The position numbers and the translations under genes were made by a program. A stretch of 64,000 bases of DNA from Phytophthora sp. 'mugwort' (Eukaryota > Oomycota > Peronosporomycetes > Peronosporales > Peronosporaceae), in contig JAUCEF010000017.1 of NCBI GenBank assembly GCA_033558025.1, positions 744,001-808,000 on the forward strand. The letters are read 5' to 3'. This document shows positions 1-64,000 of the stretch, piece after piece. Each line of letters opens with the position of its first letter. Positions within the stretch are counted from its first letter, which is position 1. The notes below the pieces were generated by a model. It was not told the origin of the DNA, ran no database searches, and saw only the letters and a program-made list of their open reading frames with translations.

Positions 1-1135
1 TCTCACTCCCATACTCGTCTTGCGCGGACGACGGCGTGAGGGGCACCGCTACCATGGTATTTTGATGCCTGGAGGGGAGTGGGTTGGATACCGGCGCCGG
101 ATCAGTCTGTCATGTCTGACCGAGGCAGCGTCAGCATTGAATGCAAGTTGAAATGTTGTCGCTCGCGGCGTTTGATTGGCTCAGAAATGTATACGTTGGT
201 ACACACGCCCTGTTTATTATTGATTCGAGATATCGTTACTCAGAGTGCCAATTTTTATAAAAAAATACAGGTAATACCGACTAGAATAGGTTGCTGAGTG
301 CCTTCCTCAGTATTCACGCTGTTGGAGGAACACTGGCCTTCTAGGCTAATATACTTGCGACTATTAAGAATCTGAAGAAGAGGTATCATCCCCACGACGT
401 GCTTGCGGCAATGATGTTCCGCTTGCACGCGAAAGACCCGATGTTGGTTGAGGAGTTGCTCAACCCGCAAGAAGAGAATGTGATCGCTGAGGAGCCCACG
501 GACAAGGACTTTTGTTGGTGTAGAAGGCACTGACGTCGTCGAAGCAGTATGTGATTGAGAAAAATGCTGGTGCTAATGATGCAGTTGATGATCGCTGCGA
601 GCAAGAGTGCTGAAGAGCTCTAGGAGTCTCATGCGTGATCGATGCTGACGCGAAATATATGCCATCAAGAGCACTCTATGAGCATCGTGATATGCAACGT
701 AGTTATCGAGACGAACTGACCAGGAAGCAAGACCCAAGACGTCAGGTATCATCTACGCTGGACTTCACTAGGCGGGCTTCTCGGGATGGTCAGTTTCCAT
801 ATTTAAGCTTGTATCAGGATCAATATATGTTGTTCTCGTATATGTACTGTACATGTACTAAAATTTGTGTGTGGAAAGCCACTTTTATCAGTGTTCGGGA
901 TGTATTACTGATTGGGATGTCGAGGATCATCTGTACGCATCCCTCCTGTCCTAAGCGAACTCCAATGTACACAGTTTGTGGTAGGGTTATTCAGAATTGG
1001 TTGATAAAACGTTACTTTTTAAACGTAAGTTTTATTCGATTTTTAGTATACTTTAGCCAATCAAAAATATATGACACGGGGGGAATCCAACCCGTATAGC
1101 GTAGGAGAGCTCACTGCTGGACGCCGAGGCATCCG
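1..1135. other. left-edge region without a supported gene
   Basis: No complete gene is recognisable. A plus-frame stretch at 357-532 is charged and helical in character (RYHPHDVLAAMMFRLHAKDP, then VEELLNPQEENV) and stops at 530-532. It has no clear start and I do not recognise it. It may be the remnant of a larger ORF. The rest looks non-coding. Confidence 0.4.
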
Positions 1136-1139
1136 CTTC

Positions 1140-1700
1140 CGCGCCCACACCACCCGGACTTTCAGCAGTGCTTTCCGGCCGAGGAGGAAGGCGCTAAGCC
1201 CCTACCAAAAAGCCCATCATGGCTAATTATGACCGACGAGGACCCCCATTGCTGCCCAGGTCGCCAGCCTCACCGCCGAGTGCACCAGCGCGCCAAGGTG
1301 CCGATTACGTGCTCAATATCGTCCGCGATCTCAAGCACGACCACCCTATGACGCAGCTATCAGCTGCCGTGACTGCATAAATAGCGAGAGCATCTTCGCC
1401 AGGAGCACGCCGAGGGTATCCACAAGTCGACCTACTGCGAGTACAGGTATGAGGACAGCATGAACTTTATTGCCCGCCTGCTCGAGGTAGCTGCTCCATT
1501 TATCGCAGCATGTACTTCGGTGAGTCCAACAGTGCTACGATTCTGGCCTCGACAACTCCGCCAAGTTCAACCGCATGGTGGGCTTCGACAACGCTGAGTT
1601 CGACGAGCTCATGCGTCTGTACCTGGTGGTCCACATTGACCACGAGGGTGGTAACGCCAGTGCGCACACCACGCACCTGGTGGGCTCGACCCTATCGGGC
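1140..1700 (+). pseudogene. citrate synthase fragment (decayed)
   Basis: Citrate synthase condenses oxaloacetate and acetyl-CoA in the TCA cycle, usually in mitochondria. Pieces of the family appear in order in different plus frames: KPLPKSPSWLIMTDE near 1190-1240; ADYVLNIVRDLKHDHPMTQL and SAAVTA from about 1300 to 1377; YEDSMNFIARLLEVAAP from 1450; and [20 protein letters not shown] then [19 protein letters not shown] from 1567 to 1690. They are separated by frameshifts and an in-frame stop after SAAVTA, where an intact enzyme continues into NSES. The segment holding the substrate-binding HEGGN motif is present, but the N-terminal part and everything after HTTHLVGS are missing. It is a truncated copy, probably of an intact gene elsewhere in the genome. 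Confidence 0.75.
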
Positions 1701-2294
1701 AATTAGAGATGGCTTCACTCCCAAAGTGTCCAGCATCCAGATACTCTAATAGCTCCAGCTTGTGTGCATAGTAGACAGCAATTCGAGTGTTCCTTTCGTG
1801 CGAGGTCTGCGTGTTTTCAGCGCAGCACAACCTAAAATTAGCTCCTATGAGATGGTAATTTAGCATTATCCATCTGACTAAAATAGGGCGCTGTGATTGG
1901 TCGGAATAAAGATTCGCTTAGGACAAAACTTTGCTTAGGACAGGGGCGATGCGGTACAGTACATGTAGCCATCCATCCATGCCAGCCTAAAGTTGTAAGA
2001 TCACTGCTTGCCCGACAGGAAACGGCTCCCAAATAACTGCTCGACATCAACACAGCACGCAACACAGCTCATCGTCACAATTCAGAAGAAGACTTAGCCC
2101 TCGATGCAGTGGTTTACACTTTACTGTAGATCGCAAAGCCGAACAGAAAGTTTTCAGACGGGATGTAATGCTACTATTTGTTCAGCGCTTTTGTACTCAT
2201 TTTCTTTATAAATCGTTATATGTGTTGTTGGTTAGGAAGAAAAAATAAAATGCTGCTAAGACGAACTGAGGGTAAACTACGTTATTCAGCGTCC
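1701..2294. other. intergenic, nothing recognised
   Basis: This lies between the citrate synthase remnant and the 3' end of the first elongase. Only short unsupported ORFs are present. An A/T-rich stretch near 2195-2255 could hold 3' processing signals for the minus-strand elongase. Confidence 0.4.
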
Positions 2295-3204
2295 TTACAA
2301 CTTCTTCTTTGCGTCCTCCACGGCCGGTTTCTTGGGGCCAAACACATACGCGCGGATGTAGAAGTTCATGAATAGCCAGAAGAGCGACTGCACGTACACG
2401 AGGTACATGAGCGGCACTTTGGGGGGCATACCCGGGCACTGGCGCGAGTACGTCAGGTACCCCTGCACATTCATGGTCACGAACTGGATGAGCTGGATGC
2501 GCGTCAGGTACTTCTTCCACCAAATGTCGCGCGTGTGGGCACTGACGAAGTAGTAGGTGTACATGATGGTGTGCACGAAGCCGTTGAGCACGATAGTGGC
2601 GTACGAGTCACCGTCCTGGGCGGCGCGGAACGTCACGTAGTAGACGAAGAGCACGGTGAGGTGGTGGTAGACGTGCAGGATGGAGAGCTGCTTCCACTTC
2701 TTGCCGAAGATGATGAAGACTGTATCGCACAAGTCAAGCATCTTGGATAGGTAGAAGAGGTAGAGCACGTTGCCCATGACGGGGTCGTCGGCCTTGAAGG
2801 CGTTGCAAGGCGCCGGTGAGTAGCCGTTGCGGTAAGCCTGGATGGCGGCTTCCACGCACATATACGAGCAAGCGATAACCTGGATGGGGTTGTAGATAAA
2901 CTGGAATGGACTCGTCTTGATAGCCGGAATGCCCATCTTCATTAGGGCCTGTTCAACAGCAGCAGTAAAACGTTAGAACGGACAAATTGACATCACCGTC
3001 AGAATGAGGACACGCACGCACCGTGCCGAAGATGACAAAGAGTAGGTAGCCGACGCAAATGGCGTAGACGCTGGCGAAGTTGGCCAGCGGGTAGTCGGCC
3101 ATGGGGTTGACCTTCCAGCCACCCTCCGGGTCAACCCAGTCGAGCAGCTTGGCCTCTGTGGCGTTGGCCCACTCGTAGTAACTCTGCAACAGCTCGGCCG
3201 ACAT
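2295..3204 (-). CDS. ELO-family polyunsaturated fatty acid elongase, copy 1
   Basis: This is the condensing enzyme (3-ketoacyl-CoA synthase) of ER fatty acid elongation; oomycete relatives extend C18/C20 polyunsaturated acyl-CoAs. It has two exons, 3022-3204 and 2295-2948, with a 73 bp GTGCGT..CAG intron. The splice joins FVIFGT to ALMKMG in frame and gives 278 aa. The start MSAELLQSYYEWANATEAKL was chosen because it matches the second copy; an upstream Met at 3276 would add an unmatched leader. Visible motifs are KMLDLCDT (about 130-137), the catalytic histidine box HVYHH (153-157), GFVHTIMYTYY and several hydrophobic membrane segments. The C-terminus KKKL fits a KKXX ER-retrieval signal. 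A close paralogue lies 988 bp upstream in the same orientation, so this is a tandem duplication. The exact chain-length preference cannot be read from sequence. Confidence 0.95.
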
Positions 3205-4192
3205 GGTTCCTTCTTCTTTTTCTTCTTGCTCCCTTGTGAGACTGGAGGGGACGACGACGGACGTGCGAGCGGGCAAAAGCGCGAATGAAGAGGCAGCCGT
3301 CCATGGCCAGCAGCTCCGCCAGCGTGAGGTCAGCGCCGCTCGTTAAGGGCTTGGGCGTAGCAGGGGCCGCTTTTGCGTGTCAATCGAGTTTCTGCTCGAA
3401 GCACCATTTGCGGTGGTTCGGGGTACGGATCCAGGTGTTACTTTCGCCCCAATAGTGGAGGCAAGATAATCGGTTTGCGGAGGGGAGCGCTGATGAGTTT
3501 CGACGCCGAATAATGATGTCATGTATCATCTCGGGGCCGCGCGCGCCGCTGTCATCGCCATCTTGAAGCCACCCGAAAAGCTGTTTGCGGTTCGCGATGA
3601 CGCAGAGGGCGACCAGAGCCAACCAAACGGTGCACGGAGTATTGAATCCATCTATCTTGCCGCTTGAAGGCGCCAGCCGTTCTGATGCACTTCAGCCACG
3701 GACTGCGGTACATGTACACTGCTTAACTTAAGCTTGGAGGAGGCCGCAGAGCAGCAGAGCAACACCACTCAAGGCCTGACTGTGTTAAACAGTTCTGGTG
3801 GTGACGCGCCGCGCGTGGCGATGCAGCACTGCAAGTTCGGGGTAACTGTGTGTAGTTCGCGTACGTTGCGGCCATGTACCAACCGGGATGCCTGGAGCAT
3901 TTTATTGGTACGACAGCAAACTTGCATGACCAATTCAAAAGCTACGTCAGTGTTCCGGCGCGGGATAAGGTTGTAACTTTTTGTCCATATTATCGTGTCT
4001 GTCGTACTACACTTATGGGGTATTATCAGTCTAGGATGCTGGAATCATCGCAGCACGGTAGCTGGCTACAGCTTGAACAGAAGAGTCGATCCATACCAAT
4101 AAACAATAATATGAACATCATTTGCATTCAGCATACAGTGCAGTTGAGCACACTCGTCTAACGGTTTGTAGCTTACTCACTCTGCAAACGGC
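3205..4192. other. intergenic between the elongase copies
   Basis: This holds the promoter of elongase copy 1 and the 3' flank of copy 2. Short plus-strand ORFs at 3734-4161 show no family features. The only structure I can support is the pair of blocks shared with the other copy's promoter, listed separately. Confidence 0.5.
3512..3605 (-). promoter_or_regulatory. conserved promoter blocks upstream of elongase copy 1
   Basis: AATGATGTCAT (3512-3522) and TCGCGATGACGCAG (3592-3605) recur exactly upstream of elongase copy 2 (5385-5395 and 5438-5451) in the same order, within more diverged sequence. The first resembles an ATF/CRE-type bZIP site. They lie about 310-400 bp before the start codon. 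Shared function is inferred from conservation between paralogues. Confidence 0.45.
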
Positions 4193-5133
4193 TTATAGGT
4201 TCTTCTTGGCCGAGGAGACCTTCTTCGGTGCGAGGACGTACGAGCGCACGTAAAAGTTGACAAACAACCAGAACAGCGACTGCACGTACGCCAAATAGAT
4301 GAGCGGGATCTTCGGGGGCATGCCTGGGCATTGGCGAGAGTACATGAGATAGCCCTGAACATTCATCGTCACGAACTGGACGAGCTGGATCAGCGTCAGG
4401 TAGCGTTTCCACCAGATATCACGAGTGTGCGCGCTCACAAAGTAGTACGTGTACATGATGGTGTGTACGAAACCATTGAGCACAACGGACGCGTACGAGT
4501 CGCCGTCCTGCGCCACACGGAAGACGATGTAGTACATGAGTAACACCGAGAGATGGTGGTAGACATGCAGGAACGAGAGCTGACGCCATTTCTTGCCCAC
4601 AACGATGAAGAAGGTGTCGCACAGGTCAAGCATTTTGGATAGGTAGAAGAGGTAGAGCACGTTGCCCATGACGGGGGTATCCGCTTTGAAGGCGTTGCAA
4701 GGGGCCGGCGAATAGTCGTTGCGGTAGGCTTGGATAGCCGTCTCCATGAACATATAAGAGCATGCGATGACTTGGATGGGGTTGTAGATGAACTGGATTG
4801 GACTCGTCTTGATGGCCGGAATGCCCAGCTTCATGAGAGCCTAGTACCGTCAGAATAGCAGCAAAAGCATGCAGCAAACAGCGTGTTAGAGGTAAGAGTC
4901 CTTGGCATGACCATCAGAATGGACCAACGGAATGGAGAAGTGCAACTCACCGATCCAAACACGACAAAGAGCACGTAGCCGACGCAAATGGCGAAGACGC
5001 TAGCGAAATTAGCCAGCGGATAATCGGCCATGGGATGAACCTTCCAGCCGCCCTCAGGGTCGACCCAGTCGAGCACCTCGAGCTCGGTGGCGTTCGCCCA
5101 ATCGTAGTAATTCTCCAGCAGCTCCGACGCCAT
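4193..5133 (-). CDS. ELO-family polyunsaturated fatty acid elongase, copy 2
   Basis: Tandem paralogue of copy 1 with the same ER elongation role. Exons are 4951-5133 and 4193-4840, with a 110 bp GTGAGT..TAG intron at the same codon position as in copy 1 (FVVFGS joined to ALMKLG), giving 276 aa. Start MASELLENYYDWANATELEV. It keeps KMLDLCDT, the HVYHH histidine box, GFVHTIMYTYY and the NPIQVIACSYM segment. The C-terminus KKNL fits a KKXX ER signal. Most differences from copy 1 are conservative and the tail is shorter. Identical intron position and shared promoter blocks show a duplication that included regulatory DNA. Divergence in the cytoplasmic N-terminus and tail could reflect different substrate or expression; this is inference. 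Confidence 0.95.
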
Positions 5134-5384
5134 TTATTCCTGCTTCTGCTCGCGTTGGCAAAACTGCAAATGAGTTCTACACTTAGAAAATGTGGAGCAA
5201 TTCGCCCCTGGCCGCACATTGAGTGCGAATCGGCATTCTGAAGAGCGTGAACACGACCAACCGCGGCATTAAAGCAAGCCTTTGCTTTGTATGGGCCCGC
5301 AGTCCACCCGTCAAGGCCAATCGTGGATGATCGAGGGTATCCGCCCGATCACTCGAGCGTTTGCATACTAACGCCGAGTGCTTT

Positions 5385-5451
5385 AATGATGTCATAAATA
5401 AAGGACGAGGCGAGAGAACTGGCGTCATCGTAGCCCCTCGCGATGACGCAG
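5385..5451 (-). promoter_or_regulatory. conserved promoter blocks upstream of elongase copy 2
   Basis: AATGATGTCAT at 5385-5395 and TCGCGATGACGCAG at 5438-5451 are exact matches to blocks upstream of copy 1, about 250-320 bp before this start codon. The spacing between the blocks differs (53 bp here, 80 bp in copy 1), so the blocks persist while the sequence between them has changed. Confidence 0.45.
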
Positions 5452-5799
5452 GGCTGGAATGGGTACGTTTGGGTAACGAGTCGGAAACATTGCTTACGGC
5501 CATGCTGATGCTGGGGTAATGCTCTTTGTGAGCCTTTGTTTGAGCAGATGACAGTAGGATCGGGATGGTATTCACCACTAAAACCAACAGAAAGCAGCAC
5601 AGTACTGTAACCTGAATATACCGGTATCAACAAAAAGAAAAAAGAGAGCCTTAATTTCGGTGGAACGCCACCACACTAACGGTTCAAAATTGCACAGTAG
5701 CACAATAGCACAAGGGCGCTGTGAGCTGGTGGCGGTTTGCACCGTTATGCAAACCTAAACTAAAAGCAGTAACAACAGCACGAGCTTTCAGGCACAAGC
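5452..5799. other. intergenic
   Basis: Short gap between the elongase copy 2 promoter and the 3' end of the WD40 gene. No gene or clear motif was seen. Confidence 0.5.
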
Positions 5800-8265
5800 T
5801 CATCGGAACGTGAGCAGACCGAGCGTTCGGTCGTGCGAGACGCTAAACATGGCGTCGTAGCGCGGGTGCCACGTAGCGTGCAGCACTGTCTTGTCTGTAC
5901 ACGAGAAAATAGCAGACAGAGAAGCATTAGAACACTTACACATACTTCAAGACATGCGCTCACAGCACTTACGATGCACGCGGAGAGATTGCTGCGGCAG
6001 CACTATTGGATAATTTTCGCCACGCATGCGCACATCCCATATGTTCACCACACCCGTCTTGCTGCCACACGAGACGTGATAGCCTGCTGGCGACCACCGC
6101 GGCACGACGTACTGACTCATCGAGCTACCCTCCCACGTTAGTGACATTCCATTTTGATCATAGGGTTGGCGAAGATCGTGCAGCAACAGATTGTGCCTGG
6201 TCTGTTCCACAGAGCTGACCAAAAGCAGAGACGGGTTGTGTGGATGCTCTAGGACCGCGTTGATCTTAGAGATGTTCGGCTTGCGACGCTCAATCACGAC
6301 TTCACTGCGGCCCTTATTCAGGTCGTATCGGATCAAGAGTCCGTCAAGACCGCCCGTGTACAACCAGTCACGTTTCGAGTGAACGCAGAGGGATTTAACC
6401 TCACTGCGGTGATCCCGGTGCAACACATTAAATTTCAAAGCCAAACCACCGTGTTGGCTGTCCTCGTGCTCTTCCCACAGCACAACAGCGTGGTCCGAGT
6501 TGCCAGTAGTGATCAGTTGACGGCTTGTAGTTTCAGGTCCAAACCCACTTGGCAACCAGTCGATAGCAGAAATGCCACGTGAATGCAGAGTAGTGGGTTT
6601 CGAAGTAATCCGATCACGTGGAATGGGCTGCGGTTTGTCGCTATCTTCGAGCTTGAGCTGGTGAAGCTGGACAATACAAAACTCTCCTTTATCCTGTAGA
6701 GGATCACGGAATGCCATGGCCATGCGGTTTCCGTCCGGGCTCCATGCGATGGCCTCGGCACAGGGATTTTCCCGTCGGAATGAGGCCGGCGTTAGAGACA
6801 CCACCTTTGCGATATCTTGGTCCTGACGTTGGTAACTCCATAGGATTAGGCCACCCTCGTCGGGACTCGTGGCGAATATTTGGGGCTGGATCGGGTTAAA
6901 AGCTAGGTGCCGGCCCTTGCGAACGCTGCCGTCTGGAATTGCGCGAAAGCGGTGATTCGCCAGCAGCTTTGGTGTTGGAGATCGACCCCAGAAGTGGTCC
7001 GGCATTGAGTCCTCAACCGGCACCACAGTGCTCTTGACCGAAGCCGCATTCTTCTCTTGTTCTTTCTTCACTTCGCTCGGATCGATAATTACAACGTCAT
7101 CGTCACCACTGCCTTCATCATCTTCATCAACGATGCAAGGGCGTTTGGAGGGTCGCGACTGGCTGTTGGATCGTCGACTATCTCGTTGGTTGCTCTTGCT
7201 CCTGGATCGTCTCGAGGTCTTTTCCTCCCGGCCGCTTGCGCTACCATGCGAGGGGAGACGACGCTCTCGGCGCTTTCGCAGCGCGTCCAACTCAACTTGA
7301 ATGTCGTACATCTCGATCTCCTTCATCTCGACATGCTTCTGAAGCTTCTCTAGCTGCCCCTTCAACTCTTCGAGTTCCTTCTTCTTTGGCTTCAATTCCT
7401 GCTCAGTAGCAGCAATAGCACTCTCGATTTCCTGGAGACTACTGCAACTCCTGCTGCTCCGTCGACCATTACGCGACGACGTCCTGGTCTGTTTCTCTTC
7501 TTCCTCTCTAGTGTCCGCGGTCCGTGATCTTTGAGAGCGCCTACTACGACTCGGAGATCGCTCCCGCTCGCGCTCACGTTGTCGCTCTCGCTCGTGCGTT
7601 TTGGACTTGGAACGCTCCCGCTTCTTCCCAACCCGAGACTCACTACTCTTCATGGTTCTACTGGATCGATACGATGTCGGTTGTTTCCGGGAGCTTAAGG
7701 GCTCTCCGCCACTGCGTCTCGCCGCCGACTTGGAGCGCTCCCTCTGACTGCGGCGAAGGGCAGCCTCCGTGTCTCGTTTCTCTCTCGTGACAGATTTGGA
7801 CCGCGTGCGCATCGAAATAGGCGACGGGTTGCGACGACCTGTAGCTACCGACCGCGGCGCGGCATCCCATCGGCTTTCGCGCATGGCGGGTGAGCGCGAT
7901 CTCGGTCCGGCCGTGGTCGTCGTCGGTGGAGGAGGAGCAGACTGGTAAGGCTCAGGCGGATGATAGTAGCTGGCCTTGTTGGTATTTAGCGTGGAAGCGC
8001 CTCCCGCGCGGTTGCCACCCAACGCGATGAACTGCTGGCCCGGTGTCTTGCGCGCATGTGCGCGCGCGCGTGACTTGGACTTGGACCTGGCGCGCATGGT
8101 GATGGTGCCGTCGGAACGAAGCGACGGGGCGACTGCCCGTGGCGGAGAAAGCTGACGCCTCCGCTTGAGCGTCGTGTCGCCACGCTCGAAGTCGGAGTCC
8201 GGGATGGAGAAGCCGCTAGCGTAGCGCGAGGAGGAGGACCCGCCGTAGTCCCGATTGCGGCTCAT
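5800..8265 (-). CDS. RS-rich WD40-repeat protein
   Basis: Two exons, 5973-8265 and 5800-5894, flank a 78 bp GTAAGT..ACAG intron; the splice gives 795 aa. The last exon completes the final WD repeat (HATWHPRYDAMFSVSHDRTL, ending GLLTFR). Residues 1-330 are disordered and rich in Arg, Ser, Lys and Glu, with many RS/SR pairs as in splicing or chromatin-associated proteins. A coiled coil (LKPKKKELEELKGQLEKLQK) follows, then an acidic patch (DEDDEGSGDDDVVIIDPSE). From about residue 430 there is a beta-propeller with recognisable repeats (FATSPDEGGLILWSY, ITTGNSDHAVVLWEE, LYTGGLDGLLIRYDL, VSCGSKTGVVNIWDV). This is probably a nuclear scaffold protein. The partner cannot be named from sequence. Confidence 0.9.
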
Positions 8266-10050
8266 AACGCAAATGAGACGGTTGGAGAAGACTTGTGAGA
8301 CGATTTGGGATGTGGGATTGGTAGAAAGTGACAGTGGGACTCAGTTTTCGCGCCAAATACGAAAAGGCAGAGGTTTTTTTGGCGCTACGAGATTAAACTT
8401 TTATGGAAAGGGGTACGGTAAAATACGAATGGAAAGATGATCGAGATGTCTTGAAGCTCTACTGTAGATAGTTAATACTGTCTAAATTTGCTGTCTGTAC
8501 GGTGACTGTACAGTAGTTGGCAAGTAGAATGCATGTGGCATTAATCCAACTATTGTAGCAGGCTGCGTTGGTAGCAAATGAGGTGTGAACAGCGGCAACA
8601 GAGCGCGTAGAAAATACGTTGGGGGCATCATGGTGTCGACCATTCGTTTCTCGTTTTGTCCACTGTTTTGGTACGAAAATATTAGCGGCAGTTACTGGAA
8701 AAGGCAAGTTTCACGGACGACCGAACGGGAAGGTTCGGGGTTCGGTGGCTTGGGTAAGTTACCAATGGTAACAGAGACCAAAAGTAGCAAACGCGGCTAT
8801 TACACTGCATGCAATATGCCTTGCGTCGATGACGACTAGCTCGCTCCTATCGTATCTGACGTTGCGGCTTGACACAACGCTGCGCCACGCAACCACGACA
8901 GCAATATTTCCCAGCGGATCCTGGAGGGCTACAGATAAACACACCGTTTCATGCCTGTGGCTGTCGTACGCAGCGACAGATTCTGTCACAGAAGTCTTGT
9001 TAGAAGGCTCTTCTAGGCGGTGACGAACTCGGACCCTTAACGGGCGCAGGCTCGACGCCGTCGCCTATCGGATCAGTGACAACACGCCGATGGCGATGCC
9101 AAACCATGACCATTATTGCCTCGATGACGACAATCCCACAACGCTAAAGACTGGGCTGCCTCACAACTTGGGTGCAGCTCACCCTGACATCTTGCTTCCA
9201 GCTGATTGGCCAGCGACACTTGGCAGATATATTTTAGCCAAGACCCATTTCGATAGTGTAATAAATATAAGCCCTCTAAAACAATACTACGGTATTATTA
9301 TAAAAGTGCTGATCCATGTTTATTAATTACCACATTGCCAACGAGAACTGCTTCTTATCACCTTGCCGAAAGTGTTGGAGGGTTTGCATATTTCGCTGCA
9401 GGTAGTACGGTTTAAGGAAATTGTTGCAGCTCAATTTTAAAATCGCAATTCAAGTAATTGAGGTGAATGTTTCACTGCGTTGCACTGATTGGTCGTCTTT
9501 CTCACGACTTTCATCATGTACGCTTAGAACCGTAGGAGATCTGGATTTATGTCATTTGTATCAAAACCTTACTATTACAAGGCGAGGAGGGACGCTAAAC
9601 ATTAAGTACAGCGTATGGTAGCCCCGATAGGGAAAGTTACATCCTCCCACTGTCAAACCGACGCGGATACTTTGAAGTCGTGTCGTCACTGCAGTAACAA
9701 TGGTGGTTGCAGGATTGCTATCTCGCTGCTTTAGCTACACCGCCAAATATTCCTCAGCTGATGGTTTCAGCCCCGTACCTGTGTTCGAGCCCATTCGGGC
9801 ACTGAATTGGGTACAAATCAAGTCAGGCGATATCCAGTTTCTGTCGCTCCCACCATGTGGTAATGTCGTTGTCCTAGCTAACTCTCTTTTAAGCTAAATC
9901 GTGCCTAGTTAGGTTAATTCCTCTGTCGCCGTCAAAATTCCGAGCACAAGTCAGTTGCAATACAGAAAACAAGTGAAGGGACCTGGTTCAGGAAGCATTC
10001 CTGCATTCGTCTTGGGTCTGCTGGAGGTATTGACTCTCCCGCCCCCCTGT
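8266..10050. other. intergenic, divergent promoter region
   Basis: About 1.8 kb between the divergently transcribed WD40 gene (-) and ABC transporter (+). Only short ORFs without family features occur. Just upstream of the WD40 start, the minus-strand TCACTTTCTACC (about 8322-8333) loosely resembles the oomycete initiator element. This is weak evidence. Confidence 0.4.
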
Positions 10051-13000
10051 ATGCAGCGCAAGGCCGCAGCCTTTGCTCAGGCTACCCCCGTTCACTCCGC
10101 GCTGGACATGAGCAGCAGCGAGGCCACAGACTTCGAGCGCGTGCCGCCTGACAGCAGCGGCGGCTTCGTCAAGATCGGCGGCCCCCTGCCGGACTCGTCG
10201 GACCCGCGCACCATCAAGGGCGCGGCCAGCGCGCCAGGCAACGGCCACCGCCTCTTCTACTTACGCGTGATTGACTCCCGCAAATGGCATTACTCGGAGA
10301 CGTTCGCACTGTTCCTGGACTTCTTCGTGCAGGTGCTGACCATTTCGTTCACTCAGAAGGCCACGTTCCACGACGAAGTGGCAGCCAAGGCTTCGCGCTT
10401 CTTCTCCTCGGGGCTCATGCTTTGCTACTTTATCGATATGGTCATCCGCGTGTTGGGTCTGCGTCTAGCGCTCTTCCGTTCGCACTCGAACATTGCTGAC
10501 CTGCTCTGTCTACTGGCCATGGTCGTGCTGGTCGGCTCGAGATACGTCATGGGCGACAAGGAATACTGGTTCTGTCTGGGTTACTTGACCGTCGTGGCCT
10601 GCCGTCTCATCCTCAAACCCAGGGCCAGAACCTTCTCCAAGAAGCTGCACAAGTTCCGCACTAACGGCGACCACATCCGCATCAGCATCGAGTCGCTGCG
10701 AGCTTCACTAGCTCGCATCCCGGGCATCTCGGCCATGTCCATCGAGATGATGGAGACAGACCTGGTCATCATTTGTGGCCGCGACGAAGGCGACATGACG
10801 CGCGACGAGCTCATGAATTTCCTGGAGCGTGCGCTACACTACCGTCCGCCAACACTCTCAGCCACGGAGTTTCTGTCGCACTTGCGTGATATCGACGCCT
10901 CGTCCTCCACGCTGGCCTATGGCATTATGGACGTCGTCCGTAGTACACTGTGGCACTGGTCCACACAGATGGCAGACCTCATCTTCTGCTTCTTTGTGGT
11001 GTGCATCAATGCCTCAGTGAGTCCGGCGCTGGCCATTTTCCTAGCCAAACTGTCCGATGCATTCGACACATTGGACTCGGGCGACCCCAACGAGACCACC
11101 CTCAAGTTCGGTGTTGTGGGTGTATTGGCATTGTGTGTGCCGTTCGTACTCGGTGACTACGCCGTCGGCTACTTCCAGTCCAAGATGATTTCAAAGGCTA
11201 CCGAGTCGATGCAGTCAGCGCTGCTCAACATAATTCTACGTCAGGACACACAGTTCTTTGCCGAGCGTTCAGAAGGTGACTTGAACAACCTGTTTTCGAG
11301 TGATGTTGCGCGTGTGAACGCACTGTGGCAGGCCGTATTCTGGAACCTACTGAACCCGCTGCTGGCTGTGATTTTCGGCTTTGGTTACGCATTGTACATG
11401 GATGTCAGTATCGGTATCATGTCGTTTGCTTTTACTGCAGTTCTCCTGTCGAGTGGTCCGCAAGGTTTTGCAGCTCAGCGATCAAAGGAGTTTGGGTCCA
11501 GGAACGCGTACGTCGCTGCCGAGTTCCAGAACGCTGTGGGTTGCGAGAAAGTTGTTCGAGCTTACGCTATCCAGGATCCGCTTATTACACGTTTTAAGAA
11601 GACTTGTTCTTCACTGCGTAAGAGTCAGTTCTCGAAGGATTTCTGGTCAAGTATTGTGCAGATTTACATCGAATCTGCGATGTACATTTTCGTGGCCATC
11701 ATGACGGCATCGTTGGCGATGAAAGTGTGGCACAAGGATTTGTCATCAGGTGAATTTTTCGGATTTATTACATTGCTGAGTCGTGTGTCAAACCCTGTGA
11801 CGGTGCTGGGTGGTTTCATGCGCGTGGCTATCGGCAATGCTAGCAGTCTCCAGCGTGTGGATGACATTATTGTCGGGCTTGGATCGAGTAGTGGCGACGA
11901 AGATGGCGACAAGGACATGCCGCCGCTCCCCAAGATGGAACAGGACCTCCGTATTGAGAAGCTCGTGTTCAAGTACGACAAGGCGTCGGAAAATTACATT
12001 CTGAACGAGTTGACGGCGACGATTCCTCGTGGCTCGTACACTTGCGTTGTGGGGCCGTCTGGTTGTGGTAAAAGTACGCTGTTAGCGTGCTTAATGCAGT
12101 TCCAGGATGCCGATGGCGGGTGCATCCGTCTCGATGGTCACGACATTTTCAACTTCTCCAAAAAGTCATTTATGGACCAGACTGCCGTCGTGTTCCAGGA
12201 TGGCGGTATCCTCAACGGTACAATCTTTGACAACATCCGTTACGGCAACACTAGCGCGTCAAACGCTGACTGTGAGGAGGCTGCACGTCTTGCCGAGTGC
12301 CACTTTATTAAGGACCTCAAGGACGGCTTTGGTACTGTGGTGGGTCAGCATGCCACATGCAACTTGAGTGGTGGTCAGGCGCAACGTATTTGTTTAGCGC
12401 GTGCACTTTGCCGTCGCCCGAGTCTGTTGCTGCTTGATGAAGCTACTAGTGCGTTGGATCCGGAGACGGAAGCGTCGATTGTGGCGACGTTGGAGCGTCT
12501 CTCGAGCAAGATGAACATGACGATCATCTCGGTGACACACCGTTTGTCCACGTCCATTAATGCCGACCAGATTTTGGTGCTTAATGCAGGACGTGTCGCA
12601 GAAGAAGGTCGTTATGAGGCTCTTGTGCAGAAAGGTGGTCTCTTCTTTGAGATGGTTCACATGGTGGACAAACCGGAAGAGGAGGAAGATGTTGTCTCTA
12701 TAGAGAAACCAGACATGGTTTCCATGATCAAGAGCCGACGCCGTGGCACGGCGCCACGCAGAAACACTGACACGATCGGAGCCACTGGAGAGGAGCCGAA
12801 GCAGATGCACGACAGCGCGTTGGCATTGCAGCAGTTCACCAAGACTCTAAGCTCGCGAGTGGTGCATGACGTTGGTGACGGTAATCGTCCTGCAGGTACA
12901 ACTTCATGGTATCGCTATGGCAACCGAAACTCTCATCGTAGTCGCAAAACTAGCGACGACGGATTCACATCTCGCCGCTCAGGAAATAACAGCGTTGAGG

Positions 13001-13092
13001 GCGGTCAGTGGTATCCTAACCACCATGACAACCGTGGTGCGGCGACGTCAGCTGCCAGCGAGGAAGAGCGCAACAAATATTTCGTGCTGTAG
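10051..13092 (+). CDS. ABC transporter (B-type half transporter) with extra N-terminal membrane domain
   Basis: One uninterrupted exon. The frame is open from 9955 but the first ATG is 10051; an ATG at 10108 (MSSSEATDFERV) is an equally plausible start, giving 1013 or 994 aa. A soluble acidic leader is followed by about four hydrophobic segments (roughly 90-190) with the arrangement of a voltage-sensor-like module, including YFIDMVIRVLGLRLALF and the basic stretch CRLILKPRARTFSKKL. A linker domain and six exporter transmembrane helices follow. The nucleotide-binding domain has Walker A GPSGCGKST, signature LSGGQAQR, Walker B LLLLDEATSALD and the switch His in VTHRLS. The C-terminal 150 residues are Ser/Arg-rich and disordered. 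One NBD implies dimerisation. Substrate unknown. Confidence 0.92.
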   Translation: MQRKAAAFAQATPVHSALDMSSSEATDFERVPPDSSGGFVKIGGPLPDSSDPRTIKGAASAPGNGHRLFYLRVIDSRKWHYSETFALFLDFFVQVLTISFTQKATFHDEVAAKASRFFSSGLMLCYFIDMVIRVLGLRLALFRSHSNIADLLCLLAMVVLVGSRYVMGDKEYWFCLGYLTVVACRLILKPRARTFSKKLHKFRTNGDHIRISIESLRASLARIPGISAMSIEMMETDLVIICGRDEGDMTRDELMNFLERALHYRPPTLSATEFLSHLRDIDASSSTLAYGIMDVVRSTLWHWSTQMADLIFCFFVVCINASVSPALAIFLAKLSDAFDTLDSGDPNETTLKFGVVGVLALCVPFVLGDYAVGYFQSKMISKATESMQSALLNIILRQDTQFFAERSEGDLNNLFSSDVARVNALWQAVFWNLLNPLLAVIFGFGYALYMDVSIGIMSFAFTAVLLSSGPQGFAAQRSKEFGSRNAYVAAEFQNAVGCEKVVRAYAIQDPLITRFKKTCSSLRKSQFSKDFWSSIVQIYIESAMYIFVAIMTASLAMKVWHKDLSSGEFFGFITLLSRVSNPVTVLGGFMRVAIGNASSLQRVDDIIVGLGSSSGDEDGDKDMPPLPKMEQDLRIEKLVFKYDKASENYILNELTATIPRGSYTCVVGPSGCGKSTLLACLMQFQDADGGCIRLDGHDIFNFSKKSFMDQTAVVFQDGGILNGTIFDNIRYGNTSASNADCEEAARLAECHFIKDLKDGFGTVVGQHATCNLSGGQAQRICLARALCRRPSLLLLDEATSALDPETEASIVATLERLSSKMNMTIISVTHRLSTSINADQILVLNAGRVAEEGRYEALVQKGGLFFEMVHMVDKPEEEEDVVSIEKPDMVSMIKSRRRGTAPRRNTDTIGATGEEPKQMHDSALALQQFTKTLSSRVVHDVGDGNRPAGTTSWYRYGNRNSHRSRKTSDDGFTSRRSGNNSVEGGQWYPNHHDNRGAATSAASEEERNKYFVL

Positions 13093-13452
13093 ACTGCCCG
13101 AAATATTCTCGTGTGTATTTCGAAGCAGCTGCAGTGACGCCGTCGTGATTCGGTGTCGATGTCCGTCCGTATACAAATGCTACCGGTAGCTGCTATGATA
13201 GCTACAAGAGCCACTGTCCCAGAGTTATTCGTACGATAGTTTTTCATCTGACTAGCGAAGATTACTCCATCTTAAAAGAGTGGCGCCGGCTTGGCAAGTC
13301 ACGGGCGGAAAATGCATTTAATTTCATTCGGAATTTCTAATTAACACTGATTAAATGGGAAAAGAGCTGAAGAAAACCAACGTATGGAGTGACATAACAA
13401 CCAGTTATTACATTTAGCGCCAGCACTTACGAGCGGCAACAGCCACCACATG
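13093..13452. other. convergent intergenic gap
   Basis: 360 bp between the 3' ends of the ABC transporter (+) and the WW-PDZ-PH gene (-). It should contain both 3' UTRs. No other feature was seen. Confidence 0.6.
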
Positions 13453-15843
13453 TTAAAAACCCAGGGTAGCACGCCCATAAAACTGCTCGTCCTCTTCGGG
13501 CAAAGAGTCCTCCAACCCGTCGAGATTGAACTCCTTCGCTTGCTTTGTGTCATTGTGGGCAAGCGCTCGTTTGTCTGGATCGCCACGGATCGACCGAGGA
13601 GGGGGCAGCGGCGGCGCAGCAGCGTTGAGTAAATAAGCGTTTGCAGCACGTAGAGTTTTCACCCAGTTGTTCAGCTCCTGTGGGCTCTTCGTGAAGAAAT
13701 GCGACTGCTGTTCGTCCGTACTCAGTACAAATTCCTTACCGTGTCTTAGATCCTCACAGACAACCTCGAAGCTCTTCTCAGCTAGGTTGATCTCACCTCG
13801 TACGACCGAGTCACCACGACGCTTGTAATATTTGAGGAAACCATCAGCCGTTATCACGCACCATCTCTCTCGTGCGCCACGCATTGTCTTCATGCCGCTG
13901 ATGAGGCCACGATCAGCCCACTCCGTTGGACCCTTATCCAGAAAACCACTCAGCATCGGCATTTTCCCTCGGCTACTCCCGGCTGTGTCAGCATTTGTGT
14001 CTGCAATAGATGGACTCAGGTTGTCCTTGCTGATCGATCCCGAGCGTTTCGTCTTCTTCGACGACGACGGATGCTGACGGTTAGTCTCAGTTGGTGACTC
14101 CGTTGAAGTCTTCGGCTTGCGTGAAGAGTCAGTCCGTGCAGGTGGAGCCCCCGACTTGCCTTGAGTTTTAAGCCTGTGGAGTTCATCCTGCGCATCCTTA
14201 AGCTCCTCCTTGATCTTTTGACGCCGCCGCTGACACTCTTTTGCCAGCTTATGATCTCCTGACTGAGCCGCTTTCGACAGGGTGTCCACCACGGACCGCT
14301 GCTTCTTACGCAACTCTAAGATCTTCGCCTCGAGGTCCGCAAACTCTGTTTTGGGTCTGCTAGTACCATTGCTGTTACTACTGGTCTTCTCGTGATGACC
14401 ACTCGAGCTGAGGCCATTCTTGTCCTTGTCATCGGTCTGTGATTGGTGAGAGGAGGAGGACGAAGATGTCGAAGAGCTAAGTCCTGTCTCCTCATTGCCG
14501 AGACTTGCATAATGCTTGATAAGCTGTTCCATCTCTTTCTGCACCTTATTGGCCTTGCGTTGCTCTTTGTTCAGCTCGTCCTCAAGGCCACGTCGCTTCT
14601 TCTTTAGCGTCATCAGCTGCTCCTTGGGCGGCGCTGTAGGCTCAATACCAAAGATATCCTCCTCAGGTACACGATCCTCTTCTTCGTCTTTGTCTTTCTG
14701 CTCCACCTTTGCAAGCTGCTTCTCTAATTCATTAAGTTGTGCCTGTAGTGCATCCCTCTCTTTCCGGAGTCGCTTGTTGCCAGAGCTCATTTTGGAGATA
14801 TCATCGTTCAGCTCAGTGTTTCGCTTGGCCAGTTCGTTGGCCCGCACAAGTTCAGGGTTTTCCATAGCATAAGTTGCCTGCAGCTTGAGGTTCTTCATCA
14901 TGACTTCGTACTTGTCCTTGTCATTCTTCAAATTCTCATTCTCTTTCCGCAGCTCCATTCGCTTTGCATTCAGGACATCAAACTCACTCGATACTGTGCT
15001 CCACTTGTGCTGCATCTGGGTCAACGACCGCAGCAGCTTCTTGTTCTCAATCGTCCACATCTCTGTATGCAATTCTCCTGTCACAAGTACACGTGTATAC
15101 TCTTGCTTCTGCTGCATATATGCAGTCGAATGTTCATACCCTGAAGCTGCTAAATCACTGCCAGCACCAGTTTTAGCGTTGGCCCCGTCTGATTTACGAC
15201 CGCCATTCTCCTCCGCCGTCCCCTTGTGGATATCAGCAAATTTGATGCGCACAGGTCGAGACGCGCTCTTTAATTTGGCCACAACCTCCTTATAGGTTAA
15301 TCCAGCCAGTGACGTGTCTTCGATGCTGATAACGCGCATGCCGATCGTCAGTCGCTTGTGTGGCTTGACACTCCAGTTATGCAGTTCTGCCGGACCTGCC
15401 TTGCCGTTGATTTTGGGCAGGTCGTCCACCTCGGCCTGAAATTGAGGGTACAAGATGGTCTCCATCTGATGGACCTCTCGGAGGCTCACGCCGAGGCGTC
15501 CCTCTTGGAAACAGATCTCCACCTCACTCACCCAATTGAACGTCTTCTTAATCTTGGTACTTGATGTCTTCGTGAGGGGCGGCACCCACTGCGTCTTGCC
15601 AGCAGGAGAGATGAAGTAGTAGCGACCCTTCTGCGACTTGCTCTCCTTACGCGTCCAACCAGGTGGCAGTTTGTCTTCGCCCTCGGGAGTGGCGCTACCT
15701 GTGCTGCGTCTGCTGCCGCGACTGCCACGACTCCCCCGACTGCTATTAAGTGCATTGGTCGGATTACTACCTGCTGCTTTAGTAGTCTTGGTAGTACTTG
15801 TCGGTGCTGTAGTACTACTACCACCTTTGTCGTTGTTAGACAT
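13453..15843 (-). CDS. WW - PDZ-like - coiled coil - PH domain protein
   Basis: Single exon, 796 aa. A low-complexity Ser/Thr leader precedes a WW domain at about 55-90 (LPPGWTRKESKSQKGRYYFI, second Trp in KTQWVPP). A PDZ-like segment follows, with GRLGVSL, then GMRVISIEDTSLAGLTYKEV and PVRIKFAD. Long coiled coils cover roughly residues 260-580 (MELRKENENLKNDKDKYEVM and others). A PH domain near 660-760 starts at LSGFLDKG, contains ERWCVITADGFLKYYKR and ends with the C-terminal helix around LNNWVKTLRAANAY. PH domains bind phosphoinositides and WW domains bind proline motifs, so this is probably a membrane-associated scaffold. The combination seems characteristic of oomycetes. There is no catalytic domain. 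Confidence 0.92.
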   Translation of the reverse strand: MSNNDKGGSSTTAPTSTTKTTKAAGSNPTNALNSSRGSRGSRGSRRSTGSATPEGEDKLPPGWTRKESKSQKGRYYFISPAGKTQWVPPLTKTSSTKIKKTFNWVSEVEICFQEGRLGVSLREVHQMETILYPQFQAEVDDLPKINGKAGPAELHNWSVKPHKRLTIGMRVISIEDTSLAGLTYKEVVAKLKSASRPVRIKFADIHKGTAEENGGRKSDGANAKTGAGSDLAASGYEHSTAYMQQKQEYTRVLVTGELHTEMWTIENKKLLRSLTQMQHKWSTVSSEFDVLNAKRMELRKENENLKNDKDKYEVMMKNLKLQATYAMENPELVRANELAKRNTELNDDISKMSSGNKRLRKERDALQAQLNELEKQLAKVEQKDKDEEEDRVPEEDIFGIEPTAPPKEQLMTLKKKRRGLEDELNKEQRKANKVQKEMEQLIKHYASLGNEETGLSSSTSSSSSSHQSQTDDKDKNGLSSSGHHEKTSSNSNGTSRPKTEFADLEAKILELRKKQRSVVDTLSKAAQSGDHKLAKECQRRRQKIKEELKDAQDELHRLKTQGKSGAPPARTDSSRKPKTSTESPTETNRQHPSSSKKTKRSGSISKDNLSPSIADTNADTAGSSRGKMPMLSGFLDKGPTEWADRGLISGMKTMRGARERWCVITADGFLKYYKRRGDSVVRGEINLAEKSFEVVCEDLRHGKEFVLSTDEQQSHFFTKSPQELNNWVKTLRAANAYLLNAAAPPLPPPRSIRGDPDKRALAHNDTKQAKEFNLDGLEDSLPEEDEQFYGRATLGF

Positions 15844-16241
15844 GGTGCTGTTATGTCTAGGAAAAATGACCGGGCAACAAGAAACGACGGGTTAGCACCA
15901 CCACCAGACGACTCTCCCCCCCGCTAGTCTTAACAAATCAGGTGCGGTATACAAACCTCCACAATGTCGTCTTCTTCATGGCTGCAGGAAACCAGGCGCT
16001 GTCCCCCCAGCGCTAGCACAGACTGCCTCTCCCTCTGTCGTCGTCCGCTGAGCTTCCTCTCTGCTCTCTCGCGTCTCGCAGGAGATCGCGCCGTCGCTCT
16101 TCAGCTCCGTTCCTTTCTCTCGCGCCTGGTAAATGACAGCCCCCTGGGGATAGTTAAGGCTTGAGCTTTACAGATAAGTACGAATTGTATTAACCAATCA
16201 ACACTCCGAATTAGATCTGATAAATCTGAGGCGAAGCCATT
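15844..16241. other. intergenic; promoter of the WW-PDZ-PH gene
   Basis: About 400 bp with CT-rich stretches and no supported ORF. It lies between the start of the WW-PDZ-PH gene and the stop codon of the Gag-like ORF, both on the minus strand. Confidence 0.5.
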
Positions 16242-18182
16242 TCAGCAGTCGCGCATCGTACTAGTACAAGATTGAGGATGCCGCTCGAAGGACGGCGAGC
16301 GAGCGCGTTTCCGCGGTGAAAAGCCCTCAGCGACGTCCGTGGATCTGTAGACGCTGCGGGAACGATTGAGACGTGGATCACGCGACGAGATCCGGCCTTC
16401 CACCATTTGGAACACACTATGCGAGCGCTTGCGGTAGGTGCTGGCTGCGGTTGAGTTCGAGGACTCTTGTTGCTGATTGCGAAACGCATAGGATGGTGGC
16501 TGCCCGGGTGGCGGTGGCGGCACAAAGTCCTGTTGCTGCGGGTGGTAGTTGCGTCCGACGCTTTCGGGGACTTCGTAGTCGCAGTGGCTTCGCGGCGCCG
16601 TTGTCGTTGCCGTCGAAGTCCGGTACGTCGCACGCTCCCGGTTCACCTCGTCAATATACGCTTCGAGGCAGTGCACCATGTACTGATTCCTGTCGATCGT
16701 CACGGCGCACGAGAACTTCTTGTGGAAATCGTGAGTCGTGCCGTTCTCAATGTCAGCTTTCAAGTACCAGCAGCGCTTCATGTGGTGCCCCACTTTCAGG
16801 CAGTAAAAGCATGATACGGGACCGGTACTGTCGAAGCGATCGTAATTGTCATACTTCTTCTCATATCTTCGCGACTTGCGCGGGGACTTGTCGTAGCGGT
16901 TGTAGGACGCGTACTTGTCATATCCCCTCTTGGAGTCGTACTTGTCGGATAAGTAATAGTTGCTCTTCTCGTGTCTCTCATCAGATTTCAGACTCTTCGA
17001 TGATCGAGTAGTGTCAGCTGTATCTGATCGCTCAGTCGGAGACGTCTTGATGCTGGTGCGTGACGGAGTGCTAGTCGGAGTCTTGTGTTTTGCTAAACAA
17101 GTCGAGATTTTCCCACTTGTCAAGTCGATAGTATTGTCTGCTCCACTAGTTACGTCAATACGTGGCAGAGCTACTTTGCTGGGACTCACTGCCTTACCGG
17201 TCGTCTTCGGCGCCTCCGCAGCGCGCTGTTCTGTTGGCTTCTCAGCTTGTTTTTCGACGAGATTCTTCACTGGTTTGGTCGTTTGCTGCTCCGACAGCTT
17301 GGTAGCTGACTTATCTACTGACTTCACTTGGGCTACAGGTTTTACTGCACCAGGTTTGTCTGATAATTTGTCTGGCAATTGGGCAGGTTGCAAGTCGATC
17401 GCGTTGTTGGCGGAGCTGCTTGTTGATTTCCACAAGGTTAAATTTGGATCAGTTGCTGCCTCTGCCTGAGCTTGCATTCGTTCACGTGCAATAATCACTT
17501 TCTCCACTAGCTCTCCGTACGGCACAAAGGGTCTAATACCTCTCCACGAAGCCACTATCGGTCTCCACACACTAGGAAGAGTTTGGGTCAGTGAAACAGA
17601 GCGGAACGCGTCCGTCAGCTCGACCCCCGTCACTAGCGCGTATTGCTGCATTAGCATCTCCCACCGTGTAATAAACTCCCTCACAGGTTCTCCCTTCTTG
17701 TCACCAAGGCGGATGTGATGCAGCACCCGATGCATCTCGAACACGTCGTGAGCTCCCGGATTGCTGCTGTTGCCGTACAGTGCACAGAGCATCTTCCAGC
17801 TTTCGTATATATTCTTGTTCAGAATCGCAGTCTCCACGTCCGGGTGCAGGTAGCGTTGCAAGATGCTCTTGGCCTCAGCGCTCTCCCCTAGGACGTCCCA
17901 CCGACTGAGTCCCCCCTGCTGCGTGGCGGTATACACACTACTGCGAACACACGACACTTCCTCCTTGACACTCGCCCGCTCGTCCTCCATGTGGACCACG
18001 GGCGTGCGGGGTGGCACCTCCTCCCCGTTGTACGTGAACGCCTGGCTGCCGTCGTAGCCGCGCACCATGACGTAACCCAATAGGTGGTAGCGCATGAGCT
18101 CGTTCTCCACGCGCGCGCGCCACACGCGGAAGTCCGTCGTGCCGTCGAACACGCGGACGGTGCTGCCGGTGCTGGTCTCCAT
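16242..18182 (-). CDS. copia-type Gag-like protein with zinc knuckle, no pol
   Basis: An intact 646-codon frame starting METSTGSTVRVFDGTTDF; the frame stays open to 18308, but this Met begins the conserved domain. The N-terminus follows the Ty1/copia Gag pattern (F-DGT-x-F-x-W-x-x-R-V-x-x-x-L). A UBN2-like capsid segment lies at about 105-145 (AKSILQRYLHPDVETAILNK, then YESWKMLCALYG). A basic, Ser/Lys/Thr-rich linker precedes a CCHC zinc knuckle near 457-470 (CFYCLKVGHHMKRC), which binds nucleic acid in Gag proteins. The C-terminal third is proline- and serine-rich. Downstream there is no protease, integrase or RT; the next thing is a host gene promoter. Every other retroelement in the window is broken while this frame is clean, which fits a domesticated gag. 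A recent solo insertion cannot be excluded. Confidence 0.82.
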   Translation of the reverse strand: METSTGSTVRVFDGTTDFRVWRARVENELMRYHLLGYVMVRGYDGSQAFTYNGEEVPPRTPVVHMEDERASVKEEVSCVRSSVYTATQQGGLSRWDVLGESAEAKSILQRYLHPDVETAILNKNIYESWKMLCALYGNSSNPGAHDVFEMHRVLHHIRLGDKKGEPVREFITRWEMLMQQYALVTGVELTDAFRSVSLTQTLPSVWRPIVASWRGIRPFVPYGELVEKVIIARERMQAQAEAATDPNLTLWKSTSSSANNAIDLQPAQLPDKLSDKPGAVKPVAQVKSVDKSATKLSEQQTTKPVKNLVEKQAEKPTEQRAAEAPKTTGKAVSPSKVALPRIDVTSGADNTIDLTSGKISTCLAKHKTPTSTPSRTSIKTSPTERSDTADTTRSSKSLKSDERHEKSNYYLSDKYDSKRGYDKYASYNRYDKSPRKSRRYEKKYDNYDRFDSTGPVSCFYCLKVGHHMKRCWYLKADIENGTTHDFHKKFSCAVTIDRNQYMVHCLEAYIDEVNRERATYRTSTATTTAPRSHCDYEVPESVGRNYHPQQQDFVPPPPPGQPPSYAFRNQQQESSNSTAASTYRKRSHSVFQMVEGRISSRDPRLNRSRSVYRSTDVAEGFSPRKRARSPSFERHPQSCTSTMRDC

Positions 18183-19200
18183 CGTCAGCTCTTGCTGCTC
18201 GCTACTCGCCGACCTTCTTGCTTGAACAGTTCTTTGTGTAGGCGGGATCTTCCTGCACGCCGTCGTTACAGGATGTCCAAACTGGCGAAAGAGCTCGATT
18301 ATGTGCAACGAGACGAAAAAATTGGGTAAAATGTCGAAAAGCGTTTAGAAGGCGTGGTTCGTGAATGATGTGTCAAGTCTTTTCGACCAATAGACAACCA
18401 GAAGTGACTGCCGCCGTCAATTAGCATGCACCCTATGTCAAGATTTACAGAAAAGCGCACCCTATGTTAACTGATTGTCAAGGCATGGCTTCAGCGATGG
18501 GAAGAAATTGTTAGCGCAATTTGGACCATGAAACAATTCATGAGCCAATCAGTTTATTGTCCAATTGTCTGTTCCAATTTTTGCATCGCTCTGATTGGTT
18601 CAACACTTTACATGAATTTACCAGATCTTGACCCTCGAGTTTGATTTGCATTGGCTGTCAAGAAGATGAAGGCGTGCTTCACGGACAAGAAACAAGAGGA
18701 CGGCGTGTCCTCGCCGGCGAAACCATTGCACTTGTAGCTGACTCGTCGCCTATGTCGCTATCTACGCTGAAGCACAACGTCGCAGCACGCAAAGATGAGC
18801 GTGCGATTGCACGCCAGTGCCGTAGGCCTGCTTCGATACATGTATTACCGGCGGAATATGACCGGATATCGTGACTGGATTGCGGCGTTGCAACGGCGCC
18901 TGCTAGGAAGTGCCGGAGGAGTCTAGGTCGCTAATAGACAACTCTTGTACATCAATAGATACCAATAGAGCAGCTGTCCGGCTGGTGAGCGGACACTTAC
19001 TCAATACTAAGGGCAGCGCAGAGCTGCAACTGGCATGGCGACTGCGCTACTCAGCACTTGCGGACGCAGACGCCTACGGGCGTCTCCGATTGCTTCAGGA
19101 GTGGACCCGACCGGAGACTGACAGTATTTAACTCCCACTTCAGCAGCAAGGTGACAAAAAATCTGTATCGCAGAATGCGCGAGGATTCACGAACAACACA
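18183..19200. other. intergenic region before the LINE remnant
   Basis: No supported gene. The phrase GCACCCTATGT occurs twice near 18427-18473, separated by about 30 bp. Plus-frame ORFs at 18641-19131 may be the 5' part of the neighbouring LINE, but I see no diagnostic motif. Confidence 0.35.
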
Positions 19201-20715
19201 CGGACTCGATGGATGTCGGCCTGGCGCAGACAAGCAGTCCTCACCAGGCCACAAGTGAGGTGCATCCAGGAAACTCATGTTCACACGGCTGCAGAAGCAT
19301 CAGAACTTAATAACACATGGCCAGGATGTGGAGCAAAGGACATGAACCTTCGGCCCCCACTCTCTCCTTTTGGGGCACTGGCTCGCCGAAGTCTGGAGGG
19401 GTGGCCATCCTGTTGACACCGCAGACTGCAGCCAAAGCACAGCCGTGGCATCCCGAATGGTGGAGCACGAGAGTGATGGCGATCACAATCGATGACGTAG
19501 TGCTTGTGAACGTGTATGCTCCGAACCGGCGAGACGACCGAGAAACGGTTTTCACAAGGCTCCTCTCCTGGGACTACAGCGTAACGCTACAATGCTCATT
19601 GGCGACTTCAACAGTGTGCAGAGCCCCACACTCGACCGCCTAGGGCAACAAAGGTCGAGCCGACCGGAGAGCTCGACACTTACAGCCTCAACTGACTCTG
19701 TAGGCCTAGCCGACGCACGACTACTGCGTGACCACGCTGACGACGACGAGGCTGATGCAACTATAGATCACTTTACGTACTGGGAAGGGGACAGGGCCAG
19801 CCGCATTGACAGGATTTACGTTCCCAACGACTGGGTCGACCGAGTTCTGTGGGTCGCCGTCCGACCCCCCCATGCAGTCGGATCTCCAAGAGGTGGAACT
19901 CCATTTGAGAGACGGGCACGAGCCGCAGTCTTTGCAGAAGCAGCGAATTCTACAGGTAACGTACCGAATAAGAACCAATAATCCCGACCGGATCATGGCA
20001 GCTCTCGCCGCTGAATTGGATGGAATAGCGGTCAGCCAATCCGCCTCCGTACGTACATGGGACGCGGACGTAGCAACGAGTAAATGGTGCATTAAAAACG
20101 ATCCGCAAGCGAGAACGACAATGCCGAACGCGGTTCCGACGCCAACGATACCTTCGGACGCGCCGGCAACAACTCACCTACCGGCAGTGGATAGCCGCAA
20201 CCATGGAGGAGCTCAGGCAAGAACATCTAGTCCGGTTGGGACAGAACGTGGATCGCTCCACTGAAAGGCTACCCTGGTCATTTAAACGCGTCGCGGACTG
20301 GGAGCGCGACCAGCCGGTGACCATCATATCGCATCGACACGGGCCAGCCTTTACCAGGACCAGGACAACGGCGGACAAATTTGCGACCGAATGGTCACCT
20401 ATCCTCAGTGTACACCGGGAAGAACCTATAGACGCCCTCCCCGCGGCCATACAAGCTTTCGTTCGGATCCCCGACGCCAGACTTGTATCCGATGCCGAAA
20501 ACCGATCACTCCTGGCGAATTTTACGGAAGCGGAAGTCCTCGCCGCCATCACGGATCTCAGTCGGCACAAGGCCGCAGGCCCGGACGGGCTCAACAACGA
20601 TTTTTACAAGGATATGGCAGCATTGCTGGTGCCGGCGTTGGTGACAATTAGTAACGAAATCATTGCCGGGGCTGATATGCCACCCTCATTTTTAGATGCA
20701 CTGATCATACTTTAT
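19200..20715 (+). mobile_element. non-LTR retrotransposon (LINE) remnant: endonuclease and start of RT
   Basis: An APE-type endonuclease is readable across three plus frames: VLTRPQVRCIQETHVHTAAE (the catalytic-Glu QET box), GGVAILLTP, VVLVNVYAPNRRDDRE, MLIGDFNSVQSPTLDR (DFN box) and ASRIDRIYVPNDW (the SRIDRIY box). Further on, VLAAITDLSRHKAAGPDGLN and NDFYKDMAALLVPALVTISN are the conserved entry to a non-LTR reverse transcriptase. The RT breaks off after PPSFLDALIILYP at about 20,715, before the palm motifs, where sequence of a Harbinger transposase on the other strand begins. Frameshifts and the missing RT core make it inactive. The order endonuclease then RT fits L1/Tad-type clades. Confidence 0.82.
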
Positions 20716-21752
20716 CCGCGGCACTTTGCTGCATACCAGGTAATTCCACAAGTCATTCGGAGGCATCTCTATAGGGCCGGTGAAGGTGGGGTGCGAATTT
20801 CAGAAATCCCGACGGACCGGACACGGTAATTGGCCAACCGGAAGAGGTTGCTCAAATGCACACCTCGAAGCTGGGTCGTATAGAATCGGTAGATTCAGCC
20901 GGCTGTATACCTTCTGAATGCTACCCTTCCTCCATTCAGCGGACTGCAGCACCGATGTGATTGCGTTGTGTAGTGCGCGCGCAGAGCTGTGCAACGACGG
21001 TAGAATCCTCCAAGTTCCGCCTTTGAGCGGCGTAAGGATTCGGTCAGCCATAGCCGTGGTGCAAGGAAATGCAGAGTCGGACACCATGTTCATGCGCTCG
21101 CCTGGACAGTATCTTGTATCCGTCTTCTCCATGCAAAACTCCAGCGAAGTGTCTGAGTCGTTCCATGACCCAGGGCAGTTGTGCTTACACCAGATAATGC
21201 AACCATCCGCGACAAAGAAAATAGTGCCGGTGACGAACACCGAGTGTAGCCATCCGTTGTACATAGCGTTCTGGATGTCAGCGTCCGGTGGTTGCTCGAC
21301 CTACTCCACACCCAGACCAACACTCAGCACTATAAGCCGAAAACTAATATAACACGCATGGATACATATGCACACGGAAGTTCTTGTCGTCGATGAAGCC
21401 GAATGTATGCTTTAACAATTCGCATTTTGCGCCGTTTGGCATAAGTGGTCTCCGGAATACCTCCAGCGCCTCTTCGGAAGATCTCTCTTCTCGGATGCGA
21501 AGTCCCCCCCCTGTGGGGCCGAGAAACAGAGATGGGTGTTCCAGTACGCCGAGCACGGAAGCAGCCCCGTGCTAGGCAATTACCACCACGATTATCTACT
21601 GCGCTGCAATATGCGGGGCCTGGTGACCTTCGCGCGTGTCCAAGATCAACACCAAGTTGCGACGGACCTGGCGGACCCCTCGCATCCAAGAAGAAAGCAT
21701 CGCTAAGGCGCTCGAGGACTCGGTACCACTCGGCGCGCTCACGAAAAACCAA
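20716..21752 (-). pseudogene. PIF/Harbinger-type transposase remnant, broken
   Basis: A DDE_Tnp_4-type nuclease is readable on the minus strand in several frames. Upstream: FGFIDDKNFRV. Main block: MYNGWLHSVFVTGTIFFVAD, CIIWCKHNCPGSWNDSDTSL and MNMVSDSAFPCTTAM. C-terminus: LHNAITSVLQSAEWRKGSIQKV followed by YSRLNLPILYD. The first and second catalytic Asp regions (FIDDKN, VSDSAFP) and the glutamate in AEWRKGS are visible. At least two frameshifts separate the N-terminal part (21,344-21,752) from the main ORF (20,800-21,264). It directly abuts the truncated LINE RT, suggesting insertion into the LINE. I could not find its terminal inverted repeats. Confidence 0.75.
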
Positions 21753-21759
21753 GTACTAA

Positions 21760-23060
21760 GGCCCGTGGACACGGTGACCCCTCGCGCTCAAAACGAACAA
21801 GCACCAAAGCACGGAAGGCCTGGTGACTCCCCCTGTGTTCAATCTACGAAAGTACACCAAGACGCATTGAGCCTGGTAAGCCCCCTCGCGTTCCCGTCAC
21901 ACCACCAACGTACAGAGGAGTTGGGATCCTCTGCTTCCCTCCCCAGAGTGTACACAGCAATCCAGATGCATATTCGCCTTGGCGTGAAGACCCAGATCGT
22001 TCGAACAAGACCTCATAGAGGATCCACTGTAACGGATATGGAACACCCGCCACATGCAAGGCCGAAGGAAAAGACCGAAGTGAAAGCTTCAAGGAAGACA
22101 GGCAGATCGTCTCGATTTGCTAGCTAAGGCTTCTATAGGACAGTAAACAAACTCAAATAGAAGACCAACTTAACCACCAATGTATGCTTTAACAGCGCCT
22201 CTCGCGGCTCGACCAGCTTGGTCATCTCTACCTGATGAGAAGGTGAAGGACATGACAAGCGCGCGACGACGCGTCTTCGGTTCTACGTAACAAGGTGCTG
22301 GGCGACACCCCAAACACGCATGCATAACGTACTGTTCTCCATGGAGACTACATAAAGCACACAATGAGTCCCAAAACCTGGTGGTGGTAGCGCAGCTTTG
22401 GGGCGGTCTTTTGACGATGGACGCGGGATGCAATCAAATCGCGCAGAATTTTTAATTTCTGCGCCAGATCTGATGAAAGGCCTCTTACTTCACACGAGGC
22501 GACGTTAGACTGTTCAACGATCGTATGTTACGGGCACATGTCACCCCCAACCTACCGCGTTAGACTTGTAACGTTTAAAAAGTTGGTGTCTGGCTTACTT
22601 GTACATGGTCATCCATGCGAACTCGCATGACGTGTCCAGGCACGTAGCAACGCCTGCTCGGTCAGCATTCTGATGCACGTGGCGGCGAGCATCGCACTCT
22701 GGTTTTTTTGGCTTCAGGTACATCTCACACAGGATGACCACTTCGTCGTCATCCTCATCTTCGCTCCTCTTGCACGCGCTCGACCTCGAAGCTAAGTGGG
22801 CGTGAACATTAGGGGGATCTAGAATTATTCCTGCACATTCCGACACTTAAGTGTCCGGGTAAAGAGCACTGATTGACACCAATTATGACAATAGAGAGTT
22901 TTCGCAGTTTGTATTTCCCATTCCCACAAGAACGCAATGAGGACGTGAGGGTATGGTGAGGAACTCGGCAAACTAATCATTCGCAATCCAGCGTTTCCAT
23001 ATCAATTCCCCACCCTAAAGTGATGTGGTTGAGTGGTCACTGTGCTACTTCGATTTCGTG
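21760..23060. other. transposon-flanking region, nothing assigned
   Basis: About 1.3 kb of low-information sequence. A minus-strand 82-codon ORF at 22,595-22,846 has an acidic run (KRSEDEDDDEVVILCEMYL) and ends FAWMTMYK. Another minus ORF at 22,170-22,433 is Cys/Arg-rich. Neither matches a family I know and both may be transposon debris. Part of the right end should be the 5' region of the Harbinger element whose transposase begins at 23,061. Confidence 0.35.
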
Positions 23061-23192
23061 ATGGACATTTTGTTGCAGGCTGCTGTGAGCAGTTCCGTGG
23101 GCTTAGTACCGGCTCTTCTGCTGCTCGACGCGCGAGACGAGCTCCGTGAAACCCCAGAACGCCCCATCATCCCTGCAATTCGATTCGTATTA
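23061..23192 (+). pseudogene. PIF/Harbinger transposase, N-terminal piece (split by the piggyBac insertion)
   Basis: The frame starts at ATG 23,061 (MDILLQAAVSSSVGLVPALL) and reads LLDARDELRETPERPIIPAI then RFVL up to the TTAA at 23,190-23,193. This resembles the N-terminus of Harbinger transposases. The same frame resumes at the TTAG of 32,624 (TTA GGC GAC..: LGDKADGNCVKDFRFDKAG), so the two pieces are one gene interrupted by 9.4 kb. The continuity was checked codon by codon at the junction. Confidence 0.75.
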
Positions 23193-23193
23193 A
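23190..23193. other. left TTAA target site of the piggyBac-type element
   Basis: TTAA directly precedes CCCTTTCGCG, the layout expected of piggyBac-family insertions. The partner at the right border is TTAG (32,624-32,627), one base changed. Confidence 0.7.
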
Positions 23194-23207
23194 CCCTTTC
23201 GCGCCTC

Positions 23208-23281
23208 AAGGAGGCATTTTGCGTCCTTTAACAGCTTTCACAAAAGATGATGCAAAAGCACCCGTCACAAGGAGGCATTTT
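23208..23281. repeat. left subterminal repeats of the piggyBac-type element
   Basis: AAGGAGGCATTTT occurs at 23,208 and 23,269, 61 bp apart. The first copy extends into an imperfect palindrome ending GCGTCCTTTAAC. Subterminal repeats of this kind commonly serve as transposase binding sites; that role is inferred. Confidence 0.6.
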
Positions 23282-23613
23282 CATTCATTTTAACGTTAGA
23301 CTCGGTTTCATTCTACCGTTTTTTGTTTCATCCAATCATATCGAAATGTAATGTAAGTTTATGACGATTGTGGGGGGGGGGGGTAATTTTCGAAAGAAAC
23401 CGTCTCATGGAATAGTTCAATGACAGGTTTGCACTGAAAAATTGTCGTCAATGACACGAAACGCAATGTCAGAGGCGGTTGTCCGTGCACCAGCCAGGCC
23501 AATCGGCGAGAGTAAAACTGAATATATTCACGCAGTTCGTGGGGTACAACGCCCCACCCAAAGCACATAAAAGTATATGCTATATACACTGATTCACTTA
23601 TCCATCGAGGGCG

Positions 23614-24640
23614 ATGCAAATAACTTTCTCCGACAGAGATAACAAACAAATTGCGCACGAGTACGAGGCGCAAGGCATGAAGATCAAATGGAGGGATGTA
23701 GTGCGCAAGATTCGCACGAAATGCTCGCCGGGGAAGCTGCACGCGCGGCTTCAGTGCCTGAGGCGTACGATTGGAAGCGTGCTTGCGCGCTTCCCACCGT
23801 ATTTCTTCTCGCGCTCGCCCGATCCCAAGGGCCGCACTGCCCCCCGTTCTCTCCCTACTGCCCCACGAGCCCCCCCGAGCTCCTCGAGCTCTCCCTACAG
23901 CCCCACAAGCTCCCCGAGGTCCCCATACTGATCCTCGAATTTATTCTACTTCTCCGCGAGCTCCTCCTATGGTTCCCGAGCTCCCTGCAACGAGCTACAA
24001 GTACTGCGTCTGAACGACGTTGAAACGGCATTAGCAGCTATTTGCGGTGGTGTGTCGAATGCAAATGTGCGTCAGAGAGTTGGTAGAACTGAAGAGAATG
24101 CAGGGAGGGGGGCTCTTGCCTTCAGCGCTTGCGACGATCATCGCCGCGATTGGGTACGTGGAGGCACAGGATGTCTTCCTAGACATTGGTGCCGGATTAG
24201 GAAATACTGCGGCTCGGTTCGCACTCCAGACCAACGCAGGTCGGTGTTTGGGCATCGAAATGAGGGGGACCTCTGTAAAAGAAGTACAGCGCGCCTACGA
24301 TCCAGTGTATCACGCATGCTGCTGTTGGGTAAGGTGACGTTGATACATGGAGACGTCTTGGACACCCTGTTGTCTTCGTGCGCGCCATTTCGAGACGCCA
24401 CAATCATCTACCTAAATTACTTTTTATTTGATGAAAAGGCCAAGCTAGTGGTGCGGCAGGAGCTCTGTCTAATGCCTGGGCTCGCGTGATCGTGTCTACT
24501 TCTCAATACTGGCTCCGTCATTAATCTTCATGTCAAAGTTGTTTTTGCCAGCGATGTCAGGGTGCGCCGGCGGTAAATGACTATGGTAGTTGGAAGACAA
24601 CACCCATCCCCATATATGTCTACAAAAGGAGCGAATAATC
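23614..24640 (+). pseudogene. SANT/Myb-like plus DOT1-like methyltransferase gene, frameshifted
   Basis: The first ORF (23,614-23,931) has a SANT/Myb-like domain (FSDRDNKQIAHEYEAQGMKI, KWRDVVRKIRTKCSPGKLHA), then a Pro/Ser-rich tract with PRAPPSSSSSPYS. A methyltransferase domain follows in another frame from 24,047: LLPSALATIIAAIGYVEAQD then VFLDIGAGLGNTAARFALQT, the SAM-binding DxGxGxGN loop, and GIEMR. The frame shifts near 24,310 to KVTLIHGDVLDTLL and TIIYLNYFLFDEKAKLVVRQ. The family C-terminus SWKTTPIPIYVYKRSE ends at a stop near 24,638. The order matches DOT1-like H3K79 methyltransferase domains with an N-terminal DNA-binding module. At least two frame changes make it non-functional as read. 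It sits inside the piggyBac-type element and may be cargo. Confidence 0.7.
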
Positions 24641-24710
24641 ACTGTTAATACATCTAGGTTCATCTTTCAACTCGACAGGACATCTAACTGTATAGCGCCG
24701 CCGTCATTAA

Positions 24711-25747
24711 GAGCATCTCTACCGGCGAGGACGTATAGCTATATAGCTACCTACCCGACGAAAATGTTAACTACCGTTGTTTTACCGGGCATCTCTATAG
24801 CTATAATTTTAGCTACCGGGGGGGGGGGGGTCAGTGGCTATGGAGGGCCTCCATAGAGACGCAAAGCTATAATATCTTTGCTCTTTCACAGGAAAAAGCA
24901 ATGCCCCGAGGCAAGGCTTGGTCGGATACAGAAGATAGAGCCTGCCGAACCGAAATCTGCGTGCAAAATCCAGAGATCCCTGACGCAATGGCTTCTAATA
25001 CGACCGTGGGCTTCTTTTCACGACCTTTAAATTGACCAGCAAAACCCGGGGACACAGTACCCACTCCCACTTAATGCAATCAATCGACCCTAACATTCCC
25101 GGAACCCCCCCTGCTTGTTGTTAATGCTTATATGAGCCGAAATATCTTGTTCAGTAGGGAATCGCAAGTAACTAGGCCCAAAGAGTTCAACAATTGCCCC
25201 ACAGAATTTGTGCAGTAACTCAAAAGCGGTGGATTCACCAATAGAACAAACTCGTCCATTTCATCTCCAGCCGTGGCATAAGCCAGCATACGATAGCCCG
25301 CAGTAATTTTCAACAAGCTGCTGATTCCTTCCTTACCAACGGCATTACTTGTTTGACAGAAGTACGGGTAGTTTGCATCATAACTCTTAAGAAGAGGGGC
25401 TTCGACATACGATACCGACGGGCGAAGGTTTTGTCGTCATGGGGTTGAGACTCAGCGAAGTACCGTCGAATAAGCTGCGCGTTGGCCGATGCGAAGTCTC
25501 TCTCAAAATTGATTGCTTTACCAGGCTCCGAGCCACCATGCTTTCGTTTTTTCTTGGCGCGAGGAGCGATAAGCAAAGAGGCTATGTGAGCCTTCTCTTC
25601 ATCGTCAAGCAGTTCGTGAAGAAGACGACTTCGCCACATAGCGACAATTCGGTGAGTGGCGGCACTGGATGTCTATAACTATATAAATTCCAGCCAATCA
25701 GCACGCGAGTTGTTTATAGCTATGGCGACTGGCCGGTGGAGATGCTC
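24711..25747 (-). mobile_element. PIF/Harbinger element with TIRs and TAA duplication
   Basis: The left end GAGCATCTCTACCGGC (24,711-24,726) and the right end, reverse complement GAGCATCTCCACCGGC (25,732-25,747), match at 15 of 16 bases. TAA flanks both sides (24,708-24,710; 25,748-25,750), the three-base target duplication of PIF/Harbinger. Inside, on the minus strand, is a decayed transposase. The element is 1,037 bp and carries a 13 bp G run (24,818-24,830). Confidence 0.88.
24867..25639 (-). pseudogene. ALP1-like Harbinger transposase, frameshifted
   Basis: Fragments in three frames: MWRSRLLHELLDDEEKAHIA, then RRYRMSKPLFLRVMMQTTRT (25,310-25,639); ITAGYRMLAYATAGDEMDEF (25,128-25,316); and AGQFKGREKKPTVVLEAIAS (24,867-25,070). 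These follow the order of plant and oomycete ALP1-like nucleases, with the helical N-terminal region, the TAxRxLAYG segment and the WxGQFxGxxxxxTVxLEAIA block. The last catalytic part is missing. It is inactive and lies inside the element defined by the TIRs at 24,711 and 25,747. Confidence 0.75.
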
Positions 25748-25904
25748 TAAGCATGCGCGCGGCGACACCATTTTGGTCTGACTTCCGGCTGTGAACACGT
25801 GAACCATTCTATAGTGAAGACAAGTCAAACGCATCATTTTATTTTCAGTGGTGTCAATATAGCCTAAACCCTAGTAAAGATAAGTCAAGTGCATTATTTG
25901 TTAT

Positions 25905-27950
25905 TTACATTAGCGGCGTGACGGCCCGAGTTGAGCAGTCATAGAATGATAGATCGAACTGCGATTCTGGGAGCCGATTCACTACCCGCACCACTGTCGA
26001 CAGGAGCGCTTTCTGTTCCAACTGAATTGGGTTGCTGCAAAATGCTCTCAGTTTCGTCAGAGCTGAAGACCTGCAGATTTTGCCCTTAGCGGTGAAGAGA
26101 TTCCTTGAGAGGTAGAATTTATGGAACTTGTCCCAACAAGCCCATGGCTTCTGGGGGCATGTGTAGGCTGATTCCACGTGACCGTGAACTACACGACATA
26201 GGCAGACTGTGTGTATAAGGAAGTAATCGGTGACTTCATTAGGATATCGACATTCGTATCGACACACGATACACTGCCGTTTTTTTCTGCTCCGCGAACA
26301 TTTTTTCGACGCCATTGACTCACATGTTTTCTTTGGACTTCGCTGGTTGGTGTACTGTACAATGTACTCGACGGGGTGACGTTTGTAGCAAACACTTCGT
26401 CCTCCGTAGTACAGCTTCGAAACGCTATCTGACCATCACTTGGGGCATATTTCCATTTACCAGAAAGTAGCTCAGATAGTAGTTCAGTAACGAAGGTCTG
26501 TGATCGCGATCGCTTGCTGTAGGTACAGCTAGCAGGCGTACCAAATAAGTATTAGCGCGTGCGATGTCAGCGAGACCTAAAATACCAACTACTTGTGCCA
26601 TCGTTTGTACGAATGCCTGTCAGCGAGAGAGAAACGTCCACGAATTTGGTCTAACCGATCTACGCCTGCCTGTTCTGGTTGATTGTAAGATTCAAGTCGG
26701 TGCTGGGAACTGCAGTGATTCTGCCCCTACACGCCTCGTTATGGATGTAGTTGTAGAAGCATCGGCATTGGTCACGATTGTGACTAAATTTCCGTCACAC
26801 CAGGAAGTTGCAAGGATGTCATGATCCGAAGACACTGCTTACCGGTGGTCTCCCCGACTTGTTTCGTTCATGTCTAGAATTGTATGTCTAGGAAAGTGTT
26901 TACTCTTTCCGCGGACTGTTCCGCATCCATACAGGCCCTTCAACCGAAGGTCAAGTAGTATTTGGGCACTTGTGTAGTAGTTGTCCATGTTTACTTCACG
27001 TCGAGAATGAAAGTATGGTCTCACCACTTCAATGACGTGCTTCCGTACTTGCTTGACGTCGTCAAGCTCTTCATGAAGCGCTGAGCCTCATCAGGATCCA
27101 CCACATCTTCAAGGCGGTCTGCGATATCACTATTGTTGCAATGCAGGCGGTAATTGAGCGCAATCCAGCTGGTAGAACAGCAAACAACGACCATCCGAAT
27201 GTGATACTTGCCGCCGGGCTTTCGAGGATTGTACACAATGAAGTGGCGGCATGGCGGGACCGGCACGCAATACTAGCCTAGTCTAACGCGAGATTACGGC
27301 CTGCTTCTACGTAGCCCCCCCCCCCTCCCGCCGTGTGCTTGAGTAAATCTAACAGTGGGCGAATTCTTGCTGCGGGGTCGCATTCCAATGTCTCGTGCTC
27401 AGCGCGAAAACTCAGACATTGGCGCAACATCTTGAATCTGTTGATGCTCATCACACTATCAAAACTTGTAGACATACCACCGAAAATAGCGTCTTCGGTT
27501 TGTGGTCCCCAATAGTTTGTATACTCTCCTCTATCAGTCAGTGTCATGTAAAACATGATACCAAGAAATTTCATGATCTCGTCCATACTGAAAGGCGTCG
27601 AGATCCGAACATTCTTAACCGCCGCGTAGCGATTGGTCTCGATCATCACCTGCTTCCATACGTGAAGTGGTAGATAGTCGAAAAAGCTCGACGAGGCTGA
27701 GTGTGTAAATAGGTGGACGTACTTCGGCCGCAAGCGCGTCAACGTATTTCTGTCGCTTGTGTTCATACAAGTCTTGTGGTGCAAACCTTTCAGCATCGGG
27801 TTCGAATCGCATGCTACGGACTGCTTCCACTTCTGCGAGACTTGTTGGGAGAAACAGAACCGGGTCGTAAAACTCATAGCTTTCACCATCCGAATCAACC
27901 GCCAGTTCGTCCAGGGGATCATCTAAGTCCAGGCCATCGTCCAGTATCCC
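25905..27950 (-). pseudogene. piggyBac-type transposase, decayed but near full length
   Basis: Reading the minus strand from 27,922: RLRPKYVHLFTHSASSSFFD, LHVWKQVMIETNRYAAVKNV, MDEIMKFLGIMFYMTLTDRG and YTNYWGPQTEDAIFGGMSTS (the DDE_Tnp_1_7 N-terminal half). Then VPPCRHFIVYNPRKPGGKYH (27,021-27,266), and VRPYFHSRREVNMDNYYTSA with LKGLYGCGTVRGKSKHFPRH (26,839-27,027), where MDNYYTS is the conserved catalytic-Asp block. ADIARANTYLVRL follows near 26,560, and finally a Cys-rich tail (RQCIVCRYECRYPNEVTDYF, CPQKPWACWDKFHKFYLSRN) typical of piggyBac C-terminal zinc-binding domains. Several frameshifts and stops break it; a C run at 27,315-27,325 is one break. It is the probable source of the surrounding element's termini. 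Confidence 0.85.
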
Positions 27951-28261
27951 ACCCGTTAAGTCTGTGGAGAAGCGTCAACCAAGAATATCAGATCCCTAAG
28001 GAATGCCAGATCGATGAGAAAGGCGGCCCTAGCTGTGAAAAGAAGGTGCGATCGAGCCGGATCGAGATACGAGGTAAAGGCGGGGTGACGTTCGACTTAA
28101 TCTGGGGTGCAAGGGGATGTCTCAATGACGAGGAAGGAAACCAGGGTCGGGCAACCACCCAACACATATCTGTTATTCTGTGATCACCCGACCGATCGAG
28201 GATCGAGTGGATATTCGGAACCCGGATCGAAGGGGATGTAAGAGATCAGGACTGGCGAGCG

Positions 28262-28760
28262 GTGACGGAATCGTTCAGACTGGATCTAACCCCGTCTGAC
28301 CTCGGTCTGACCCGATCGTGCGGATCTGGGGTCCAGGGGTTGGCGGATCGACTGATCCGGCGTCCACAGATCGGCCTAGGCCTCTCCGGCCGAGATCAGG
28401 CAGATCGGATCGATCTTGCAGTCGAGATCGGGCCGGTCGCCACGGGATTTTGCAGATCGGGCCGATCCAGGTTGGAAGATCGGCCCGATCAGGTGTTCAA
28501 GGTTCGGAGATCGGGCTGATCCGGCGTCCACAGGTCGACTTACACCCCGCCGTCCAGGATCGGGCAGATCGGATCGATCTTGCGCTCGAGATCGAGCGGA
28601 TCGGGTTGATCGGTATTCGCCGATCGGCATACAGGTCCGACATCCTCGATCTGTCAATCGACATACATGTTCGGACATACGCGATCTGGCAGATCGATAT
28701 ACGCGTTCGGACATCCGCGATCTGGCAGATCAGGATTCGATCAGCAATCATCCTTGGAGA
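28262..28760. repeat. GATC-rich imperfect repeats
   Basis: Dense GATCGG/CGATC words. GATCCGGCGTCCACAG recurs near 28,355 and 28,516, and CAGATCGGATCGATCTTGC recurs near 28,400 and 28,565, indicating a diverged duplication of about 160 bp. At 28,635-28,740 three copies of a roughly 36 bp unit follow, with the core GGACATnCGCGATCTGGCAG. ORFs through it are Arg/Asp/Ser-rich artefacts of the repeat. Confidence 0.65.
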
Positions 28761-29136
28761 TGTGCAAGCATGAAGATGGTACGTTTTGAGTGGTTGAAGA
28801 AGGGCAAGATCCAGGAGATTCAGGTGGTACGAGATAGGGTTCAGGATGGGAAAATAGGACCAGAAAAGGATAAACAACAATCAGACTCGAATTTACATTG
28901 GACTACTTAGGCGTTTTTAAGTGCCGCTGGAAGGGATCTACATTGGCCCTCCCAAGTATTAACTAACCCAAGGTAGCAGATCAAGCGTCGCGGTGAGAGG
29001 ATCGGATCGGACATTGGCCGACCCTCCCCCACGCTAGCGAACTTCTACTGAAGCGCATACCTCGATCAATCAGCATGCAGTGCTTGGTGAACGATAGTCT
29101 CGACTTTCAATTCGTAAGATCCCGCTAAAGGAAGCG

Positions 29137-29445
29137 GTGAGCAACTCAAAGAAAGGAAAAGAACAACGCCACACGGCAACCTCGGCCTCGGATCAAGTCC
29201 AGGGCCCGATCGAAGGTCGACTACCTCAGATCGGAACCAATGACGGCAGCAGAGCGAATACTTCCACGCTGCTCCACGCCTCCGCGTCCCGCCAGGACGT
29301 TCAAGACTTTACACCGCTGCATCCTTCGGAGTCCCAAGAGAGCAGATCCCGTCCATCGACGGGTACACAAGGTGACCAAGTTCAGCTGATCAGGGATCAT
29401 CGGAGAACCCCCTCCGTTAGTCGGTGTCTAGGGTGCAGTTGGTAA
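29137..29445 (+). CDS. hypothetical ORF, Ser/Thr/Gln-rich
   Basis: About 100 codons, read here from GTG 29,137. The product is polar and low-complexity (SKKGKEQRHTATSASDQVQG, LLHASASRQDVQDFTPLHPS). It resembles the disordered N-terminus of an LTR-element Gag, but there is no downstream protease or RT, so I cannot assign it. It lies within the piggyBac-type element and may be noise. Confidence 0.2.
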   Translation: MSNSKKGKEQRHTATSASDQVQGPIEGRLPQIGTNDGSRANTSTLLHASASRQDVQDFTPLHPSESQESRSRPSTGTQGDQVQLIRDHRRTPSVSRCLGCSW

Positions 29446-29628
29446 GCGTATCGGGTCTTAATCATATTTTGACCGATCCCGCTACACCACAAGTCACTCC
29501 ACGCAGGATTTGCTGGCAACTGTGTCAGCACCTGGTAGTTGTCGATCCCGCTGGATAATAGCTAGACTGACGTTTTCAACAGTGCTTTGAAATTGACTGT
29601 TTAGCCATATAACTTGGAATAATGAAAC

Positions 29629-30720
29629 TTATTTCTTTTCGCACACACGTCCGGCGATGTAAGTAGTGCCCACGCACTTGTAGATTTTCGCTTTCATCCA
29701 AGACTCTTTGGAAGGCGAAAATGCCACCAACTTGTTCAAAACAACTTGTTGAATCAATGGCAGAGGTTTCCGTGCATCACGATCAGCAGCCATGGCAACA
29801 CGTGCATTCTCTCCGTGACTCGAGCCGACACCATCAATGCCATTTGCACTCTCCTCCCCGCCATACATGCCACTTACACCAACACCACCAACGTCAATTG
29901 CATGCTGGCTGACACCAACACTCGTGTCCACATCATCAACCCCGCTTACATCTTGGCCGACGACCCCACTTGTACCACGTCCATGTCCTTGTCCACGATC
30001 AGCGGCCGCATAGACACCGCTCACACTGCGGTTGCCGCGAGTTGCCGCGCCACCGCCACTCGCGGTCCCACCATCCACGCCGCTAGCACCTCGGCCGCCG
30101 GAACCATTTGAGCGACGGTCACGAACGCGTCAACGACCAGAGGTCACAGTGACACTAGTCACACCGCGTTGCCCATGACCACCACCACTAGCCCCGGTAC
30201 TGCCTCTCGCAGCCTCGCCCTCCACGTCAATAGCACCTAGTCCGACAGCGACACGTCTACCCCATCGACTACGGCCAGCAACTACCACGAGACAGTCTAC
30301 ATCGCGACTCCAGCCACGACACCACCATTCGCAGCCACGACAACGCCACTTGCAGCCCCGCCATCCACCCTACTTACACCTTGGTCGACACCAGCACTTC
30401 GTCCTCTTGCAACTCGTCCACGTCCTCGTTCAGTGCCAGCGGCCACAGTGACATCGGCTGCAGCGCGTCTCCAGCCACAACCCCGCCATCCACGTCACTT
30501 GCACCTTGTCGACGGCAACATGCCCGCATCCTCGTCCACAGCCAGCGGCCACAGCGACACTGCCTGTACCGCGATCACCGTGTTCCCCAGCCACGACAAC
30601 GTCATTGGAGTCCACGACATCGACGCCACTCAATACTTGATAGACGGCTCCGCTCGCGTCCCGGCGTCCATGCCATCGACGCTACGTGCATCTTGGACAA
30701 CGACACCACTTGCAGAAGTA
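29629..30720 (-). repeat. imperfect repeat tract coding Gly/Val/Asp-rich sequence, with a short ORF at its 3' end
   Basis: On the plus strand, phrases such as CCAGCGGCCACAG(T/C)GACA recur about every 110 bp between 30,430 and 30,620, and CACGTC/CATCGACGCC words recur throughout. On the minus strand these read as Gly/Val/Asp repeats. The last 149 codons (29,629-30,078) are open: GVVGQDVSGVDDVDTSVGVS, then a non-repetitive tail PLPLIQQVVLNKLVAFSPSK and KIYKCVGTTYIAGRVCEKK. That tail could be real coding sequence of an unknown gene whose upstream part has decayed. Confidence 0.4.
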
Positions 30721-30899
30721 TGATCCTTTGCCAAAACTAGGCAACACAACGATTGTTAGTGTCACGTTCTTCTCGACGAACGAAGCGGCTGCGTTCAAAA
30801 CGTACCATTACTCAGGTAGTATGACAGGACAGCGTCTTCGCCGAGATAGGAAGTCCTTGGCTTCCGTTCCGTTAGCACCACCAGCAGGCGAAATATAGC

Positions 30900-32430
30900 G
30901 ATACCTGATATCGAGGCCGCGACTTGGGGCGGTTTAGAATGTCACCCGGCCGTTCGCAGCTCCTTCCATACAGACTGGAAGCTTAGGTCACTCGCTGACA
31001 CCGATCCATGCTTGGGCGCGTCACGTACTCCCTATCGCCATCTTTCCCGTAGATCCGCCGCTTCCGCGGCTCCGGTGGCTCTAGAACAAGTCACGCGTAT
31101 CGTGGCTGGCATGAAAACGAAAAAAGCGGGAATGAGTGGGAATGGAAACGATCGGCTGGGGTTGCAACGATTTATACAGGTATCAATATTAGATGAAAAC
31201 CTATCACAGAAAAGGTATACGAATTAATTCCGCACGGTACATTAAGCATTGTAACAGATCAGCGCAGCCGCAGTAGCAAATGGTGATTCGAGGCGAGACC
31301 TGATGATGTACCAGTACACGAAGATGCTGAGCGCGGAGGGCGCGGACTCAATGTGTGCGAACTGCACAAGCGAGGTCTTGATGTGGCGGACGTCGCGACT
31401 TTCCATGACGAGCGCGAGAGCCGTAGAGGTGAGATCTTGACACAGAGAGACGCACAGTCAAGGGTGACCGAGTTAGCGACGAGTGGCTAGCGGAGCAGCA
31501 GAACGAGGATCAAGCGCAAATGAGGTCACTTCGGAGTTCGCCAGCAAGGACGCAGAGACGCACGTGATGGTTGACGAATCGAAGTGAAACAAGGACGAGG
31601 ACACGAGCTACAACGAATCAGCGACCGACAACTAGCTGAAGCTTTAGACGGCACGAGGTGTGCTTCGCATCAGCACAGAAGGCACTTCGCGCGGGATCTA
31701 GGGGCAGTTGGCATTGTCGCGGTGTAGACCGGAGTAGTTGTTGAATGAGTACGAGAACGAGCACGAATAAAATAAATAGGGACTAGACTCCCGGCTACTT
31801 AGCGGTGGCCTACAGCGCGTTAAAGTTGCTGACGAACTCGCCGGACTCTGAAAGTCAACCGCGGAGAGCACAAACAGTATACGATCCGTCGACAAGCAGA
31901 CGTTAAGAGCTCGTTACAGTATGATAGGTTATGTCAAATCCAAGACGAAACCAACAAGTATAGTGAAAACAACACAAATGCACCTATCATCACTCGCATA
32001 ATGAAATCCACACAAATGACCCATCTTCACTCGCACACTGAAATCAACATATATACATGGGTACAGAAGAACAAAGACACTCTTTGCGGTTTTCGCCTAT
32101 TACACGCCTGGAACTATAGTCCAAATGCTACAGGTGTGTCATACGAGTCATCGCTTGGTATCGCCCTCTTTAGTTACGCGAGACACCCCTGCACACCCGG
32201 CCCCGTGATGTAGCAGCCCCACCAGCGACGACCGATTTCGCGCCATTATCATTCTATTACATTCCATATCATTAGAATAATGGCGAGAAATCGCGTGCAC
32301 CGTCGTACACCATCTTGCAAGAATCCAGGTGGGATCCCTGATGATGATGAGAATTATACCGAACGTGTGAGATTATTACAGATGAGGAACATATCCACTT
32401 TCATTTTAGCCAATGGGCAAGTTCCTGCAA
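30900..32430. other. piggyBac-internal region without assignable genes
   Basis: About 1.5 kb. Short ORFs occur at 31,012-31,227, 31,698-31,895, 32,001-32,213 and 32,280-32,480, none with a recognisable domain. CACAAATG(C/A)C followed by A/TCATC recurs near 31,975 and 32,013. An 8-9 bp G run lies near 32,522. Confidence 0.35.
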
Positions 32431-32437
32431 ACTGTGT

Positions 32438-32623
32438 AAGAGGAGTTATTTTGCCTCCTTTAATTGACCACTTCCCGTGAAATGATACAGAATTGTTTTG
32501 TTGTGAAGCTGTCGCACAATAGGGGGGGGCATCACACTTTCTAAAGGAAGCATTTTGCCTCCTCTTATTAACCAGTATCTTGACTTTGTATAGTATAGTT
32601 TAGGGAGGATGCTCGCGAAAGGG
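32438..32623. repeat. right terminus and subterminal repeats of the piggyBac-type element
   Basis: AAAGGAAGCATTTTGCCTCC (32,543-32,562) and a diverged copy AAGAGGAGTTATTTTGCCTC (32,438-32,457) mirror the left subterminal motif. CGCGAAAGGG at 32,614-32,623 is the terminal inverted repeat, followed by TTAG. Confidence 0.6.
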
Positions 32624-33610
32624 TTAGGCGACAAGGCTGACGGAAATTGCGTCAAGGATTTCCGGTTCGACAAGGCAGGCATCCTCCAGCTCGCGGAGCT
32701 GTTCGCCCTTCCAGAGTTTGTGATCACGGCACACCGCGACAATCTCCACCGCACCGAGGCTCTTTGCATATTGCTCTATCGGACAAGCTACCCTCGCCGA
32801 AACTACGACGTCCTGGCCAAGTTCGGCCCTTCTGAAGCTGCTATAAGCCGTGCCTGCTTGCATTTGAGTACGTTGAATACTATATGGGTGTATGCTACTT
32901 AAATGTCTGATTGCTTGTGTTATAAATGGATACTTACATGAGGTGTTGGCTGTGGATATGACTTGTTGTTCTTGCAGTCATCTTGCTCTATGAGCGCTTT
33001 CAAGGTCTGGTTTACTTCCAGAACGCGATATGCAAGAAGAATGTACGCCGCTATGTTCGTGCTGTCCGGGATAAAGATGCTCCCATGCACAACGTGTTTG
33101 ATTTCATTGACGGGACCAAGGACGCGATCTGCCGTCCATCGCTTCTGCCAGGTTGCCGCGAAAATCTTCAAAAACAAGTGTACTCGGGGCACAAGAGGGT
33201 GCATTGTCTCAATTATCAAGCGGTGTTTGTTCCGGATGAGCTGGCTATACATTTTGGAGGGCCAACCGAGGGCAAACGTCATGGCATCGCGTTGCTAAGA
33301 GAGCAAGTTGGCGGGATTTTTGGAGGCAAATAAGAGTGACTTGGTGGATACGTGATCTACGGTGATCCTGGGTACGACTTCCAGCGATTCATCGTGTCGG
33401 GTTTGAAGAAGGCTCAACTGACAGAACATGAGCAGGTAATTAGTACCATCATGACCTCAGTCGGAGAAAGCGTGGAATGGATGTTTGGATCCTCAAAATG
33501 CAATGGGCATTCGTCGACTACAAAACAATTTGAAGCTGCGCCAGAGTCCTATAGGAAAGCTTGTGATGGTGTGTATGTTGCTGACGAATTGTCATTGCTG
33601 CTACTATGAA
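32624..33610 (+). pseudogene. PIF/Harbinger transposase, main part (split gene)
   Basis: This continues the frame begun at 23,061-23,192. Exon part one (to 32,867) reads KADGNCVKDFRFDKAGILQL and LHRTEALCILLYRTSYPRRN. A 110 bp intron GTACGT..TTGCAG (32,868-32,977) leads to ILLYERFQGLVYFQNAICKK, VFDFIDGTKDAICRPS (first Asp), VYSGHKRVHCLNYQAVFVPD and HFGGPTEGKRHGIALLREQV. After a frame break near 33,330 come VIYGDPGYDF (second Asp) and VGESVEWMFGSSK (Glu). All three DDE positions are present, so the damage is the piggyBac insertion plus one frameshift or stop. Its partner Myb-like ORF follows on the opposite strand. Confidence 0.82.
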
Positions 33611-33699
33611 GGAAACGAGATCAGCAAGTACTTCCATTTGAAGCCACCACCATTAGCATAGTATCTAGATATGAGTAGCTAACACTACTAGCAACAAGA

Positions 33700-34405
33700 T
33701 AAAAATAACTAGTTGCTCTGCGACTTGTTGAAGTGCTTCCCAAAAATCTCAGCTAGCTGAAGAAACAAGCATCTGTCTTCTTCACGCTCGCGAGCGCGTT
33801 CAGCAGCCTTATGCTCTCGATCATCTCTCTTCTCCTTGCTCTACATCTCTTTCAGCTCCAACAAGAACTCTATCATCTCGTCCTCTTTCTGCTTCGTTTT
33901 TGGGGTCTCCCCTCCATCTTGCAGACTCTCCATTGCAAGCCGGCACGCCGTAAGCGAAGCCACTTCTTCGGCGTCTCGCTTGCGCTTGGCGGCTTCCCTA
34001 TCGGCACTCACAGCCTCAGCGTTACCGTCAATTAGGGCAATAAGCTCGTCGAGCAGGACGTCTTTCTCCGTCTCTTCTTCGTCAATGCTCAACCCAACCA
34101 AAGAGGCAGCATTTTGCTGCCTTTTTGAACACTAATTTGTCGAAGCGTGCTTGACCATTCTTGCCGTTCAGCTTGTCTCGCAAAAAGCTGTCGTCGCTCA
34201 GTAGCTGAGCGGCAAGATCGTCCCATGCAGCCATCGTCTTGCTTCTCTCTTTAAGGAAAGGGCGTTCGCTTAGCACTTGGCGAAGAAGAACTACATTTTC
34301 CTCTGCAGAAAATTGCGCCGCTTGGGCCCCATGCTTTGTGATGACTTTGGTGCTTGGTGCTAATCTCGCTGTGAAAAATGTGTTCCTCAAAGCCACCGAG
34401 TCCAA
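33700..34405 (-). pseudogene. Myb/SANT-like partner ORF of the split Harbinger element
   Basis: The minus frame 34,405-34,082 reads FSAEENVVLLRQVLSERPFL, then MAAWDDLAAQLLSDDSFLRD, a SANT/Myb-like trihelix of the kind encoded by the second ORF of Harbinger elements. The frame breaks near 34,100 and continues as LSIDEEETEKDVLLDELIAL and a coiled coil (REAAKRKRDAEEVASLTACR, LQDGGETPKTKQKEDEMIEF). Convergent orientation to the transposase at 32,624-33,610 is the usual two-gene Harbinger layout. In other Harbingers this protein helps bring the transposase to the element ends. Confidence 0.65.
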
Positions 34406-34875
34406 AACACAAATTCTTCACAGGAGCTGCTGGAGCCCATTTATGTTTGTGCATAGGTGAATTTTGTCGGAGCTGGAGCGGAATCCCTGTTGCGAAATAT
34501 CTCTAATAGGGGAGGGGTCAGAATTAACGAATTCGCCGACATTTCTGCGCTGAAATCGACGCCATATTTTTATCGTCGGCGACCATAAGATTTCGGGGAA
34601 ATAGTTTAGCTCTGGAGGAGTACCACCCCGGCAAATGTCTGCCAATTCTGAATTATTGACCATCTGACAGCGACAGAAGCCAGTCAGGCTTGGTTTTAGC
34701 CTCGCAAAACGCACAGTTGAAGTTTCCTTTTGCTTGAAAGGAAATAGTCTTTTCCTGCACTCACCTCCCGCATTTTCCATACTGGCAGCTTGCAGCAGAA
34801 GTAGTGTTATACGCTTCCAGTGTGTGTGCTGGTACTCGATCTGACCATGCTACTTTGCTGTTTGTACAGATCACG
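34406..34875. other. spacer between Harbinger units
   Basis: No assigned gene. GGGTCAGAATTAACGAATTCGCC near 34,516 resembles the end of the hAT-type element at 50,048 and 53,009, possibly a solo terminus. A minus ORF at 34,418-34,780 shows no known domain. Confidence 0.3.
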
Positions 34876-36020
34876 ATGAGCGAAAGCGAAGCTGATACGA
34901 CAAAGGTTCACCTTACGCGGGACGACTATGGGATAATCGTCGGCTGTATGAGATACCGGTTAACTTCGCCATGATTCATGGCTCGGTGAAGAAAACGGCA
35001 GTTGAGCCACGGCGACGAAACCAGACGCGTTCAAGAGGTTGGCAAAGCACCTCATCGGCGGAGCGAAAAATCCTAACCTACCGCAATTGTTGGGAGACAG
35101 CATGCGCCGTCGGTGGACTGACTATAAGAAGAGGTTCACGGCGATTATGACTATTAAGTGCTCAGAGACTGGGATGGGCCCGACGCAGAGGGAAACCAGG
35201 CAGGGTTTTTCTGTCCCAGGCAAGCTCGAGAAAATGTGCCCACACTTCACGAGAATGCAGGCTTTGTTTGGGGAGAAGGCGAACGTTTGGACACCAAGTA
35301 CGCTCGAACTTGCAGCTGTTGGTGAAAGTGATACTGGCGTGCCAATTACGACGTGCGACACGCATGCTGGATACGATGAAGCAGAGTTTAGCTTCGATGG
35401 CTATTCGGCACCCGCGGGGGCGGAGGATACGGAGCATTCGTATGAGAGCGATGAGAGTACTAAGGAAATTGCGACGTCGTTTCCTGAATCTGGATGGGCT
35501 TGCGATAGAGGCGAGGATTTAAATTGAAACGAGCTGGAAAATGTCTGCCTACCCGAAGTTACCCAGCGCGCGTGCTCCGAAGCTCCAACATGGCCATACC
35601 CCCCCCCCCCCCCGCCGTGGTGCAAAACGAACAACCCGGAAGTCTACAAAGGGTGCGAAAAATATGAAAACGACGCATAAGCGCGACAGCAGAGTGTCCC
35701 CGTTGTCAGCGGCCCAACTTGCAGATGAAATCGACTCGAATAAGCATGCCAAGGAGCGCCCTAACATCCTAGAGACGAAGGCGACCATTACACTTGCTTA
35801 CGCGGAGACACCAAGACTAGAAACTCGTTGATCAGGCGGGAAATCGAGAATGATGCAAATAAATTTGACCGGGAAAGAGTGCCGATCGCTTCGTGAGTCA
35901 ACTGAGAAGAAGCGCGAGCAAGATTCAACTAAGCGACATGAATTCTTGATGCCTTTGTTAACCAAGGTAAATCGGCAGCTGAAATTGAAGATACCTCCGC
36001 ATTGCGTCAACGTTTAATGG
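34876..36020 (+). pseudogene. Myb-like accessory ORF of a Harbinger element, frameshifted
   Basis: From ATG 34,876: MSESEADTTKVHLTRDDYGI, a stop near 34,972, then the frame from 35,039: MAKHLIGGAKNPNLPQLLGD, SMRRRWTDYKKRFTAIMTIK, GKLEKMCPHFTRMQALFGEK. This is a Myb/trihelix-like DNA-binding fold that I associate with Phytophthora transposon ORFs. An acidic segment (ESDTGVPITTCDTHAGYDEA) and, after a frame break, a basic segment interrupted by a 15 bp C run (35,599-35,613) follow. It is paired convergently with the transposase at 36,300-37,829. Confidence 0.55.
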
Positions 36021-36299
36021 TGAGTGTCAGTACGTATCCCTGAATACCCTATGCAAGCTAATACTTATTTCCTGTGTGCTTTAATCTTGAACAGACTGTG
36101 GGCATGAGGCCAATACAGAGAACAGCAACGCAACTTGCCGTTTAGTGCTTGCTGAAGGTCCGGAAAGTGACGTCGAAAGTCCCTCCCCCTCCCGTTGTGT
36201 AAACTGTGGCTTACCTCAGCCGACCAACATCAGAAGCGGTCGTAACGTCAAGTCAAGTCTGCGTTCGGGGTCCATGCTTATTGAACTCGCATTGATACC

Positions 36300-37829
36300 G
36301 TCCTACTAACGCGTGAAATTTCTTGGTACCAGAGTATTCCCCCAAATGTTTTATCCTTACTGATAGGTGTCTTTTTCAGCCGACGCCGAAACACGTAGTG
36401 TCATCATCGCTTTCGAGATCACTCTCGCTGTCGCTGCTTTCTTCCGACGGCTCGCCATCGTCGTCCAAACAATCGCTCTCGTCATCACTTGCCCAACACC
36501 ACACATGCCAATATCCACCGAAGTAACCTCTCAACATCCTTCTTTTTGTTTATTTGGATACGTAATTCCTTCAATGATGCCCACCTGCCCTTTAACACAC
36601 CTATTGTATGATCGTTTACCACTCTGACATGCGCGAGGCACGTATTAAACGCCGTGTTATCATTTTCTTTCATGCCCTTGCGGTAAGCAGGGACGACGGT
36701 GTTGTGCACACGATCAGAAGGATATGCAGAGTCAGCGATCATATATTCACCATTGGAAAAGAAATGGTTTTTTTGCGGTCTTCAGCGAGTTTCATTTTGC
36801 TGTACACGGTGCTGGCACCACAGGACCCAGGCTATCCACCGCAAAATGCGATGTCCGTCGCTTATTGTCGCAAACAACCTGCCCGTTGATGCTATAGCGG
36901 CCCTTCCTGTCGAAGCAACACTCACCGTCGTTCGCGGGGTTTTGAACGAGTGGGAAAGTCGTACCATCTATATACCCCACGCAGCCCTTGAAGCCCTTCG
37001 CTGCCATCCCTCTTTACATCCTTTTGCGCTTGTATCGGTTTGGCCACACGACGTCCTTCGGCGCAAGAGTATTCAGCGCATCCAGAACACGCTCAGTGTT
37101 GAGCGCTAACGTCCCCTTACCAACCCACCAAAGTTTCAGTGTTCTACCCAAAGATGCACCGTTTCGGTAGTTGCGGAGGCGATCTAAAGTAGGTTCAAGC
37201 TGCAGCATAACGTCTGCTTGCTCCTGGATGCTCTTGTTGAGGAAAAGCAGAGTGTTCACTGATTTCATATAGAACGAACTGGAACGCTAGCTTCGACATT
37301 CGCGTGAGCTGTCGAAGCTGTACGGCAAGCGAGCGAAGTAGTTCTTCGTAAAGTCACGGCTCTTTGCAAAAAGCTGGCATGGACTGAGATAGCGATGACT
37401 TTCAATCACCGTCAGTACCTCCGCGAGGTCGTCAATAGGGGTATCCAATGAAAGGGTTTCATCCAAGTTTAAGAGCGCATCCAGTGGCAGCTCTCCATCC
37501 GTCGCGAGGGCATCCAACAAGAAGAATTCTTCGTAGTCCCCGTCATCGAGGACTGCAGCGGTCGTAGCGCTGATGACGTCGGCGATGAGCTGGTGTAGAT
37601 GTGAACTGCGCGGCATGGCGGGGCAGTGCAAAATATCACTGGTTCTTTTGAGTTCTAGCTTCATATTGTGTCGTGCCTCCGACATAATTTCAAGACATGT
37701 CGGATATATTTTGTTGACTTTAAAAAATGTCCGGAAAACTGAGTGGGGCCGGTGCCCCCCCCCCATTTTGTATGAAGATCCGCCCCTGCCCACAAGTACA
37801 GCTAAGATTGCTGCAGTCACGTCGCCCAT
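36300..37829 (-). pseudogene. PIF/Harbinger-type transposase, four frames
   Basis: Minus-strand pieces in order: LVGRGGSSYKMGGGHRPHSV and LFAKSRDFTKNYFARLPYSF (37,287-37,829); RNYRNGASLGRTLKLWWVGK and LNTERVLDALNTLAPKDVVW (37,014-37,268); KGFKGCVGYIDGTTFPLVQN and CFDRKGRYSINGQVVCDNKR (36,792-37,007); MIADSAYPSDRVHNTVVPAY and RVVNDHTIGVLKGRWASLKE (36,485-36,742). The catalytic blocks YIDGT, IADSAYP and the region around NDHTIGVLKGRW are visible; the glutamate usual before IGxLKGRW appears as Asp or is displaced. It belongs to a different lineage from the transposases at 32.6 and 43 kb. Confidence 0.8.
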
Positions 37830-37929
37830 GGCACATATTTTTCACAATGTGGTACATGTGCCAACATAGTTCTGACCAATACAATTCACATTGTCTCACA
37901 GATCAGAATGCGTTCCTAACGTGAACAAG

Positions 37930-38250
37930 GGCATAACACCCGGGTCCAAGTAGGAGAATGCACTCCCGTTCTCGGCACGGGTTAGGTCATTGCAAGCTGA
38001 GACCTCAGAGTTACGCACTCCATGGGGCGGTTCCTGAAAACACAAATCCCAATTTGGTCGTACCAAACCGATTATAAAAGGCTCGATGGCAGCTGTGTTT
38101 TCGTATCATTTGGACCAAGGAAGGAAATCTATACAGCTTGGTTGCCACCCCGTACAGATTGGTATAGCGTACTATTCGTGCAAAGTCACGAATAGTGCGC
38201 TCAACATGGCGCCCTCCGCAGAGATGCCCACCTTGTTCTAGCAGTATCTG
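37930..38250. other. 5' region of the next Harbinger element
   Basis: Possible left terminus GGGGCGGTTCC at 38,024, with ATTTGGTCGTACCA about 28 bp inside. A related block, TTTTGATCGTACCA, lies a similar distance inside the candidate right end at 41,555. Flanking target duplications do not match, so the boundary is tentative. Confidence 0.35.
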
Positions 38251-39267
38251 GTGGCGACTAGCAGTCCCCAAGTGCCACTCGTGCCGCTCGCGCAGCTGAC
38301 GTCCTTCTCGCCGTCGATGACATCTCCGCAGCCAAGCCAGCATCCACTATTCGAGACCCAAGCGAGCCACGCATCAGTAACCAACAGCTTGGGCACGCCG
38401 CTTGCGCAGCTGATGCCGCATTCACCGGCACCGCCGTCCCAATTACCAAGTACTCCGGGTGTAGTGGTCTCTGGCGCACTACCCGAAGTTGCTGCGAGCG
38501 ATACGCCGACGACAGTGCTGGCTGTGACCTCGCCAGTACATCTAGCCCGGCTTTCACCAACTTCGGGGCCTCCTGCGTCGCAAGATGGACCCTCAACATC
38601 CGCAATGGGGTCAACGGCTGCGACTGCAGTGTCAGACCGGGACGACCACTCCGAAAGAGCAACACCACGCACGCGACACAGACGTAAAAAAAAAACATCC
38701 CTCGAGCTGCTAGTGGGAGCGGCTTTACGAGGTCGAAGTGGAAAGCCTTCTCGATACTCTCCAAACACTCAAGCCAATAGGGCGAGACGAGTGGGAGACT
38801 GTAGTTCGCCGCCACAACGAGCGCTTCCCGGGGGTCGGCCGCACGGTGGCCAGCCTCACCGTAAGTTCACCAAGCTTTATAAGACGCATATGGGGTCCGG
38901 TAACCCGGACATTCCCTCCGAGGTTTTCCGTGATATCCATATTGCGGCGAGTATCACGCAACGAGCTGGCGTGGCCAACGGGGACCATTTTGCGGAAGAC
39001 GCCGAAGCGATTTTTGCAGATGAAGTTTCCGAAGATGATGAACCACTGCCCAGCACTACTGTGGCCGCTGCGGCACTTCCGCTAGTGCTCCCTCGTCAAA
39101 CTCGTCCACCAAATAGCAACGACGGCGATGACCTGCTATCATTGGCGCGGCTTATGATGCTCCAGGGTCAACGCCAAAGGGTGGCCGACCGTGAGCAACA
39201 GCAGCGTTGTGGTGTCGGGAATGGCCTGAGAATGCGGCCGCCCTCGTTGCCGCCGTTGGAGACTTGA
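38251..39267 (+). pseudogene. Myb-like Harbinger accessory ORF with two compensating frameshifts
   Basis: A 338-codon frame starts with a long Pro/Ser/Thr-rich region (PLAQLTSFSPSMTSPQPSQH) and ends with RKFTKLYKTHMGSGNPDIPS, FADEVSEDDEPLPSTTVAAA and DLLSLARLMMLQGQRQRVAD. The conserved domain centre lies in the next frame (38,738-38,860: MESLLDTLQTLKPIGRDEWE, TVVRRHNERFPGVGRTVASL). The original protein therefore shifts out near 38,735 and back near 38,860. The frame stays open because the out-of-frame stretch has no stop. An A run just upstream (near 38,690) is a likely slippage site. The protein as it now reads has a scrambled DNA-binding domain. Confidence 0.6.
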
Positions 39268-39672
39268 TTGTCGTGGCCCCGTTTGAAGGTTGAATGTGCG
39301 ACTAGATGCTGATTGGTCAAATAAGACCATGGACGTGTCCCACAACGGACAGTGTGCACCACACGACGTCAGCAGCGGATGATGACCACTAGTCGTATCC
39401 GGATAGTATCCGGACAACCGCCAGCCGAGGCTTCGGTGAGCAGCGCCGAGATTCCGGTAGTTACATAACGGACGAGTTCACATTAGATATTTTGTACGAA
39501 ACATAGGAAATGGTAGATTGAGAGGTAAGCGCCTTCGTGCGCAACTAACAGACAGCTTTTCCTCCCGATCGCACAAGTGTCAAGTTCGGTTGCGATAAGT
39601 GTCCGCAGCGTCTGGTCCCGCTTGATCGTCAGGAATATGTCTGTCGGTGGATACGGTGGCTAGTCGAAGCAC

Positions 39673-40259
39673 GTGCTCATCCAACCAGCAGTGCCAAGAG
39701 ACGAAGAAGAAGCGTGGCGAAGCCGAATGCCAAGGACAAGTACGTCCGACCCAGAAGTGCTAAAGAAAGCCTTCCATCCAAAAACCAACGTGTCGGAGTC
39801 TTGCTCCGGCCCCTCGCTACCGGCTGAAAAGTCTAGGACCCTTTCTTCTGAGGGCCAAAGAGGTTACAAGAAGTGTGCGATAGCAGACTAGCCTTTGCTC
39901 GTGGCTAGGGCTGTTGGAAAGCTCGGTTGACGTATCAACGAGTAAGGCGCACAGGGTCACTTACCAACCCGGTGCTAAAGTAGCGACAAGGCCCTCAGGT
40001 CGAAGCTTCGCCCTCATATTCGCTGAGTCCCAGTGAACAAATCGTGCGTCGTGGGTGGGAAGAACTGGCAGACAAAATTCTGGCGTGTTCCTACACGATA
40101 CAACGCCGGCGTGAAGAAGATCAGCGTCAGCGCGAGCAAGACCGCGCTGACCACTGCGAAAGAAGCAACCGACTTTTGAGCTACTTGCGACGGCTTTGGT
40201 GGGATAACGAAATCAACACAAGCGAACAAGGGGAACGACTGAAACAAGAAAGGAGATGA
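39673..40259 (+). other. short ORFs inside the Harbinger element
   Basis: Plus ORFs 39,673-39,891 (DPEVLKKAFHPKTNVSESCS) and 40,044-40,259 (RREEDQRQREQDRADHCERS, coiled-coil-like) lie between the Myb-like ORF and the transposase. They may be decayed 3' parts of the accessory gene. No domain was recognised. Confidence 0.3.
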
Positions 40260-40296
40260 ACTAGCTTAACTACATTTGGGTTAGCGGGATTCTGCG

Positions 40297-41450
40297 CTAA
40301 GCTAGGGGGGGGGGTATGTACACCGAAGGCAACTGGTTAATACCAACAAGTCTTTCTCGAAGGTTGTAAAGCACACACGTATCGAGAATTAGCCGTCTTT
40401 TGCCTTGGTCCTCATATTCGAGCTGGTCTTTAAGCCAAGGAAAAGAGCTTTGAAATGCTCGCAGGTCCCCACTCAGCTGCTTGCCGTGCTGGTGTAGCTT
40501 GGAGTAACATTTCAACATCTGAAGCCGTAGCTGCAGCCCCCAAAAATCTTGGCTTGACTTGATGAGGAATGTATTTCCCAGCTGCAAATGCCGAGTCTAC
40601 CACGCAGCGAGCACCAGTCAATTCGTAGGTAGCTTGGAGTTTCTGATAAAACCCACCCCATTCCACAATTTGCGAGTTGTGCAGCGAACCAGGTGCGTTC
40701 AACGCGCACGCGACAATAGTCCCATCCGGCACTAACAGTTTACCAACATAGTGGTCGTGTTTCCACCCACTGTAGAAGATATTTTGAATGACAGAACTAC
40801 CGCTCTGTTGCAAGTAGAGCTTCAGACCATTAGCAACAGCAAACCCATCGTGCAGTCGGGCATGGTGCCGGTGAATGCCATGCTGATATGCTTCAACTGC
40901 AGCGATGTCTGGCATTTTCACAGCTGCTCGAGGATCCTTCGACAGAACTTGTATGAGAATTCTTCTTCCGAAACGGATGAACAGCGAGCACACGCTTGCC
41001 TTGACGCCAAAGATGATGCACAGAGAGAACTCGCCGCCACGAATACGCGTCCAGGCCAGAACAAGAGCCAAACACTGCGTAGCATCTAGTAGGCGTCGGC
41101 GTCCGTGGGTGTGGTCACGAACCCGATGCAGAACAGCACCGGGTGGTCTCTAGGGTATGTACATTTTTTTTGTAGAGCTGCTTGAAGCGTCGTAGCAAGT
41201 ACCAGAACGCTCTGTGGTCCAAGCCAGTCCATGTGATGAGTGCCTCGTCGTCTCCAGACCCGAAGAGCCTCGCGAAGCCGACATGCTGAAACATTGAAGC
41301 GATGGGCGCCCTACGCGGCGGTCGCGTAGGTGGTGCTGGCGTTTGCTCAATCTAGATCGAAATGACTGTCTGCGGCGAGAATTCTGGCGGCGCTGGATAG
41401 CAGCAAGAAGAATGATGGACGCGGACGACATGACAGCTAGCGGAGGAGTT
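40297..41450 (-). pseudogene. PIF/Harbinger-type transposase, broken
   Basis: Minus-strand pieces: MSSASIILLAAIQRRQNSRR (from 41,431), SKDPRAAVKMPDIAAVEAYQ, RHHARLHDGFAVANGLKLYL, IQNIFYSGWKHDHYVGKLLV, PDGTIVACALNAPGSLHNSQ and ELTGARCVVDSAFAAGKY (second Asp). Then, in another frame, NTFLIKSSQDFW, a helix ending in AFQSSFPWLKDQLEYEDQGK, and LVGINQLPSVYIPP. This DDE_Tnp_4 subfamily differs from the others here. The first catalytic Asp normally found in a DG motif is seen as VANGLK, so it is mutated. A 10 bp G run at 40,305-40,314 lies at the C-terminal codons. Confidence 0.75.
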
Positions 41451-42129
41451 TGAAATAGCCTCCGTGCGCCCTGCCTCGATTGTTCGGTGCAAAGTGCGTT
41501 TTCAGGATGCAAAATTCTGGTACGATCAAAATGTTTTTGCACTTATAAGACCCCCTAATAAGGGGCTGTTCGCCAGCAAATGGACCTGGACAATTGAGTG
41601 GAGTTTGTCTCCAGTTGCGTTCGCGTCCGCTCCAGCTCCAGGTGGAAACAGCCGTCCACTATAGCCAATCAGAAACGTTTACGGCGTGTCACACGTCTGC
41701 AATTTTTCAGTTCGTCTTCTCCCTTCAGTTGCCAAGGACCCACGACTGATGCCGTGCTACCTGACGAGAGCTGGGTCCTCCAAGCCAAGTGGGTCTGTCC
41801 GCGAGCACTCACCAACGAGGAATGCAGACCCAGCAGGTATATGTACTCCAGCAAGGTTTCTTCTGGTATATGGGGTTGACCTTAAGAGACTAATCTGCGC
41901 TTGATCTATGGTTTGGTGTTCGACATAGGCGTCATATTGCCTGTGGATACTGAAAGTGCTGCCCTCGTAACCGTACCCAGCGCGTTTCGCGACAGTGTTT
42001 TCGATGATCTTCAACCTGAGGTAGTCAACGAGGCCAGTCGTCTCTCTTTTAAACGTCTGACTACAACGAGGGGGATCTCGGCACCGAGGTCGACATTGCC
42101 CCAGCCACATGGGCGACGGCGTCGCAAAT

Positions 42130-43040
42130 CGCCCAGCGTGACCCTGAGCAGTCCAAGGGTGCGCCTCCAGCAGCGCCTAAACGGCGCGGTCGATCAGTCA
42201 AAGCTGCTGCACAGAAGTTGGAGAGTTTTGCCTGGACGGTACGGACTACGAACGCATTACTAGTGACCCGCTTCGTTACTTTGAGCGATCGCTTCAAAAG
42301 GACAAGGAGCTCGCAGCAACTGGCCGATGCGTGGGAGATGGTTGCAGATGAAACGTCACGCGAAGGGCGCTTACGGATGAAACCCATTCAATGTAAATCG
42401 AAGGTGACTTGTGTTGTTGGCAATTGACCGATGCGTATTACTTCTGTTGTGGTTTTGTTGACCTTTGTTGTTTTGTGCAATTTAGCTAAAGCATTTGCAC
42501 AGGCTTTATACAGCATACCGCACCAACCAACGTGATACGGGCAACGCAACTGAGAAGCCACTGGACCCGCCGCTTTGTTACGAGCCGATATGCAATGTCT
42601 GGGGTGGTTTGACAGGGATGGACGATGCACCGCTATATTCAAGCGACGAAACACGCAGGCATCAGCTACATCCTGAAGTAGCTCATGAAGAGGACACGGA
42701 AAAAGACAAAGATAGCGATGACCATGAGCAAGAGAGTTCCGAAAAGCTACGTTCTGATGGGTGGCGCCATACCAATGACGGTAAGAGAAAACGAAAGTCG
42801 AGTGAAGTGGGTGAGGGAATGAGAGCAATTAGTTCCAGCATGCATGAAATTGCTGAGACCTTCAAGGCTACTAAGGCACCGCATGCAATGGATTCTCACG
42901 AAGCGACGGCCTGCTCTACACACGAGGTGTTGAAGTCATTGCACGACCTTGCACAGAGCGTGAACACACAGACAGTGATTCTCAGCCAACTTGTCCAGCA
43001 ACTCAGTCAGAACACTGGTAGCAACAATGCAAGTGCGTAG
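42130..43040 (+). pseudogene. Myb/trihelix-like accessory protein of the Harbinger element
   Basis: Two plus frames. The first (42,218-42,427) reads RFVTLSDRFKRTRSSQQLAD, AWEMVADETSREGRLRMKPI: a trihelix with conserved Trp. After a shift the second (42,495-43,040) reads YRTNQRDTGNATEKPLDPPL, CYEPICNVWGGLTGMDDAPL, YSSDET, then an acidic/basic linker and a C-terminal coiled coil (MHEIAETFKATKAPHAMDSH, ILSQLVQQLSQNTG). It is the expected DNA-binding partner of the neighbouring transposase. Only one frame break is evident, so intact copies probably exist elsewhere. Confidence 0.7.
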
Positions 43041-43137
43041 GTTTGTATTTGTGTCGTAGGAATCACAAACTCAGCGACAAATACTACGTGCAATTCCATT
43101 CCTTTTTAGCAGTCCATTTGGCGGAGCAGTGAGGAAC

Positions 43138-44168
43138 TCACCAGTTCACCATCTTCAGGGGGTTCGTCGTTCTCAACGAAAGGGGTGATTCTGCAGTGTC
43201 ATGAACTCCTTCAAAGACATTGTGCAACACCACCGTAGCAGTCACTACGTCACTCGTTCGCGTGATAGAATCTTCGTCAAGAACACCTTGCAGCATGCGA
43301 AATCGACCTTTCCACAGCCCAAACATTGACTCTACTGCCATCCTGGTGCTCGAATGCAGAAAATTAAACCGCCTTTACATCGGCGATAGCGCCCCTCCGT
43401 CCTTTCGCTCCATATACGGCACAATCAACGCCGGCGACAACGCATACCCCGCATCTCCGATGAAATAGGTTCCGGGAGGAATAACTTCATGCACATGTCG
43501 ACCTATATCGCCATACTTCCACGCTTTGCGGTCTGACCACGATCCTGGACGCAGTTCGATGCTGAGGTAGCGCTTGTCAGAGGTTACGATCGCTTGAAGA
43601 TTAAGTGCCGGATAGCCTTTCCGGCAATATAAGCCCTCAAAGTCGTGAGGCCGTTGAGTGCACAGCAGAGATCCGTCAATAGCGCCAACCACCGCAGGAT
43701 AGTTGCGGCGGGATGCAAACCCGCGCTCAAGTCGACGCCATTCCTGCACTTTCGATGGGAATGCAATGATGCTGCTTGATACCTTGGCCAAAACGCGGCC
43801 AACTTCTGTGACGATCTCCATCAAATACCCTTGGCTCATACCCATAGCTGCCCCTACTCTCGATAACCCCCCAAAGAACCAAAACAATAGAGGGCAGCAG
43901 CTAGTTTCTTCTCGTACGAGTGCCGCTGGACCATTGAGCGTGCGAAGCCTATTCCGTGGTCACGAAGGAAAGTTGCCAGGCTGAGAAAGGTGCTCCTTGT
44001 GCAGCGAAGATTGGTCTTAAACCAGACAGAGTACGCGGCCGATTGCAGCATGATGTCAAAGCGCAACGTCGTGACAGTGCGATGTTGCTTAACCCTGTCG
44101 TCATCGTCATCTTGGACATGTATAGCTGCTAGTGCTGTGGCTTGAGCATCCCGCCACGACTGCGACAA
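43138..44168 (-). pseudogene. Harbinger DDE transposase, nearly intact
   Basis: From 44,168: MSQSWRDAQATALAAIHVQD, FDIMLQSAAYSVWFKTNLRC, GIGFARSMVQRHSYEKKLAA. A frame change near 43,870 leads to AMGMSQGYLMEIVTEVGRVL, NYPAVVGAIDGSLLCTQRP (first Asp in AIDGS), LYCRKGYPALNLQAIVTSDK, YFIGDAGYALSPALIVPY (second Asp) and, after one in-frame stop near 43,375, MAVESMFGLWKGRFRML (Glu in VESMFG). All three DDE residues are present. Damage is limited to one frameshift and one stop, so the element is young compared with its neighbours. Confidence 0.85.
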
Positions 44169-44486
44169 CAGCGTCCTCCATTTTGTAAGCGGATCTCTAG
44201 ATGTGCGTTTCCGTCTCCACCGCCTGATGGTGTAGACAAAATTGGAAATTTGTATCTCGTTGTCAAGTTGTGAATACCACTAGAACAACCAATTAAAATC
44301 GTGGAAACCTTATCCATCTCCAGATCCAGTTGCTGACGAACAGCCCCTAATGACATCAAGGGACTACATGTACCGTGGTATCTGAGTATGACCAACATAT
44401 ATGCCATCTGATTGGCTAAAAGTTAAATTCTAGACACATCTACCTAATCAGCGAGCAAATCTCGTAATCAAGACCGGGAACCGAGG

Positions 44487-46124
44487 ATGGCTGCAAACCT
44501 GGATGCGATCGTAGCGGGGCTCAAGCGGCTGGCCCCGCGGCTGCGCGACTACGAGCCAACGGACGAGACATGGCAGGAGGTCTGATAACTACGCAATTCC
44601 GCTGTCGTTTTGTACCTCCGACGGCTCTGGATGCCAATGAGAAGCGCATTCTCTAACTCGACGTTTTCGGGCTTTGTGAGCTCAACTATGATGACTGCAG
44701 GCCGAAAAGAACGCTCAGGAGGCCCGCTACCAGATAGAAACACTGCTGCGCTCAGCGGAGGGTGTGGCGCAGCTCCGGGGCAGCGGTGTGTTGCAGGACA
44801 TGAAGCAGCTTGTTCCAGATGTAAGGCGGTGAATGGAAGGAAAGGGGGGAATTGTGCTGATGTTATGATCCTGCTTTACTGAAACAGGTTACCCGTGAGG
44901 AAATCACGGAGCTGAAAGTGTCCGACTTCGTGCTGGGTATGATCTTTGAGAAGCCGTTTGTGGTGTTTGAGCGCGTGTACCGCGGTCTTGGCGCGGAGGT
45001 CAGTCGTCTGTCTGACTATTAAGTATTTTTTTAGGTTGGTGCGATTTGGTAATATATGGTTTGTTGCTGGTACGCGCAGTATGCCAAGGAGCTGTCGAGC
45101 GAGGCGCGGAAGAGTTCTAATCTCATCAAGTCCTCCTACGTGAGTGGTTCGTACTCAATGCATAGCAGACTCGCATTATTATAACCGACACGTTGTGTTG
45201 TTGATGCTGTAGGTGTACGGCGAAATCCTGTTCTTCCCGTTTGCCGACATAATCCGCTGGGTGGCTCCGTTCCTACCGGAGTTCTCCGTGTTCTACGACC
45301 TGGTGTGTAGGCTGAAATGACGAACGTATGACTATCGTAATGATGAACTCTAACTGCATCTAATTACCTGCGTTGCACGCAATAGGGATCTGGCACTGGC
45401 AAGGCCGTGATTTCGGCGAGTTTGGTGCACCCGTTCGATCAGGCTATTGGAATCGAGCTACTGGAGGTCGGTTATATATTTCTTAACTTGTACAGCGTAT
45501 TAAAATATTCTGACATAATGCAGCCTCTCGTCCACTGTGCTGAGAAGCGCAAGGTGGCCTTAGAAAATCTTAAGACCCCGCTCCTCAAAACGGACATCGA
45601 CTTCATTTCAGGGAGTCTGCTCACAACCAAATGGGAGGATGGTGACGTCGTGTTCTGTCACGGCACGTGCTTCGATGACAAGTATGTACATGTGTTGTTC
45701 GGTAGCACACATATATTAACGCCACGCCTTTTTCGTATAGGGAGTGGACCCAAATTTCTCTGGCTGCGGAGAAGCTCAAACAAGGAGCGTTTTTCATCTC
45801 GACGACGCACGTGCTGCGCACCGGCCTGTTCGAAGTGGTTAAGAGTCATAACTTCACGATGAGCTGGGGAACTGCTACTCTCTATATTCATGTACGCCAC
45901 ACGAGAGAGTACATGAGAGTCGTCCTTGATCTCATGAAATATGGATCAGTACACGCTAACATGTATTCACTCATGTGTGGTTTGTTACACAGCGTCGACG
46001 CAAGATTGGTCGCTGGGCTGCTCAAATGTTGCGAGGTGGTCGCTCCACTCGCACCGATCTCTTGCAGCACCAGTTGCAGAAGGAAGAAGGTCATGCTGTT
46101 GTTGCAAGCGATGACACAAAATGA
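44487..46124 (+). CDS. DOT1-like methyltransferase domain protein, nine exons
   Basis: Exons: 44487-44579, 44701-44820, 44888-44998, 45080-45139, 45213-45302, 45386-45466, 45524-45681, 45741-45891, 45993-46124; all junctions keep the frame and give 331 aa. Introns are 57-121 bp with GT..AG borders. Start MAANLDAIVAGLKRLAPRLR. The domain order is VYGEILFFPFADIIRWVAPF, then FSVFYDLGSGTGKAVISASL (SAM-binding DxGxGxG loop), FDQAIGIELLE (acidic residue that binds SAM ribose) and GDVVFCHGTCFDD. This is the DOT1/KMT4 layout (GEI box, then DLGSGxGx, then GIE), implying lysine methylation, classically histone H3K79. The C-terminus is basic. It is shorter than animal DOT1L and more like compact protist forms. 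The multi-intron structure is unusual for this window. Confidence 0.82.
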
Positions 46125-47065
46125 GCACACAGGAAGAATAGGCGGAACGGATGGAGGCTGCAGCAGACGCTTAGGCTGCAGATGCCTCGGAACATTGCGT
46201 TGTTCCCTGCGGTAACAAAACGATTCTCTCCACGTTTGACTGGCCGAGGCATTCAACGCAGAAGTTGCAACGACTGGCCGGCTATTTTTCTTGCGTAAGG
46301 GTTAGAGCGAGCAAATGGTAATGTGGCCAGTAGGAGGTTGGTCCGTGAAAAAAAGTCGGCAAAAGATTTTTAGCCACGCTCATCGACATTACATTGATGA
46401 TAGAATAAACTCTTCCAGTAACTGTGTCGACTTGCTGTGATCTGAATCACAGCGTGGTTAAAGTTCCTACACACGTACTACGTAGTACTTCGAAGTATCA
46501 TTTTCCTGCGTCCCAAATACCAGCATCGGTTTCCTTACATCTGCATTAAACTTACGCGGTTCAGTCGTGATTGCGGTACACTTCTGCCGGTTTAGTACAT
46601 TTTTGCTGGCAAAACTAAAATCAACACGACTCGTGACGCTCTCCACACCGTCTGGCCAGCAGGCCCGTACCATCCAAGTATTTGCATTGTTCTGCTACTT
46701 GATCCGTCATCCTCTCGTAACAGTACTCTGTGTGGTACCTTCCCCCCAACAGAATAAAGTATTGCAGTGAGCTTTGCCTGCTCATACTGTACGCCTTGCC
46801 GTAATAGTTGGAATATGTAAGCCAAAGTTATTTTTAAATTAAATTAAGAGTGCTGCATACACAATGTACAGTACTTGATTGGAGTGTTTTTCCGCGGCAG
46901 CATTTAGACAAAAAATGCGCGCTGAGCGCAGTGGCGAAGCCGAAGTCGTTAATACTCACGATTTCGACACCAGACGACAGCAATGGCGTTACGATTTTTA
47001 TTCATATTTGCCTTCTACACATATGTACTGATTGCATTCTCACAAAGGTCGTTCCTGTTCACACA
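46125..47065. other. intergenic, nothing assigned
   Basis: About 940 bp between the convergent DOT1-like gene and RIO1. Overlapping minus ORFs at 46,467-46,825 (KCTAITTEPRKFNADVRKPM; SSSRTMQILGWYGPAGQTVW) look coding-like but match nothing I know, and may be repeat debris. Confidence 0.35.
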
Positions 47066-48496
47066 TTATTTTTTCTTCTTCTGGTGCGAAAGCTTTTTGT
47101 GGCGCTTCTTAATGTGCTTCGGGATCTTAGTCTGTCGCTTGACCTTCTTCTCTTCCTTGGTTTCCTGCTTGCGCGCCTTCTTGTTCAGCTTATCGAGGGC
47201 CTTCTGATTTTCACGTTCCTCGCGTTTCTCAAGTCGATACACAGCTCGTTGTTCATCTGTCAAGGACCCTTCTTCTGATAGTGAATCCCCTTCAGCATCA
47301 TCATCATCGTAGTCGCTGTCAGAATCGTCGTCACTGTCACTCTCCTCATCGTCGTCGTCATCTTCACTGGAATCTAGGTCTTGATCATCCTCCTCGTTCA
47401 AGAGGTCCATGAGACGCGTACCCCGCATCGTTTGAGTCTGCGTTGACCCCTGCCCAACTTCCAGGCGCGAGATGGCTGTCACCAACGCCTTCTCCATGGT
47501 TCCTTCTTGGTACGCGAGCTGCTCACGCTCCGAGTGAAGCACTTCGCCCAGCGAGCGAGGGATGAACGTGCTCATAAACACTGCTTCATCAACCTGCTCT
47601 TCATTGGTGCGCTCCATAGGACGGTTAGCGATCACGCGCTGAATCGCCTCCAGGTGATCGTCCAGATCCTCATCAGCAATGCGAGGGTCCGTGACAAAGT
47701 CGAACAATTCCTGCGTTGTCATGGGATTCAGAGCGCCGGTCTTGCGGAAGTAGTCGGAAATGTTGCGGCAATCCTTGCGCAGGAAGTCGTTAGCACTCGG
47801 GTGCTCGTGCTCCACGGACTGCGACACGTCGATAAAGTAAAGTCTGGTCTGGTAGTAGAGGATGTTGTACTCGCTCAAGTCGCCGTGCACAAGGCGGCAC
47901 TTCTGATACATAGTGCGCATCATCTTAATGCAGTATAGGTAGCATTCCCGGTAGCGAATATCGCTTATCTTGGCGTCTTTAAGGCGCGGGGCAGCCCAGC
48001 CGTCACGACCGATGAAGTCCATGAGCAGCACGTGCGAGCGCAGCAGAATGGGCGCCGGGCAGTAGATGCCGGCGTCTTTCAGGCGGCGCAGGTTGCGCAT
48101 CTCCTTCTCGGCCCAAAGTTTGACCATTTTACGCGGGTTGCTCTTCGAGTAGCCATGGCGAAATCGGAACTCGCCCGAGACGTACTTCTCGCGGTCCTTA
48201 AAAACCAGAATGGACGTCTTGTAGACCTTGATGGCGCCCTCGCGGCCGTCAGGCAGTCTCGCGTGGTATACGTTGGCCTCCTTGCCCGTGCTCAGGCAAC
48301 CGTTGATCTCCGTCACGATGCCGTGGTTTAGCATCTTGTACAGGATCATGCGCGTGCGCGGGTCGAGCACCTGCTCCGTCGTGGCGCGGTCGTCGCGGCC
48401 TGTGTGACGCGATCGCCCACTCTCCTCATTGCGAAGCGTGCGCGTCAACTGATTCTCGGCCGCCTTCGACAGGCGGAAGTCGTCCTCTTCCTTCAT
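47066..48496 (-). CDS. RIO1: RIO1-type atypical protein kinase
   Basis: RIO1 acts in late cytoplasmic maturation of the 40S ribosomal subunit. Single exon, 476 aa from MKEEDDFRLSKAAENQ; the frame extends to an upstream Met at 48,577, but the hydrophobic leader that would add is not typical of the family. Motifs: P-loop STGKEANVYHA (69-79), Lys90 in GAIKVYK, catalytic loop LVHGDLSEYNIL (Asp206) and metal-binding FIDVSQSVEHEHPSAN (Asp223), all in RIO1-specific form. After the kinase domain come an acidic run (about 385-425, Asp/Glu/Ser) and a Lys-rich tail, as in other RIO1 proteins. It shares a 160 bp divergent promoter with the small plus-strand gene at 48,657. Confidence 0.96.
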   Translation of the reverse strand: MKEEDDFRLSKAAENQLTRTLRNEESGRSRHTGRDDRATTEQVLDPRTRMILYKMLNHGIVTEINGCLSTGKEANVYHARLPDGREGAIKVYKTSILVFKDREKYVSGEFRFRHGYSKSNPRKMVKLWAEKEMRNLRRLKDAGIYCPAPILLRSHVLLMDFIGRDGWAAPRLKDAKISDIRYRECYLYCIKMMRTMYQKCRLVHGDLSEYNILYYQTRLYFIDVSQSVEHEHPSANDFLRKDCRNISDYFRKTGALNPMTTQELFDFVTDPRIADEDLDDHLEAIQRVIANRPMERTNEEQVDEAVFMSTFIPRSLGEVLHSEREQLAYQEGTMEKALVTAISRLEVGQGSTQTQTMRGTRLMDLLNEEDDQDLDSSEDDDDDEESDSDDDSDSDYDDDDAEGDSLSEEGSLTDEQRAVYRLEKREERENQKALDKLNKKARKQETKEEKKVKRQTKIPKHIKKRHKKLSHQKKKK

Positions 48497-48614
48497 TACG
48501 AAACGGGTGGGTGGAAGGTATGCAGCGATTGACGCAGTGACCAGCAGCCAACCGACTAACGTTCGAGATGGGTACACTACGTCCGGTTGGATCCGGATAA
48601 TGGTATGTAAGCAA

Positions 48615-48653
48615 ATTTAATGTTCAGCATTGCAGCAATACTGAACATTAAAT
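48615..48653. repeat. 39 bp near-perfect palindrome in a divergent promoter
   Basis: Arms ATTTAATGTTCAG (48,615-48,627) and CTGAACATTAAAT (48,641-48,653) are perfect inverted copies. The 13-base centre is itself ATTGC-A-GCAAT with one unpaired base on each side, so the whole 39 bp pairs except for one mismatched pair and the centre base. It ends 3 bp before the plus-strand start codon. Confidence 0.85.
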
Positions 48654-48656
48654 AGT

Positions 48657-48937
48657 ATGGACGAGGAAAAGGTAAATGCGTACGCGGAGCTGGCGGCGCA
48701 GATGATGGAGCTGCACGCTTCCATGGCACTTCTGGCCCAGAACGTGGAGAAGATGGCGCGCACCGACGAGGAGGTCACCTCCATGGCACGCATCTTCAAT
48801 AGCGTGTAAGAACGGCGCGGAATTCAACTATTTCGAGGGTGCATACTAACGTTCTTGGCCACTTTGACGCTGCCGACTTCAGGTTTAAAAACGCGGCGCA
48901 ACAGACGAACTACCGAGAGCCTTCATCGACACAATAA
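48657..48937 (+). CDS. small coiled-coil protein, possibly DASH-complex Hsk3-like
   Basis: Two exons, 48657-48805 and 48883-48937, with a 77 bp intron (GTAAGA..TTCAG, branch-like TACTAAC at 48,844-48,850); 67 aa. Without splicing the frame stops right after NSV. The sequence is helical: MDEEKVNAYAELAAQMMELH, ASMALLAQNVEKMARTDEEV, TSMARIFNSVFKNAAQ. Size and pattern (AQxxxLxAxxxxL, then LxxxFxxA) recall fungal Hsk3, a DASH kinetochore ring subunit; oomycetes are among non-fungal groups reported to have DASH. Other small coiled-coil subunits fit as well. The gene model is well supported, the function is not. It is divergent with RIO1 and has a palindrome 3 bp before the ATG. Confidence 0.65.
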
Positions 48938-49111
48938 GTGAGAGAGAACACCGTATTCGCTCCTGACAAGTCAGCTCATGCCCAGGTTAACCTACGTCTT
49001 CAGTGGACGGCCCTTCATATTTTAGATTAATCAATGCTGTAGGGGTTCTACATGCCTCGCTATTTGTAATGCGTGCTTGAGGAGGTGTAGAATACGCTGG
49101 AGATTCTGACG

Positions 49112-49800
49112 CTATCGTATGCAGGAGTACGCTGCGAACTGCGGCGTAGTGGCCTCTGGGATGGTCCAGTCGAGGACATTGGACTCGCGAGGCGAATATA
49201 TCTTCACCTGTCGGATGTGCGTGTCGCGTCCGTTCTGATGCATGGCGAGAACCACGATCTGCAAGAAGAACGTGCGCAGCGGGGCCTATACAGCAACAAC
49301 ACTCTTTTCCATTAGCTCATACTCTAAAAAAAATTCCATACTGACACTAACACACCTGCTTCGATCCTTCGTCCATGTGCAGCGGAATGGAGATCCAGCC
49401 GTTGGGCTCTGCAATGTGCTGCACGTAGATCTCCCTGAGGTCGTGCACAGTGGATCCGCTGCGGATGGCGATCTTCTTGGGCGTATAGCTTTCGTCCAGT
49501 TTGTAGTCCAGATACAGTGTCACCTCTTTGATTGCCAATTTGCGGGAGAACTGGATATTGATCAGGTGCGGCTGGACACCGTCCGACTGCCAGTACGTGT
49601 CCATGTTGTCTGGCGAACATGAACACAACGTCGTCAGAAGATGAACAATGCGGTTTCCTCTAGCTACAGCGCAGTATACTGTAGCACGCACTATCCCGCA
49701 GCTGATCCACGCCATTGCCAGGCTTGGCCGACGACAACGACCACACTGCGTCGTCTCCAACTTCGCGCCGGTCGTCGCCATCACGAGCCGCGTCGACCAT
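49112..49800 (-). CDS. APC10: anaphase-promoting complex subunit 10 (APC10/DOC1)
   Basis: APC10 is the substrate-recognition subunit of the APC/C ubiquitin ligase, forming the D-box receptor with the CDC20 or CDH1 co-activator. Three exons: 49692-49800, 49356-49609 and 49112-49285, introns 82 and 70 bp; 178 aa. Start MVDAARDGDDRREVGDDAVW. The family core reads VWSLSSAKPGNGVDQLRDNN joined to MDTYWQSDGVQPHLINIQF, then YLDYKLDESYTPKKIAIRSG, EPNGWISIPLH and RTFFLQIVVLAMHQNGRDTH with IRQVKIYSP. This is the DOC domain in full, and the splice joins match the conserved order exactly. The last exon adds a short tail (TTPQFAAYSCIR) ending in the Ile-Arg that human APC10 uses to bind APC3. Confidence 0.96.
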
Positions 49801-50047
49801 AATGCTGTGTTCGTTAAGCTTCGAAAGCAGTACTACTAAAATATATTTATAGAGTATTACCCTATTTTCACAACTGCAATAGAATTCAAAGTAATTAGTA
49901 AATTTTATTATGCATATTTTCTTTAGGCTGTGTAAGATAGTATTTGCATTGAGACGGCACTACTACTTTCTGACCAAATTTTGGAACCGTTCTACACCGC
50001 GTCGACCATTATACTATTTCCGACAGTTACCCAAAACATGCTAATAT

Positions 50048-53009
50048 GGGGATGTCAGAATTGACGAAATTGACCCGGAGATCGCATGCCGTTTCGCCCT
50101 AGCCGAAGCAGCCGAGCTAGCGGACTATAGCGACTCGGAGGAGGAATATTCCGAGGACGATGCTGGCAAATTTCTTAACACGGAAGGTCACAGACACGAT
50201 GCTGTGCGCCAATCGTTATCACAGGCGACAGTGATGACACTGGATATGGATGTACCGACAGTGCACGAGGTTGAAGTGACAAGCTTTCTGACCGAAATGG
50301 CATGAGATTTTCGGACAATTTCGAAGTTTCGTCGACAGCGATCGGAAAAAATAATAAAAATATAATATAATCTGCATTGTATTGACGGAATAACTCATTA
50401 TTGAGAAATCGCCCGATCCGTAAAATATCTAATTGGATCAGTAATAATAGTATTTATCTCCAACATTGCTCTATTAGGGCAGCCAACATTGGTTGGTTCT
50501 CGGTGGCCCCAAAGCTCAAGCAGCCACGATACTTGAGGTCCTTTGCATCATTCTCGAACTTGCAACCGACCAGCCACCATGTCCTCCAAGGCTCTCTGCA
50601 ACTTTTTCTTGGCTGCCTGCGGCGACGGCGTCTTCAAGTGCAAGAGCTGCGACACCACGCGCAAATAAACCACACGCACAGGTTATTCGAACCTAATGAG
50701 CCATCTCGTCGCCAAGCACCCGGACCATGCTGAGATCTTCGCTGCTAGTCAGCACCCACTCCCCGGCACGCTAGCGCAACATGGCTTCGCCGACGAGAAG
50801 CGATGGAGATCTACAAGTGGATGGAGTGGGTTGTCATGCGAAACCACGCTCTTGCTGAGGTCGACAACCACTTACCCGATGGATGTCGCGTATCCAACCG
50901 ATCTCATCGAAGATCCTGCTGCGCTACACCACCCATGTGTCAAGAAACGTCGGCACCAAGCTTGCTAGTCGCATGGGGGACTGCTTTGGGCTCATGTTCG
51001 ACGGATAGACGGATCGATGCACTTTGTGGCGATCTACGCAGTGTATGCCAAGAACGAAGAGCGTGAGCAGCCACTGTTGGCAATCTCTCCAGCCGAGGAC
51101 GGCCAGACCGCGGACGCTCATATCGAGATGATCGAGAATGTGCTCGGGGTCTACCACAAGCGACTTGACATGATCCAGTTTTGTGTGGGCGACAAATGCG
51201 TCACGAGCCAAGTGATTACGGCTCGTCTGTCAGCATCTCTTGTCGGAAGATGCGAGCCATCGCTTTAACCTCGCCGTGGCACGATTCACCACCAAACATA
51301 AGGACATCGTGGACGAGGTTCAAGCCTGCGTTCAGCTCGGCACGCCAACAACCACACCCAGCTTATGAAGCATACCAAGCTAAAGGCGAAGAAGGAAAAC
51401 CTCACACGCTGGTCGTCTACGTACAAGATGCTCGCTCGATACCTTGAGATCCGGGATGCTGCAAAGATGGTCTCCAATGTAGAAAATCTGGTCCCTCGCC
51501 CAAGCACCCATCGGAAAATTGTTCAGCTCACTAGCCAGTTGAAAGAACTTGACAGTGTGTGCGTCCAGCTGCAGAGAGAGCAATGCTCGTTGGCGGACGT
51601 GCGCGTACTCTTCGACGCCGAGATGCCAAATATCCGTCGACGGCGGCGTACTTGAAGTCGGACGCACGCCTCGTCCACGCACCTGAGTTTGAGAGTGCGC
51701 TTGTCAAGCTCCTTCGTGACCAGCGTCGTTCAGCCGCCGACGAGCGGGCAATTAGTCCGTTCGAGCTACCAGCGGTACAACCAACAACGACGAAAGGAAC
51801 GCGCCAAGGAGAACATTGCTGCTGTCGCTCTCCGCCAAGCGAAGCGTCCGTGCTTGGCCACTACGGTTACGTACCAGAACACTGTGCGCTAGTGCAAGCT
51901 GGTGATGACGTCACAGCGCGGTGGTCTTCTTCCGGCTCTTTTCGAGATGATTGTGTTTCTTCGTGCCAACCATGCTCTTTGGAGCTACAACTCGCTAACT
52001 GTGTGAGTGAGGTCGCCGAACACCACAACTAGAGCACAAGTAACACGTAGCTAGCAAACCGAATGGTAAAACACGTGATTCATCTAGTTAATAAAAGACT
52101 GTCCCTCTCCTTCAGAGTCATGATTCATCCCTCAGCATGCCCTCGGGGAATAAAATTCCCACGCACAACGCCTACGATCCGCCATGGACCCAAACACGCG
52201 GTAGCTAACCCGAGTCGGAGGTATTATCTCCTACTAATCTCATAAGCGTGATTTGTGGAAGTGTTTTACTTGGGACACGCATCGATACCCACGACAATAA
52301 CAATAATATTCAAAAATTACATACCGATACAACGGGATATTATTACGAATATTACTGAATAATTATAATTGCGACCTCGGGTATTGCCCTTATTATTATG
52401 CTTTGACGAGCCGCCTAATCAATTTTTATAGTGAATTGTCCGATCGCTGGTCCAGCGGGTATCAGAATTCTGCGCATGAAAACCGCCCAGACAAGAACCC
52501 AACCGAACAATCACGGTTTTGCAATGCCAAATACCAGTGACCGCCAGTTTTTAATCGCCGAGGTCGTATACCTCCTCGTTCTCGCTATCCTAGAGTCCGA
52601 CAAAACCATCGGTGGGAACTCTCCCTTTGGACTGGATAGAGTTCTTCCAGTCGAGTCTACAGTGGAGGAGCTGTAGGTTCTTGCGCGGCGCTACCTGACA
52701 GCGAGAGCAAACTCAGCTGTGAGGCGATGCCTACACCACGTTTTTATGGTTTCGGTGGTCACAGACAGATAGCGATAGTAGCAGCCTCGCAGCAACGACG
52801 GCGTCAGGGAAGCCTCTTCCCCTTGATGTTGCCGGTGCCGTTTGCCGTATGAGATATTGATTGCAAATCGTATGTGCTATTTCGTGAAATCGCCCACCTC
52901 TGGAGATTGTGATTTCGAAATGGCATGTCATTTGTCATAAAATCTCATGCCATTTCAGGGCGAAATCGCATGCGATTTCAGCGGCAGCGTTATTAATTCT
53001 GACACCCCC
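50048..53009 (+). mobile_element. BED-finger hAT-like element, decayed, with inverted ends
   Basis: The left end (GGGGATGTCAGAATTGA from 50,048) and the right end in reverse complement (GGGGGTGTCAGAATTAA, ending 53,009) match over the first 17 bases at 15 positions. Matches resume further in at ATCGCATGC, TTTCGCCCT and GAAATGGCATGAGATTTT. The left copy has about 193 bp between TTTCGCCCT (50,100) and GAAATGG (50,294), absent from the right copy. The transposase-like region is 50,579-52,030. An 8 bp target duplication could not be recognised. Confidence 0.6.
50579..52030 (+). pseudogene. BED zinc-finger hAT-like transposase, many breaks
   Basis: From ATG 50,579: CNFFLAACGDGVFKCKSCDT, a stop, then TTRTGYSNLMSHLVAKHPDH, forming a BED-type C2H2 finger (CKSC..HLVAKH). 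Further: WMEWVVMRNHALAEVDNHLP, GLMFDGWTDRSMHFVAIYAV (the hAT DGWT catalytic-Asp block), MIENVLGVYHKRLDMIQFCV, GDKCVTSQ, a helix-rich middle part (HKDIVDEVQACVQLGTPTTT, MLARYLEIRDAAKMV) and LWSYNSLTV near the end. At least six frame changes or stops. Strong match in order to the BED-hAT-like family common in oomycetes; clearly inactive. Confidence 0.7.
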
Positions 53010-54728
53010 TAATGCCACGACCGTCTTCTTAACCAACTCCCTGGTCGCTCTGTGCAGAACCATATACCCGCTACGGCTTACACGCGAAAACCCCGATACG
53101 CTTGCTGTCGTAGCGTAATATCCGTCCTCAAATTGGTCCCAATCAGAACGTCTTATTTATCCTACAAATTTTGCTTTTGTATGTTCGGCATATTGTCGGA
53201 TTTACACTGCCGTCCTGGTGTGTTTGGTTTCTGCTTACAAGTAAGTACAGTACTGTACTGCCGGGATGGCGAAGTTATTCATCCATCCGTTTTGCGACTA
53301 CGTCAGCGAGCAGCAATCATGGCCGATGATAACGCAAGATGTTAATTTTATGCAACTAGCGAGATCGAAGCCGCTATACCGGTACCCTACCCTCGACTTG
53401 GGATTTGTTTTGTAGTCAGGATTAAAACCGACAAACCTCTCTATATTGTAAAGAGTTAATATTAGCCTAATATTATTAAGTCATCTTGGGAATGGTATTA
53501 AACAGACTATCCTTAGTTAGTAATAAAAAAAACGAGCTTATAGTGACCTGTATCGAAGAAGGGCATTGCTATCGTGGTCTGGTTCTGGCTCGACTCTCCT
53601 ATACATGTACCTTCGCCCGCCACCGGTAGACTGCTGCCGGTTGCCCTTCTCGTTGAAGTGAGTAACATCATTGCTAATGAACTACCTAAATTTCGCAAAT
53701 AGTGTTTCAAGCAACAGGATCATCCTGCTCGCCGTGTTACGGACAGTTATTTCATATAAATCTTCAGACGCTACATGCCACAAGTAGTTCCTTCATGACG
53801 ATAAGCATAAGTATTCTCCTCTGCAGTTCACTAAAATTTCCAATATACTTTAGTTTTGAGTTGGTCGGCTGAGCCTCTGTGTGAGGTCTTCTTGAGTAAA
53901 ATTAGCGAAGAGTCTAAAGCGAATATAAGTTTGATTGCGCAGGCCTCGATGGCGTTGATTGAACGGACGGTACCCATATTGCAGAAACATGAATAACGCA
54001 ATAAGAGGCAGCAAATGCACGCACCATCACCTCTAGCATAATAATGTTTTCTCTTTACGAATACGCAGACAACCCCAACACTGTTTGCATATCACTCTGT
54101 GTCACCATCTCGAATGTACGCATTTGTAATGGAGCATCAACCACACGTTCTGCATTTTACCCTTGCTTTCTATAATAATCAATGCCGATACACAGGCAGT
54201 GTGACCAGCAGCGCAACAACAATAAAAAGATAGTCTTCAAATGCATCTACTGTGCGATACATGTACGCTACCATAGCTATCGACACCGAGTTTTGATGCC
54301 AAGGAAATGCCACCTATCCAGTGTGGTAAGTTATTGCTAAAAGCCGATCAAGCACAAACAACACCAGGCATAGCCCATGCGATTGGCAAGGTCGACTTCA
54401 GGCTTCGCTGTCAGATTGTAAGGCAGCGCCAGTAGGTATGATCCCCGATGATGCCTTTCAGCACGTTTCTGTCCGAGAGCGGTAGCTGCATCCGCAGAAC
54501 ATTTAGCGTCGGAGATCGGCATTGTCCGTTCGTTTGTATAAATCCATGCATTTGATTTGTATGGACATGTTTGACTATTGTAAGCTCTCTGCGCTATGCA
54601 CCTTCCATTTGAACGCTTCCACTGACTTACCCAAAGTTTATCCTCCAACTTTCCGGCCGAGCAGCAAGTCAACCTCGCGTCGCTATTGAGCTAAGAAGTA
54701 CACCATCTTCCCTCACGAAAGCTACAAA
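53010..54728. other. intergenic, nothing assigned
   Basis: About 1.7 kb of A/T-rich sequence without supported ORFs. A minus ORF at 54,337-54,672 and a plus ORF at 53,052-53,345 show no domain. The last 100 bp should carry the promoter of the GH17 gene. Confidence 0.4.
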
Positions 54729-56053
54729 ATGAAAGTCTTCCTCCCGATTTTTGGTGCGTCTGCGCTGCTCATGCTCTCAGGTAACACCGACGCTCTCAAC
54801 GTGAAAGTGCACGGCGTTAATTACCACTCGCGCAAGGGACCCGATTGGGCTCCCGACAGCTCCAAGTGCAAGACCGCGTCCGAGGTGCAGAAGGACATGT
54901 ACGCGTTGAAAGAAATTTTTTGGGTGTGCATCTACTCGCTACTGGACTGGAACCAGGCGGAGCACATGCTGCCTGCGGCCAAGAATGCTGGTCTACAAGT
55001 GCACCTTGGTATCTGGACTACTAATAGCCACGACTACCTGTTGCAAGAGAAGGCGAAACTCGCGTCACTCATTGACTCGGGACTCTATGACAACAATGTC
55101 ATCGGCCTACACGTCGGTAGTGAGACTGTGTATCGTAAAGAGATCACTGCTGATACTGCCATCAGCTACATGAACGAGATCCCCAACTACATCCGTAGCC
55201 GCGGCAAGAACACCCCAGTCACCATTGCGGATGTCATCGATATTTACTATGATACCCCAGATGGTCGATGCTGTCGATTACATCTCCGTGAACGAATTTG
55301 CTTACTGGGAGGGTGTCGACGTGAAAAGAAGGTGCCGCTAAAACGCTTAATCGTTCGTGCTATCCGTGTGGTTGTTGCACAGAAGAACAAGCGCATGGTT
55401 CTCTCTGAAGCCGGCTGGAGTTCAGGTGGCTACAACGCGAAGACCAGTGTGGCTTCTCCAGCCAACCAGGCCAAATTCTTCTTGGACTTCTTCCAGGTTG
55501 CTCGCTCGAGTGGCATGGAGTACTACTGGTACACTGCATTTGACTCTCAGTGGCGTGTGACCAACAGTGGTTACGAGGTAGAGGCCAACTTCGGTGTCTT
55601 CAAGGAGGATGACAGCATGAAGAGCAATTTCCAGCAGCTGACGATCGCTGGAAGGATCTGCGTGCCATTCGCAACACTGGTACGAACCGGTTGCTGTCGG
55701 AAAAGAATGCCGGCGTGTACATGTCGACTAAGTCGAACGACTGGCTGGTGAAAGAGCAGCAGACGTGGTTTTTTTACACGGCCACTAACCAAGTTCGTTT
55801 AAAGAGCGGTGATCGTTGTCTTGATGCGTACCAGCCGTGGGAAGGCGGTATTGTGCACGTTTACCGCTGAATCGACAGTGAAGGGAACCAAAAGTGGACG
55901 TACGAGAGTTCGACCGGCAAGCTCAGGCACGCAACGCACCGCAGCTTTTGTCTGGACACAGACCCTGCTCAGGGCTATAAGGTGCAGCTCTACGGTTGCT
56001 CACCGAACAACCCGAACCAAAACTGGACCATCATCAACCCTGACAACGTTTAA
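54729..56053 (+). pseudogene. GH17 beta-1,3-glucanase with ricin-type lectin (CBM13-like) tail, frameshifted
   Basis: A secreted beta-1,3-glucan hydrolase family acting on cell wall glucan. Signal peptide MKVFLPIFGASALLMLSGNT. The GH17 barrel reads VHGVNYHSRKGPDWAPDSSK, YSLLDWNQAEHMLPAAKNAG, LHVGSETVYR (acid Glu132), VTIADVIDIYYDTP, then in another frame MVDAVDYISVNEFAYWEGVD, and again in the first frame MVLSEAGWSSGGYNAK (nucleophile Glu). After a shift near 55,645 the frame continues KDLRAIRNTGTNRLLSEKNA and a beta-trefoil lectin domain: SGDRCLDAYQPWEGGIVHVY, KWTYESSTGKLR, FCLDTDPAQGYKVQLYGCSP, NNPNQNWTI. One TGA near 55,870 replaces a probable Trp codon. Frame changes near 55,258, 55,330 and 55,645 plus the stop disable it unless they are assembly errors; the rest is well conserved. 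Confidence 0.85.
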
Positions 56054-56383
56054 GGTCCTTCACCACGTACTAGTTTGAGCACCAAAACGTTGACTGGAAG
56101 CAATTTACTCGACTACTGGCGAGCGACAGCAAATACAAGACTACTGCGTCTTTCTTCACCAAAACATCTTCCGAGCTTGAGCATTTACTTGACTAATAGC
56201 GGTAAAACCCAATAAAAAGCTTACCTCATAAGTGAAGCAGCCAGACCTCTGCAGTTTTGGTACTTGAAGTATTTTTTGCTGAAAAAAGGTGTACTACATG
56301 CTTTGTTTTCCGCACAGATTAAGCACTTTTTATTTGTAGTATTTGGTAAAACTGACATTATTGTTATAACTTGCTCATATTGA
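56054..56383. other. convergent intergenic gap
   Basis: About 330 bp between the 3' ends of the GH17 gene (+) and the FAM227 gene (-). No features beyond expected 3' UTR sequence. Confidence 0.5.
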
Positions 56384-57806
56384 CTAATTTTCTGGACCTA
56401 TTGCAATACCCGAACTCGCAGGTGCAGTAGGGGCCGCATCGTCCCCTTCACTAACGTGTTTGCGACACATGAGAACGGTGCAATAAGCCTGAAGTGCCTT
56501 TTTCCCGCTGCTAAGCACCAAGTCCCTCGTTTCATGCAACGCTGCGATCTCGCGTTTAATATCACGGTGCTCCTTCTGAATCTCTCGCATGTATTTCTCC
56601 TGTTGGCGCTGAGCTTCAGCCGCGTAGCCCTTCTGCGGTTTACGTCGGTAGCTGCAGCATTCAAATACACGACAACGGGTCGGTTCTATGCGAATAAAAA
56701 CAACGATGCTTTGACACGTACAATTTGTGGAAAGTCTCTTCACCGCCGACGGCACAGTCCGCTGCTGGCGTAGTGCGAATAACCAAACTGGCCTTCTTTG
56801 CATTCTTGGTTGGGGAACGGAAGTATTGCTTCATGAGAGGACTTAATTGAGACGCGTTAAAAGGAGCACGCTGCTGATGTCGCCGAAGGCGGTGCAAAAT
56901 ACCCAAACCGTCTACATCGTCCAGATCACCGATGTAGATTGGTGTCACTTGAGGTTCCAAAATCTTCGCGATGCTATTGTCTCCAGTCGCTAACTTCCCA
57001 AGATATGAAGGCATACTTGCCGACTTTGCAAGAGATTGAGAGGTTTGAGGAGAGAGAAGTCTTGGTAGATGGGAGATGTCGCCAAATCCACCGTCTCTAG
57101 CCGATCCACTTCCTGTGACTGTTCCATCGATTATCGCTCCAATTGATGCTGACGCCGCAAGTTTACCAACCGGCTTAATCTTGGCGCCTAAATCATCCAC
57201 CACTTCTTCTGGGAAGTACTGCCGTCTCATGGACTGCACCGAGGCCGGGGTCATCTTGAGGCCAAGTAGCAACTGGCACACGAATAGGTAAACATTGTTC
57301 TTGAACTCGGGAGTGTAAAGATGTCGGGAACCTGGAAAAAGGTAGTGGAACCCCCAACAGACGCCGTTGGCAATGGCGTACGGGTAAACCCGGAAAATAT
57401 AGTCCATGCGTCGACGCAGTGCAGCAACCATTTTGACATACTTTTCGCTGATTTCTTCTGCTAGAGCACTCTGTTGTGCCAAAGAGTTCTTCTGAAAAAA
57501 GTGACAGAAAACCAGCCAGAATACTTCTTCAAAGAGGGCGCCAGAGAGCTCGGACAGCAGGAATCGCTTGAAATTTCGTCGCCCGTAATTTGTGTGAACT
57601 CGGTCAAATGTGTGTAATAGTAGCAAATTGGTGTTCATGTAGACACTGCTTCTCGGATTTGTCACTCCCCCTCCAGTACCTCCATCATTCACCCCGTACA
57701 CGAAACTCTCCACCGTGCGAGTGATGTGGCCTTCGATGCTCGCTTGCAGTTGTTTCTCGATCTGACCTCGTGCATTGCGTCTGTTGTCACCTTTGTGCAC
57801 CTCCAT
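56384..57806 (-). CDS. FAM227 domain protein
   Basis: Exons 56722-57806 and 56384-56651 with a 70 bp GTACGT..CTGCAG intron; the splice reads ETFHKF then YRRKPQKGYAAEAQRQQEKY and gives 450 aa. Start MEVHKGDNRRNARGQIEKQL. The FAM227 domain occupies about 45-200: FLLSELSGALFEEVFWLVFC, HFFQKNSLAQQSALAEEISE, DYIFRVYPYAIANGVCWGFH. The later family motif FNASQLSPLMKQYF lies near 330. The C-terminus is a coiled coil. FAM227 genes occur mainly in ciliated eukaryotes and the human ones are expressed in ciliated and testis tissue, so a role in the zoospore flagellum is plausible but inferred. Confidence 0.82.
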
Positions 57807-57860
57807 TTTCTTTTTCTTTAGTATTTGCTGGACATTGAGTAAAAAGTTAAAAAAAAAACT

Positions 57861-58302
57861 TTACTTTAAACCAACCGTAGGTCGCCACAGATTTACCGTG
57901 TGTGCTCGTGTTTTCTCATCCGGTCCAAAAAGCCGCTCTAGCATGGCCTGGTTGCTCGCAAGTGTCGTGGACGAGATAGCTCGACTTTTGGATGCCGCAG
58001 CGCCTCGATTTTCCAGCGTGTCCACGAGTGGAGGGACCAATTTGGAACAGTAGTCCGAATTTACACGCAGGTCGCACTCGAGACCGTGTTTGCGATTATT
58101 TGCTGTGCACATAGGCAGCGAGTGAAGTTAGTGCCGGCACTGAGAGAGAAGTATTAACGAAATCCGGACCTGTCGTCTGCAGTGAGTTGAGCCGCGACGA
58201 TATGATACCGATCATTTGCGCAGTGATGGCTTCCTTCTGATGGAGCGACTGCTTCACGTCCTTCTCATCGTCTTCCGTCCATGCGTTGCCTCGCTGCGCC
58301 AT
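57861..58302 (-). CDS. small conserved-looking protein of unknown function
   Basis: Exons 58170-58302 and 57861-58102, with a 67 bp intron (GTCCGG..GCACAG, branch-like CACTAAC). The splice joins SRLNSLQTT to ANNRKHGLECDL in frame, giving 124 aa from MAQRGNAWTEDDEKDVKQSL; an upstream Met at 58,356 would add 18 residues. Without splicing the frame stops at AAYVHSK. The protein is helical (VNSDYCSKLVPPLVDTLENR, AAASKSRAISSTTLASNQAM) and may be a small coiled-coil subunit. I do not recognise the family. It lies 55 bp upstream of the FAM227 start on the same strand. Confidence 0.6.
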
Positions 58303-58542
58303 TGCCACAGTCAGTGTATGTCCTTGCTGTGCGGCGACACTTGTCGCCCACCCCACAAGACTTGAACGCTATTTATACGAATGTGGCCCAACGTTGGAGA
58401 CAGAAGAAATCCGAAGTGCCACGAAAAGAATTCCAAAGATGGGCAGAGCACGTTCGGAGTGCTATTTCTCTTCGCGGCAGTGTGGAAACAAATAGGTATA
58501 TTAGTATTCCGCTAAACTACCTAAAAATTGCCTAATGTTTCA

Positions 58543-58614
58543 TACCTAAATTTCCAGTCGATCCTCTCGCGCATAATATACCTAAATTTCCAAACGATCC
58601 TCTCGCGCATAATA
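58543..58614. repeat. 36 bp tandem duplication
   Basis: Two adjacent copies of a 36 bp unit beginning TACCTAAATTTCC and ending TCTCGCGCATAATA (58,543-58,578 and 58,579-58,614), differing at two bases. Confidence 0.9.
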
Positions 58615-58778
58615 TCCCAGTTTGTGATACCCTCAATACCGGCATTATTATTAATATGTATACAGTATGCCAGACGGTTGTTTAATATACAAGTTCCACT
58701 GTAAAACAATATTATAGCATAATATAATATACATATAGTGCAATTATAATATTGTGTGTCAGACGGCAATGTAAACTA

Positions 58779-59639
58779 CCGACTTCCTCCACTTATAGTG
58801 GACAGGTCAGGTACCGGTACAAGGTACCACAAGTCAAAAGTGACGCTCTGGTAACCGGTAATTACCGAAAGTAGCGTAGGTGTACTTAGAAAAATGTGTA
58901 CGGTAATACAAAGCACATCTTCTATCACAGTCACACAGTCCATAAGCTGTTGGCAAATGATCACGCGCACGCAGAGATATTTCTGTGATGACTGCAGCGA
59001 CGACGCTATGCTTTCGTATACATCTACGCAGATATGTAATCTAACTGCGTGCGCAATTTCAGGTCTGTAGCGTGTCTGTGGACTAACTTCGACGGGTGAT
59101 TTTTTTAGTTAGCAGTTTCAATGACGTTATGGGTGACAATATACGTTCGTATTACTAACAAATTATCACTCTTCATTTCCTATGTCGTCATCCGAATCGA
59201 CTTCGCCAACATTTGCATCAATAGCGCAGTATTTGGTGAGTTTTCGATCAAATCTGCTGCTGTGATGTCAGCTTCGTTGAGTAGAGCCTTTCAAAAGTAG
59301 CTTTCGCCGAGATTCGCAGGCATCAGGGCTTAGGTCGGGGGATAGCATCTTAAAACGCTTTCGAACTTCCTTCGACTCTTCTAGCGCACATGCAGCGTTG
59401 AGCTTCTCCTTTGCTGTAAAGGAAGCCGGCGCTTTCCGGCGGAGGTACGAGGAGGGGGCGATTGCATGTTGGGCAATGAAAGTGGTGATCGTCTCGGTTA
59501 AATACCACTAGTTTAAACGATGTGATATGTTTGCAACGTCGCTTATATGTGGAACTGAGGAGTTCCTCAAATACAGCAATATAGCAATATGATTGGTCGC
59601 TCTTATATGAGGTTGCCCACTCTAAGCGGAGGAAGTCGG
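58779..59639. mobile_element. TA-flanked inverted-repeat DNA element (Tc1/mariner-like MITE?)
   Basis: The left end CCGACTTCCTCCACTTATAG (58,779-58,798, continuing TGG) matches the reverse complement of 59,617-59,639 at 21 of 23 bases. TA lies just outside both ends (58,777-58,778; 59,640-59,641). Length 861 bp. A minus-frame stretch near 59,290-59,460 reads APSSYLRRKAPASFTAKEKL, a Myb-accessory-like phrase, but no transposase is present, so the element is non-autonomous. The TA duplication suggests the Tc1/mariner group; another superfamily is possible. Confidence 0.75.
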
Positions 59640-59801
59640 TATATCTGTATATTAATATTATTCCTTATACTCCAGTTAGTGATTCGTAATATTAAATCCG
59701 CTATTAGTACTAAAGGCTTGGTACTTGATGGCAAAATGCAAAGTGATGATTTAGGTCCTTAGTTCGCAAACTCCTTGCTACCTCTAAGCCTACAGTTCTA
59801 C

Positions 59802-61735
59802 CTACTGGGTACACTCTACTGGATTCTCCACTGGATACTGAGTTACTTCAGCCAATAGGCGAGTGCCGCGTAGAGCCCATCTTGTACCCACTCGTGGCGT
59901 AATCGTCCGTGGCGTAACACCGTCCCGTAATCGCAGAAATGGTTGCGGTGTCACTGAGCGAAGGTCATACCGGTATCTTACCGGTATACCGTAGCTGGTC
60001 GAGACGTCTTCTTGACAACTTCCACTCGACTCGACAGCCTTCAGCGCTTCGATGTCGAGCTTGCTCCGGAGCACACTGAACTGCGTCGCAGAGATTGGCT
60101 TCGTCAGGATGTCCGCCAGCATGTCGGTTGTCCAAACATACTGCAGCACCACTTGACCGTCTTCTACCTTCTCGCGCACGAAATGGTAGCAAATGTCGAT
60201 GTGCTTGGTGTGCTTGTGGAATTCGGGATTCTTGGCCAACGCGATGGAGCCTTGGTTGTCCTCGTAGATCTTGATTGCTTCATCGCTTGTCATCTCGCCG
60301 AGCTCGCACAGGAACACCTTGAGCCACACCGCCTCTTGTGTCTCCTCCGATAGCGCCATATACTCAGCTTCCGTCGAAGACAGCGCCACTCTCCGCTGCT
60401 TCTTGCTCCTCCAGCTGGTGCATCCGCCATTCATCATGAACGCGTAGCCACTTGTACTTCTTCTTGACTCGATGTCTCCAGCCCAGTTGGCATCTGAATA
60501 GCCTTGGAGTCCGTCGTCGCAGCTCACTTGACACTCGATGCCGTGCGTCTTCGTGCCTTGAATGTACCTGAAGACCCTCTTGAGCGCCTGCCAGTGTGTC
60601 GGACATGGATCTGCTGCAAACTGGCTGAGAACTCCCACTGCTGCTGCAAGGTCCGGACGTGAGCCACCATGGCCCGGATCCTGTGGCGTCTTGACAGGGT
60701 TGCTCTTCTCCATGTTGCAACTTCTCCAGAATGTCCTTCGCAAACTTGGTTTGCCGCATCGACACCTTCCCTGCCGTCCCATCTTGATCGATTTCCATGC
60801 CGAGGAAGTACTTGAGGTGGCCCAGGTCCGTCATCTTGAAACGGTCACTGAGCTCCTTCTTCGTCGACATGGGCAGCTTGTCGTTGTTACTTGCAAGGAC
60901 CAGGTCGTCGGCATATAGAGCCACGAAGATCATGTCTTGGTCGTCACGCTTGAATTAGATGCAGTGGTCGGACTCGCACTTCTTGAACCCTAGCTTGAGC
61001 ATGAGATCGTCGATGGTCTTGTTCCACATCCGCGGCGACTGCTTCAAACCGTAAAGAGACCGCTTGAGCTGACAGACATAGTCCGGGTGCTTTTCATCGA
61101 TGTAGCCGTCCGGCTGTGCCATGTAGATGTCTTCGTCCAACAAACCGTTCAAGAAAGCTGTCTTGACATCCATCTGGTGCACCATGAGATTGTACTTTGC
61201 CGCCAGACTGAGCAGGATCCTGATCGACGTGAACTTGGCCACTGGCGCGAAAGTCTCGTCGTAGTCGATGCCGCACTTCTGCGAAAATCCCTTGGCCACC
61301 AGTCGCGCCTTGAACCGTTCGATCTCTCCAGCCTGGTTTTCTTTCACACGGAACACCCATCGGTTGTCGGTTGCCTTGCGTCCTTTTTGGCAGCGGCACG
61401 AGGATCCACGTCTCGTTCTTGCGGAGCGACTCGACCTCCGAGATACACGCCTCCTTCCACTTGACTGCGTCGCTGGATTCCATCGCCGACTTGAACGTGG
61501 TCGGCATTTCTCCCACTGAATTCACGACGTATGCAGCTTCGAAGTCTTGACTTTCTTGAGCCGCAGCCGACATCTCGCCCAGAGTCAGGCGTCGACTCTG
61601 CCGCTTGGCACTTGGAACTTCCACAGCTTCTTCCAGCGACTGCGTCCGCGGGTGTCGTTTGCTGCCTGGTTCAAAACCTTCGTCCCGCGCTGCTTCTTCG
61701 TCTTCTTCTTCTTTGTTATCTTCATCCGACTGCAA
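59802..61735 (-). pseudogene. copia reverse transcriptase and RNase H region
   Basis: KWKEACISEVESLRKNETWI leads, after a frameshift near 61,375, into FKARLVAKGFSQKCGIDYDE, TFAPVAKFTSIRILLSLAAK, VHQMDVKTAFLNGLLDEDIY and LYGLKQSPRMW. A TAA stop interrupts at 60,955-60,957 within one continuous frame. FVALYADDLVLASNN (YADD active site), LKYFLGMEIDQDGTAG and, after a further frameshift near 60,730, the RNase H domain follow: YSDANWAGDIESRRSTSGYA, LSSTEAEYMALSEETQEAVW, IYEDNQGSIALAKNPEFHKH, TKHIDICYHFVREK. It ends with a degenerate tail. Confidence 0.92.
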
Positions 61736-62960
61736 CGAATTTTGATCCGTCGTCTATTCATCTTGAATGACCACCACCTCCTCTGATGGTAGTCACGTCT
61801 CCCACTGTCGAAGACGTCTTCCATAAACTGCGCGTCGCGGCTCACCAGCATGCGACCGCTCTTGATCTCTTCGAAACGATACGCTTTCTCATGCTCCGAG
61901 TATCCCAGGAACCGACAGCGCACCGACCGAGCGTCAAACTTGGTGCGCTTCTCCTTCGGCACGTGCACGTACGCGTGGCAACCGAACACCTTGAGGTTCA
62001 CTAGCAGCGGTTTCTTGCCTGTTCAAACTTGGTGCGACGAGTTGTCGTGGTTGATGGCACGCGTCGGACACCGATTACGGAGGAACGTAGCTGTCACGAC
62101 AGCTTCACCCCAATACGTCTTGGGCAATCCAGCATGTTCCAGCATGCAGCACGCACACTCCACCAACGTCCGGTTCATGCGCTCGGCGACTCCGTTCAGC
62201 TGAGGCGTGTATGGCGGCGTGAACTTCTGCATGATACCACGGTCCGCACAGAACTTGGCCATCGCACCCGAAGTGTATTCGCCGCCGTTGTCGCTCCGGA
62301 GTGTCTTCGCGCGCTTGCCAGTCTGAGTTTCAGCAAACGCCACAAACTTAGCGAATTTGGCAGCCACCCCGGACTTGTTCCGCAGCAAGTACACCACACA
62401 GAAGTGCGACTTGTCGTCGATGAACGTGACGAAGTAGCGCTTGCCACCAACCGTTGGTGTCTGCATGGGGCCGCACACATCGCTGTGAACCACCTCCCGC
62501 ACTTGCTTCGCACGGTTCGGCGACGACTTCATGTAGCTCACTCGCGTTTGTTTGCCGAGTGAGCATCCATCGCACAGCTCCCACTGCTTTACCGACGCCA
62601 TGTCGATACCAACACCGTAGCTCTTCTTGACGATGGCGTCTAGACCGCCATGGCCGATGTGACCAAGTCGAAGGTGCCAGAGGTACGACGTGGTGTCCCC
62701 TTGGCGATCCTTCGAACTTGCCGCATTGGCCTCGTCAGGCATCATCAGAGTCATGCACAGCTTGAACAGCCCTTTGCCCTCACGAGCTTCCACTTAAGAT
62801 ACTTCGTTTCAGCGAAGCATCCGTCGCTCTCGAAGATGACTGGCCCGACGTCGTTGGTGAACCGACCAACCGAAAACAGGTTGCGCGACAACTTCGGAAT
62901 GTGCCACACGTTCGTTAGCACACCCTTCTTCATGCCGCGCGGGGTCTTCATCGACATCAC
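61585..62960 (-). pseudogene. copia integrase region
   Basis: After FSVGRFTNDVGPVIFESDGC comes a GAG-pre-integrase domain (LWHLRLGHIGHGGLDAIVKK, CDGCSLGKQTR: the HHCC zinc site). The rve catalytic core follows: VVHSDVCGPMQTPTVGGKRY (first Asp), LRSDNGGEYTSGAMAKFC (second Asp), YTPQLNGVAERMNRTLVECA (Glu). After a break, NLKVFGCHAYVHVPKEKRTK and CRFLGYSEHEKAYR is the post-integrase domain. All three integrase catalytic residues are present in the ORF 62,023-62,793; the breaks are outside the core. Confidence 0.9.
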
Positions 62961-63059
62961 AATGTCGCTGGCCGCACAGCCTGAACCACACCGTCGTCCG
63001 CAAGATCACGTCCACCGGAGAGATCATCTTGTAGTTCTTCATGTACTCCTTCGACTACG

Positions 63060-63936
63060 TCATGTCCTGCGTCGCACCTGAGTCGACCAGCCACACTCCA
63101 TTCGACTTGGAGGCACCCGTGTTACCACCAACCGAGAAGAGGAAGTCACCTGAGTCGTCTTCACTCTGCGCGATATTCGCTCGTTGCGGCCTCTACCACT
63201 CCGCGTTCTCGCGGATTCGCACCGGACACTTGGCGATCCAATGTCCGTGCGCGCCACAGTAGTGACAGGCACTAGTCTTCTGCGCCTGCCGACCTTTGCG
63301 CTTGTTGTCGCTTGTCATGAACGCTTGACCTTGGCCGTGCGCGGTGCCGTCCGTACCGCCACCTTGTTCCTTGCGCTTCATGTCCTCATGCAGCAGCCGA
63401 GACGTCACGAGTTCCCACGACAGTGAGTCGGCTCTCGACTCCAACGCCATGATCAGGAACTGGTACGACTCGCTCAGACTTCCCAAAAGCGTGATCACCA
63501 AGTCGCTGGCCGGAGCGCCCACTGCGTCGAGCTGCTCTGCCAGCGTCTTGATCTTGTTGATGTGCTCCAGCACATCATCACCTTCCTCCATCATCGTCGT
63601 GAAGAAACGCCGACGAAGGAAGAGCTTGTTGACCAACTCTTCTTCTCGATGTGTCCTTCCAGTCTTGACCATGCATCATGCGCGTCCTTCACCGAGCGAA
63701 CCAGCGGCAGCTGCGAATCCTCCATCGCGAGACAGATCATCGCCAGCGCCTTGCGCGACTTCTTCCGAAAGAGCGCTTGATCCACCAGTCTGGCAGTGCT
63801 CCAGCTTCACTTCCCCACTTGTCACTTCCCACAGTTCGCGCTCCTCGAGCACCATCTGCATCTTGAACTTCCACGTGTGGAAGTTAATTCCGTCGAACTT
63901 GTTGATGCAGGCGGTCGTAGTCGAAGTGGCGTCCAT
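63060..63936 (-). pseudogene. copia gag and protease region
   Basis: Gag begins MDATSTTTACINKFDGINFH then TWKFKMQMVLEERELWEV, the copia Gag head. After a frame change, VNKLFLRRRFFTTMMEEGDD, VLEHINKIKTLAEQLDAVGA and LVITLLGSLSESYQFL form the UBN2 segment. CHYCGAHGHWIAKC (near 63,260) is the CCHC knuckle. The protease active site appears as VWLVDSGATQDMT near 63,070, followed at once by a stop. Two or more frame changes. Confidence 0.85.
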
Positions 63937-64000
63937 GGCGAAGGCGTAGTCGGGGTCTTGGTCTTGGTCACGAAAGACGGGGCTTGGGCTCATAACCAAA

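Follow-up and report, generated by a model that had tools for sequence, protein, structure and literature searches.

The type element of the piggyBac DNA transposons is IFP2 of Trichoplusia ni, and the usual size of such elements is about 2.5 kb. PIF/Harbinger elements are recognized by a 3-bp TWA target duplication together with terminal inverted repeats. DNA transposons commonly capture host genes, and to our knowledge transposons with a chromatin enzyme of their own are rare. The DOT1 family is defined by its catalytic motif NN-x-x-F. Among the closest described systems is one from the brown alga Ectocarpus, a stramenopile, namely Sola1-1_Ec32, a 21.5-kb Sola element encoding a ParB plus DNA-methyltransferase protein (PMC12477816). 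The same source associates H3K79me2 with intact transposons, and wide coverage by the mark with lower transposon expression (PMC12477816). A second source ties this mark to repeats and lower expression and calls its function unclear; in animals and fungi, by the same account, it accompanies active chromatin (PMC7784034).

The window analysed here is the whole stretch of 64,000 nt of Phytophthora sp. 'mugwort' (GCA_033558025.1, contig JAUCEF010000017.1, positions 744,001-808,000 of the forward strand). We interpret positions 23,194-32,623 of the window as a defunct copy of a piggyBac-type DNA transposon with two genes, the second of which, a relative of DOT1, is located between the left end and the transposase and on the strand opposite to the latter. 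The features are as follows:

22922-23193, plus strand: left-hand piece of the outer Harbinger-like transposase gene that the insertion splits; its last four bases are the TTAA target copy 23190-23193
23194-23203, plus strand: terminal inverted repeat CCCTTTCGCG at the left end of the piggyBac element, after TTAA 23190-23193
23207-23292, no strand: left subterminal imperfect palindromic repeats of AAGGAGGCATTTTGCGTCCTT type (repeat scans)
23647-23811, plus strand: degraded N-terminal region of the DOT1-like gene (tblastn, 37.5% to the N-terminal ORF of L026, E 1e-5)
24031-24647, plus strand: broken DOT1-like methyltransferase domain in two frames (Pfam DOT1, PF08123, at 24107-24319)
24711-25747, plus strand: Harbinger-like element with an internal deletion, nested in the piggyBac and flanked by the TAA copies 24708-24710 and 25748-25750
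25905-26315, minus strand: cysteine-rich C-terminus of the piggyBac transposase (CIVCRY...CLCR...CPQKPWACWDKFHKFYL)
26734-27922, minus strand: DDE domain of the piggyBac transposase, broken over three frames (Pfam DDE_Tnp_1_7 on 27278-27922)
28314-28731, no strand: GATCGG-rich imperfect repeats (repeat scans and comparison with other stretches)
32437-32567, no strand: right subterminal inverted repeats (repeat scans)
32614-32623, minus strand: terminal inverted repeat CGCGAAAGGG at the right end of the piggyBac element, followed by TTAG 32624-32627
32624-34248, plus strand: right-hand piece of the same split Harbinger-like transposase gene, with TTAG as its first four bases

The piggyBac-type element with ends at 23,190 and 32,614, proposed in the initial annotation, is borne out by the ends, the transposase domain and the family copies. 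Throughout the 64 kb this pair of ends is the sole case of TTAA plus a 10-mer whose reverse complement stands before TTAA or TTAG 2-14 kb downstream, and such pairs are absent from 20 shuffles of the window (shuffled within 1-kb blocks). In the genome, the left end is found at three places and the right end at nine, the window's own included each time; at the eight other places the right ends are 74-88% identical to that of the window over 51-97 bases. Moreover, positions 23207-24228 match the genome stretch L020 at 82%. Other two-ended elements were recovered in five of the ten genome stretches read. All five carry CCCTTTCGCG directly after TTAA at the left end, and four have TTAA on both sides, the fifth (L026) having TTAA/TTTT. 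In the window the target duplication is imperfect, because the right-hand duplicate is TTAG and not TTAA. Terminal and subterminal inverted repeats are present in the family, as in the piggyBac superfamily. The subterminal repeats had also been described as palindromic, which stands for the family, where the AAGGGCGCATTTTGTGCCCTT type recurs, while in the window's own ends they are imperfect, and a strict palindrome scan of these ends finds none with a stem of at least 6. The GATCGG-rich repeats have no counterpart among the 11 other stretches compared.

The transposase inside the element, also anticipated earlier, reaches 53.8 bits for DDE_Tnp_1_7 (cut-off 22.4). Those of L025 and L026 score 75.2 and 87.9 bits respectively, and the window transposase is 38-59% identical to them (tblastn). 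Its cysteine-rich part resembles the same stretch in both and has no Pfam match. As to the size, said before to be several times that of a usual piggyBac, the family is large indeed, with 5.6-6.0 kb in three elements without evident nested transposase, whereas the 9.4 kb of the window copy are just about 1.6-1.7 times the size of its own family. The family is large because of its second gene, the DOT1-like methyltransferase. The initial annotation left the large size unexplained, and mentioned neither this second gene nor the nested inner element. The latter, about 1 kb long (24711-25747), has 34-nt inverted repeats with arms 79% alike, and copies elsewhere are 88-92% identical, four of them being about 2.5 kb long. 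The term Harbinger-like is only a working name for it, because the inner copy is internally deleted and its ORF (25310-25639) has no Pfam match, so that no Harbinger transposase is recognized in it.

Below we report the analysis of the DOT1-like gene, which in the window is a broken remnant (23,647-24,647). Positions 24107-24319 score 26.9 bits against PF08123 (cut-off 23), and the domain matches the DOT1-like protein P0001 with an E-value of 3e-20 at about 30% identity (tblastn); the single-frame ORF 24052-24489 has no Pfam match, the PF08123 match being located in another frame. P0001 itself has 49.7 bits for DOT1 versus 22.8 for the next Pfam family. Over the whole genome, Pfam DOT1 is above cut-off at 30 places including that of the window, and in three (L025, L026 and L027) of the five single-frame ORFs of the DOT1 region, while the L023 frame has no match over cut-off. 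With a profile of five relatives, all 12 distinct PDB sequences at E <=0.01 are named H3K79-specific methyltransferases. A separate comparison with solved structures, at E <=1, gives 20 histone-lysine methyltransferases among 21 matches, the last one being a ribosomal-protein methyltransferase (E 0.95). Relatives at 47-50% occur in other Phytophthora, according to the five matches of one search of protein sequences. In the alignment, the DOT1 motif reads NY in place of NN in five of six in-frame rows and keeps NN in one (two of the eight rows have no in-frame coverage), and the G-x-E motif has D in P0001 and E in the seven other rows. The likely host DOT1 (C13:4610278) carries NN, and is 29% identical to P0001 over 178 residues, including a C-terminal cysteine/histidine stretch. 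Catalysis by the transposon protein is thus putative, given NY for NN and the D of P0001 beside a likely host DOT1 with NN. The structure model of P0001, built from a 5-row alignment, has a mean pLDDT of 36, and in a ten-row tree, where four of seven inner forks are open, the likely host DOT1 has a very long branch. The N-terminal region before the domain is conserved in the family alignment; its three-row profile has no PDB match, and neither the N-terminal ORF of L027 nor the window ORF 23614-23931 has a Pfam match. A Myb/SANT reading of this region is a guess by eye that found no support in Pfam or PDB.

Two alternatives concern how these parts came together. The outer gene might be two unrelated Harbinger fragments joined by rearrangement instead of one gene split by one insertion, as the TTAG of the right duplicate and the absence of a match to the left part in the C5 relative (88% to the right part over 32893-34505, in two pieces) could suggest. 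Against this, the uninterrupted copy that the initial annotation had proposed to look for exists in the same genome, at C13, with agreement of the joined-flank alignment. The left part (22922-23193) aligns to C13:3659288-3659553(-) at 73% identity, and directly beside it aligns the right part, which is 74% identical over 32629-34248 and 76% in the flank near the junction; the match of the left flank stops at C13:3659288 and that of the right flank starts at C13:3659286, a single base lying in between. We hence consider a rearrangement very improbable. The C13 copy is a paralogue rather than an excision site, and is contiguous in DNA without being one open frame, because it lacks a single base immediately ahead of the junction. 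The codons do continue in phase across the element, as had been noticed (left ...PIIPAIRFVL, right (L)GDKADGNCVKDFRFDKAGILQL...), which is unsurprising, because loss of one copy of the 4-bp duplication restores any frame. The outer piece scores 21.2 bits for DDE_Tnp_4 (E 0.00025), under the cut-off of 24.8. That the piggyBac is younger than the Harbinger-like gene, the order assumed earlier, is supported by the ends, the transposase domain, the TTAA copies and the uninterrupted C13 copy. The two genes inside the element, for their part, might be chance neighbours, namely unrelated repeats clustering in the same repeat-rich regions, and nested repeats do occur in this region. On the whole, 37 of 54 DOT1-like places have one of the 71 piggyBac transposase places of the genome within 8 kb, against 0.73 expected by uniform placement, which is a lenient null; 17 DOT1-like places have no transposase, and 33 transposase places no DOT1-like match, within that distance. 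For the Pfam DOT1 places the proportion is 22 of 30. Order, orientation and spacing are fixed, with 33 of the 37 linked pairs convergent (otherwise four) at a median gap of 2,039 bases, and the probability of 33 of 37 in one layout of four by chance is 3e-16. As a control, the inner Harbinger family has 11 places, of which only the window's own is within 8 kb of a piggyBac transposase. Finally, both genes lie within one pair of ends in all five two-ended elements, which disproves chance neighbourhood at the level of the family; the probability of this alternative is practically nil.

It is then of interest whether the DOT1-like gene serves the element. A host DOT1 captured once and carried along as useless cargo would be in accordance with the frequent capture of host genes by DNA transposons, and with the likely host DOT1 that still aligns to P0001. 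The codon counts speak otherwise: between the two subfamilies (four pairs, L023 or L026 versus L025 or L028), the DOT1-like gene has dS 0.83-0.87, dN 0.21-0.22 and dN/dS of about 0.25, resembling the transposase with dS 0.76-0.81, dN 0.17-0.18 and dN/dS of about 0.22. Together with the gene's presence in every two-ended element, this makes hitchhiking unlikely. Values are higher in pairs with L027 (dN/dS 0.31-0.47 for DOT1 and 0.25-0.50 for the transposase) and relaxed in close copies (about 0.5 to 1.2; L025/L028 DOT1 0.09/0.09). The distances of the two genes are correlated over eight elements (r 0.85, permutation p 0.0065), and the window's DOT1-like copy is more distant from other copies than its transposase is from its own. 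Linkage, layout and codon counts show that the DOT1-like gene has travelled and diversified together with the transposase and that selection has maintained it, and we consider it highly probable that the gene is integral to the family. A kept gene might also encode an accessory transposition protein, with the N-terminal region binding the subterminal palindromes and the methyltransferase fold serving as a scaffold or modifying some other substrate. The conserved N-terminal region, the subterminal position of palindromes at both ends and the NY of most in-frame rows fit such a role, while the D-x-G-A-x-I-G-N stretch, which we take to be the S-adenosylmethionine site, is well conserved in the DOT1-like alignment, and the solved relatives at E <=0.01 are all H3K79 enzymes; this role appears rather unlikely to us. 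For the activity of the protein we lean slightly to histone methylation, as predicted from sequence likeness.

Overall, a dead two-gene piggyBac with an integral DOT1-like gene is very probably the right reading. The element would have landed in a TTAA or TTAG of the Harbinger-like transposase gene, and the small Harbinger-like insertion would later have entered the piggyBac element. As its likeliest use, the DOT1-like protein would methylate H3K79 on chromatin belonging to the element or at the target site, which may let the element escape or tune silencing; such anti-silencing or self-regulation is a conceivable use, still short of probable. We propose tentatively that an oomycete piggyBac lineage has an integral H3K79-type methyltransferase setting the chromatin of its own copies, and that most DOT1-domain places of this genome may be transposon genes rather than host genes. 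A transposon-borne chromatin enzyme would give a direct route to study how a selfish element handles silencing. Since H3K79me2 is associated with intact transposons in Ectocarpus, a transposon-borne DOT1 relative bears on who writes the mark and for whose benefit. For annotators, this is a warning that many DOT1-domain genes predicted in genomes of this kind may belong to transposons, and counts of host epigenetic regulators would then be distorted.

Compared with known systems, the family shares with the piggyBac superfamily the TTAA target, DDE_Tnp_1_7, the short terminal and subterminal repeats and the cysteine-rich transposase C-terminus, and differs in its size of 5.6-6.0 kb versus about 2.5 kb and in the second, convergent DOT1-like gene. 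With PIF/Harbinger, the inner element shares the TAA/TAA duplicates and inverted repeats, and the outer gene a DDE_Tnp_4-like product (Pfam score below cut-off), whereas both are fragmentary here. The likeness to Dot1/DOT1L (PF08123) consists in the Pfam match over cut-off and in solely H3K79 enzymes among PDB matches at E <=0.01; unlike it, the gene here is transposon-borne and present in many copies, P0001 and the likely host DOT1 share 29% identity, and NY replaces NN in five of six rows. A DOT1 relative is an unusual cargo for a transposon. Our literature search, a weak one covering few subscription papers and preprints, found no paper combining piggyBac, DOT1 and Phytophthora, and within the same scope piggyBac, histone methyltransferase and oomycete come together only in the Ectocarpus paper (PMC12477816). 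As far as that paper's account of Sola1-1_Ec32 goes, both are stramenopile DNA transposons with a methyltransferase gene opposite in strand to the transposase, with the difference that a ParB plus DNA-methyltransferase is carried by a Sola element there, and a relative of histone methyltransferases by a piggyBac here (PMC12477816).

The initial annotation proposed a piggyBac-type element at 23190-32627, and both its ends are borne out: TTAA at 23190-23193 precedes CCCTTTCGCG on the left, and CGCGAAAGGG at 32614-32623 is followed by TTAG on the right, this TTAG reflecting either a change since the insertion or a target that was imperfect from the start. No other such pair occurs at a spacing of 2-14 kb in the 64-kb window, and none appears when the sequence is shuffled 20 times inside 1-kb blocks. 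The element was also said to interrupt a Harbinger-like transposase gene, and a search of the genome (86.3 Mb, 154 contigs), of which the window is C17:744001-808000, for an uninterrupted copy finds one on contig C13, to which the flanks align across the junction. The left flank, to its last base, matches C13:3659288-3659553 (minus strand) with 73% identity, and the right flank, starting at its sixth base, matches C13:3658532-3659286 with 76% identity; the matches extended to 22922-23193 and 32629-34248, and with the flanks joined the alignment passes across the junction, immediately left of which the C13 copy has lost one base. The C13 copy is the only contiguous one found; the match to a relative on C5 (88% identity) is confined to the part right of 32893, and that on C2 covers only 161 bases. 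This uninterrupted copy confirms the claimed order, the piggyBac insertion being younger than the Harbinger gene. The claimed in-phase reading across the insertion also holds, and is not evidence by itself because a 4-bp duplication yields an in-phase join anyway. The insertion itself is ordinary.

Features inside the window copy
24031-24647, DOT1-like gene, in two frames
24711-25747, nested inner Harbinger-like element, 1.04 kb, 34-nt inverted repeats, TAA at each border, between the two genes
26734-27757, piggyBac transposase, in three frames, strand opposite to the DOT1-like gene

With its transposase spanning three frames and its DOT1-like gene two, the window copy is dead. The nesting gives the sequence of events as outer Harbinger, then piggyBac, then inner element. 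Copies of the inner element elsewhere have 88-92% identity, and four of them (on C6, C18 and twice on C12) measure about 2.5 kb, which puts the internal deletion in the window's copy at about 1.5 kb; the same stretch is missing from the copy at C11:1833636-1834590, and this shortened version may thus itself be mobile. Weaker pieces, with 69-75% identity, lie on C4, C6, C8 and C14. When compared with the 11 other stretches, the region 28,000-32,400 matches none of them apart from 84 bases at 29,524. Two repeat-rich stretches inside the element, 28314-28731 (GATCGG-rich imperfect tandem repeats) and 29832-30706, likewise have no match in the other stretches compared. Outside the element, 16242-18308 (minus strand) holds a 688-aa open frame with a weak, below-cut-off match to copia-type gag.

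The genome search with the element ends, as the initial annotation had proposed, turns up 8 further places with the right end and 2 with the left. Around the end matches we read ten stretches of about 10 kb each, scanning for ends with up to 3 mismatches, and both ends are delimited in five.

Two-ended elements, length including 4-bp flanks
L023, 5,753 bases
L025, 5,555 bases
L026, 6,006 bases
L027, 7,748 bases
L028, 7,658 bases

TTAA stands at both borders in four of the five, the exception being L026 (TTAA, TTTT). All five have the left 10-bp repeat without mismatch, and the right one has one mismatch each in L025 and L028. Open frames with DDE_3 and DDE_1 transposase domains in L027 and L028 (L027:8099-8965, L028:1761-2177) are presumably nested insertions, and the basic family size is therefore about 5.6-6.0 kb. 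On the whole, a transposase query has at least 104 matches in the genome, at no fewer than 71 merged places.

Near the left end, and in the opposite orientation to the transposase, the family has open frames reading ...NNAGELL..GV..ML.AMGPL...DVFLDVGAGI.NVLAQVALTT.V.RCIG.EVR... Pfam DOT1 (cut-off 23 bits) is found on three of five single-frame ORFs scanned, with 39.6 bits in L026, 34.6 in L027 and 34.0 in L025, and not for the tested L023 frame or the window ORF 24052-24489. Genome-wide it exceeds the cut-off at 30 places, including window 24107-24319 (26.9 bits). A protein search with the best family ORF (247 aa, from the stretch L062) returns five relatives among 1,579 candidates at 47-50% identity, namely from Phytophthora megakarya, fragariae (twice), rubi, and one JGI record without organism name; one is labelled Histone methylation protein by its source. 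With four of the five coming from Phytophthora, the genome is presumably that of an oomycete. Compared with solved structures, the profile of the five relatives hits H3K79-specific methyltransferases only, in all 12 distinct sequences at E up to 0.01 (the best at 6.6e-9). The five share 45-69% identity with four element copies, versus 29-30% over at least 115 residues with the likely host DOT1 at C13:4610278 (90.5 bits), where 40-49% is reached only in short stretches of 35-61 residues; this host gene has 29% identity with P0001, a DOT1-like protein of the family. Two DOT1 places, C12:1325277 and C13:3286088, have no piggyBac transposase within 8 kb and are absent from the element-protein match list; they are possibly further host DOT1 genes.

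After merging, 54 DOT1-like and 71 transposase places were compared. A transposase lies within 8 kb of 37 of the 54, where uniform placement would give 0.73; that null is lenient, since repeats are clustered. Layout tests the link better: 33 of the 37 linked pairs are convergent, with one in four expected by chance (3e-16), and their gap has a median of 2,039 bases (range 1,430-5,389). The 30 Pfam DOT1 places divide into 21 that converge with a transposase no more than 8 kb away, 1 in another layout, and 8 with no transposase at that distance. As a control, the inner Harbinger family is within 8 kb of a transposase at 1 of 11 places, the window's own. Against the linkage, no transposase lies within 8 kb of 17 of the 54 DOT1-like places, and 33 of the 71 transposase places are without a DOT1-like match at that distance; L024, a stretch with one end and a transposase, has none within the 10 kb read. 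At least one DOT1-like place that stands alone, C16:981526, is closely related to the element copies, with a dS of 0.13 to L025 and L028.

Selection was estimated by Nei-Gojobori counts with pieces read in their own frames, dN possibly being inflated by frameshifted pieces. In the four pairs of L023 or L026 with L025 or L028, dS is 0.83-0.87 and dN 0.21-0.22 for the DOT1-like gene, and 0.76-0.81 and 0.17-0.18 for the transposase. Pairs with L027 have higher dN/dS (DOT1 0.31-0.47, transposase 0.25-0.50), and whenever the window, L022 or L062 is compared, dS is saturated and uninformative on selection. Close pairs are near or at neutrality in both genes: for DOT1, L025/L028 (dS 0.09, dN 0.09), L026/L066 (0.12, 0.14) and L023/L026 (0.26, 0.14); for the transposase, L025/L028 (0.13, 0.09) and L023/L026 (0.27, 0.15). 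This is the pattern expected of a transposon gene, selected while the lineage is mobile and decaying once landed. The distances of the two genes correlate (r 0.85, p 0.0065, 20,000 permutations) over eight elements, the five two-ended ones with L022, L062 and the window. Our analysis shows that the DOT1-like gene is part of the element and evolved under selection.

The piggyBac superfamily transposes by the piggyBac pathway at TTAA, and this element would move in the same way, which fits its anatomy. The homology suggests that the second gene's product may be an H3K79 methyltransferase, a reading weakened by the DOT1 motif NN, which is NY in five of six in-frame rows of the family alignment. 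In the literature searched, no piggyBac with a DOT1-like gene appears among the best-ranked papers, which weakly suggests that a DOT1-carrying piggyBac family is what is new here. As a guess, the gene may serve anti-silencing or self-regulation, because in passages of PMC12477816 H3K79me2 lies on intact transposons of Ectocarpus, wide coverage going with lower expression, and a methyltransferase gene is carried by Sola1-1_Ec32. Passages of PMC7784034 are more cautious on H3K79me2 function, and note the mark with active chromatin in animals and fungi. Sola1-1_Ec32 is another stramenopile transposon, and its gene, as described in PMC12477816, codes for a DNA methyltransferase and lies on the other strand from the transposase.
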